64,000 bases of DNA. It comes from Hirudinaria manillensis. Lineage: Eukaryota; Annelida; Clitellata; Hirudinida; Hirudinidae. Every line of letters starts with the position of its first letter. Position 1 is the stretch's first letter. This document shows positions 1 to 64,000 of this stretch, one piece after another. A program made the translations under genes and the position numbers. The notes below the pieces were generated by a model. That model searched no databases, was not told the DNA's origin, and worked only from the letters and a program-made list of their open reading frames with translations. Location of the stretch: contig CM067527.1 in assembly GCA_034509925.1 (NCBI GenBank), positions 1,672,501-1,736,500 of the forward strand. The letters are read 5' to 3'.

Positions 1-1056
1 TCCGTCCATCCGTCTGTCCGTCCGTGCCTTGTTCCCTTACAAATGGACGGCTGATAGATGCCCGACTACGCACTTTCGATGTTCTGCATTTTACCACCAA
101 CCTGTTAACAAGGAATACTTTATTGAATTCGATTAGCCAGAGGCCGGCGGGAGCGTCCCAGATCACGTGGCGATGACGTCACAGTCGTGGGTGTGACCAC
201 TTCCGGTTTGAATTAATTATCATTTCCGTTCGTATTTATTGGAATTTTATTCAAATTTTATTTCAAGTTTTTTTATTGAGGGAAAATAAAAATTTAAATA
301 AATAAATTAGGAATAAATTGAAATTATTTGCACTCGGGGTTTTTAAATTATAGATTATAATTGTATTTCTTGAATTTTACAAATTTACATGTAAAATATG
401 GTTATTATTCATGAAAGTCTTGAAATTAATTTAAAGCATTTACTATTGATAACATCTCTCTCGCTAGGGGGCACTTGATTACGTCATCATCGCTCATCCA
501 ATGGGAGAGCTTCATTTGAATTTGAGTCATGAAAGTACTGTACTGGTGCTATCTGAAGGAATAATTAATAAAAATATTTTTGCAATTAAGCAAATAAATT
601 TAAAATAATCGCTTCATAAATTCGAAACGCGAAATCATTATTTTATTTATTTCCCAAGCAAATCGAAATAATCTAAAGAAAATTATAAAAAAAAAAAACA
701 AAACATTTGTACAGCAACTCGGACTAACAAATGTCTTACAGTAAAAGCAAAATATCAAATAAAAGACGTAAATTATAAACGAAATAAATAAATAATTATT
801 TAAATAAATCGCTAAAAATCGTTCGAAAATGGAACAATAGAATTCTTTATTATCGTTATTGTTGTTGTCTTTATCATCATCATCATCATCATCGTCGTCG
901 TCGTCGTCGTCGTTGTTGTTGTTGTTGTTGTTGCCCGAGAAGAAGGAGTAGCAGAATAAATGTATAAACGGGTTTTGTAGTTTTGGGAGCGTCGCATTTC
1001 CAACAATACTCCCCTGAGTGGGGCCATCCCCTCGTAAAAGGGTGAGTGGATCCGCC

Positions 1057-1250
1057 ATAATAATTATTATTTTTATTATTATTGTCATTATTATTATTAT
1101 TATTAACATTATTATTATTAACATTATTATTATTATTATTATTATTATTAACATTATTATTATTATTATTATTAACATTATTATTATTATTATTATTATT
1201 AACATTATTATTATTATTATTGTTGTTGTTATTATTATTATTATTATTAA
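1057..1250. repeat. (ATT)n microsatellite
   Basis: An interrupted array of ATT triplets with occasional ATTAAC variants spans about 190 bp. It follows TCA/TCG/TTG triplet runs at about 872-935. It creates poly-Ile reading frames on both strands that are not genes. Confidence 0.95.
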
Positions 1251-2049
1251 TAGCAATAGTGGTGGCTGAGTCAGGATTATCTTAATTCTAATTTAAGCCA
1301 TTTATCTAAACTGACACTGGTGACGACGACGACGACGATGATGACGTCAGAGATGAAAGTTCCGACGACACGTTGGACGTGGACCGACCGTAGATTACGG
1401 GCCACGTGATGTGGAGGTCGTGAGTGACGTCACTTGTCACGTGATCGCGGAGAGATGATGGATGGACGAGGAGAGGATTTCGATGGCATCGGATGAGATC
1501 GTCAATCGGTCATTTATTCTTTGATGGTGATGACGAAATGAGATTGCTTTAATGATGACGACGACGAGGATGATGATGACGACGACGATGATGATGATTG
1601 TATTTGCAAATATTTATCGATACATAATTGACATTATTATTAATATTATAATTGTTAGTTTTTATATCATTTTTTTTTAGTCCATTGCATTAAATGCTTA
1701 TTAATCTTTTTTTTTTAAATCTTATAATCATTCTAAACTTAAAACTAAAGTAATCCACCATTTAGCCTGAACGCGTAGCGAAAACCGCGGCCAGTTGTAA
1801 TTGTAAACCACACCTTGGGAGTCATCGCGAGATCCGCCATGTTGTTTTCGTGGCGATCACGTGACGAGATATGATTTCCGGTGCAAGGAGGAAGTCGGCC
1901 GCCATGTTGTCGGGCGGTAAAAAATCGTTGTGGTCAATTGGACGCAACCTAGGTGACTGGTCATTTATAATGTTTAAAAAAACCATTAATGTTGTCCAGG
2001 AGTCATTGAAAAATTAATTCCCTTGTGCATGCGGACTCCCCCATTAACA

Positions 2050-2314
2050 GAGTGAGTGAGTGAGTGGGTGGGTGGGTGAGTGAGTAAGTGAGTGAGTGAG
2101 TGAGTGAGTGAGTGAGTGAGTGAGTGAGTGAGTGAGTGAGTGAGTGAGTGAGTGAGTGAGTGAGTGAGTGAGTGAGTGAGTGAGTGAGTGAGTGAGTGAG
2201 TGAGTGAGTGAGTGAGTGAGTGAGTGAGTGAGTGAGTGAGTGAGTGAGTGAGTGAGTGAGTGAGTGGGTGGGTGAATAAGCGGGTGGTTGGGTGAGCAAG
2301 TGAGTAGCTGAGTG
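2050..2314. repeat. (GAGT)n tetranucleotide microsatellite
   Basis: Nearly perfect GAGT units run from about 2050 to 2267 and then decay into GGTG and GTGA variants to about 2314. The reverse strand encodes a spurious Thr-His-Ser-Leu repeat. Confidence 0.97.
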
Positions 2315-3127
2315 AGCGAATATATATGAGTGAGTATCTATAGTACTACAACAGGCCACACTTAAACCTTCATATTGCCAAACTCACTCGTCTATATGTA
2401 CTATATGTACACCCCTTCAAAATTTTTCAAATTGAAATCCAGATCCTTACTGGACGCATTTGTATTCAAATTATTTAGGAGGCGGCCATCTTGTCTTGTT
2501 GGGAGCGGAAACCAGGAGACATAAAATGGAGATTAGTCGATCCGAGAGAGGAGCTAAAACCTAATTTTATGACTGATTTCAAATTAAAGCCAGATTGCCG
2601 CCGAAATCGCCATAATCGTGTCAACACCTGTTTGCTCGTCATCAACGACGTCATGACGATGGAGGGTTCCGATTGGTCGGTTCGGACGTGTTTACAAGTT
2701 GTGATCTGACGTCATAAAAAAAACCAGATTTATATGTTATGATTGGTGATATGATATTGTTCGTTGTGAATTTCTGGTGTTGGATTTCTGAGTTTCGCTT
2801 TCGTGTCTTGTTAAAGTTACAATTTATTCCGTTGTTAATGCAAATGCAGACTGTAAATATTTAACAATTCATAGGTTAATTAAGAATTATTGTTGCTATT
2901 GTACAGCTTAATTGGCCAATTAATAGTATAAGTAATAACATAAAAGAAAATAATAATTCTCTTGGGAAGTGTTATTTAAAAAAAAGTGAGAATATTACGT
3001 GGAATTTGTCTTTTTGGAGCCAAAAAGTTGTGTAACATTGTTATGAACAATTAGATGCATTATTGCTTATTGCATTCTTTAGACCTCATGTCACGTTGGA
3101 ACACGAAAGAAAGTGGGTGGTAGGGTA

Positions 3128-3476
3128 GGTGAGTGAGTGAGTGAGTGAGTGAGTGAGTGAGTGAGTGAGTGGGTGAGTGAGTGAGTGAGTGAGTGAGTGA
3201 GTGAGTGAGTGAGTGAGTGAGTGAGTGAGTGAGTGAGTGAGTGAGTGAGTGAGTGAGTGAGTGAGTGAGTGAGTGAGTGAGTGAGTGAGTGAGTGAGTGA
3301 GTGAGTGAGTGAGTGAGTGAGTGAGTGAGTGAGTGAGTGAGTGAGTGAGTGAGTGAGTGAGTGAGTGAGTGAGTGAGTGAGTGAGTGGGTGAGTGAGTGA
3401 GTGAGTGAGTGAGTGAGTGAGTGAGTGAGTGAGTGAGTGAGTGATTGAGTGAGTGAGTGAGTGAGTGAGTGAGTGA
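3128..3476. repeat. (GAGT)n tetranucleotide microsatellite, about 350 bp
   Basis: A second GAGT array with the same unit and strand polarity as the one 1 kb upstream. It has only a few single-base interruptions (GGGT near 3170 and 3388, GATT near 3444). Confidence 0.97.
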
Positions 3477-7461
<3,985 letters not shown>

Positions 7462-7485
7462 CATCATCATCACCTTCGATCCAAA

Positions 7486-9307
7486 ATGATACATTGCCAT
7501 CTCTTCTTCCTCCTCCTCTTTTCCATCCACCACCTGTTTTGCTCCTCCACCACCTATCACGTGAGCGGGCAACTGATCTACACGGTCGAAGAAGAAACTG
7601 AAAGCGGTCACATCATCGGAAATCTCCTGATCGACTCTCAGATGAACGAGCGGTACCCGAAGGAAGTCCTGCCCAGCTTGCGCTTTCGTTTTCTCTCGAC
7701 GCCGGCTGTCGACTTTCTGACCGTCGACGAGACCGGCGGCAACCTGCTGACAACGTCGCGAGTTGACCGTGAAGCCGTCTGTCGCAACGGCCCACAGCCG
7801 AGCCTGAACAGGATCAAGAGGAGCCAGGAAAGGGCCCGAATACTCAGACTGGACAGACCCAACGTCCAAGACAACGGCACCGACGACAGAGACGCCTGTG
7901 TCGTACAGGTCGACGTGGTGGTCCAGCCGATTCATTACTTCAAGATCATACGATGTTCCATACACATCCTGGACATCAATGACAATTCGCCCACCTTCCA
8001 GCCCGGGCAACTCGTCCATGAACTTCTCGAATCGTCACAGCTTGGCACCGGATTCGTCATTCCATCTGCAAAGGACCTTGATCAGGGTCGTTTCGGAATA
8101 GCCGGTTACATGCTGGAGGTTGGAGACCCGAGCGACGACAAGTTCGGCTTGAAGGTGAGGCGATAGCGTATGTGTATGTCCTTGGAAATATTTGAGATTT
8201 AATGTATATTAATATTTATGTTTACAGAATAATATTTGATATTAACGTGTTAAATGATATCAATTAACGGGTAATGTGCCCTTAATTTGTGGTTAACAAG
8301 GACAGAATTTTTCATTTCATAAACTTATTTCACCGACTTAAGACAATTTTAAATTTCGCCCTAATAAATAAATTAATTAATTTTGCAATAATTTAATTAA
8401 TTAATATTAATTATTTAATTAATAATTAATCAGGGAGATCCAACATCGATATTAATTGAAGACAAATTACTTAGAACTAAGGTCACTGCCTTTCAGACCC
8501 TAACGAAGATGGACGGTTCAACTGAGGTCAGACTCATCCTCATGAAAAGTTTAGACAAGGAGACCAAAGATTCACATAACCTCAAAGTCCTGGCCTATGA
8601 CGGCGGAAATCCCCAACGAAATGGGACACTAGAGGTTAGACGTGGAGCAATTTGATTGGTTCATCGTATCTAGGTCAACCCTAAACTTATCCAGGTCGGA
8701 CATATGTTTGTTTTGAGTGGTTATAAAGGGTTTATTAACGACTGTTGTGGCGTTATTTATGAATAAATTGTAAAAAAGTGAAATAAAATAATTATTTATC
8801 TATCTTGAATAATGTCATTTTTTTTCTTTCTTTATTTCGATTTTATAAATAAAATCGAGTAATACGAGTAAAGACAAATAATTGATCAGTTACTTGAATG
8901 ATTGACCAGATGAAACCACTGTCACGTCATTATTAATATCACTACAAACCTATCGGTTAATTTTTAAAATAATAATAAACTAACCAACGTGTGACCACCA
9001 CGACCGTGACCTTTTGATCTCGACCTTTTGACCTCGAAAGGTCACGGTGGTTGTGATCGACTGCAACGACAATGCTCCCATCTTTGAACATCCAATGTAT
9101 GAGGTCCGTTTGATTGAAAACTCTCCCCTGGAAACTGTGGTCCTGAGAATACTGGCTCACGACGCCGACTCAGGTACTGATTATAATATTAATTTATTAT
9201 CTTATTTATTAAATGTACTATTCCCATTTTTATTATTTTATATTTTATCATTAAAATAATTATCGCTTGAAATATTAGTAATATAATGTAATTAATATAA
9301 TAAATAT

Positions 9308-9343
<36 letters not shown>

Positions 9344-12300
9344 CTTATTAAAATTATTAATTGCTTTTAGTTATAATATATAGAAATAATATCATACCTT
9401 TTTTGTTTCATGTTTTTTTAGGATTCTTTTGCCGTCAATTTTAAATTTAAGTCATGAAGGAAGGTGACAAATTAAAATTGAATAATTTATATTAATAAAC
9501 GCCATTATTTAAACAAATATAATTTAATCAATTGTTGAAGTTAATATCCGTCCCGTTGAAGATACAAATCTAATTGTCAGATAATATTTATAATGAAATT
9601 AATTACAATAAGACAATAATTATAACATTAATATAAATAATGGCAATAATAATAATAGTAATAATAATAATAACAATAACAATTTTAGTATTAATATTAC
9701 AAATAATAGTAATAATAAAAACAATAAAGGTCTAAACGGAGAAATAGTGTACGGGTTCGCCGCCAGCACCAAGTCCATGTACGGCAATCAGTTCCAGGTC
9801 AACCCGAGGTCAGGCGAGGTCAAGGTCATAGGGTCAGTGGACCATGAAATAAGTCACGTGTGCCACCTCATCGTCACGGCTACGGACAGAGGAAATCCTC
9901 CTCTCCAGTCGGAAGTTCCGGTCAAAGTCAGTTGGAGACGACCTGGAATATTTTATGGGTGAAAGATGATGATGACGATGACGATGATGGTGATGACGAA
10001 GACGATGACGATGACAGTAGAGATGGGTGCTTAGTCACGATGGTGACAATTACGTTTCAAATACATTATGATATGGAGGGAGTTTCATATTATGCAAGTT
10101 TAAAATCGAGAGAAAATAAATTTGTTAAAGTCTGGCAATTAATTAATTATTTAATAAACCTGTATAAAACAAAAAAAAAACTATTCGTTATTGTTTGAAA
10201 TATTAATTGACGACTGGTGACCTTATCCTGGCAATCTTTACAAACTCCTTTCTTTTTCTCTCTCTTCCTCTCAACCTCTCACGCTCTCTCCAAAAACTTT
10301 TCCAGCTCACCATCGAAGATGTCAACGACAACAGACCCTCCATCGTCATCAATACCCTCTTCCAGGCCAACACGGATTCAGCGAACGTCACGGAAAACGC
10401 CGAACCGGGAACGTTCGTCGGCCACGTGATCGGCAGCGACTCCGACTCCGGCAGCAACGGCCGCTTCAACTGCAGCCTCACAGGCGGCGACGCCTTGTAC
10501 GACCAGCATTCGATTTTCTCATCCTCTTCTTCCTCCTCCTCTGTCTCCTCCTCCTCTGGCGACGGTCCGGATCACGGTTGGACGAGCAGACGAGTCGAGC
10601 ACTTCCGACTGAGAAGGATGTTCAACGGCGAGTATAACATCATCACCTCGACTCCGATCGACCGGGAAAGGGCCGGCCGTGGAAAGAACTGTCGGAGACT
10701 CTCGCCGGAGCAACGGACGGCTCTGGTGGAGGACGAAGACGACGACGACGACGACACTGTCTGCTTCCAGCTGAACGTCGTGTGCCAGGATCATGGCACG
10801 CCCAGTCTCCGCTCCGACAAACTCCTCCAGGTTACGGTCACCGATTCCAACGACAACGCACCCATCTTCAGCAAGAACGTCTACCGCTTCGAAGTCTTCG
10901 AAAACAGTCCGCTCGGTTTTCCGTTCGCCAGCGTCTTGGCGACTGATGCCGATTCCGGGGACAACGGACGCATCACCTACTCCCTGGCTCCGTCGAACAA
11001 GATTGGTCCTGGAAAAGGCTTGACCTCCGACGGACAGGGCAATAGGTCGTCGGCGGATGGCGATGTGATGATGACCATGTTTTCCATTGATTCCGGAACT
11101 GGAGAGTTGAGTGCAGTCAAGATTGTTGATCACGAGACAATCAAAAGTGCTGTCCTGCAGGTTAGCGTAAGTTTGTTTAGGAATTGGATGGCAATGGGGT
11201 TTATAATTACGTTAAACTGTTTATACAAAATTTTTGTTCCTTTATAAAAAAAAATAACAAAATCATTCAAATAAAAAGCCCTTTAAAAATCCTACAACCA
11301 CGCCCCCAAAAGGTCGTCGCCAGTGACAACGGAAATCCCAAACTCTCTACTGTGGCAACCGTCCACCTGAAGATTCTCGACGTCAACGATCAACCGCCCG
11401 TCTTCGCTTCCGGCGTCTTCCGCTTCCGGGTTGTGGAAAACCGACCCAAGAACACTGAGGTAGGGCGGGTCATTGCGGTCGACAGAGATTCCCCGCCCTA
11501 TAATAAGTTTCGCTTTCAACTTTCGTCTTCCGACGGCGTCAGCATCGACGAGCTTTATGGCGGTCGTCAAGTCGAACGTGGCAGCAGCAACGCCTCGTCC
11601 GATCCGCGTTCCAAGCAGAAACGCTTCGGCCTCCATGACGAGCCGTCTTTCGGAATCGATCCGGAATCCGGGACCATCAGGACTTTGGTTTCCCTGGATA
11701 GGGAGGTAACTCCGCAGCACGTACTCGTCGTCACGGCCGTCGACAGCAGCGACCACAAGCTGTCGTCGACCGCCACGGTTCTCGTCGTCGTCGACGACGT
11801 CAACGACAACCATCCTCAGTTTATCTACCCCTCCACCCCTACGGCAACCTTCATCCATTCCGAACCCCTGCTAAAGGGGCGCACCTTCGTGTCCCTATCT
11901 GCCAGAGATCCAGACGCTGACAAGAACGGAGAGGTACGCTACTACATAAACAAGGTTGTTGAAGTCCTGGTGCACAATCGCCAATCTCTAGCGGAAAATT
12001 CGAGACTCGCCAAAGCCAAATTCATCCAAGATGGCGTCCACCATCCGATCACCACTATCACTGCTACAGTTATGACAGAATCGACGACGACGACAACAAC
12101 AACAACATCAACAGTCGTAAACAAAACGAGAAGGAAAGAGAGCCATCTCAACTCCTGCGAGAGACAAATTGGCAACGAAAACGTTCCAGGAAGTCAGCTG
12201 TTCATCATCGACCCAAGAATTGGTCGACTCACGGCCAACGAAGATTTCTACATCATGTCTCCGAAGACCGATTCAAAAGAACTCCTCCAGAATCGTACCT

Positions 12301-12800
12301 TCGCCATCGAAGTTCTGGCTAGGGACTGTGGATTTCCCAAGCAGCTGGAAAGCAGAACGACTCTGAATCTGGTCATAGTCAGGAAATCGAATGCCGATCT
12401 CAGGGCTGGATTTCTGGAGTCCAGCCTGTACTCCGGAAACTCCTTCATGTTCTACGGAAACATCGTTCTCTCAGAGGAGAGCCTTTCTTGGACTCTGGTC
12501 TTGTGCGTAGTGACGGCTTTCATCGTCATCATCCTTCTTACTGCCATCACTTTGGTCGGCTGCAGGGGAAACGATAAGGCAGCGAATGCCAGCTCCGTCG
12601 GGATGGTACGGATCCGAGCCAACTCCACCGCCACTTACACCACTGACGGTTTCAGAACGGCTCTCCTGGAGAAGCGAAACTGCCACCGAGTGGGAAAGAC
12701 CGAGGAACAACACGAAGAAGCCAGAAGAACTTTCGGGAATCGTTTCAATTGCTGGAAGGCCATTTCTAGAATCTGTAGGCGCATGCGTCGAGGTGTATAG
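7486..12800 (+). CDS. Protocadherin-like protein with seven cadherin repeats
   Basis: Single-pass calcium-dependent adhesion receptor of the plasma membrane. Splice-consistent coding exons are 7486-8154, 8434-8634, 9041-9173, 9730-9926, 10306-11166 and 11313-12800, giving about 1182 residues. The ATG opens a signal peptide of about 20 residues. Cadherin repeat boundaries are marked by the calcium-binding motifs DINDNSP, DCNDNAP, DVNDNRP, DSNDNAP, DVNDQPP and DVNDNHP, plus a membrane-proximal repeat, making seven. DADSG and AxDxGxP motifs are present. One transmembrane helix is encoded near 12484-12560, followed by a short basic tail of about 80 residues. Seven repeats fit the delta-1 protocadherin class, but I see no CM1/CM2 motif in the tail. 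EC4 carries a poly-Ser run and a poly-Asp run that look like trinucleotide expansions. The end of exon 5 is ambiguous: 11166 has the stronger GTAAGT donor, while 11160 also keeps frame. Confidence 0.9.
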
Positions 12801-14238
12801 GTGGAAAATCCAGGTGGAGAGAAGGTGCCTGAGGGAAGTGCGCAGTGATTGTTAAACGCATCGTGGCTGAAAATGATTTTGAAGCGATTGATCAATGACC
12901 GGTGTGACAAGAAAAAGTGACAGTGTTTTTAAATTTAATACCAACAATAACGATGACAAGTGATGATTAAGATGATTCAGACTGTTACAAGCTCGGACAA
13001 TATACATATATATATTTTTAATTTCAACAATCGCACGAATAACCGTGTAATAATTAATAAATAATAGCAATAACAACGATAATTTTATTAATAATCAATC
13101 ATGAATATTTAACGAGCTGTCTTTGAGCCAAAGGGAATCGTCGGAGACTCGGTTTTTTTTTCTCTCTTATAATCTTCGTCTTGATGTTCTTCCGTCGTCC
13201 AGTAGTAAAAAGTAGTAAAAGTTCGTGACAACTGAAAAGTATTTTTAATTTTTATTTGCCATATAAAAGACGCCATTTTTTCCATTAATCTAATTTATAA
13301 GGAAATGTAAGTTCCAATCGCCGATGTATGAAAAAGGAGATAAAGAGAAAAAATGCGATGTGTTTGGCCATCTAATGACGAATTATTTTTTGCAGTTATC
13401 AATTGTTTGAAATAATATTCCAGAAATGAATTTTAAAATGACCGATAAGTTAAATTTAAACTGACCGTGCCGTCATCATGAAAAGTATTGAACATTCGAA
13501 TAAATATAAGTATGATTTGATTAAATATAATTATAATTTCAATAAATATGAGTACAATTTAATTAAATTTCAAAATAAATATAATGGCATCAATACGATA
13601 AAAGTTTAGCTAGGAATGGCACTTGTTTAAGACGACCATATCCACCCACGACTATCACCAGACATACCAATTTATCTTCACTAGTTCTGCTACTATTATT
13701 TTTAATATACTTGTATTTTATAAATTAAACTATTTATTTACTTTGTCATTATTAGCATTAAGTTTGTGAAATTCTCGGTCATATCTATAAATTTCAAAAC
13801 CTTTCCATAGATGGAAGCTCGATATAATTTATCGTTTATCACTTTTGGAACAAAAATTGTGACTAAAAAAATAACTTCAGCTTTAAAGAGTATCTTTAGG
13901 CACAGTAGAAGCTAATTGATAATATAAAAAAATAAAACATTATGGCAGATTTCTGCAACGAAGTTTCAGCTTTCTTTTCTAAATGTCGTAATTTTTCGAA
14001 TTAGATCAAAATTTTGAATCTTTAGAGTAATTTTTTCAAGAATTTTTGACACGAGTAAACAAGAGTCGTGTTGCTTTTAATTTATATCCTCACGTGCTTT
14101 TGCGCAACAATATTTGCGCTCGAAAACAAGTTTTATGAGGGCCTGGTGGGTCGAGTACTGAGTTCAAATTAGCTTCATCATTTAAGAATAGTTATTCATT
14201 TTATTTGAAGCATTTGAACATAAGTGCCGACGACCGAC
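12801..14238. other. Intergenic, protocadherin 3' flank and LARP6 upstream
   Basis: AT-rich sequence with no supported coding region. AATAAA-like signals occur but no particular polyadenylation site stands out. Confidence 0.6.
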
Positions 14239-16124
14239 ATGGACTCAGGGCACAAAGAAGCCGTCGACATTAACGGGGAATTGTCTGAGGATTGTTTCAG
14301 CGACGATGAACCGAAACATGACGTCGAAGCAACCGATGAAATTATCAAAACCGACAAAGTCGTCTCAGTAGACGCTCTGCTCAGTCACATAAACGAACAA
14401 TTCGAAGGAATTGACTCACCTCCTGCGAAATCTGATGAAACTTTCCAAATACCTACCGATGACCTGGTGGCTAAGATTGTGCAGCAGATTGAATATTATT
14501 TCTCAGACGAAAACATTGTTAAAGACGACTACCTGCTGAAGTTGATTAGGCAGAGCAAAAAACAATTCGTCAACCTCAAAGTGATTGCCACCTTCAACAA
14601 GATGAAAAAGTTGACAAAGAGCTGCAAGGTGATAGCTTATTCCATAGAAAAAGCTTCGACGAAGTTGGTCCTCGATGAGAAGAAACTGAGGGTGAAAAGG
14701 GTGGACCCGCTGCCCGAAATACCTCATAAGGATTTTGGAGACGCCAGTAAAGTGGTACTGGCAACAACATTGCCTAGTCTTTCAGTTGAATCCCTTAGGG
14801 AGCTGTTTTCAAAGTGTGGCCAAATCTCGAAGGTTGGGATTCTGATATTTTTATCTTTGCTGTAATTTCATTGGTCAAGTTTGTCTGTTCAAAGCTTACT
14901 TAAACCATGAGCAGTTCAATTGAATTTGGTTTTGCAGCTTTCTAAATTTATTTATTTCTTCATAATTGGTATGTAAAGGAATGGGACTCCTAATAGACAA
15001 GTATTAATAAAACACTACCATCGAGTAATCTTTTCGTCTGCACGAATATTTTTCAACCATATGCACGCGGCCTATTTTTCACCGACCAAAATTGCAGATG
15101 ACGGTCGTACAAACCGAGGCAGAGATTCCAGAAGTCATGAAGGAGATCAGGAGTGGCATGAAGATCTACGCCTTACCCTTCGCTTTGGTGGAATACACCG
15201 AGGCCACGGCGGCCTCTCTCGCCAGCAAATCCTTGACCAACAATTCCGACTGGCGAAGGGGAATCAGGGTGGAGGTCCTTACCAAGTTTTCCACCAAGAT
15301 ATCAAAGGATAAGGAGAATAAAATGGGTACAGTCACAGGTAAAATTGTTCCTTTTTTTTAATAGATTGTTTGGGCATAAACTTAAGTTTTCTTTTTATAA
15401 GAAATGTTAAACCTATAGATTTCTTCCTATGTGATGTGTTTGTAGCCTAGTGCTTATAGAGTTTTGTGATTTGTGCCAATAAATGGTTTTTCCAATTGAT
15501 TAGTTCTCGAGCAGATGATAGTTTTTAAATTTTTATGGAGAATTGTTACACTTTAAAACAGATTTGAGCCCTTAATTTTTATTTATTTTGTGCTATAGAT
15601 TTCAATTTAATTATAAATGTTTATGTACCTCAGATTCTCAGACAAAGACCAAGCCACAACAGCAGCAGAAAAACAAGAAGAAAAAGAAATCTCAGGCGAA
15701 CCAGGTTGCAGATAACCGCCCGAATTCCGGCAGCAACCCCGAGCTGGAGAGAAACTCCAGCCCCATGAGTGAGAAGAGGGGCATGCCTATTCCTCAATTG
15801 GACGGGGGGTCGGGCAGCCCGAAGCACCCTTCCTCGCTGGGAAGCAGCCCGCGGAACCGGGCCGGAAGGCACCTCCCTCCGGCCCGGTCTCCGCTGGCCG
15901 CCGAACTGGAGGAGGAGATGGAGTCCAGGTTGAGGTCCAGTTCATTTGGAAGCCCCCTATCTAAGGCCAGTCTTTGGCAGCCGAGAAGGGCGCTCGAGAC
16001 CGGCGGGATGGTAGGGAGCAGCGGTCACCTCGAACCCTACAGGAGCACCCACATGGGGATAGTGAGGAACCCCAGGATCCCCGATGACACGAAGGGGTTC
16101 ACCATTCCCAGAACCATCTCCTAA
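14239..16124 (+). CDS. LARP6: La-related protein 6 (LARP6)
   Basis: RNA-binding protein of the LARP6 family, known in vertebrates for binding the 5' stem-loop of collagen mRNAs; that target is family knowledge, not shown here. Exons 14239-14832, 15098-15338 and 15634-16124 join in phase to give 441 residues. Residues about 74-155 form the La motif (QQIEYYFSDEN...VNLKVIATFNKMKKL). Residues about 170-275 form the LARP6-type RRM (VVLATTLP...LRELFSKCGQISK, then MKIYALPFALVEYTEATAAS). A Lys-rich stretch, a Ser/Pro-rich linker and a C-terminal SUZ-C-like segment (MGIVRNPRIPDDTKGF) follow. The ATG at 14239 is chosen because the reading frame has only a GTG further upstream. It is convergent with GLDC, 531 bp away. 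Confidence 0.93.
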
Positions 16125-16655
16125 AGTTAAGCAACGTGGCCTAAAGTACATGGCAGCAGTACCGCTGGTAGTATTGATGCTTTCTGTCAGAGACGGAAAG
16201 AATGCGACTCTTTACATGGCCGATGCAGTGATTTGGTGATTTTGAACTTCAGGATTTGTTTTACGTCATTTCCTCTCCCAGACTTTTGTGTCTCGGAACA
16301 TAATTTTTGATAAGGAACTTTTTGTTTCCTACCCTACCGTTCTGCTCTCGGATAGGTCCCCGAGACTTCAGTCCAAACGATCATTATTTACAAAGAATGA
16401 ATTAAAAAGATTTTAACAAGGGACGTCTTGCCGACAAAATTCTTTTGAAAATTAGCAAGGAATTCTGAGAACAATTCGAGTGACTAAAATTAATTTACTT
16501 AATGATAAATTGGTGCTGCAGGAAAGCACCAAAATAAGTGCATTTCAGAGCAAAATGAAAACTTTGAAAGGAGTGGGTTTGATCAAGATCCGTTCTTCTA
16601 AAATTCCAACAGAACGAAAAGTACACTGTCTCGGGTCAGATCCATATCTGGGCCC
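16125..16655. other. Convergent intergenic gap between LARP6 and GLDC
   Basis: Holds the 3' ends of both convergent genes. I see no further coding region. Confidence 0.6.
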
Positions 16656-19600
16656 TTAGTTCTTGGCTGCCCTGACCTCTCCTTCCTCTTGCTGATAGGT
16701 TGAGATCGGGGGGCAGGAACACATGAGGTGTTGGTCACCATAGGCATCATCAATTCTTCCGATCATCGGCCAGAACTTGGGAGCTTCTAAGTCCGAGGCC
16801 TGAAATTTGGATTTGAAGGTTGCATTTAGAGGGGCTGTATAAACCTTCGAGATGGCATGTCTATTATTGCTGTTTGAAATTTTGGGGGAAATGTAATTGC
16901 AATTAACTAGTCTTATTGGTAGATTCAATTGGATAATATAGTTACATTATTCACTTGATACAGTTATTTAATATATTAAAGTAGTTACGTTATTAATTAT
17001 TAGTTAGTTATATTATTTGTTTAATATTGTGTCGCACATGGTCCTGAGTCGTCAGTTGGGTAGGAAAAGGCTTTGCAAGGACTTACTGGGAGTTTGGAGG
17101 CCAACTCTCTTGGGTACGGTCTGTTCCAAGAGTCGGAGTTGACAACGGCCATTGTGTGTGGTGACATCTACAAAAAAAGATGAGGGTGGGCTTAGTCAAA
17201 ACAGGGTGCAAGAAAGCAATGGCAGGGCATTCAGTACATGAATATTTAGTTTGAAAATCATCATTAATCAAAGTTTCAAAGAGATATGAAGCTTCTCAGT
17301 TTAAAAGTTTAGACCCACCTTGAGCGGGTTGACCGATTTGTCGAGCAAGCCCTGTTCGATGTCTGAGATCTCGTGTCTGATGGCTGGAAGACATAAGAAT
17401 GGGAAAGGGTTAATTAATTAATAAGGCTCCACGATAGGCCATTACTAATCACTCATTTGCGATTCTTATCTCTAAAAACCATTATCCTAATCCTTTGCTT
17501 TTGATCTTCTCGCATATCTAAGCCATGACTAGCATTGTCATGGTAACCGATGTTGGCATTACGTTCATTATCGTTTATCATCGACAATCACCGATAAGGG
17601 AGTCGCAGAGTCTGTCCAATTCCTCCTTTCCCTCCGATTCCGTTGGCTCAATCATCAGACACCCTGGAACGGGGAAGGACATCGTGGGGGAGTGAAAGCC
17701 TGTAAACATAAAGTACAATCAGTTATGAAAAAATGGAAATCAATCAAATAAAAAATTGATTAATGAAAATTAAACTTAATTTGCAAACCTAAATTTATAA
17801 TGCCATAATAATTTCTATTAAGTTATTACACTTTGATCAAGATAGCAAGTTCAATCATCAATCAATAGATTTAATTTTGGACTGCCTCCATAACCAACCA
17901 TAATCCTGAAGTCTCTTGGCAATGTCAACAACTTCTATGCCCGTTGTCTTCTTAAAGTCCCTGCAGTCAATTATGAATTCGTGGGCACAATAACCTGTAA
18001 TAATTATAATAATAACAACAATTGTTATCATTATTATTATTAATAACAATAGTAATCATGACAGAAAACAGTAATGTTAATTGTGATGGAATTACTCATG
18101 CAAAACATTTCTAAAGAAAAACAGATACATGATTAATCACACATTAACACATCAGCCAGTCATAGTTACAGCAATGTACAACAATATCTATGTAGGGATT
18201 TATATATTTATCATCAATTGAATAAATTGATTAAAATATTAAAGTTAAAAGAATATTGTATTGGAATCATTAAAAAGACAAACCGACCATTCTTGTTGGT
18301 AAAGAGGATCTTGTAATAGCCCTTGAGTCTGTTAAGCATGTAGTTGGCATTCAAAATGGCCACTTGGGTAGCCAGCTTGAGATTCTTGGCTCCCATCATC
18401 TTGACATAGGCCCAGGAGATGGGCACGATAAGACTCGAACCGTACGGGGTGGAACCCACGCTGCCGTAGGACCCTCCGGTGGTGCCCTCGATGGCCACGA
18501 CGGGGTGGTTGGGTAGGAATGGGGCGAGGTGCTCTTTGCTGTTTTTCAAGTTTTAATAATTAATTTATGGTATTTGTTATATTCCACATTATTTTTTTCC
18601 TTCAGATTGCTTTAATAGGCTATTATGCCCTCTTGAAATTACAGATTAAAAAAATATCTTGTGAATTTGACATAATAATATATAATAATATTAAAACTAC
18701 TTTTATTATTAAACTCATCGTTAGATACTTTTTAAAATTATTGCTTTGGGAAGTTGCTTTGAGAAAAAAAAACTAAAACCAAGAAGAAATAAACACCAAC
18801 ACTCCAATCGGTCCCATTCCTGGTCCTCCACCTCCGTGAGGGATGCAGAAGGTCTTGTGGAGATTCAGGTGGGCTACGTCTGCACCATAATCCCCTGGCC
18901 TGCACAGTCCCACCTGGGCGTTCATGTTGGCTCCATCAAGGTACACCTGACCCCCGTTGCGATGAGTGATGTCACAGATCTCTCTGGGTAAAGGAAGGGT
19001 AAAGAATTGGTTCAACTCAGTCCCAATGGTCAAAGACGATAAAAAATAACAATATAATACTTTTAGTAATTGGTAATAATGAGGATAATAAAGACCATTG
19101 CATAACAACTATTTTTCCATTTAATATTGTAATTATTACATATATGGTTATATTTTAATATTTTTTAAAACATGATTTAATTTGAATCATTATCATCATG
19201 TCGACTGACCGAATGTTGTCATCAAAGACTCCATGGGTGGAAGGATACGTTATCATCAGGGCTGCCAGCTTCTCCCTGTGCTTCTCGGCCTTGAATAAAT
19301 TATTATTATTAGATAAATTAGTTAATTTAATAATAAAATAATAATAATAATAATAAAATAAAAAGTTAATTAGCACTAAATAGGAAAATAATTCAAACTT
19401 TATATTGGTTTAACAACATATTAAGATAAATTGAATAGCTTAGAGTAAGACAACTAAGCAGGCACATGTGACATTACTTAATTAGTTGTATTGTAATTAA
19501 TCAATTTTTAATAAGTTAGTTAGTTAAGCACCTTCTCAGAAAGGTCGGAAAGGTCAACGTCCCCATTCTTGAGGACCTTCAGGACCTCGATCTTCATCCC

Positions 19601-19994
19601 TGCCAACTGGGCACTCGCTGGGTTCGTTCCATGGGCAGATTCGGGGATAAGACAGACCTGGATATGATAAGTGGTATTGTAGAAAAGAATTAATATTTAT
19701 TGTTATAATTAACGTTATATTATATTGTAATATATTATTGTTATGTTATAATAATAATAATGATAATATAATTATTCTGTAATTTATATTAAAGAATATA
19801 AAAGGATATGTAAAAATTTCAGTTTGTGATAAAATCAGAGAAAATGAAACAGATAACTCTATTGAACTCACATTCCTGTGTTGCTGTTCAATGGACTTCA
19901 GATATGCCAAGATGGTTCTCAGGCCAGAATATTCGCCCTGTGCACCGCTACATTTAATGAGTGACAATAATTTTATTCTGGTTAGCTAATAAAC

Positions 19995-20087
<93 letters not shown>

Positions 20088-20937
20088 TAATAATAATCCG
20101 GTATCTATGCTATGGTAATAATTAACATACATTCAGAAAATAATGTAAATGTTAGCAATCAATCAGCCAATTAGTATGATAACTAAAATCAACATATTTT
20201 ACAGCAACAACAACAACAGTGATGACAACAACAAGGCACCTGTTGGACTGGAAAGAGAACTTGGAAAACCCGGTCAGCTGGCAGAGGTCCCTTTCCAATT
20301 CCCCAAAGAGCTCCTCGTACCCCTCCGACTGGTTTTTGGGGACGAAAGGGTGGAGGTTGCTGAACCCGGGCATGGAACAAGTCTGAGTTGTTGCAAAGAT
20401 TAGATATTCATTAGGTAATATTATTATTATTATTATTATTAGTTAACAAAAAACCCAACCATCATCTCTGATGCGCTATTAAGCTTCATGGTGCATGACC
20501 CCAAAGAGATCATCGAGTGCACGAGCGAAACGTCCTTGTTCTCCAACTTCTTGAGGTACCTCATCATCTTCGTCTCTGAGTGGTGGCTGCGAGGAGATTT
20601 AAAATTTAAATATTAAAATTTAATAATAATATATATAATAATAATAAAATAAAATAACATTAAGTTTGCAATTAATATAGATGTTATCGTAATAACAAAT
20701 AATAAACAATAATAAAATAATAAATAAATAGTAATCAGAATAAACAAATAATAATACCAGTAGTATTATGATTGCTGTTATAATTAATTTTATGATATAT
20801 TATTAATAATATTAATTGATAATATTAAATAATTTATTAACCTGTTAAATACTGGATGTTTCAGATATTCGGATGTTCTCTTGAATCCGGTTGTGAGAAA
20901 ACTTTTTGTCTTCAGAGTGGAGCTGCTGACTTGATCC

Positions 20938-20970
<33 letters not shown>

Positions 20971-23900
20971 TAATTATATAATAAATTAGTATATAATAAT
21001 AACATCGTTATTATAAGGATAATAATATAATTTAATAATAATAAATATAATAATTTAATAATAATAAAGTAACATTTCAAGATAACATTTCATACTTATA
21101 TGATAATAATAGTAACAATAACATAAATAATATTGATGATAATAATAATAATAATAAATTCAACCAACTATTGTTTTGTTGCTGCCAAAGACGAAGAGCA
21201 AGTCATTTATGTCTTCGTCCTGAGTTGTTTCGTCCAATGACACTCCGACCTGGAAGACAAGGAAATGATGACGACGACGACGATGATGGTGATGATAATG
21301 ATGGCGGATGTTGATGATGATGATGAATGCTAGGGTAAACAGATTCTGGTGATATGGACAGGGCAGATGAATAACGCCAAGGTCACTGGAAAGGTTGTTG
21401 TGGTTTCAAATTGATGACGACGACGACGACGATGATGATGACGATGAGCCAACCGTTCCATCCGCGAAGTATCTGAGGTTGATCTCCTTTTCGGCAGCTC
21501 TGGACTTTATGCCGTCGAGTTCGGCTGCGGACTTCGGGGAGACGTGGAGCGTGTCGAAGAAGTGCTCGTTCAGCAGACCGTGACCTGCCTCCTGGACACC
21601 TTGTGGGGTATATAGTTGATGATGATGATGACGATGATGATGAAGCTGGTAATGATGATCAAGTCAAATATAAAGTCTAAGGTGAGAGTGAAATGACTGA
21701 ATGAACATTAGAAAAATTCAAATAAAAATTGTTGAATTAAAATAAAATTCTAATAAATTCATTTGACATGCCAGTCACCTTCAGCAAGGAAAAGGGCGCC
21801 ATTGTGAACCCTCTGGGCAATGCCCCTCAACCTTTCCGGTCCATGGTAAACGGCGTACATGGCAGACATGTTTGCCAGGAGAGCCTTTTTTATTTATAAA
21901 GATGGAAAATATAAATTTTGTGAAATAAAACCGTATGGATTTGTTTGTATCTTTTAAAATGCAAAAATAAATCTTGCCATACAAAATATTCATATAAAGC
22001 CCTAGAGCCAATAAATACCTTAGGGTAGGGGCTGGGTTAAGACCATGAACTCATAAATAAACATTGACCCAATAAATATTATTAAACAATTAATCCTAAT
22101 ATTAATTAATTATTCAGCATAACTTTGGAATCATTAACATCTCATTAAAACAATGTAAACAATGATTATAATAAATTATGCACCTGTGCAGTGCAGATGT
22201 TGCTGGTTGCCTTCTCCCTCCTGATATGTTGTTCCCTCGTCTGAAGTGCCAGTCTGTAACACTGGTTGCCATTGGAGTCCCTGAGCAAATTATAATGAGA
22301 GAATATTATTATTATTTAATATTCCAAGTCAATCTCGGTTGGATAATAAGTCAAATAAACGTAAAAATATTTATCAACACTACCATTATTATTATTTTTA
22401 TTATTATTATTATTATTCAAATACTACCACCACCACCAACAACAACATCAGCAGCAACATCCACCCACTTCGAGATGCCAACAATCCTTCCTGGCAAAGT
22501 CCTCTTGTACTGATCCCTGGTGGCGAAGAAGGCCGCATGTGGACCTCCAAATCCCAGGGGCACACCGAACCTTTGACTGGTTCCAACCACGATGTCTGCC
22601 CCAAACTCGCCAGGGGGCTTCAGCATTGTGAGGGCCAGCAGATCTGTTGCCACAACGACCATGGACTGGAGAAATAGAAATATTTTTAATTTATTTAAAT
22701 TTAATTTTGTTGCATAATTTGAGGATAAGTAATTTAAATAATAAAATATAGTATCTTATGTATCTTCTACGTTGAGACGATACATAATTTCAACAGTTTG
22801 TTTGAACAATAAATATAACCAACATATATTTTTTAAATGTTTATTTAGATAAATACAATTATTATTATTATAAGCAATATACTAACCATAACCCCTGTAC
22901 TTAAACACACATACATAAATTATAACTTTAATACCTTGTTCTTATGGGCCGCTTCAGACAATTGGGTGAGGTCAAAGATTGACCCGGTTGTGTCAGGGTA
23001 TTGGAGCAGGATGCCAGATACGGAGGCATCTTGGAGATTCATCTCAGACCTGTCTTGGACCAACACTTCAATGCCAAGGACACTAAAAATTAGGTCAGCC
23101 ATTTTAATATAATTATTTTTTATAGTTAATTTATTTGAAAAATAACTGATTAAATTGATTAGAAATTGTGGGAGTTGTTTTCAGGTGTGTTACATGCTTG
23201 ATTAGGTATAGACAAACTAAGGGCGTTAGGTTGTAATGTAAATAAGTTAGCAGAAGAAATTATAATAAGGTATAATTATAATTATGTCTGCTCGAATAAT
23301 TAAGCTTTAAATGCTTGGTTGTAGATTTATAAATATTACAGGAGATGAAAGAACATTCTACAGTTATATTATTAAGTTCACAAGGTTAGACTTTAAAAAA
23401 AAAAGTTCTGTCTAATGCAAGCACACAATCACTCGTGCACATGTTAGCATCTCTCAAGGCTATTATTGTGGACCACAATCACACTCTGAGATCTCCCATG
23501 TTTATTAATTTATCACAGAAAGTCTCTCATCTTAAGTCAATTTTAGACTTTTATCAAGTGCTTTACATTACTGTTGTCGTCATTTGATGATTAACTGATA
23601 TCATCATCGTCCTTGTTATCATCATCATCATCATCAGCATCAACAACATCATCATCAACATTCTTACTCAGCTCTTGTCTTGAGGACATCAATGTTTTGT
23701 GGGTGGCAGAGTCTATCAACAAGAAACTTCTTCCTCTTGTTCTGTCTGTAGATTTCATTTGGTCAGAAATTATGATAATATTATTCAGTATTATATAATA
23801 TTCATTAATAAATCAATTAATTGACAGATCAATAAATTGATATTAATGTCAGATTGATTATTGATGAAGGTGCTTGATTAATGGTTAATTTGGTCCAGGT

Positions 23901-26387
23901 AAAATTTAAATTAGCTGAAATGCAATCTACAGAACAAAGCAATCTAGCCCACAAACTAGACCATTCATGTCTTTAGGCATTCAGCCCTCTGCATTGTACA
24001 CCTTAATTGCATTACACCTGTAAAGCACACCTGTTGCCACTGGCAACCATAGGTAGACTTAAATTAGAAATTCATGTTGCAACAGAATTTAAAAATCCCT
24101 AATGTCATCAATCATAATAATGTGCTAATATATTTTCCCGAATTTTAAAAACTCAAGGCGACCTCAAAATCACAAGTGGTCAAAGGTCGCAGAGTTCAAA
24201 GGTAGGGGGCCGAAAGGTCAAACCACCTGTTGCACAGGGTCATGGCTTCGGCACAGGCGGTGCCCTCGTCCAGAAGGGAGGCATTGGCAATTTCAAGTCC
24301 CGTTAAATCGCAGACCATCGTCTGGAAGTTCAGGAGGCTCTCCAGTCTGCCCTGCGAGACCTCTGCCTGGTACGGAGTGTACTGGGTGTACCTGGGATGG
24401 CGGAAAGTTATAAGGTCAAAGGTCATGGGTGGGATGATCTGAGATGATCTTGTGTAGATGATTTAGTGTAGTAATGCTTCTTGGTGGTGTTTTAAGTTGG
24501 AGGTTTGAAAAAAATAAAAAAATGCAACCCCTGAAGAGGTAAATTTTAAAACTAAAAACACTTTTTTTTTTGCGTCTTTTGTGTATTTGTGTATTTGTCT
24601 TCAATCACGTGAACTTCATTGACCCAAAGAAAGCAGCAGGACAAGTGACAGACAAAAGACAACTCTCAGGCACAAGTTTTAACATTTAGCCATGGATTTC
24701 CAAAAGACGTAGGTTAGGTTAGGGGTCTGAGTGGGTTAGGCACCAAAGACCCCTGCCTGTGAGCTGTCTTTAGCCTGTTACTAGTCCAACATTCCACAAG
24801 TCTCCACACGTATTTACTCACCATCCTGGATTCTCAAAGAGATTCCTTTTGATGACAGGTGGAATGATGCAGTCGTGGAAGCCCATCCCAATGAAAGACC
24901 TCCACAGTTTGTTCTTCTTGGACAATTCCTCCGCCCTCTTCAGCATGTGGAATTCACCTTTGGGAGTGAATGCAATTTAATTTATAATTCAAATTCATAA
25001 TTCATGAGCCTTATTATTGTAACGTTGAATTCATTTATTAATATTAATTAGTTCGCTGTTTAATAATAATTAATTGTAAAATAGTTTTAATTGATTAATT
25101 AATCTATTTATTTATTTGTTTATTTATTTATTTATTTGTTTAATTGTTTATTTGCAGAACTAAGATTTTTGTTTGAAACATACCCAATGGTTCTTCTAAT
25201 TTCATCTCGGCATTGACAAGGAGACTTTTTGGGATGGCATTGGAAATCAACTCATCCAAGTCCTAAAGCATTAATCAGTTAACATCAGTTATGTGTATAA
25301 AAATTAATTAAAGTTTATCAGCTAACTTATTAAAATTAGTCATTGATGATGAGCAACAAGTTTGTTTGTTTGTTTGTTTTATAATATAAACAACTATAAC
25401 AAAACAACTGCATTTAGAAAATTATGTTTTCATCATAATATTATGGCACAACATTCACTAAAATTATGAATTCATTGTTTTGATGGTTTGTGAGTCCAAG
25501 GCTCAACTTTGCATTTTAAGTGGGGTGAACGCCCTTTTGGTGTTTGTGCCTTATTAATAATGCAATAATAACAATAATAATATTATTATTGCACTTACTG
25601 AGTCGACAATCTTTATGAATATAATATTATATATTAATGTAAAAAAATAAATTAAATTTGTTATTATTAATTTTACTAATTTATTAACAATAGCTAATTT
25701 ATTTCCCCTAATGTTTAATTTACGATTTAGGTTTGCTTAAAAATAAACTTATTAATAGCACCTTTTGCTATAAATTGACTTTCTGCTTATAATTGACTTT
25801 TTATTCATGATGCTATTAGTGGACGATAACGATGACGATGACGCCTTAAATCGATAAATCAATAAGTATCATCTTCGAGACAGTCTATTTTTGAGAACAA
25901 AATGTCAAAAAATAAAAATAAAATTATGAGATATATACATATTATTCGTTTTTATTTCACAAATTCTAGCCAGTAATTAAATCATAAATTATTTATTGAT
26001 TACAAGTCGAACATCTATCATTCCACAGCATAGGTGAGTAATGCAGGTCGAATGGCGTATCGACAAACACCTGCGCCAAAAACCGGACACGCCAAATTGC
26101 CGACACAACAACCCTCGAGAACTTTCGCCTCACAATCGAAACTAAACAAAAACAATGTTTTGATTTCAGTTCAAAAAACGAACCTTTAACTTCATGCTCT
26201 CCAACATTTCAGATCTTTCCTCTTTGCCCGGTCCAATGTGCCTCTCCGTGAACAAATCGACATCTCTAAGAACTCGCTTTTCCAGAATAACCGAGGACGT
26301 GGAAAACTGAACGCCTCTCAACCTGGCATTGAGATTCAATCTCAACGAACCTAATCCACGTGCCAGAATCAGGGACCTCGAAAACAT
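16656..26387 (-). CDS. GLDC: Glycine dehydrogenase (decarboxylating), mitochondrial P-protein
   Basis: PLP-dependent P-protein of the mitochondrial glycine cleavage system; it decarboxylates glycine and passes the aminomethyl group to H-protein lipoate. Twenty-four exons, in transcript order: 26387-26184, 25262-25184, 24957-24822, 24391-24227, 23745-23668, 23082-22935, 22665-22469, 22280-22184, 21884-21779, 21599-21454, 21249-21169, 20936-20842, 20586-20460, 20382-20240, 19947-19872, 19657-19532, 19289-19210, 18983-18801, 18538-18288, 17994-17899, 17699-17592, 17383-17319, 17167-17087, 16799-16656. They sum to exactly 1004 codons, close to the roughly 1020 residues usual in animals. The N-terminus is Arg/Ser/Leu-rich like a mitochondrial presequence, then FTERHIGP opens the mature protein. 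[17 protein letters not shown] in exon 18 holds the PLP lysine (about residue 738). Several introns use GTTGGT donors. Nothing suggests inactivation. Confidence 0.97.
19998..20096. repeat. (AAT)n microsatellite in a GLDC intron
   Basis: About 33 AAT triplets with two AAC variants lie between exons 14 and 15 of GLDC. Confidence 0.95.
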
Positions 26388-27192
26388 TTTCGGTAGAGTT
26401 TAAGTTTCGACCTCGTGCTTCTACCTTCTTCGACTTAACCGGCCCCAATTAAGCTAGACAGAAAACGTGCACAAAGGACTAGTTTATTAGAGTTTGGTGG
26501 TACTTATACAACAAAGCCGAACAAAGGAGTGTTTTTGAATACAATCAAAGACATTTAAATGAAACAACAACTTTTGTGTGAGTCGTGGCCAATGCCATAA
26601 CAGCTTTGAAAAACCATGTGCTAAAAATGATGTCAAACTTCATTTTAACGCGCATTTAACAATACAGGCCAGCGCCTCAAGTGCAAGGCCATGGTACTGC
26701 GTCTGACGATGAAGTCCGCAGTCCAAATTAATTTCAAACAGGACTCGACTACAAAGAAATTAAAAAATAAAATTTCATTGAAATAAACATTTGTCCGAGT
26801 ATAAAATCGCAAAATGTTATCCCCGGGGGAATTTATTTTTGCCGGTGCTTTTATTTGTTTTGATCGTCGCATCCTGAAATTCATAAACAAATCTAATGAA
26901 ATAAATATCAGTATTCAATTACAAAATAAATTACTGAACAGTTTGCAATATATGTACATTAAAAAAACTTTTTAACTAAATTTAACTTTATTTGCAAACT
27001 GGAAAAACTCACTTGAAATTTATATCAATTATTCACTTAAGGTCGCAATAAAGATAATAAATATTTTTTAAATTGTTCAACATGAAACAAATTAATGATT
27101 TAAACATTGCCGAAATGATTGTAAACATCCCCAAGAAACCAGGTGATATCGGATTACTCGTCTGTTTGTTTGGTTTGTTCAAGTTTTTTGTA
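26388..27192. promoter_or_regulatory. Divergent intergenic region between GLDC and the selenoprotein gene
   Basis: The 805 bp separate two start codons pointing away from each other, so both promoters should lie here. No TATA box or other named element stands out, and no coding region is supported. Confidence 0.5.
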
Positions 27193-28037
27193 ATGGACGA
27201 AAGTTCGACTAAAGCGAAAGTCTTTGTGGAATACTGGTTAGAATTTACACTATTTCGTTGTCTCTACCATTTTTGAATACCATAATTTACAAATCATACA
27301 GAGATGTGGGTTTGGCTAGATGCCAGGTTTAGAAATTAGTTACTTATGGTGAAGACCTCAGGGCTATTATAATATTAGTTTCTGCGAACGAATAAAATAT
27401 AATTTATTGATAAAATATTCATTTATCAGCCAAATGTGAGGGTACGACAGGCGCTTTTTCAAGCTGCGAGAGGATATTGCAGGAAGATTGAAGGAGGTTG
27501 CAGTAGACGGAAGACGTGGACGGAGAGGTTAGATAGGATATTTCCAAGGTCTGACATTACATCAATACACGACTAGGCTATAAGACCTCAAGTTTTATTA
27601 TTAATAATTTGTTATTGATAAACCCTATAAATTTGAGTGTATTTGAACTGTTTAAGGTGCCTTTGAAATCTCAGTCAATGACCAGTTGATTTTTAGCAAG
27701 ATTGAAGCTGGAAAGTTCCCAAAATCTTCGGCAGTGAGTTCAAATTTCTTCGGAAAATGTAGACTCCGACATCGATGTTAATCAATGAGTTTTTCAATTA
27801 TTGTTGCTATGTCTGGTTTTTTTCTAAAAATATATTTACATATTTGTTATAAATTAACCTCATATCACTTAATTGCTTCAAATTGATGAAAGATTCAATA
27901 TCTTTCAATTCCAAAATGCATTTTTGCAAACAACTGTTGCCATTTCAAAGGTCATCCATGAAATCGACAGCATCTGCCATGGAAACAAACCCAGTATGGT
28001 CACTGATTACGAGGAGGCCACATGCTCCATCCTCTAA
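27193..28037 (+). CDS. SelW/MIEN1-type selenoprotein with in-frame TGA (CxxU) and CaaX terminus
   Basis: Small thioredoxin-like Rdx-family protein (SELENOW/MIEN1 group), likely a redox protein. Exons 27193-27236, 27430-27527, 27657-27733 and 27951-28037 join in phase to give 101 residues. Exon 2 reads C-Q-M-TGA-G-Y, so TGA at 27437-27439 falls exactly at the U of the family's CxxU motif (CxxC in human MIEN1). Frame, splice sites and family conservation continue after it: GAFEISVNDQLIFSK is the family's hallmark strand segment, and FPKSSAVIHEI aligns with MIEN1 without a gap. The protein ends in CSIL, a CaaX prenylation box like that of MIEN1. A SECIS-like hairpin lies at 28229-28298. An upstream in-frame ATG exists, but the chosen start gives the usual family length. 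Automated annotation would probably break this gene at the TGA. Confidence 0.9.
27437..27439 (+). other. Selenocysteine codon (TGA)
   Basis: This in-frame TGA occupies the second redox position of C-x-x-U, two codons before Gly-Tyr as in SelW proteins. Both flanking exons keep the reading phase. Recoding is supported by the SECIS-like hairpin downstream. Confidence 0.88.
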
Positions 28038-28228
28038 AACAAGGTGATGGACTCTCCACCCCGTGAGTTCTTCCTTCATTCTGAGGATTCCTTTCTAGCG
28101 AGATTCAAATTGATTATCTGGTTTCATTATCTGATTAACTTTTTATGATGTGCATATCAATTAATTGATCATGTTGTTTTCGTCTAATCAGGCAGAATCT
28201 TCGGCAGACGTCCAAGTCTCGACCCTTT

Positions 28229-28298
28229 GGAAGTGCATTGTTGATGATCGTCTGCTTCGAAACTCGTCAGAGGCGGGCTTGATGCTGAATGCAACTCC
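28229..28298 (+). promoter_or_regulatory. SECIS element in the selenoprotein 3' UTR
   Basis: Read by eye as a canonical eukaryotic SECIS. Helix I pairs TGCATT (28234-28239) with AATGCA (28288-28293), extended outward by GGA/TCC (28229-28231 with 28296-28298). An internal loop is followed by the quartet ATGA (28244-28247) opposite TGAT (28280-28283), giving the tandem G.A pairs. Helix II pairs GTCTGCTTC (28250-28258) with GAGGCGGGC (28270-28278), nine pairs including G.U. The 11-nt apical loop carries AAA (28260-28262), 12 nt after the ATGA. An AATAAA follows at 28339-28344. It lies about 190 nt past the stop codon. Confidence 0.88.
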
Positions 28299-28338
28299 AA
28301 TTGTTTTGAGCTTTGATGCAGCTGAAGATGACAGTGGG

Positions 28339-28344
28339 AATAAA
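28339..28344 (+). terminator. Probable polyadenylation signal of the selenoprotein gene
   Basis: AATAAA 40 nt after the SECIS hairpin and about 300 nt after the stop codon. It would leave the SECIS inside the 3' UTR. Confidence 0.55.
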
Positions 28345-29212
28345 ATGCTTTTGTGGACAATATTGTTTTTTTGTCTATAAATGTTATTTTTAATTTAAAA
28401 ATTCAGGAAAGCAGGTGATCTGAGTTGCTATTTCACGAGCTCCAATTTCTCTGCCTCGAATAATTTTAAATTAATTTTATTCCATGCTCACCAACTTGTT
28501 CTAAGTTGTTTTTGACTTTCATTGGCTGTTGTTATTTCCAATGTTCTTAATATTTCAAGTGCAGCTCATTAATGCCTTTCAATATTCATGAAGAAGTGTT
28601 TTGCTCTTGATGACCTCAAGCATACTGCCCAGCAAAATAGTGCAATACCTATCTATAGCTACCTATATAATGTCAATTTGTTAACTTTTATATCGTTTTT
28701 AATCGAACATTTCTTTAGTTAAGTAATATTATTAACCAATAACTTTAGTAACTGATTGTTGTTATTTGTTATTTTTCTAACTTACTTAATGGGGAACTTC
28801 CTAGCCATTCAGATGGCCATTTGTAGTTAATAAATATTCTCATCTGCTAATCCTTCAGTCAACTATAAAAAAAAGACTTAACAATTGTACCTCATACCTA
28901 AAAGATATCACAATTAAGAGAATATCAGATCGAAATATTTTGTATCACTGACATAAGATATGAGTTACAATCGGTATTACTGGTTATAAAACCTAGATTG
29001 TTCCGAATACAGCTGTTGTCATGGAAACGAGAATTGGCAGACGTAATGAACCTGGGTAATTGGCAATTCGTTACTTATTACAAAATGTCACGTCCTCTAA
29101 GCAATCGAATCACGTGCCAATAAAAATGGCCTAGGAGGGCCATTTGTGAATATCATCTCATACCTTTTTAGAATTTTTGGAAGAAGCACGAATTTCACCC
29201 AGGTTGGGTGAC
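28345..29212. other. Convergent intergenic gap
   Basis: AT-rich sequence between the 3' ends of the selenoprotein gene and HINT3. No coding region or RNA gene seen. Confidence 0.6.
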
Positions 29213-30326
29213 TCAGCTGGAAGAGCCCTCCATTTTGTTGAGTCTATCTAGAACCCATTCCACCTACAAAAGAGGAACAAGATGGATAACTAATTCAATA
29301 ACTAGCACAAACTAAACGGGTAGTAATTGCTAGGTAATGGATGGGCTAACCATTACAATTTATTATATATTATATAATTTGTTCTAGTAAAAGTCCTTCT
29401 TGGTATATATTAAGATTAGGATTAAAACTACTTCATGTCTTGTATGTCAATGTATTTGTTTTTAAAACATTTTTATTGATTGAACAACTCGATTGACTGT
29501 TCAAATGATTCATCAAAATAAATTCCTACCAACCGGTGCAAACCAGGGGCTCCCTGAAGCATACACCCCTTTGGAGAGGAAGCCCAATTCGTCTGTTGGG
29601 GTAATGGCATGGAGGTGGAGATGATGGACTGTACAAAATGGTGGCCAATGAAATCCCAACCTGGTGTTTGGAGTTTGAAAGTATTCCATAAGTAATTTTT
29701 GCAGTAATTTGAAGACAACTCACCGAATTAAAACTAAAATTAAAGATTTCAATGTTTTTAATCAATATCAAAAGCTGTCTTGAAATGTTTTAGGAATATA
29801 TAACATGCTTTAGAAACAGCTAGTTATTGTAGTACTTTACTTTACAACTGTTGGTTAATTAAAGTGGACCCACTTGAGCTTTGTAAGGTCTGCACCTTTC
29901 TCTTCCAAAACTTTCTTGGCAACTGAAACCAGATCCTCCACTGGTATTGAAATGATCAAACAATGATTTTAGTGCTCGAGCTAAAGCAAAATCTCAAATG
30001 AATTCTCTGTGCGTACCCAAAGGTACATCGTCCTTCTTAAGAACTTTGGCATTCAGTATGTGTTTCTTTGGACAAACCAGCAGGTGGTACTTAGCAGCCG
30101 GACGTATATCGCTGAAAACGGCGTACTGTTCATCCTTTTCAAGAAAATATAGATATATTATTAAGAAAGTGAGTGAAGCTCCCAAAGTGAAATGCTACGA
30201 TATTCGGCAAATAAAAAAGAAATTTTAAATTCAGCCTGTCGGAACCTGATAAAGAAGCCTTGTTTGTTCATCTTCTCCTCTGGTTATGCGGCAAAATATG
30301 CAACCATCAATTTTATCATCTGACAT
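29213..30326 (-). CDS. HINT3: HIT-domain nucleotide hydrolase, HINT3-like
   Basis: Adenosine 5'-monophosphoramidase-type hydrolase of the histidine triad superfamily. Exons in transcript order are 30326-30246, 30134-30017, 29940-29874, 29660-29534 and 29263-29213, giving 147 residues. CIFCRI near the N-terminus is the family's Cys-x-x-Cys. DIRPAAKYHLLVCPKKHI follows, and the catalytic triad motif H-L-H-L-H lies in exon 4 (PPFCTVHHLHLHAI). DELGFLSK and W-F near the C-terminus are typical of HINT3 rather than HINT1. Exon 4 must end at 29534 with a GTTGGT donor, because the alternative GTAGGA donor four bases further creates a stop. Its start is 284 bp from the PATJ start on the other strand. 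Confidence 0.93.
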
Positions 30327-30610
30327 TTTGCTCGCCAGCGGACAAGACCTAACGTAAATACCGGCGTTTTATCTACAGCGAAAGACGTGATTAAAAAGAT
30401 GGAAATTTTTCGAGGAAGGCATAAATAAAATATAAAATAAATTATATTTTACGATTCATGGGTTTCAATTTAATTAAAATTTTATCCACCGTTTACTTTT
30501 AAAGGTGCAAACATACCTTAGAGAGCAATAAGTTACCTGCCAAGAAGAATCTGGCTCGGTTTTCTCGGCTCCCAACATCAAGTCGGAGTCCTACGTACCG
30601 GAGTTAAAGA
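30327..30610. promoter_or_regulatory. Compact bidirectional promoter, HINT3 and PATJ
   Basis: Only 284 bp lie between two divergent start codons, so the 5' UTRs and both core promoters must share this interval. I see no clear TATA box. Confidence 0.6.
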
Positions 30611-33600
30611 ATGGATTTCGAACAAAATGGTAACATAATTTACAACAAAAAAAGTCGCAACTTAGTTAAGAACTGTCAATAAATAACATTTACACGGATT
30701 TTTGCGGCATCGAGGTAAGGTTCTAGACTTCTAGACTTCATTGTTTTCTTTCTCTTCCTGATATTCTAGCCGAAACCGTCTGCGAAATAGCCAAGAGAAT
30801 AGGCGATCTTTTGAACGACAAAACACACCAGAATCTGAAGGCAAACTTTTCGAATCTCCGCTACCTCCTAGAATCTCCGTTCTTCGCACGTTTGTGTCGT
30901 ATCAACCGGTCAGTGGAACAGCTAGGAGTTCTGTCCAAAAGTTATAATCTCGATTCAAATGATTTCGATATCGACCGTCAGACTGGCGAATTGGAACTCT
31001 TCAGAGATATCGTCATCAACAATGACAACAAGAATGAAAAGGTATTTGTTGTTGTACTTGTTGTTTGAGCTCAAGAAGACATTTCTGTTTACATATTACT
31101 CTATTTTATAATCATATTATTTGAGCTATTCAGTTCTCTTCATACTTCCATTATTATCCTCATCATCCTAGTCATCATCACCTCCTTTTAGTTAAAGAAG
31201 CTTCCTAGTTACCATCATAATCCTTGCCACTTTCACCTTCTTAGCATTATCATCACCATCATTATCACTACCAGGAAACAGGTCAAAGCAAGCAACCTCA
31301 AATCGCAGAAAAACTCCAGCCGGCCGAGCAGATACTCAACAATGGCTCGAAAAACCTGGAAGAAGATTTCCAAGGTGGGTGGGTGGACAAAGTCACCCTC
31401 CGAAGGGGCAGCAACCCAACCCTCGGGCTGAGTCTGACGAAGATGAACGGGGAGAACGTGAACCTCAACGGGATTTTCGTGGAGGTCGTTCAAGAAGGAA
31501 GCATTGCGGAGAGGTTGTTTTACGTGGTGTTTGTTTTTTTTTTTTAAATTTTTTGTTTTTCCTCAGACACCATCAATTGCATACAAAAATAAGAGAAAAT
31601 AAGAGAATAGTTAAAACTATAAAGGAAAAAAAATCATCATTCTTGAGACAGTATTTCTATGACATTACCTGCAAAGCATCATAAAATCATTCTTCTTCTC
31701 AGCAGCATAATCACCATCATTATCATCAACACCACCATCTCCATTCTCATCACAATCGTCACCATCATCACCATCATTACCATCATCATCATTATCACCA
31801 TCAGGGACGGGCGACTGAGGCCTGGAGATCAGGTACTGGCCATCAACGAGCAGCTGGTGGAGCCTTCGATGTCCAACGAAGAATTCCTGGAACTCCTTGA
31901 GAAAAACAACGAAGCCATCGAACTCATCATCAGACGTTCTGCCCCGAACTCTGCCTCAAACTCCGCCCTCCCTGGAGGCGAGAGGGCAGATGCCATGATG
32001 GTCGAGGTGGAACACATAATCACATTCACTAATTTAATTCTTAATTAATTTGTACTCTGATACTGATATTTATACCATAATTGCAACAAGCAATCATTTT
32101 AGTTTAATTAGTAAGGTTCAGTTAACTAATTTAGTTAATACTGACCTTTGTCATCTGCTTTATGCACAGAAACAGCCAGTAGGAAAGGAGCACGAAGAGG
32201 AATATGAGGAGGTGGAGAAAGAGATGGTGGAGATTGTACCCATCCACCTAGTGAATGACGGATCGGGTCTGGGGTTTGGAATCGTCAGGAGACCAGAGTC
32301 AGGAGGGGTCATGGTGAAGACGGTGCTCCCTGGCAGTGTGGCTGCAAGGGTGAGCATTCAAAGCTGCCGCCATAGATGATAATTTTATAATTATGTTGAT
32401 TTTTACTATAAGTTATTATTAATTTTATTTGTGTTTTATTTATTTAGTTCTAATTTATACATACTCATTTTTTAAAATGATGGTATCATCATCATCATCG
32501 TCATCACCATCATCACCACCACCACCAGCATCATCATCATCATCACCGCCATCACTTCCACAGGAAGGCGGACTTCAGACGGGAGATCACATCCTCCGGA
32601 TAGAGAACTGCATCGTCAAGGACATGACGACGAGTCAAGTGGCGACGATCCTGAAGCACTCGGGAGTCAACGTCAACATGACGGTGGGCCGGGCCTACAG
32701 CGGTCCGCCCGGACCCCACCCGGGTTCGAGGGTCGTGGTGCCCGCCCGACAAGTCGAGGACGTACTGACCATGTTGAACTCCGGAGGCAGGGCTGCCTCT
32801 TCCAGGAAGCAGACGAATGTTTGTGATTCTGTTTTTTAATTTCCTAATATTGTTCTGAACTTATCAAATCTCCTATCAATTTTTGTAATAAATTTTCTCC
32901 AAAATATAACTTCATTATCATCATGCAATATATAAAATAATATGCTAAATAATTAAAAAAATTATATAAATATATTATTTATCTGATATATTATTAGATT
33001 TTACAATAAAAAAGCGCTTAAAGGATCACTTGTGCATGTATTTTACAGCATGATTTGCTTGATCAGAAGATGAGTGACGGAGCGAGGGAAGGAGTGCATG
33101 AAGTGGAAATCATCAAAGACTCCGGAGGACTGGGAATGACCATTAATGGCTACCATGCACCTGGTAACTTATTTATTAATTAATTAGTAGTGTGATCATT
33201 AGGTTTAACTTGGTCCAACATGATGCAACCTCATAATAATTTTTTATCTTATTTGTTAATTATTATTATTATTATTAGCATATATTATTGTTATTATTAT
33301 TATTATTATTATTATATATTATATTATTATATATTATTGTTATTATTATAATATATTATTATTACTATATATTATATTATTATATATTAATATTATTATT
33401 GTTATTATTGATATTATTGGTGAGAAGAGAAATCTCTTGAATGTTCATTATTATTATTATTATTATTACTTATTAATTAATTAATCAGTTAATTAATTAA
33501 TTAATTATTGCATCAACAACTAATCCTTGCAGATGGTTCGACCTTCATACTGGTGAGTGAACTCGTCAGAAACGGAGCAGCAGAAAGAAATGGAAGGATA

Positions 33601-36600
33601 AGAGTTGGGGATGAAATCCTCGAGGTAATTTTATTAATCAATATATAATTAATATATAATTAATTTACAGTACATTTAACAGACACATCCATTCTGTGGC
33701 TTTAGGCGTTATTGTCAATTATTTTTTTAGTTTATTTTTTATTTTAACTCTATGCTATTATGTTTTTAAAATATATAATAATAAGATTTATGATAGCATA
33801 TCACATGTAATAATTCATAACGTTTTAATTTTACTAACACATTAATTTATAAAGAGTTATGACTAATTACAATTATAATGCGTCCAATGATGTTTTATTC
33901 CTAAAACCAGGTAAATGGCATCCCGTTCAGAAACACCACGAATGCGGAGGCGACGGCTGTGCTCCGGAACACGGGTGCTCGTGTCCTGATGAAGGTGCGG
34001 CGGAGGGATTCGGATGACACCATCACCTCTAAAGAGGTCACGACCCAGCCTCTAGCCAATGGCTTAATGGGTAACGTACCGAAGGAAACCGTTCGCAAGC
34101 AGGACAGTGGTACCAGTAGTGATAGTGGTTCAGGTCTGGCTTTGATTGGTTTTAATTTTATCAGTTAATTAAATTAACTATTAAAATTTAAGTCTTGTTA
34201 GATATTGGTATCTATTGTAATTGTTGATTTTCAGAAGTTGACAGGAAGATTTTGGAATTGCAAGATTTCTGGAAAAACATTCTTGGGCAGGATTGTGAGA
34301 TTGTGGTTGGTGGGATTTTTGAAGTTTCCAAATTATCACCTTATCACTCACTCATTTAGATTATCAAATTGCCACTGGCTTATCAAGTGAAAAAATGCTT
34401 AATTTTAATGAACTAGCAATGTCATAAATAAAAGAATAAATCTAAAATTTAATAAATGAAATAAAATATGTAAACATAAAAATTCAGGTAAATATACCAC
34501 ATACCACATTGCACTTGAATTAATTGTGATATTCACCTTCCTTAACTTCCTTGGGGGTATAAAATTAATCATTCCTCCTCGAAAACCCCGAATTAAACCC
34601 TTTGGAATTCCCCTCTGAAAAGGTCGCAAAGGTCATCAAGAAGGAAAAGAACAGCAGTCTTGGGATAACCATGAACAGCAAGACCAAGGGAAGGACTTCG
34701 GCTCACGACGAAGACGACAACGGCGATGGCGATGAGGATGATGAAGACGACAAGGCCGGTGACAGAAAGGTCAAGGAGTACTTCCACTACCTCCATGAGA
34801 TCAAGCCAGATGGCCCCGTGGGTCTCGAGGGGTCGCTAAGGCCGGGTGATCGACTGCTTCAGGTGGTTTTAGGATAATATTATTAGATATTAGATGTTAG
34901 GGTTAGGGTTAGGGTTAGATAATTAATTTTACTTAACTACTATGATTGCTAGTCTGCATTAATTAAAACAGACTAGTTTTAGGATAACAATTACAGAGAT
35001 ATTTATATAATCATAACTGTGAGAAGTATGTAAATCTCACAGAAAGGCCTTGTTGGTATTCATGATCGTGATTTGTAATGCTAATTGTAACTAATTATAT
35101 CAGTTAATTTGTGATAAATTTAAAATTATTTGGTTGTTCAGGTCGATTCTCATGCACTCATCAACCTACCACATGACAGAGTGGCATCCATCATCAGGGG
35201 TCTGGACACCCACATTTGCCTGGTTTGCGCCCGACTCCCTTATGCACCCAGTGAGCTGAGAAATTACAAATTTATATTTTTAATGACAAATGCTGCAATC
35301 TGCAATGCTGCAAAGATAAATGAGTTACAATCATCATCATCATCATCATTATAGAACCGAAGCTGGTCATAGCTCCCAGTATCAATGTCATGGAGACCAA
35401 AGTTATTGAAGAAGCCAAACCTTCATCAAATTTTACGGCTCTCATCCACAAACCTCAGATTCACATTCTCGAACCTCCCCTCCAGCGAGTGGTTCGCCAG
35501 AACAGCTCGGACAAACAAAACGGCCAACAGGACCCGAGGCAGAGGAGAGAATTCGATAGGCAGCCCGTCGCTTTGAACGACATCCCCAAAGACCTCGCTC
35601 CCTCCCGAGAAAATCTTTCAACTCTCGTCAGCGACAACTACAGACTACAGGGCAGCAGTTCAATTCCCGGGTTGGCTGGTAGATTCGCTTCCTCTGGAAG
35701 AATCGAAAAGGACATCGCAAGCTATGGAAATGACTTGCACCATGGCGGAAAATACCCTCCAAATTCTGAGATGGATTTTGGTTTCGAACCCGAGGGGGAG
35801 AGTTCCCTTGACACGTCGTTGGGTTCTCAGGCTTTGAGGGAGTTCTGTGAGTCGGGTTGGCAGACAGAGCCGACGTATGTCGATCTGGTCAAGGGTGATC
35901 GAGGTCTTGGATTCAGCGTCATCGCTTTTGAGGTTAGAAATTCGCTTTTGTTTTATTTTGAAAATGAAACGAAACTAGATTAAAGGCTGGGAACTTGATT
36001 AAATTCTTTTAAAATTTTTATTTTATTTTTAAGAAATTCTGAACAGTTGCACAAGTTTATTTGTAGTGCACCATAATCGTGGCATAGGAGTTTGCAATTT
36101 TATCTAATTGATTTTACTCACTTAACTCATTTAAGAAAGAATTTAAAAATTCTTTTCTTGACCAATACTTCTGTAAATCAATGGACAATTTATTTCTTAT
36201 TAAAACACGAAATTCAAATCATTAAAAAATCTTTTGGACAGAATCCCAGTCAGCCCTCCGAGAACTCTCTCCTCATCAGGGGCCTCATGCCCGGAGGTCC
36301 GGCAGAGGCAGACGGGAGGTTGGAACCCGGGGACAAGATAATCTCTGTCAATGACTTTGACATCCGTGACACGGACATGCAATATGCCGTCGACGTCATC
36401 AAGATAATACCTAGGGGCCTTGTCAAGATTGGTGTCCTGAAACCTATCAAAGCAGAAGCAGAAATAGAAGTGAGAAATTATTTTCTTCTGAATTTGTGAA
36501 TTTTTTTTCAAATTGCATGCTATGTGTTAAATCTGAATTAATGTTAAGTGTTATTAAATCAAGTAATCTTAACTTGCAGGACATTCAACAGCCAATCAGA

Positions 36601-37275
36601 TCTCCCGAAAAGACTTCCTTTGACTCTGAAGCTCCTCCTCTTAGCCCACCCCTGGACTTTTCCAGCAAGTACATCATAAACCATGAAAAAAATGTTCAAA
36701 CCCCATCAAAAATCCATCCTGTCCCTCAAACGAGGTCTCAGGCCAACGGATTTATGACAAAAACAACAAATGGGGCTATGGCCAACAACAACATTATCAT
36801 CAACAACAACAACATTATCAGCACCCCCACCACCAACAACAACAACACCCCCATCCATTCTTTCCCCTTGCACAATCTGAAGCTGTCTCCTGTCAGTTCG
36901 GTCGAAAGTTTTGAGACGATGGAAAAGAAGGGGAGCCAAGGAAAGGTGGCTTCGCTCAGGAAGGCCTTTGAGGCTCAGCACGACGTCGAAAAGATCTTCC
37001 GGCAGCATTTCCCGATCCCGGTTTCTGCCAAAAAATCCTCCGTCGCGCCTTCCGAAACTCGTCTTGTGGACGTCCACAGGGAGGAGAACCAGGGACTGGG
37101 CATAAGCATCGTGGGTGGGTTGGAAAGGCTTTTTTTGTTGCAATAACGATGATGATGACGACGATGAGGATTGTAATTGTGCCTAGGGTAACAGTTGTTA
37201 TGCACAAATTCTAAGAATGACGACAGATTTCCTACAAACTTTCAGAGAATTTGTGCATTAATCATGTCGCTTAAA

Positions 37276-37307
<32 letters not shown>

Positions 37308-40300
37308 TATTATTAAATTGTAAACACCAGGTGGGAGCACTTCAATCAACAGGTCGGCAGGTGTATTCATCAAAAATGTCTTTCCGGGAAGTCCGGCTGG
37401 TAGTCCTGGAAAACTGAGGAATGGAGATCAGATATTGGAGGTGGGCGGGGCTGACAAGTCTTGGCTAATTAATTATTCATAACTGAGTGATGTTTGCCAG
37501 TTTGTAAATTGCTAATATACAAATCAATTGATTTCTATTTGCATGATCTTTTTTTTTAAATGTTTCAAAGTTTAATTTTCTAAATTGTGAATTCAAAATA
37601 TTGTTATTAATCCACTAATGTAATTAAAGTTTTTTTTATTTGCACTTAAATTTGATATAACCACTTATTTGATATAATTTGATAATTATTGAATTAATTA
37701 ATTTATAATAATAATAATAATATGTTAACAGGTGAACGGAATAAACTGCAGGGAAGCAACACACGAACAGGTGGTGGAGATCATAAAGAGTGCATCAAAC
37801 CCGATATGGTTTCTCGTCCAAAACATTCAAAGTCAGCTGCCACAACCACAACAACAACAACAACTGCACCAACAACAACAACGAGTTCCATCGAAGTGGG
37901 GTGGAAATGGAACAACTCCCCATGTAACTTTTTTTAATTAAAATTAATGTCAACTCCTTAATTATTCATGAGCCTGAGTTGTAAAAACTTAAATTAATAT
38001 AACATATTAGAAAAGTAATCTTATTTGAGGCCATTTAGGACGTCACTTGCTAATCAATTTAGGTTCATCTCATACACTTCTTTACATATTAGCTCATTAA
38101 AGTTCTTACAGTTGAGATTAAAATTTTTATTAGTAATATATCCAAGATGATTTTCATTATTCAGATTCAAGTTAATGATGTTTTTTTTTGTCATTTCAGG
38201 ATTACCTGCAGAACTCACAGCCTGGTAAATTCTATTCAGTGTATTGAGCATTAAAAGTATTTTTTTTTTTAAATTATCGTTTAAGATCATCAGCATTACT
38301 ATTACGATCATTATCAGTAAGTCAGAGGTGATAGAGTTGTGTTCAATAGCCTGATCAGTATCATCAGTATCATAAGCTTCCCAAATCTATCATTATCATC
38401 GCATTCGTGAGCAAATAAACTGGATTCCTTACATGTTTGTTGGTTGCCACAGAAAGGATGGGTCAGATAATGATAGTTGGCGCTCAATATCGACTATATG
38501 AAATGGAGCTAGGTTGGGTGGCTTGGGTAAATGGAAGCAATTACCTGTAATTATGCTTTGTCACACCTGTGTCAGACTGATCAAAAATGACCTGAAATAA
38601 TTTCACTCCATGAAGCATTCTCACTGCCTTCTCAGTCGAGAAGCTTCGCTAGTTTTCTTTGTCGAATTTTATTTTAAATTTGCGTTAATTTTGAGTGACG
38701 TCCGCTTCTTAATCATGTCGGGTTAGATTTCGATGAAAAGAATGTTTAATGAGATAATTTTTTTTATGAATCGGGTTTGGCTGTCGAAGAAAAGTTGCTG
38801 GAAAACTAAAAACGCTCCTCACGTTTTGGCGTTTTTTGTTTTGTTTTTAGAGGAAGCAGACGACACCGAGCAGAAATATGGCCACTTGGATGGCGAGGTG
38901 ATCTCCCTGGAGATAGATTTGGGGAATCCGAGAACTAGTCTGGGGTTGATTTTGACCGGAAATAAAAATCTGGAACAGATGAACACCTTCGTGGCTGCCG
39001 TTCAACCGGGTAGCGCGGCCGATTTTCACGGGGGTATCATCCCAGGGGATGAGCTTTTAGAGGTTAAAGAAAGAAAATGATATGTAATGTCTTTTTAAAG
39101 TGTTTGGTTTTGATCTGGTTATTCTGTGCCACTGCGTTATGGTCGCCTGACAGATGAATTTGTAGTTCTCTGACAGTTACATGATTATTTACTGGGTAAT
39201 AATTTGATGAAATGTAATCATGCCTGGAAATACTGATTTTTGTGACATCTTGCCAATATTTAAAGCAGGGTATTGTTTTAATTAACTTACCTTAATACTT
39301 TTAAATAACATCTCAATACCTTAATCCTGTAATAACTTATAATCTTTCATTGAATACTTAGATTAATGAGCAGACTTTGCAAGAAAGGAGCCATCTAAAT
39401 GTCTCCTACATCATCAAAACCCTCAAAACCCAAATCATAAAGATTGTTCTTTTGAGGTTGGACTCGTGCTATTTTCTTAATCATTGCCAGTAAATTCTTG
39501 TCAAAGAGGAGCCAATGATTTATGTTAAATCAATTTGATGCTCTTCTGCATTTATTTAAATTTTTTTTAGGAATCCTGCTAATATTGAGAAAATGGCACT
39601 CAATCCAAAAAGCCCGTTGCTCACCCCAAGGCTTAATGCAAATGTTAGAGAACATTTCAAGTATTGAAGACTTACAAAATTAAGATATTGTTTCTTATTT
39701 ACAAGTTGTAAATTTCATTGTGCCTTAGAATAAATGCAGTAGTATATAGTAGTGAGGGCTTTCCAAATAATAAACATTAATTGTACCATATGATGTAATA
39801 TAATGTATTTTTCATAATACAACTTTCATTCAAATTATTTCAGAAGTGTTATCAAAATTTATGTCAGCAATTTATTGTCAATAATTTTTATTTGAAGAAA
39901 ATGCCACGTCGCAGTGTTGGTGATGTGCTGGTCAATGAAAAGTTGCCTTCCGAGTCTTTCTTGAGCGTTGGATTTGATAACCTTAAGAGGGCCAAAAGTG
40001 CAGAATTTCTTGCGATCCCAGTACGTGATAAGAATCATGTATATGATAGGATGTGATATGTGATGATGATAATAATGAGTTATAATAAACCAGTGTATGA
40101 TAAGAATAATGTATATGATATGTGATGATGATAATAAGTTATATTAAATTCATAAATTAATGAAAAAATATATTCAGTTATGTCTGCTTTACATGTGACA
40201 TTAAAAGCTGTAGTTGTTGTTGTTACAAAACATGTTTTATCACGTGGAATTTATTTTGAGATGAGTGAACGAAATTTGCAAATCATTTCTGCTACTTCTG

Positions 40301-41970
40301 AAATTGAATTAAATTAGGGGTCACTCAGTGCTGCCTCCCCTGCAAACTCGAGTGAATCTATCAACACTGCAGGAAATGCTCTGCCAGAAATTAATGGAGG
40401 TATCGTCGTAGTCATTATCACTTGCTTTCACAATCTTCATCATATCATTAAGATGTCCTAAGAGAACTATTCTCTCGTGAGCTAGCATGAAGGTATTTGT
40501 TTTATAATTTTGAAATTTAAGATTCATTAATGGTATTAGTGCAAAGGGATACTTAGTTAGTTTAAGAAATAATGTAGCAGCTGTGCACGCTTGTTTTTAC
40601 ATGTTGTAAAAGTCAAAATATGATGTCATCGTTTAAAAGTCACGTCATGGTTAAAAAAAATTGTTAACGACTCATCAAGGTCTGACTAACGACTTGGAGA
40701 AGAAGTTGCCAGTTGCTGCAAAGGAGAGTCCGATCAAGCAGTCGACTCCAAAGCACTCGGAAAACCTCATGACCGTGGAAATCCCGAGGGGTGACACTGG
40801 ACTCGGGATTAGCATCATAGGGGGATCGGATACTTTGCTGGTGGGTGAAATTTTAACTATATAATTGAAAATGGATTAATAATACCATATTTATTTTATA
40901 ATGTTACTAGTAAAGTTTTGAAGTAATAGAATAAGATCATTTATCTCCTTTATTTATTAATTTAAGAAAATTTAATTTAGATTTTTAATTTGGCAAGTAA
41001 TGCAATAAGTAAAGCAATACTTATGTTATTGTTAACTTAATGAACTCAATAACATTTCATTCACAGGGAGCCATCATCATCAACGACATTTTTACGAACG
41101 GAGCCGTCGACAAAGATGGCCGCTTGAAAGTCGGAGATGTTCTGATCAAGGTGATTCCTTTTTTGGTCATTAATTTTTATTTCCAATGTAAACAAAACAC
41201 TATTTGTTGAATTCTTACTTCATCTAATCCTAACTTCTGCACCTACCTACCTACCTTATTTTTTTTTCTCTTATAAATTATTTTATAAATTATTTTATAA
41301 TTTATTTTCAATAAACCAGGTCAACAACTCCAGTCTGGAGAATGTCACTCGCGAGACTGCCATGAAGCTGTTGAAGCAGGGACCGTCGGACGTGACCCTG
41401 GTCGTGAGCAGACCCAAGGAGGACCTCATGACCCAGGAGGAAAACTTTGAGACCTTCAATGTGGATCTCAACAAGCGACCCGGTCAGAACCTGGGCCTCA
41501 CCATCATCGGAAAGCATAGGGACTCCAGTGTCTGCATCCACGAGTTGGTTGGTATACTTGATAGCTCTCTCACTTATGAGTGGGGAAGTGCTCTGGCTTT
41601 TGTTTTTAATTACAGTAATATTATTGTAATAATTATATTGATGTTATATTATTTATTAATTTTAATTGTTATTTGTATTTTGTGTTTGTCACTACTTGGG
41701 GTAGTGATGGAAAGCATGTGCCAGGATTTATCGCATCAATGCTGTCATATAAAAGTTATCGTTATGTAATAATTTATCAGTGGACTAATTAATTATTCAG
41801 TAATGAATTAATTAAAAACTGCCCCAAATCAGTTAAAGGGTGGTCTGGCAGAAGCAGAAGGTAGGTTAAAGCCTGGTGATGAGATTATGCTTATAAATAA
41901 GAAGTCATTCAAAGGACAAGAGGCTGCAGCTGAACTCCTCAAGGTTTATTATTCACTTCGTTCATAATCA

Positions 41971-42022
<52 letters not shown>

Positions 42023-42639
42023 TAATAATAATAACAACAATTTTATTAAATAACAACAATAGAATATTAACAAATAAAACAACAATTAAATAATAAATAA
42101 TTAAACAATAACAATCTCGAGGTAATGCCATTTCTAAGATTCACGATCGCTTCCACACCATCATTGTTGTTTATTATGGTCTATCAATTATCTCCTCCAA
42201 GTAATTATCCTTCCAGTCAGCTCCAGGCATGGTTCGACTGACTGTCAGAAGACCTTGGACCAAAAAGGCTGCTGCCGTCAACGCAGGAGTTCCGGAAAAA
42301 GTCCAGAAACGTAAGACCGTCTGTTGTTCACTTTTGACTTGTTTACTCTGGTGTTGTTGTTGTTATTATTATTATTATTGCTGCTATTATTATTATTATG
42401 ATTATTATTATTATTATTATTATGATAATCATGGTAATATCTTATAAAGATATAAAGAAAATATTTTTCTAAATGTATGTCTTTAATTCTTAAACTTTAT
42501 TTCTTCAACCTCTCAACATCCTGCCTCCATAAAAGGTTTTTAAAACAATTTTTTAATAAAACCAAAAAGTGTTTAAATTGAATCGTAACGATTATATAGT
42601 CAGTGTTACTGATTTTTGATTACTGATATATACTACATA

Positions 42640-42722
<83 letters not shown>

Positions 42723-42728
42723 TACATA

Positions 42729-42773
<45 letters not shown>

Positions 42774-44104
42774 TGTTTTTATAATTATTAATTATTCTAT
42801 TAATTTGTTTTGTTAATTTGTTTTGTAATTTGATTTATTGTTATCTTGACTGTGCAAACTTTGGCAATTCATCATTTTGTTAGCAAAGTCTCCAAAGTTT
42901 GATGATTCATTGTTTATGCAAAATGGTCGAGTTTCCTCCGATGAATAAATGATTCACAACACGTGATCGTGATTTTGCACAGAAATAAAAAAATAAAGTC
43001 GAAGCATGTTCGAACGTTGCTTGTCGTTCAGTGGTACTTTTTTCTTTTTATTATTATAACGAATTACAGGTTGTTAAACTCCTACAAATCGATTACGTAA
43101 TTGGTTAGTAAAAATTAAGCGTCCCATTTGACAATTTGTCGTCCGAATAATGAATCATTAACGATTTAAGTTTGCATTTAACTTTCATCTCCTCTTCATT
43201 CAGGGTCATTGGGTGCAGAGGTCGTCAAGGTCAGACTGTCCAGGTTCGACAGAGGAGTCCTGATGCTTCTACTGGAACGAGAGGCGGCCAATCATGGCAG
43301 CCCCTCGCCGGTCGTCATCAGAGAAATCAAGGGCCAGGAGTCCATTGCCAGACACTTCAAGGTCATGATGATGATCATGATTCATCATGAGCTGCTGATT
43401 TTAGTTTCAGTTTTTTTTATTATGGATTTATTTCATGTTTAAAACTCCAGGTTGGAGACAGGGTCCTGTCCATAAACAAGGTTGCAACAGATTCGATGAA
43501 CCTGAAGGAGATCATGGAGATAATACAGAATTGTCCCGGAGATGTTGTCTTTGAAATATCGAGAAGTTGAAACTTGTTTATAATTATTTTCATCGTCAAT
43601 GTTAAAACTCTCCTGACAAACATGATTCATGTCACTAGGTTCACTAGTTGACAATGCCTTGGTTCCAAGATCGAAATCACCCACTCCTTCTGCAGAAAGA
43701 CTGAGGTATTTGGAATGATACTATCCGATGATAGCATGATAGCACGACATAAAAACACTCCATAAGTTTTGCAACCTCCCCAAAACTTCCTTTTTTTTCT
43801 TCTCCCCAAAAAAAACAGCGGCATAATCGAAGACGAGAGGCGGATAAAAATCGTGACCCTGCACAGGGGCTCGGCAGGGTACGGGTTCAGCGTCGTCGGA
43901 GGGTTCGGCAGCCCCTTGGGGGACCTGCCCGTGTTCGTCAAGAACATCTTCGAGGACGGGGTGGCTGCCAGGGACGGCCGCCTGAGGAGGGGCGACAGAC
44001 TGGTGGCCGTCAATGGTGAAAGCCTCGAGGGCCTCAGTCACCAGGAGGCGCTGGCCGTGCTGAAGAATTGCGAAGGGACCATCGTCCTGACGGTCCTTGA
44101 GTGA
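30611..44104 (+). CDS. PATJ: PATJ/MUPP1-type scaffold, L27 plus 11 PDZ domains
   Basis: Scaffold of the Crumbs apical polarity complex; its L27 domain pairs with Pals1/Stardust in the family. Thirty-two coding exons: 30611-30629, 30770-31041, 31293-31513, 31805-32006, 32170-32349, 32564-32818, 33049-33163, 33533-33624, 33911-34133, 34235-34305, 34623-34862, 35142-35250, 35355-35932, 36242-36469, 36580-37114, 37331-37440, 37732-37923, 38200-38224, 38851-39062, 39362-39456, 39571-39643, 39898-40020, 40318-40399, 40680-40840, 41067-41150, 41320-41547, 41833-41943, 42217-42310, 43204-43361, 43451-43565, 43639-43705, 43819-44104; 1851 residues. L27 spans about 8-75. PDZ domains start near residues 128, 257, 400, 551, 842, 1095, 1238, 1448, 1545, 1648 and 1766. 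[16 protein letters not shown] before PDZ4 is diagnostic of PATJ/MPDZ. PDZ4 has a long Asp/Glu insertion and PDZ10 is degenerate. The exon 3 acceptor is my least certain join. PATJ versus MPDZ is not settled. Confidence 0.92.
33250..33475. repeat. (ATT)/(TA)-rich microsatellite in a PATJ intron
   Basis: Imperfect ATT and ATATATT runs between the PATJ exons ending at 33163 and starting at 33533. Confidence 0.85.
34897..34918 (+). repeat. Short interstitial telomere-type repeat (TTAGGG)n
   Basis: Three perfect TTAGGG units plus TTAG lie in a PATJ intron, 35 bp after the exon ending at 34862. Confidence 0.9.
42637..42778. repeat. (TA)n microsatellite in a PATJ intron
   Basis: About 140 bp of alternating TA with TATG and TACATA interruptions, arranged as two similar blocks. 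An AAT array also lies at about 41971-42035 in the preceding intron. Confidence 0.95.
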
Positions 44105-44987
44105 ATTTGAGGCAGAGGAGATCACGTTTTTGGCAATTTTCGAGATGATTTTCAACGTTTTGTTTTTTTTTTAAATGATTTATATTATTTATTTTTCAAA
44201 TTGTGAATTATATGTTTCAGTTGAGTAATGGATAAGTGACAGGCAAAAGAGACGAAGAACAGATGGGGATCTTAAAGTTACCCACCCGAGTCTTAACCTA
44301 GCCCTCTCATATCTCCTTCCTCAGGACATCCACAATAACCCTAAGAAGCCTGAGCCTGTCAGTTAGCTTTTGCCTGTCACTTATCCAAGTACCTTTCAGT
44401 TTAATGTCTTAAGAAACATGTGACGCAGTTGCTCAAGTCTGAGATCAGTTCCTATATGTGTTCAATAGCAATACAAATATTGGCCTGCTGAGTTCCTTAA
44501 GCCTTCAATCTCATTGGTCGTCACGATTGAAATTATTTTTTGTGATTTGTTAATTAGATTAAAATTATTTTGTATAATTTGTTAATTAGATTAAAATTAT
44601 TTTGTTAATTCCAATTAGATTGAAATCTTTAAAGTGTGATTTGTTGGCTTCGTTCAACGTTTTCCGTTTCAAATTCTTTTTTTTTTCTTCGATCCTGCAA
44701 TCGTGATGGAGTTTCATCTCCGAAAGTTTTTGAAGCGGATTTAGACCTTTTTTTAAGACTTTACGGTGATTTTGTTTAAAATTTGTTGTTTATCTTTGGT
44801 GGCAATGAAAATCAATGCATTCCCGTTCCCTGCGTGAATTATATTTTAAATAAAATCAAAAATATTTTTAATCCCTCGTCTATTTTGGAGTATAAAGAAA
44901 GAATTCTATTCCTGATTCAATTAAAGCTTTTTTCTTGAAATTATTTAAAATAAAAGCTATTTATTTGTTTATTTATTTGGAATTATT
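44105..44987. other. Convergent intergenic gap between PATJ and CDIN1
   Basis: 3' flanks of both genes, with a short imperfect repeat of TTAATTAGATTAAAATTATTTTG-like sequence near 44550-44605. No coding region seen. Confidence 0.6.
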
Positions 44988-47612
44988 TTATTCAACATTT
45001 AATACTTCAAAAGAAGCAGGGAACGAGTCCAGGATCAGAATACCATCTCCCCTGTGGACGTCCAACTGCTTTAGGAATCCGAACCAGTAAATGACCAGGC
45101 CGGGCCCGAATCTGGATCGATTATAAATAAACTATTATTAATTGATTAATTAATTATTTAATAGCATCGATTATAAAGTTATTAAGCACAATGTAAATTG
45201 CACCTCAAAATATATTACAGAAGTCAAGGCACTTTTAGATAGCAACTTTGATTGAATGATAAACCATTGCATGGGATGAACTCTTGTTGCTCACCTGTTC
45301 TGATAGCACCAGTATTGATCCCTGAGGTAACCTTCATGGAGTTCCTCATCTCCGAAAGAAGCTTTCGATTCAATCCAGGTGACGATGCTACCATCCACAG
45401 CTGGAATGTGTAATGATATCAATTCCTGGATTATGCCAATTGGATACTATCCCATGGATAGCTTATAGGGTTATAATGTTTCAACACTCTATAGCGCGAT
45501 AAATGATCTCAATGATGATGACTTTTAGCAGAAAAATTAACATATTATTAATAAATTTAATAGTAATATGATCAATTAGCTAACGAAGTTCAATTCTTAT
45601 ATAAGAAATCAGTCTTAGTGGTAGTTGTTATAATAATCAGTCACCTCACCTATCGGTACCTGGAGTACAATGTCCGGTGTCTTGTCAAAGCCTTTTGACT
45701 GGAGGTGAGTCTCATCTGATAAGAAAATATTTTTAAAAAGAATTTAAAATTTTGCTTGCAAATGTGCTATTGCTACTATTGGTTTATAAGACTTTGAGAT
45801 GGTGCAGATTAGTTGTTAGTTATGTATTAATATACAGTTAATAGTAGTTATATGGACAATAATAAATAAAGTAATTAATTAAAAATAAGTAATGGCTGTA
45901 AAAATGAGAACCTTGGAATGGAATCCCGGCCTGGTTCAACTTCCTCTTCAGCAGTGCTTCATGCTCGTGGCCAAGAGATCTGACCAGGGGGTCAAATGGG
46001 GTCAGATGAGATCGCCATAGAAACCACTAGTATTGCAGCTTATCATCTCAATGCTATCACCACCATCACCACATTATCAGTTATCATCATCATCAGTCCT
46101 ACTAGGTCACGTTGCTATCATAATATGCTTACTGTTTTCGTTTGTCTGTTATTGGTCCGTAGAGAAGGTCACTGAACACGCACTGTAACAAATAACAACA
46201 ATAATTAACATGAACAGAAATGATTTAAATAATATTATTATTATTATTATTATTAAATGTCATTTAATCAGAGAGCAACCAACGATTTGAATTTCTTTCG
46301 AGAGGACGGCATCCAAGATCTTCCATGGTTTCTTGAGGAGTTCCGAAACCTCCCCTTTCGGTGCTGCAACAAAAGGAACATCGGATTTTCATTAAAAAAA
46401 TTCTAGAAATTATTCCGAAATAACGCAACGATTGCAAAACAAATTAAATTTCTTATCAACGCACCGGTTGAACCGTGATATTTGGTGAAGGCCAAATGTC
46501 TTTCGAGTACGATACGAGCCAACAAACTCGGAGAAAGTCCCTCCTGATGATTTGCAAAATATTAATTTATTTTTTAATTTGGAAGAAGTTATTAATACTG
46601 TGATGTAGCAATAAATATTTGCAATCATTAATGATTTAATAAATATTTGCAATCATTAATGATTTAATAAATATTTGCAATCATTAATGATTTAATAAAT
46701 ATTTGCAATCATTAATGATTTAATAAATATTTGCAATCATTAATGATTTAAATATTTATGAACTCTTATTATAACTTATTATTGTTAAAGGTGACTGATG
46801 ACAATAACCCTAAAAGCCCAGTTAAAGAAAAGATGTGAAATAATTTTGGTCACAAGCATTTTGAATGTAAAAATGCTTCAAATACCTGCTTTGCCATGGT
46901 GAGAATGACTTGATTACAGACATTTTGTTGGGAGTTTTCACAATATCTGAAAATTGAAGCTTAAAATGTTATTATTAATATAATTAATGCTTAAATACAT
47001 ATCCCTATTGAGATGGAAAGTCATACATTGCATGATGCAATGATAGTAATTATGTAATGAATAATTATTTTATGGTTAATCGAATCTAATGAAATCAAAA
47101 CTATTTATAGCTACCTGAAGTAGTGCTCATTTGTCTTATCTGCTGAGGTGTGCTTTCGATAAGTGTGCTTCATTTTCCTCTGCCAATTAATTGGTTTTTG
47201 TTTGGTAATATTCACTTAATAACCAGTTAATTTGTAATGAATTTAAATAATATATCCCGTGGCATCAGGAAATATTTTAATAAAAATTCTAAACCTGGAA
47301 TATCTGATCATATATGCACAGCAACGTCTGTCTTTTGATTCTAGAAAACAAAATATGAAAAATCCTTCAGATTAATAGATGCATTGAAGTGAAATAGCTT
47401 AATTAGTTAGAGTGTTCTAATAGCTCACAAATTTAACAGCTTTTTGAAATGGCCAGAAAACCAAATTTAGATATTTAGCATGTAATGAGGTAAATTAACT
47501 GAGATTCTTAAGCATACCCGGGATGCGCTTTGGTCAAGCTGTCTAAATATTCTCTCGGGTCATTGTGACGATGCACTTCGGCAACAATCTCATTGTATTT
47601 CGACAAATCCAT
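44988..47612 (-). CDS. CDIN1: CDAN1-interacting nuclease 1 (CDIN1, C15orf41 family)
   Basis: Predicted PD-(D/E)XK nuclease. In humans it partners codanin-1 and is mutated in congenital dyserythropoietic anaemia I. Exons in transcript order are 47612-47518, 47340-47295, 47179-47115, 46946-46886, 46543-46474, 46363-46284, 46182-46133, 45979-45912, 45715-45650, 45400-45295 and 45111-44988, summing to exactly 277 codons (276 residues; human is about 281). Diagnostic segments are [38 protein letters not shown], then [12 protein letters not shown] with the E-x-K of the nuclease core, [20 protein letters not shown] and [12 protein letters not shown]. The family's overall layout and catalytic motif are intact. 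Exon 6 ends with a GTTGGT donor. A 28-bp minisatellite lies in intron 4. Confidence 0.94.
46610..46749. repeat. 28-bp minisatellite, five units, in a CDIN1 intron
   Basis: Five near-identical copies of a 28-bp unit beginning AATAAATATTTGCAATC and ending ATTAATGATTT. Each unit contains the inverted pair AATCATTAATGATT. Confidence 0.95.
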
Positions 47613-48071
47613 ATCAGCCGTCAACACTCTAATGAAAAATTTTTATTTACACCTCACGGCCCGCCTTGTTTATGTTTACATCGCGGCAAATAAATTGATG
47701 AAAACTGGTAGAGATAAAATTAATGAAGAATGTTTATAATAAATTCAAAATTAAATTTACTTTTAAACTAACATTATTTCAAAAGTTAAAAATCCTGATC
47801 AAAAGTCGCCAAAATTAAATGATCACAATTCGGCACGCTTAAAATACTAAGAATTCATGTATAAAATAATTTCAAATGAACATAAACAGTATCAGAATAA
47901 TTGTATCAAGCAAACCTTGATACGCAGTATAAACAAATGAAGCGTCATAAATATGCAGTTTAACCTTTGACATTTGGTAAACCGTTTCCGTCTTGCGACT
48001 GCTATAAAAAATCTCTGAAATACTTAAATTAAATTGAATATAATTATCACTTTTAACTTTTATTCTATAAA
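47613..48071. promoter_or_regulatory. Divergent intergenic region, CDIN1 and cysteine-rich gene
   Basis: 459 bp between divergent start codons; both promoters are expected here. No clear core element seen. Confidence 0.45.
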
Positions 48072-49132
48072 ATGAATGCCTGCTCTAAGAGTGAGTACCA
48101 AGACCAGTTTGTGGGCTGGCCATCAAGCTACATTAAAGTAGAAGATGAAGACTGCCAATGCTGGCGGTTTGTTCAATTCACATAAAACTACTGCGGTTAA
48201 AGTTAAGATATAAACTGTGAATATCAATTCGCATTTATTTCGTAGCTTTGATCCTAAAAAAGCCTTCGAACGATGTCCGTGCTCCAATAAAAAGTATTTC
48301 AATGACGAATTGACTCTCAACATGACTCTCAAATCCATTGCCGATAGCTACAGGGCTCATTTAGAAACCCAGAAGCAGAGGGCAATGCAATTCAAAGCCT
48401 ATTACGTGACCTCTGCCCCTGCCCATGTTATCTGCAAATCTCCAAGTTTCTCAATGATTTTAAATTTGAAATTTATAGAAAAAAATGAGATAAGATACAT
48501 TTGTTATCAGACAATAAGCAAGACTTGTTTGAATTAAATTGGTACCATGAAATACATTAGTACTTTGCTTCAATTCGGTTTTTAACACCTAATGATTTCA
48601 AGAACTGAAGAATCCGCTCATAAATCGATGCGAAGAAAAATGCAAGCAGATTGCAAGGAAAAAGGACCATCCGGTCTGCAAGGAGATTGAAAATCGCAAG
48701 GAAAAGCTGGACTGCTTCCAGTCGAATCTGGTCGAAGACAGAAAGCCAGAAGATGGTGGTTGCAACAGTTGTTGCTGCTGTTGCACTTGTTGCCCGTGTT
48801 GTTGCTACGAAGAAACCCCGTGCCAGAGTTGCTGTCAGTGCCCGAACCCTTTCGTGGAGAATTCCCAGAGGGTAGAGTTTCTAGCTCTCCAACGGAGCCC
48901 AGATTGCACTGTCCAAAAGTACTGCGCCAAGAAAAAGAGAAGGACTTGCGCCTGTCATGGCGGCGGGCAGACTTCCGGCGTTTTAAACTTACAGATGAGG
49001 CCTTTCAAGGGTTGCTCGGACATACCTCTGGATCACAGCTTCAAGCACTTTCTGACTGCTCCCGACATATTCAAGTTGAGGTACATGCAGAATGAGTATA
49101 TGTCTTTCGACGATTGGTACACTGTTCCGTGA
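48072..49132 (+). CDS. Cysteine-rich protein of unknown function
   Basis: I do not recognise this gene. Exons 48072-48166, 48246-48445 and 48603-49132 join in phase to give 274 residues. There is no signal peptide or membrane segment. The N-terminus has SEYQDQFVGWP, and CPCSNKKYFNDELTLNM follows. The centre is charged (RCEEKCKQIARKKDHPVCKEIENRK). An extreme cysteine cluster of about 15 Cys in 30 residues comes next (CNSCCCCCTCCPCCC, then CQSCCQC). The C-terminal part has spaced cysteines and ends SFDDWYTVP. The SEYxxxFxxWP start faintly resembles microtubule-binding modules of MAP6/SAXO proteins; that is speculation. Cytosolic metal binding is also possible. Good splice sites and stop-free phase joins support a real gene. 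It is divergent from CDIN1. Confidence 0.7.
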
Positions 49133-49862
49133 TCTTCATGAGGGAGCTTCAGGGAGAAAATACGATTACTTTTTTTTTTCTTTTGATAAATAATTGATAT
49201 TCTGACAATATTTAATTTAAGCAAATACGTGATAATTTAATTATATCTTACTGCGAATAACTGATCTGCTCTAATTGTTCAAATTTGGACTTTCGTTGAA
49301 GATAAAATATTCAAATAATTATAGACTCGTTCCGTTTGCTAGTCAAAGAGTATATAAAAAAAAATTACATCTCACGAACGATATTCTATTGAAGTAATAT
49401 AATAGCAAATACAATAACAAATTTAGAGAAAATACATAGAAATACGCAGCATAAATTTCATAACAACAATATCAGCCATCAGACTAAAATCGATCAGCCT
49501 ACCAAATGGTTCACCTTCATAGATGTTGATTCATAAATTTAATTTCAACGTCATCTTGACTTTCAAAGCCATGAGACTAAAATCGATAGACCTATCGAAT
49601 TCACCTAAGACATTCTGGAGTCAGAAGTGACATTTGACAGCTGTTTTACAAACTAAATTTTGTTTCAATGGCCTCACAGGCAGACTAAGTTAATAATAAA
49701 TCCATAATTGTCTTAAATAATTCACATTTATGAGAGGAAAAAAATTTATATTGTCAAAAATATGGGATAAATCACTTGGAAATTCACAAACATTTGTGAC
49801 AGTCGAATGTCATAATTTTGGTGAATGATCAGAAATATTTAGTCCGAGGTAAAAGTTAAAGT
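49133..49862. other. Intergenic upstream of the inhibitor cluster
   Basis: AT-rich sequence. Two related blocks beginning GACTAAAATCGAT at about 49482 and 49570 suggest a local duplication. No coding region. Confidence 0.5.
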
Positions 49863-49908
49863 CTATAAAAAGGTCAGCTGGATTATGCGATTTCTTCCTC
49901 CGAGTTAG
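49863..49908 (+). promoter_or_regulatory. Predicted promoter and non-coding first exon of inhibitor gene A
   Basis: TATAAAA at 49864-49870 lies about 40 bp before a donor-like GAGTTAG|GTGGGT at 49908. The matching acceptor is AATCAG at 50242, five bases before the ATG. The spacing implies a short non-coding first exon. The same layout recurs in genes B-F. Confidence 0.55.
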
Positions 49909-50247
49909 GTGGGTTTTAATATTAAAATATTAATATTTTTAATAAAATAATAATAAATTAAATAATAAGTTAATTAGTATTAATTATTGATATTCATGGC
50001 GTTAATAATCCAATGGTTTGACCAGTTTCAACAAAATATAATAACTTACACATTTTTAAACGGCTAATATAATAATATAATAGTGTATATGGTTTATAAT
50101 TATATTAAAATAAAAAGTTTTGTTATTTCATTAATTAATTTACTATTAATAAATCGTTAATTAATTTGATTACTAATCATTAATTAATTAATTAATTAAT
50201 TAATTAATTAATTAATTAAATTAATCCCGTCAGTCAATCAGTGAAAC

Positions 50248-51202
<955 letters not shown>

Positions 51203-51588
51203 GATTGGCATGACCTCTGGCAAGAACGAGTTTCTGGCTAAATAAATTCTAATTGGATCATAAATTTGAAAACGTCGTTGTCCAAATTTAACTTGTTTGA
51301 AATTAAACTCAATATTTATTTTTATTAATAACCATTTTTTGTTTTTAAATCTTTAATAAATGAACTGAACACAAAATCGTGCTGGTCTTAATGAAAAAAG
51401 GTTTATAGCTATAATAAGTATAGTTTATATTGACTAACTATTTAGTTAATTAACTGATCCATTAATACTCAATATTATGGAGGACAATTTTTTAAAACTT
51501 AAAATTTGAAAATTCGTATAAATATAAATTTAAACATAACTGAAAAATATTAATTCTAATTAATTAAATTAAATGACGGAGAAGATAT

Positions 51589-51876
51589 TGTAATAACCCG
51601 GAGTCCTCAAACTAATTATAGAAGGTCAGGTTTATTGAAAGTTGTCAGATGGCTTGGAAGATGTAAAATGCTTAATTGATTAAGTCTTGAAATCTGCTGT
51701 TTCTATTACTCTCGCTCTCTTTCCGAGGTAAATCCATTTGTCAAGGTACATAACCAAAGAGTCTGAATAGCACCAATTTAATTCTCAAATTATATTGCCA
51801 CTAAATTTAATTAATTATTAAATTAATTAATCGGCAATATAATTTTAAATATTATTCAATTTCTAGGGATCCAACA
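51589..51876 (-). repeat. LTR, 3' copy in element orientation
   Basis: 288 bp, bounded TG...CA. It differs from the other LTR by one base seen (A versus G near 51602). It contains the last codons and stop of the element's ORF. Confidence 0.93.
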
Positions 51877-53049
51877 CTGCCCCCTCCTTAAATCTGTTCG
51901 TCCCGAACAGACATCTATTCCCATTTTCATTTTTACTCTCGGAATAGGATCCGATCTTCCAACAATCTCATGGCTGCAAATCCCAGATCCATTTGCTTTG
52001 TCATCTTCTGGGATTTCTGTCTCCTCCCTTTTACTTCTGCGTCCCGCAAGTTTCAGCCGCGGAACATCGCCATTTCTATGCACGCTCTCCTGCTCCACGA
52101 TGTCGCCAGATCCCAGACTCTCCTCAGGATCACCTGCTCCACTTTCCATGCTAGGCACTCTCCTGAAATCCCGAGCACTCCCTTCTGTTATTTCCAATAG
52201 AGCCGAAACATCCGCTGGTAAATCCATGGGCTGTTCTGTAGACTCTACTTGTTCCACCATCAAATCCGTGCGCTCCACCGGCAACTCCACGTGACTCATC
52301 AGTAATTCCTCCGGCTGCACCAATAACTCCACATGATCCACCGGCAAACCTACGGGCTCCTCCGAAAGCTCCACTTGCTCCACTAACACCTCCGTGAGCT
52401 CCCCGAGCCCTGCCGACGACTCGACCTGATCTGGTAACTCTATGGGCTCTAACGTCGAGTTCTCTAAGTCTGCCATCACGCACAGAGTTTCTGGAGACAC
52501 GCACGCACTGTGGTTGGATGTGCCTTCTAATGACTCCATCCCAATGCTGCCAGAAACGGTACTTGGAACATCAGAACTCTTCTCAGTAGAGTTTCCACCA
52601 GAAACCAAAGAGGCATCCTGACGCGGAATCGCTGTGTTTTCCAAATCGCCCCTAATAGTCCTCCTAGAGTTCTCTACAAACTTTCTCCGCCACTTACTAT
52701 ATTCGGACTCGAATTCAAAAGAACCAACAGGACTCTTCTCGGTAGAGTCTTCACCCGAAGCCAACGAGACATCCTGGCATGGAACCGCTCTGTTTTTCAA
52801 ATCACCCCTAATACTCCTAATACATTCCCTCATCTCATCTACGGACTTTTTCATAAAATCAAGAAATTCATCCATCTTTTTATGGGATGGATTCTCGAAT
52901 TCGTATTCCTCTGGGTCATGGCCATTCTCTGTCAGCCATGTCCCAAGTCGCTCTCGTATCTCAGCTTTCGTGCCTTTCCAATCCAGGCCACGCTCTCTCA
53001 ATTCTTGTCTCAATCGAGGCACGTACAATTCATCCAAGTACTTCGGCAT
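51856..53049 (-). CDS. SAP-domain protein of the LTR element
   Basis: 397-residue uninterrupted frame inside the element, starting 81 bp after the 5' LTR and ending within the 3' LTR. Residues about 4-38 form a SAP-like DNA-binding helix-extension-helix (LDELYVPRLRQELRERGLDW...KAEIRERLGTWL). A duplicated segment follows: SIRGDLKNRAVPCQDVSLASG and TIRGDLENTAIPRQDASLVSG lie about 56 residues apart. The middle is a degenerate Val/Glu/Leu-rich repeat (VELPV, VEQVE). I see no zinc knuckle or capsid motif, so a Gag role is only positional. The intact frame agrees with the recent insertion indicated by the LTRs. It may be a captured host domain. Confidence 0.75.
   Translation of the reverse strand: MPKYLDELYVPRLRQELRERGLDWKGTKAEIRERLGTWLTENGHDPEEYEFENPSHKKMDEFLDFMKKSVDEMRECIRSIRGDLKNRAVPCQDVSLASGEDSTEKSPVGSFEFESEYSKWRRKFVENSRRTIRGDLENTAIPRQDASLVSGGNSTEKSSDVPSTVSGSIGMESLEGTSNHSACVSPETLCVMADLENSTLEPIELPDQVESSAGLGELTEVLVEQVELSEEPVGLPVDHVELLVQPEELLMSHVELPVERTDLMVEQVESTEQPMDLPADVSALLEITEGSARDFRRVPSMESGAGDPEESLGSGDIVEQESVHRNGDVPRLKLAGRRSKREETEIPEDDKANGSGICSHEIVGRSDPIPRVKMKMGIDVCSGRTDLRRGQCWIPRN
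51877..51889 (-). promoter_or_regulatory. Polypurine tract
   Basis: On the minus strand AAGGAGGGGGCAG lies directly before the 3' LTR, the expected place for plus-strand priming. Confidence 0.8.
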
Positions 53050-53111
53050 CGTTCACTTTTCAACTAAACAAGCTTCTACTTTAGTTACTTTTGGATACCC
53101 TTTAACTCTAA

Positions 53112-53129
53112 ATCCAACTCCTGACACCA
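53112..53129 (-). promoter_or_regulatory. Primer-binding site, tRNA-Leu type
   Basis: On the minus strand TGGTGTCAGGAGTTGGAT follows the LTR after one base. It begins with TGG, complementary to CCA, and matches the acceptor end of a leucine tRNA with about one mismatch as I recall the tRNA. Confidence 0.8.
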
Positions 53130-53130
53130 A

Positions 53131-53418
53131 TGTAATAACCCGGGGTCCTCAAACTAATTATAGAAGGTCAGGTTTATTGAAAGTTGTCAGATGGCTTGGA
53201 AGATGTAAAATGCTTAATTGATTAAGTCTTGAAATCTGCTGTTTCTATTACTCTCGCTCTCTTTCCGAGGTAAATCCATTTGTCAAGGTACATAACCAAA
53301 GAGTCTGAATAGCACCAATTTAATTCTCAAATTATATTGCCACTAAATTTAATTAATTATTAAATTAATTAATCGGCAATATAATTTTAAATATTATTCA
53401 ATTTCTAGGGATCCAACA
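53131..53418 (-). repeat. LTR, 5' copy in element orientation
   Basis: 288 bp, nearly identical to the partner LTR, followed by the 4-bp target duplication ATAT. Confidence 0.93.
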
Positions 53419-53586
53419 ATATTTAAGAAATTTATAAATTATTAATTTATCGTATTTATATGCGGTATAATATTTTTGCCTCATTCACAAAATCAAGCCA
53501 AAAAAAAAACTCATCCAGTCACAAGGTTATATAATTTTTATAACTATTATAATTATAAACAAACTATATTTTCGAAATAATATATT

Positions 53587-53634
53587 TTAACCCTAACCTT
53601 AACCCTAAACTTAACCCTAACCCAAACCCAAATT
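53587..53634 (-). repeat. Degenerate telomere-type repeat (CCCTAA variants)
   Basis: About eight CCCTAA-like units (CCCTAA, CCTTAA, CCCAAA) lie 165 bp after the LTR element. Confidence 0.8.
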
Positions 53635-53866
53635 AGGTAACAAATAATTCCATCCAATGCTAGAGTCTAGTGGTATATAAAAACAATCTTTACCTGGTCA
53701 ATGCGCAGGAAGAATTTCTAATATAAATCATGGTTGTGAAATCGATTTTAATTTCATTGTTGATTGACAATCGACAATATCAAGCATTAATCAAATTGGT
53801 GTTTGATTGATTGTTCTCTCATTTCTGAGTCATCACTTCATAACCTTCACGAGGTGACGAAAAATG

Positions 53867-53939
53867 TATAAAATGGTTTGTAAGGCCAAAAGACGTGTTG
53901 CTATTATTCACGGATTCTTTGTCGAACTGGTTGGTTGGT
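53867..53939 (+). promoter_or_regulatory. Predicted promoter and non-coding first exon of gene B
   Basis: TATAAAATGG at 53867-53876 lies 64 bp before a donor-like AACTG|GTTGGT at 53939. The acceptor TTTTCAG lies at 54327, five bases before the ATG at 54333. Confidence 0.5.
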
Positions 53940-54332
53940 TGAACTTGATGTTTTAATTTGATATATAATTTAAATATTTTGTAAAATACAATCTAATAAT
54001 AAATAATAATAATAATAAATAATAAATCTAATAATAATATTAGAAATTTTGAATGAACATCAGGACATTTTTGTCATTAATCTGGACTTCCAGGAAAAGA
54101 CTGAATCTCAATTTATCAATTATTCCTTGTGACTCAGTTAAATTGATTTCTTGTTGAGTTGTTTTTGTTTTTACAATGGCCTTGTTGTTTTGGCAGGGTC
54201 CTCAAATCATTCGTAATTAAAAATGAATTTGAGATTTAAAAATAAATTAAATGAATAAAATGTAATTTTTTTTTCTATATTTTTCGGATATTTAACATTT
54301 TTAAAATCTTAAATGTTTGATTTTCAGAAAAT

Positions 54333-54406
54333 ATGAAATCTGTGGCAGTGTGTTGTTTCATGATGGCCCTTGCGGTCGCATCCTCTGAAAGTGGGTGAAC
54401 TGTAAT

Positions 54407-54445
<39 letters not shown>

Positions 54446-55733
54446 GCAATAATAATAATGGTAATAATAATAACTCTATTCTTTGTCAATTACATGACTA
54501 ATTAAGCAAAAAAGAATTAAATTTAAAATTATTTTGTTTTCCAGGACAACGTTGTGGGGTGAGATGTTTGACTCATTCGTGTTTATTAAATTAACTATTA
54601 TTTTTTTAACCAACAAACTAACACCTAGGCAAATATAAATTCAGTATTTTACATTAATTTCTTTTATTGATGCTAAAATCTTTCAATAATTTCAGACGCA
54701 AACATGCTCCAAGGCTCAAATTTGCGTCGCGGGCCAATGCAGTAAAGAATTTTGAGACTTTTTGTTGTTAATGAACGAAATATTAGAATTTAAAATATAT
54801 TAAATGGCTGTTATTCGCAACAAGTATTCCAAATTTATTTAACATGATTTATAATCGTGATTATAAATATAATGTAATTCTATTTATTTATTTAATTAAT
54901 TAATTATTTATTTATGCAATTATTATTGTTATTTTTTTTTAGTTTATGAGTTTATTAAACAAACAATTATGTACATAATTATTCAGAATGTACGCCCATC
55001 CGCTGCTTCATACTTTGTCCATTCGGATTCAAGAAGGATGAGAACGGCTGTGAATATCCGTGCACGTGTGCAGAAGAAAACGAAAGTGAATTTCTGAGTT
55101 TTTTTTTATAAATTTTGATATTTCGTCAAAAAGAAATAAACAATTTTAAAAGATCCCAAATTCTTTCGGGCAGAAAAGTCATTTATGAAAGTAATTATGC
55201 TATCGTTTACCCAATATATTTTATTAAATATTATTGATCATGTAATAATAATTTAACTTAGTTAAACAGTAACTTGATCATTAATCATCTTATTTTTAAT
55301 CAGAGCCTGTCAAACGATGTGGAGTGAGTAAACAAAAAATGCTGGAATTTATTATATTTCAATAACAATTCCTGTGCTATTATTAATTTTAATGATATCA
55401 ATAGTAACAATATAATTATTAAATAATTAATTAAATGTATTAAATATTATTGCAATTAAAGAATTATATTAAAATAATATTAAACTAATTTGTTTATTTA
55501 ATTTTTACTTTACAGTATTCACAATGCTCTGGAGCCCAAATTTGTGTAGATGGAAAATGCGGTACTGTAAAATTATTTCATCATCATCATCATCATTTAA
55601 ATAATATTTTGAATATTAATTTAAATCTTCAGAATGCTCTGAAATTCGCTGCGCTATAGCTTGCCCATTTGGCTTCAAAGTGGATAACAATGGCTGTGAG
55701 TATCCTTGTACATGTGCCGATGGGCCACAATGA
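54333..55733 (+). CDS. Two-domain antistasin-like secreted inhibitor, gene B
   Basis: Exons 54333-54390, 54545-54558 (14 nt), 54696-54741, 54987-55085, 55304-55323 (20 nt), 55516-55561 and 55633-55733 join in phase to give 127 residues: a signal peptide ([19 protein letters not shown]) and two ten-cysteine antistasin domains. Domain 1 has RCFILC (predicted P1 Phe) and domain 2 has RCAIAC (P1 Ala). The join between domains uses the donor CGAAA|GTGAAT at 55085, giving the linker AEENEKPVKRCG. Reading through that donor instead would give a single-domain protein ending at about 55111, so both forms are possible. Two domains recall antistasin itself. The second half repeats the exon pattern of a complete single-domain gene without a signal-peptide exon. 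Confidence 0.87.
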
Positions 55734-56633
55734 GATGGAATGAAGGTACAGGTGGAAGGCGGAGAAGCATTTCAGGGAAACGCCTGAGAGAATACTTGAT
55801 CAGTTTTTGATTTATTTTTAAACCCTTTTAAATTTATAATTTAAAATTCTATTCAAGATGGCGATTTCATTTCAAAGTTGGATTTTTTTGTTTTGTTTAT
55901 AAATAAATAAATAAAATTTCATGTTAACTATTGACTAGGTCACCGTAGTCTACATTGTTGTCAGGGTTTCGGTGATTTTAAGCTGTTTAAATGAATATAA
56001 AATTAAAGTTAGAAATGTGACTTGCACATGTTTTTGATGGGCCAATAATTCTATGGAGTACATGAGTGAAATCATGTTTTGGCTCAGAATTTTCAACTTG
56101 ACTAATACAAAAAAATATGCGTTAAAAATATAATTGATTTACTCCAACATGTACGACGACAGATGTTTCTTAAACGAGGGGTTGTACTATTCTAGACGAA
56201 AATACATTCATCATTGAATTCCCCCTAAATATAATTTTATGAGATCCACAGAGTCCAAATTTATGTCATAACTTCACTAACCAATTTAATAATAATAATA
56301 ATAATTAATCAGCAATATAATTTTAATTATTCTTCAATTATCTGGATCCAGGGATCCAACAATAATAATAAAAATGATTAATTTAGCTATGACAATAAAT
56401 AGCTAAAGTCTTTAGCTATTGACCAACTAAATTAATTTAATTTCCAGCTTAGACATAATGAAGAGTAGTTTGAGACAGATCGATTGCAAAGACAAAGACT
56501 TGTGACTCGATCTGTCAACAGTTGGCCGAAAAATAAATTTAATTTCGATGGCCACATCCGTCAGTTTAAAAAAAAAATCGATCTCAACGTATGAAATGAG
56601 TTACATTAATAAATTAATATCATAAAATGTCTT
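55734..56633. other. Intergenic between genes B and C
   Basis: AT-rich spacer sharing patches with the regions upstream of D and E (the GTTTCTTAAACGAGG-like and CTCGATCTGT segments). It includes the LTR fragment listed separately. No coding region. Confidence 0.5.
56305..56361 (-). mobile_element. Fragment of an LTR related to the 51.6-53.4 kb element
   Basis: AATTAATCAGCAATATAATTTT... to GGGATCCAACA resembles the last 55 bp of the 288-bp LTRs on the plus strand, with several substitutions and a small insertion (TCTGGATCCA). It is older than the intact element. It may be a truncated solo LTR. Confidence 0.7.
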
Positions 56634-56690
56634 TAAAATGGCCATCTTGAACGCCACGTTGTCATTCGAGCCGAGAAAACTTGAGAACCC
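56634..56690 (+). promoter_or_regulatory. Predicted promoter and non-coding first exon of gene C
   Basis: TAAAATGGCCATCTT at 56634-56648 and CTTGAGAACCC|GTTGGG (donor after 56690) are shared almost exactly with the D and E upstream regions. The acceptor TTTCAG at 56966 precedes the ATG by six bases. Confidence 0.55.
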
Positions 56691-56972
56691 GTTGGGTCTG
56701 TTTGTTTGATTTGAAAACTAATATCTAATAAATTGTTCATTTTAATAATAAATTAATATTTAATCAATAGTTTCTTTTATTATTAAATTAAAATTTATTA
56801 AAATAATAATAATTATTTATTAATAATTAAAATTTAATCGATATTATAATATGTTGGTCTCATCTTTGTGACTAATAATTTAAATAAAAATAATTTTGTC
56901 TTTAATATATAATAATATAATATAATATAATATAATAATTATTTTATATTATTCTTTACGTTTCAGTAAAAC

Positions 56973-57871
56973 ATGAAATCTTTGATCTTTCTTTGTCTGA
57001 TTGTCGCCATAGCGACGGTCCATTCGAATGAAGAAGGTGACCTTAATTTACAGGGCATAATAATAATATTAATTTAAACTATTTTTAAACTTCTAAATTA
57101 ATTAATTTGTTTTAATTAATTACTCAGGTAATTAAAATGTTAATTAAATGACATTAAATAATTAATATTTTTGTTTTGCCTAAAGGTGAAAAATGTGGGG
57201 TATGTAATTTCTTTTGTGGTCGTTTATCCTTTCAAAATCATTCTTCAACCGATTGAAACTAACGATTGAAATATTGACTTAAATATACTTTTAAGTACAT
57301 TATAATTTATTAAATTTAAAAGATTAAGATGATTTAATGTTAAATTAAATGATAATAAAACTTTTATATTTTAGAAAATAGTTTATTTTTTGTTATTAAT
57401 TAATTAATTATTTAATCGTTTAACCATTTACAGTCGGAAACATGTTCACCTGCTCAAGTATGCGAGGAGGGAAAATGCGGTAAGGGGTTTTTTGAGACTC
57501 TTTATTAACGAAATAATGAGAATTATAATAAAAGAAAACATTATAAACTCTTTTTTATAAATATTAAAATTAAATTTATGAATTATTTATTTATATGAAT
57601 TATTTTTAATTACTAATATATTTATATTTATTATTTATTATTTATATATAAAATTCATATTCGAATTTTAATTGAATTACTTATTAAACACTTATTATTA
57701 CTAGAATGCTCCAAAATCCAATGCTCAAAACTCTGCCTGTACGGCTTCAAGAAAGACGATAACGGATGTGAATATCCGTGCACGTGTGCAGAAGGTTCAA
57801 ATGGTGAAGACGGAAATTACCATTTCCCAGAAAATCAGGTTTCAGTTTCAAGGGAACCAGTGGCGGAATGA
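56973..57871 (+). CDS. Antistasin-like secreted inhibitor, gene C
   Basis: Exons 56973-57036, 57186-57199 (14 nt), 57434-57479 and 57705-57871 give 96 residues. The signal peptide ([18 protein letters not shown]) is followed by one ten-cysteine domain closest to gene A ([24 protein letters not shown]). The reactive-site loop reads QCSKLC, so predicted P1 is Ser and P1' Lys. A hydrophilic tail of about 25 residues ([20 protein letters not shown]) extends beyond the domain and is absent in A. The target is unknown. Confidence 0.92.
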
Positions 57872-58348
57872 GTGAAGGATCAATGAAAAACACGTCAATG
57901 ATGTTCCTTTTGGAATTTATTTAGCTTATAAAGTCAAAGATTTATTTGAAACGAATTTTAAAATATTTTATTTTTAATTAATTAAATTATAAATTTAATA
58001 AAAAAAATCAATGAGTTTGAAATTAGAGCGATTCCCTGATTCACTGGTAACTAATTGATGGATTATTTATTAATAATAATAATTTTATAATTAACGTTAT
58101 TACATGTAACTGTTAAAATGATTAAACTACTTACGTAATGATAGCATAAGTCCCTATTAGACCCAAGTGTTTTGTAAGATCGAAATGCGACATACATATT
58201 TTCTGGATAGGTCAGTAATTATTCGGAGAGTGAATTATATTTTTACTCAGAATTTCCAACCTGAATTTATAAAAATATGTTTAAAAATATAATTGAGTTG
58301 CACCTAAGTATACATAGACAGGTGTTTCTGAAGTGATGAGAGACTGCA

Positions 58349-58740
58349 CTATGATAAACGAAAGTACAATTTATCTTTTCCCCTTTCCTGATATTTCGGA
58401 GTTCAATAGAGTTCAAACTTATCTTACAAATTAACTTAACAATTTAAATATTAAAAAGAATAAGATAATATAATATTATTATTATTATTAAAACATTAGT
58501 AATTTATCGATGTTATTGCCAAACGATGACTTAAAGAAGAACCTACAGACAGACAGACAGAGTTCATTTAATGTGCAACTTTGATAGAAAGAACAGTAAT
58601 TAGAGTCAGATTCATTGCTTTTGGCTCGATCTGTTAACATTCGAACAATAAAATGGCCATCTTTGGATGATGGCCATTTTATTTACTGTTCTAGCAAAGA
58701 TACTTGAGAGTCCGTTGGGTTTGTTTTATTTGTTAATTAA
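58349..58740. repeat. Duplicated block upstream of gene D
   Basis: This block, beginning TATGATAAACGAAAGTAC, is similar to 60768-61235 upstream of gene E. It continues through the shared GTTCAATAGAGTTCAAACTTAT, CGATGTTATTGCCAAACGATG and promoter segments. Confidence 0.85.
58649..58713 (+). promoter_or_regulatory. Predicted promoter and non-coding first exon of gene D
   Basis: TAAAATGGCCATCTT at 58649-58663, then CTTGAGAGTCC|GTTGGG (donor after 58713). The acceptor TTTTTAG lies at 59247, six bases before the ATG. Confidence 0.55.
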
Positions 58741-58935
58741 ACTTCAATAATCTATTTCTAGAGTTTATTTTAATAATTAATAATTTCAATTTTAATCAAT
58801 TGTTTGTTTTATAAGTTTAAATTAATATTTAATCGATATCGTAATGTGTTAGTCACTGCATGATGGCTAATGATCTAATTACTTTCTATTATTGTTGTTT
58901 ATAAAAAACGAATGATCCAATCTAATATTTACTGT

Positions 58936-59204
58936 ATTAGATAATATTAGTATTTTAATAACCATTGATTAGATAATATTAGTATTTTAATAACCATTGA
59001 TTAGATAATATTAGTATTTTAATAACCATTGATTAGATAATATTAGTATTTTAATAACCATTGATTAGATAATATTAGTATTTTAATAACCATTGATTAG
59101 ATAATATTAGTATTTTAATAACCATTGATTAGATAATATTAGTATTTTAATAACCATTGATTAGTTAATATTAGTATTTTAATAACCATTGATTAGTTAA
59201 TTTA
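58936..59204. repeat. 32-bp minisatellite, eight units plus a partial
   Basis: Eight tandem copies of a 32-bp unit beginning ATTAGATAATATTAG and ending AACCATTG run from 58936 to 59191, then a partial copy. The eighth has one substitution (ATTAGTTA). It lies in the predicted 5' UTR intron of gene D. Confidence 0.96.
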
Positions 59205-59253
59205 TTTCTAAACTTAAAAAATTTTGTCCTTTTTCAATTCTTTTTAGTAAAAC

Positions 59254-60047
59254 ATGAAAGCTGTCTCCTTGCTTTGTCTGTCAGTCGTCATAGCTACGGC
59301 CCAATTGGGTAACAAATTTAAATTGGGTTAATTATTAATAAATTGAATTAATAAAATTAATTGGTTTACATAGTCAATCGATTGCTTTAAACAAGTTTAA
59401 TGATGTTAATAATTTCAAATTTTTCTTTTTGCCTGAAGCTCGTAAATGTGGAGTAAGTTGTTCATGGTCGTTCGTTCTGCTAAAATCTCCACAATTCTCA
59501 AACTAATTCTATTTACCGACTTGAGGACATAAAGAGTCCCAAAGTGTTCATTAAAATTTATTACATTTTAAACATTTAGATAATTAATTGTTAAATTTAC
59601 TGATAAATAAATATTTAAAATGTATATTATTTATATTATTTGTCAATTGTTTAACTCATTTATAGACACAAAAATGTTCTCCTGCTGAAATTTGTGTGTC
59701 CGGAAAATTCTGCAGTAAGGATTTATGATTCTATTTATTCGGAAATTAGTGAAATTATTGAAATAATTAGAATTATAGGAAAGTTGGGACAAACATTCTA
59801 ACAGATATTTAATTAATTTTTGTTTTATTATTTTATTTAATTTTTAAATTTAAATAATATTGAAATTAGATTCAGTTAAAAGTTTAACATCCGGTGACGA
59901 TTGTTTCCAGAATGCTTGAAATTAGATTGCGATGTTGATTGTCCTTATGGCTTCGAAAAAGACTATACCGGATGTCAATATCTGTGCAATTGTGCAGAGA
60001 TTCCCTTTTTAATTAAGAAACTTCTAGGATTTCTTAAAAAAAAATGA
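59254..60047 (+). CDS. Divergent antistasin-like inhibitor, gene D, with cationic tail
   Basis: Exons 59254-59308, 59439-59452 (14 nt), 59666-59714 and 59911-60047 give 84 residues. The signal peptide is MKAVSLLCLSVVIATAQ. All ten cysteines are present, with one extra residue between the third and fourth (SGKFC). The reactive-site loop reads DCDVDC, so predicted P1 is Asp, which classical antistasin targets would not accept. After the last Cys the protein ends AEIPFLIKKLLGFLKKK, a hydrophobic, Lys-rich and possibly amphipathic tail not seen in A-C. It is the sister copy of E by shared flanks. It could have lost inhibition and gained another role; this is inference. Confidence 0.87.
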
Positions 60048-60767
60048 AGTTTCGGTCTCAGAATGACAAATTAATGAAAATAATATCAATGATGCTCCAT
60101 TTAACGTTTATTTCTTGGTCATTAAAAGTACAAAAAAATGTTTTTATAAAATAATCTGGAAAATATTTTATTTATTAAATAATTAATTAAAAATTAATGA
60201 ATAAGTTAGTTTTGATTTCTAAGGATTTAACATTTACTCACTTTTACAAAGAAACGTTTTGGAAATCATTAAGAAATTGTTTTCTAAACTTAAAAAATAC
60301 AATAATAAATTAAAGATTTAACTTCAACATTCAATTGTGAAATATACCATTCCATTAACGTCAATAATAGAGGGTATATTTTAATGAAACTAAGTATTTT
60401 TTAAAAATTTATTCATAAAAATATTAAATTTAATTTCTCAAATTATTCTAAAATAGCGTTATTGACATGTTTCTTAACACGGGACGTAACCCATGACGAT
60501 TGGCACACATTCATGTTTTATCCTTTACGAGATTAATATTGAAGTTATTTTTGAAAGTAATTTATGGATAATATTAAAAAAATAATATTATCAACATAAA
60601 TAATAATATTAATAATAATGATAATAATAATTTTTATTAAAATAACATAATAACAATAATAACAGTAATAATAATAGGACAACCTCATTTGAGATATTTT
60701 CTCGACATGTCACTAACCTGAAACGATATGAATTATGAATCATTTTTAAGACAAAAATAAGTTCGGA

Positions 60768-61235
60768 TGCACTATGATAAACGAAAGTACATTTTATCTT
60801 TTCCCCTTTCACGATATATCGGAGGTCAATAGAGTTCAAACTTATTTTATAAATTAACTCAACAATGTAAATATAAACAAGAATAATATAATGTAATAAT
60901 ATTAGATTAATAATTTATCGATGTTATTGCCAAACGATGACTTAAAGAACAGCCTGCAGACAGACAGAGTTCATTTAATGTTCAACTTAGGTAGATCGAA
61001 ATTTGTACTCAGATCCATCGCTACAGATTCATTGCTTTTGGCTCGATCTGTTAACATTCGGTCAAACAATAAATTTTATTTCAAAGTTAAAAAGAACAAA
61101 AAATAAATCGACCGAGTCATGAAATGAGTGACATTAAACAGTAGATAAAAATGGCCATCTTTCGAGACCATTTTACTGTTCTAGCAGAGATTCTTGAGAG
61201 TCCGTTGGGTTTGTGTTATTTGAAAACTAGCAATT
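60768..61235. repeat. Duplicated block upstream of gene E
   Basis: Partner of 58349-58740 at an offset of about 2.4 kb. It shares CACTATGATAAACGAAAGTAC, the TTTATCTTTTCCCCTTTC segment, the CGATGTTATTGCCAAACGATG segment and the promoter/first-exon segment. Confidence 0.85.
61146..61203 (+). promoter_or_regulatory. Predicted promoter and non-coding first exon of gene E
   Basis: ATAAAAATGGCCATCTTTCGA begins at 61145, then CTTGAGAGTCC|GTTGGG (donor after 61203). The acceptor TTTTCAG lies at 61719, six bases before the ATG. Confidence 0.55.
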
Positions 61236-61725
61236 GCTTGTAGTATAGGTCGTGATTCTAAAACATAACAATGGCAAGATTGCAGGATTTTCGAAAAAGT
61301 GTATTTTTACATGATATAATTTGGCATATATATATATATGAAACGTATATACAAACACTCCTCTAAACGAGCACTATGTTGTGTCGAAATTTCAAAGCAA
61401 TTGGTTAAGTACTTTCAGAGAACATTTACATGATACAAACACACATTGCATTATTATTTATATAGATTGAACTTTAATCATTTATTTTTAAAGTTTACTT
61501 TAATAACAATAATAATAATTTCAAATTTAATAAATTGTTTGCATTATGGCTAATGATCTAATAACTTTCTATTATTGCTGTTTATAAAAACTTAAAGCCT
61601 AAACGAAATATCCAATCTAATATTTACTGCTGTTTGTAATATTTTAACAACTATTTATTAGGTAATTTATTACTATATATATTTTAAAATAATTTTTGTC
61701 CTTTTTCAATTCTTTTCAGTAAAAC

Positions 61726-62493
61726 ATGAAATCTGTCTTCTTGCTTTGTCTGGTGGTCGTCACAGCTACGAACATATTTGGTAACAAATTTAAACTGGGT
61801 TAATTATTAATAAATTGAATTAATAAAATTAATTGGTTTAAATAGTCAAACGATGGCATTAAATGAACTTAATAAAGTCAAATTGTTTAACTACCTGGGA
61901 AAACAAATAAATATATAAATATTTTTATTTCGCCTCTAGAAAAGAGCTGCGAGGTAAGATGTTTATGTCCCAAACATCAAGTACATTGAAATTCGTTAGA
62001 TTGTAAAGCTAACAACACGTTAATGGTAAATTTAATGGTAATTAAAGCATAAATTAATTATATTCTTTAATTAAATGTTTAAAATGTAGATTAATTATAT
62101 AATTATTGATATATTAAAATTAGTTGTTAAATCATTTGATTACTTACAGTTAGTGAGGTGCTCACCTGCTCGAATTTGTGCGTTGGGAACATGCAGTAAG
62201 GATTTCTTCTCAAGTTAATGAAATAATCAGAATTATGATACGATTAACATTCTAATAGCTACTTAATTTAATTTTATTAGTTAATTTAATACGAATATTT
62301 CAATATATTCGAATTTCAATTCTGTGACTTGGTAAACATTCTGTGACTATTATTTCCAGTATGCCCCGGACGGAGTTGCGATATTTATTGTCCTGATGGC
62401 CTCGCGAGAGACCACACCGGATGTATATATCCGTGCAAGTGCGCTACATGGGCCCTAGATCCAACCTCGCGTCCAATTGATGATTTTTATTGA
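61726..62493 (+). CDS. Divergent antistasin-like inhibitor, gene E
   Basis: Exons 61726-61780, 61940-61953 (14 nt), 62150-62195 and 62360-62493 give 82 residues. The signal peptide is MKSVFLLCLVVVTATNIF. Ten cysteines remain, but the Gly after the first Cys is Glu and the loop is RSCDIYC, so predicted P1 is Asp as in D. The tail ATWALDPTSRPIDDFY is acidic, unlike the cationic tail of D. D and E share upstream and downstream flanks, so they arose by a tandem duplication of about 2.4 kb and then diverged strongly in coding sequence. Confidence 0.88.
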
Positions 62494-63458
62494 TTGATTA
62501 ATTAATTAATTAATATCATTAATTAATTTGAAAATCATATCAACAATGGTGCCCCATTAAACGATTTTTTCTTACTTCCTCAGACAAATTTTTAAAAAAA
62601 GAAGATTTATTTAAAATAACCGAGAAAATATTTTATTTATTGGTTAATGAATTGATGAGTTCGGAATTGTAAAGATTTAATATTGACTCACTTTCATTTT
62701 AAAGAAACGGTTTGAAATCTTTAAAAAATTTGTTTGAATGAATTTTTAAAAATTAAAATTTAATTTAAAAGAATAAATTAAAGACTGATCTTCAAACTTC
62801 GAGTTCGAAATATACCAATGACCATCGTCAAAACATTAACGCGTGGAGTATTTTACTGAAACTAAGTTTTTTTTTAAAATTTATACTTAAAAATATTAAA
62901 TTTAAATTCCCAAATTATTTTAAATTAGCGTTATTGACGTGTTTCTTTGCACGAGACGTCACCCTTGACATTTATATTTACATTTATTTATAAAATTTTT
63001 AACCTATTCGATTTTATCCCAAAGGGATGTAAGGGCAGAAACAAACGAAGCATTCATGGTTTGATTGACATACATTAACTTGTTGACATTTATTATTATT
63101 ATTGTTATTATTACTAGTAGTACTATTCTTATTATTAGTAGTAGTAATATTTGCTTTAAGATTTTTTATTTGATTTGTACTTTGTGGTTTTTACTTTGTA
63201 AGTAACTTTTGTTGTGTGTCGTACCATCCGTCGAGAGATTCTTTGGTAATGAAAATAATTTTGTAATTAATAATAATAATAATAATGATAATAATAATAA
63301 TAAATTTACAATTTATGGGAAGGTGTTGTCGGACATCATGGAGACAGAGAAAGGACTTGTAGGAGACATTTGACAGATGGTTGACTGAATTTATTTCAAA
63401 CTCCAAACTAAATCGATTTACGTAGGAAAATAACTGAGGATCAACAAAAACAACGAAG
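62494..63458. other. Intergenic between genes E and F
   Basis: The first part (62494-62960) resembles the 3' flank of gene D (60048-60500). The rest is AT-rich with an AAT run near 63269-63303. No coding region supported. Confidence 0.5.
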
Positions 63459-63525
63459 TCTATAAAATGCACAGCCTTAATGGTTATTTCATCCTTCGAA
63501 CAAACTTCTTGGAAAACTCCTCTTG
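63458..63525 (+). promoter_or_regulatory. Predicted promoter and non-coding first exon of gene F
   Basis: GTCTATAAAATGC at 63458-63470 matches the TATA region of gene A. A donor CTCTTG|GTAAAT follows at 63525. The acceptor TTCAG lies at 63853, five to six bases before the ATG. Confidence 0.5.
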
Positions 63526-63858
63526 GTAAATTGATAATTTATTATTAATAATAATTAATTAGCTGATATTTTACGCAGCTAGCTAAAAGCCTTTTTATGG
63601 TGTCTTGCTAATGCATGTCACAAGCGCTTCTGGTTTATTTCTCCCATGGGTTCAGGATTGCTCGAGTTTACCAATCTGAAATTTCGAATAATATTGCTTG
63701 TATGTGTAACATATTAAATGTTATTATAATTAATTTAATAATATAAATAAAAGTTTCTTTTATAACCCCATTAGAAGAAAATTGTTTTAAATACAGAGGT
63801 AAATATTTACATAAATTTGTAAATAATTTTTGCCTTTTAAAATTCAATTCAGGAAAAC

Positions 63859-63919
63859 ATGAAGACTGTGTTCTTTCTTTGCCTGGTCATAGCCATTGCT
63901 ATGGCAAATACGGAAGAAG
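63859..63919 (+). CDS. Antistasin-like inhibitor gene F, first coding exon only
   Basis: ATG and signal-peptide exon (MKTVFFLCLVIAIAMANTEE) ending in phase 1 at a GTGACC donor, as in gene C. The cysteine domain lies beyond the window, so the family call rests on similarity of this exon and its 5' layout to A-E. Confidence 0.75.
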
Positions 63920-64000
63920 GTGACCTACTTTAAATACTTAATTATTATTTAATATTAATTAACTATATAATTAATATTATACGATTTAATTTAATTATTT

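Follow-up and report, generated by a model that had tools for sequence, protein, structure and literature searches.

Selenocysteine (Sec)-containing SelW2 proteins have been described from bony fish, frog and elephant shark, and Rdx12 (MIEN1) of mammals and other tetrapods has been presented as their remote Cys homolog (PMC3316567). SelW2 of Ciona is counted among the selenoproteins of this organism (PMC2874816). A further account names SelW2 genes in Schmidtea, Schistosoma and Trichoplax, mentioning the Sec codon for Schistosoma and naming a Cys homolog of Schmidtea separately from SelW2 (PMC3828610). Human MIEN1 terminates in CVIL and is geranylgeranylated at this C-terminus (PMC6738349).

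The gene described here lies on the + strand of the window, i.e. the whole stretch of 64 kb that was analysed. It shares with SelW2 (SELENOW2) the affiliation to the SelW family and a CxxU motif with a TGA-coded U, and differs in stemming from another invertebrate species and in reading CQMU at this motif; the link to SelW2 runs via MIEN1, SelW2 itself being compared by description only. The best match of the gene product in the PDB was human MIEN1 (C17orf37, Rdx12; PDB: 2ljk) with an E-value of 1.4e-14 and 56.8 bits over residues 6-92. Both proteins have a CAAX end, CVIL in human MIEN1 and CSIL in the window product, whereas the human protein carries Cys where the window gene has TGA. SELENOW (SelW1) from mouse (PDB: 2npb) belongs to the same Rdx fold family and also possesses the CxxU motif (PMC3316567), but reached only 15.2 bits against the window product in the PDB search.

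Gene structure and in-frame TGA codon

The coding region is distributed over four exons, and all three introns between them (3/3) have GT-AG borders. The features of the coding part are listed below.

27193..27236, + strand: coding exon 1 with the ATG start; its last two bases begin the Cys codon of CxxU; the related protein P0001 (see below) starts likewise (MDEGSIKAK)
27430..27527, + strand: coding exon 2, carrying C-Q-M-U; residues 15-50 of P0001 matched here in the search of the own genome
27437..27439, + strand: in-frame TGA, the proposed selenocysteine codon; aligned with a W of P0001 that is taken to be a TGA read under a TGA=W code
27657..27733, + strand: coding exon 3 (AFEISVNDQLIFSKIEAGKFPKSSA); Rdx profile match, donor gtgagt after 27733
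27951..28037, + strand: coding exon 4 with the CSIL end (CAAX-like prenylation motif), which also occurs in P0001, followed by TAA

The spliced coding sequence of 306 nt forms a frame of 101 codons that closes with a TAA stop at 28035-28037 and translates as MDESSTKAKVFVEYCQM-U-GYDRRFFKLREDIAGRLKEVAVDGRRGRRGAFEISVNDQLIFSKIEAGKFPKSSAVIHEIDSICHGNKPSMVTDYEEATCSIL. Its sole in-frame TGA (27437-27439) is codon 18 and coincides with the U, the fourth position, of the C-Q-M-U motif, the Cys codon of which is split by the first intron. Besides this TGA, the 101 codons contain no stop and no frameshift. The gene model is regarded as real and not as a product of chance because the spliced product matched the Pfam family Rdx (PF10262) with 60 bits (cut-off 22.6; U entered as C), because of the E-value obtained with MIEN1 and because P0001 matches over 101 residues.

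Family affiliation and a related protein

On the strength of the profile match, the product is assigned to the Rdx family (SelW/SelT/SelH/Rdx12). Within this family the gene is placed on the SelW2/MIEN1 side because its best PDB match is MIEN1, because SelW scored so much lower and because the product ends in CSIL; the two PDB scores support a position nearer to MIEN1 than to SelW1. The Rdx profile retrieved this locus only from the own genome (1 match from 3 candidates).

A search of a protein database yielded one match among three candidates, P0001, a protein of 159 amino acid residues derived from a contig of 930 bases. It aligns to the window product without gaps over its first 101 residues, 80 of which are identical (14/17 before the TGA and 66/83 after it), and it contains no introns. 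P0001 has CEM-W-GYD at the redox motif and CSIL-W where the window product naturally ends, and then continues for 57 residues. Four of its five W residues (18, 102, 127, 128 and 156) fall on a TGA of the window and one, W102, falls on the TAA stop; the pair at 127 and 128 stands where the SECIS-like element of the window (see below) has TGA-TGA. That no W of P0001 meets a TGG carries little information, since the window coding sequence has no TGG codon at all.

The tail of P0001 was compared with the window read under TGA=W in 2004 chunk-frames. The stretch with the SECIS-like element scored 121, followed by two neighbouring chunks of the + strand with 60 and 59, and the best unrelated chunk (36690-37067, − strand) scored 53. 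In the own genome, P0001 gave four collinear matches with E-values from 3.9e-8 to 0.028, the fourth of which was the SECIS stretch; because all four fall at this locus, P0001 does not represent any second copy detected in the genome. Neither this search nor that with the Rdx profile revealed a second copy of the gene; both proceed by single exons, so that diverged genes such as SelT may escape them.

P0001 was almost surely called with a TGA=W code, most simply from a related species' transcript or other DNA free of introns, and would therefore share the Sec codon of the window gene and have its SECIS conserved. On this reading of the protein record, in which the presumed TGA codons appear as W, P0001 would carry a TGA Sec codon, a TGA stop and a TGATGA SECIS core.

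A preliminary description had proposed a selenoprotein of the SelW/MIEN1 group with four exons joined in phase and a single TGA. These proposals were borne out, and the affiliation can be narrowed to the SelW2/MIEN1 branch. The TGA does lie at the redox-active position, where relatives carry a redox Cys or Sec, and the family sequence said to continue past it up to the TAA is shared with P0001 at 66 of 83 residues.

SECIS-like element in the presumed 3′UTR

Downstream of the TAA lies a hairpin with the anatomy of a SECIS element, a finding that goes beyond the preliminary description. The features of this region are as follows.

28063..28191, + strand: probable 3′UTR intron with approximate ends; donor CCCC/GTGAGT, acceptor ATCAG/GCAGAATC
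28234..28293, + strand: SECIS-like hairpin in the presumed 3′UTR; scored by Rfam SECIS_1 at 19.3 bits, which does not reach the gathering score (35); recognized by anatomy and by comparison with P0001
28244-28247, 28260-28262 and 28280-28283, + strand: SECIS-like core of ATGA, AAA and TGAT, with 12 bases between ATGA and AAA
28250-28257 / 28271-28278, + strand: helix II of the SECIS-like element, 8 pairs
28234-28239 / 28288-28293, + strand: helix I (lower helix) of the SECIS-like element, TGCATT/AATGCA
28339..28344, + strand: AATAAA, candidate poly(A) signal downstream of the SECIS-like element

The intron at 28063-28191 is suggested by the spacing: 25 bases (28038-28062) separate the TAA from the GTGAGT donor at 28063, close to the 8 codons (24 bases) between the stop position of P0001 and its residues AES, which match the window from 28192, right after the AG.

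In a search of 2.6 kb, Rfam SECIS_1 matched the sense strand at 28236-28291 (19.3 bits, E-value 2.5), ranking among seven mostly chance matches. No Rfam family matched the window at gathering score, and the element is absent from the list for the whole window at E<=10. The case for a SECIS is built on anatomy and comparison because the gathering-score search and the E-value list gave nothing. The folding energy of the hairpin is ordinary (z -1.31; 26/200 shuffles equally good), and two mismatches (28248/28280 and 28249/28279) stand between core and helix II. A rule made of the ATGA/AA/TGA/helix anatomy, drawn up after the element had been seen, retrieved two sites from the + strand of the window, namely this element and one other (9 vs 7 consecutive helix II pairs), plus two overlapping lines from the − strand. 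Ten matches were obtained in 3.84 Mb of first-order random sequence, corresponding to 0.0009 per 330 nt.

Core motifs and helices appear conserved in P0001. Over the element, 14 of 19 codons are possibly identical between the window and P0001, compared with 8 of the 15 codons aligned elsewhere. All eight pairs of helix II and five of the six pairs of helix I could still form, the exception being 28234-28293, which cannot. At 28272 and 28275 the residues of P0001 rule out the G of the window, and a U-A or other pair stays possible. The residues fix AA and GA of the core; its 5′ part is fixed to TG followed by A or G only.

Selenocysteine machinery and further selenoprotein candidates in the genome

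The genome searched comprises 148.4 Mb in 23 contigs. Of the Sec machinery named for a check in the preliminary description, Sec-tRNA and eEFSec were found, and SepSecS was found as well. Three identical tRNA-Sec(TCA) genes are arranged in tandem on one strand within 1.8 kb (contig C2, 12130380-12132195; 76 bits). The tRNA-Sec model gave 52 matches in the genome, four of them over the cut-off, the fourth being a tRNA-Ser(GCT). The identification as tRNA-Sec is carried by the TCA anticodon, because the model also matched in all 14 control genomes, in five of them over the cut-off. Domain III of eEFSec was found on contig C3 (51.7 and 51.4 bits) and SepSecS on contig C4 as eight collinear matches. 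SPS2 was not found in one search of the genome with the AIRS_C profile; its matches were rejected as SPS2 candidates and presumably represent purine-synthesis enzymes. In a tandem array on contig C11 (6153689-6173371; period mostly 490 bases), each of the four units read contains a tRNA-Ser(CGA).

The GPx profile matched five times. Two of the matches, which we take to be GPX4-like, contain a TGA, in both cases as ACK-U-G; they are located on contig C4 at 7518857-7519336 and 7669796-7670265, about 150 kb apart, and in each the TGA occupies the catalytic position. Each is followed on its own strand by a SECIS_1-like match (22.5 bits, E 1.6; 20.4 bits, E 6.3). These two matches are weak and below the gathering score, and the 19.3 bits of the window element are close to them; the minimum free energy fold of the second GPX4-like element has no clean SECIS. 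The GPX matches lie on the − strand; the anatomical rule, applied at these five loci to the + strand, gave one partial match at the very edge of a locus, a result without bearing on the GPX genes.

Alternative explanations

A decayed Cys-type MIEN1 gene, in which TGC or TGT had turned into TGA and the TGA is a plain stop, would explain why a single base separates this codon from a Cys codon and why human MIEN1 has Cys at the same position (CXXC; PMC3527542). Such a pseudogene is very improbable: the frame runs through 101 codons without another stop or frameshift, 66 of 83 residues past the TGA are identical in P0001, and the SECIS stretch is conserved as well. A second copy was likewise missing from the two exon-by-exon searches of the own genome, which could miss a diverged one. 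P0001 also speaks against a splice variant that skips the TGA through a later acceptor of exon 2, for it retains exon 1, the TGA position and everything downstream in one reading. We regard such a variant as highly unlikely as well, notwithstanding a SelW2 isoform of Schistosoma japonicum without the first coding exon, which its authors considered maybe an error (PMC3828610).

Were TGA to encode tryptophan in the nuclear genome, no recoding would be involved, and the P0001 record does show W at the position in question. The same reading would, at W102, carry P0001 past its perfect CSIL terminus into a stretch with homology to the 3′UTR of the window gene. Moreover, the redox position is occupied by Cys in the aligned MIEN1 and bacterial relatives, and the accounts of SelW2 give Sec or Cys there, with CxxR in one pufferfish protein (PMC3316567). 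Each profile match of the GPX4-like genes contains a single TGA, located at ACK-U-G, the long coding frames of the window are open under the standard code, and the genome possesses tRNA-Sec(TCA). The probability of a tryptophan codon is accordingly close to nil. In contrast, the locus very probably represents a functional gene for a selenoprotein in the SelW2/MIEN1 branch of the Rdx family, complete with a presumed SECIS.

Proposed function and significance

In the proposed mechanism, the mRNA would be spliced from the four coding exons and probably one 3′UTR exon. The SECIS hairpin in the 3′UTR would recruit tRNA-Sec and eEFSec, by which the UGA at codon 18 would be translated as selenocysteine. 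The product is predicted to be small, thioredoxin-like and presumably redox-active, with C-Q-M-U as its redox motif. Its CSIL end is likely geranylgeranylated, which would hold the protein on the inner side of the plasma membrane, in the manner of human MIEN1.

Lipid anchoring of a Sec-form MIEN1 is suggested because the CSIL end is common to the window product and P0001. We therefore put forward, tentatively and with somewhat less than even confidence, that MIEN1 in its Sec form is prenylated and acts at the plasma membrane, and that Sec chemistry at the membrane may be ancestral to the MIEN1 branch, with mammals having changed to Cys later. SelW1 is not known to have a CAAX end; the motif is reported for MIEN1 and is perhaps not universal in SelW2. 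In the parts of the few papers covered by a literature search, we found no discussion of a CAAX end on a Sec-bearing member.

Since Sec-containing SelW2 is already on record from fish, frog, sea squirt and flatworms, the window gene is one more member of this group. It contributes an invertebrate SelW2/MIEN1 gene that is well supported as Sec-containing and has a mapped SECIS candidate, and its CAAX end suggests a selenoprotein anchored to the membrane. Gene callers that read TGA solely as stop would be expected to shorten such genes. Judging from P0001, gene calling under a TGA=W code may reveal a selenoprotein, and even its SECIS by way of the read-through tail.

Other features of the window and genome

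COX1 reads under the invertebrate mitochondrial code (table 5), which marks the source as an invertebrate without narrowing it further. A COX1 match on contig C9 (3026446-3027786) has the same score as that on contig C23 (1.2e-120), with nine TGA in both; the copy on C9 is either mitochondrial DNA recently transferred to the nucleus or an artefact of the assembly.

Several other genes were recognized in the window. On the + strand, 7174-12800 resembles by eye a cadherin/protocadherin-like gene, for which Pfam Cadherin was confirmed at 11181-12797 only; 14224-14862 is an exon of a La-domain protein; and 30700-44100 appears by eye to be a multi-PDZ gene of the PATJ/MPDZ type, with PDZ confirmed at 43766-44101 only. 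On the − strand, 18214-22755 contains exons of the glycine cleavage P-protein, with Pfam support at 22420-22755; the part at 18776-19108 is P-protein-like by eye, its only Pfam match being a chance match below the cut-off to an unrelated family. Long tandem arrays at 1986-3707 give THSL repeats when read on the − strand. An open frame of 398 amino acids at 51859-53052 (− strand) contains a SAP domain (28.1 bits; cut-off 23.9).
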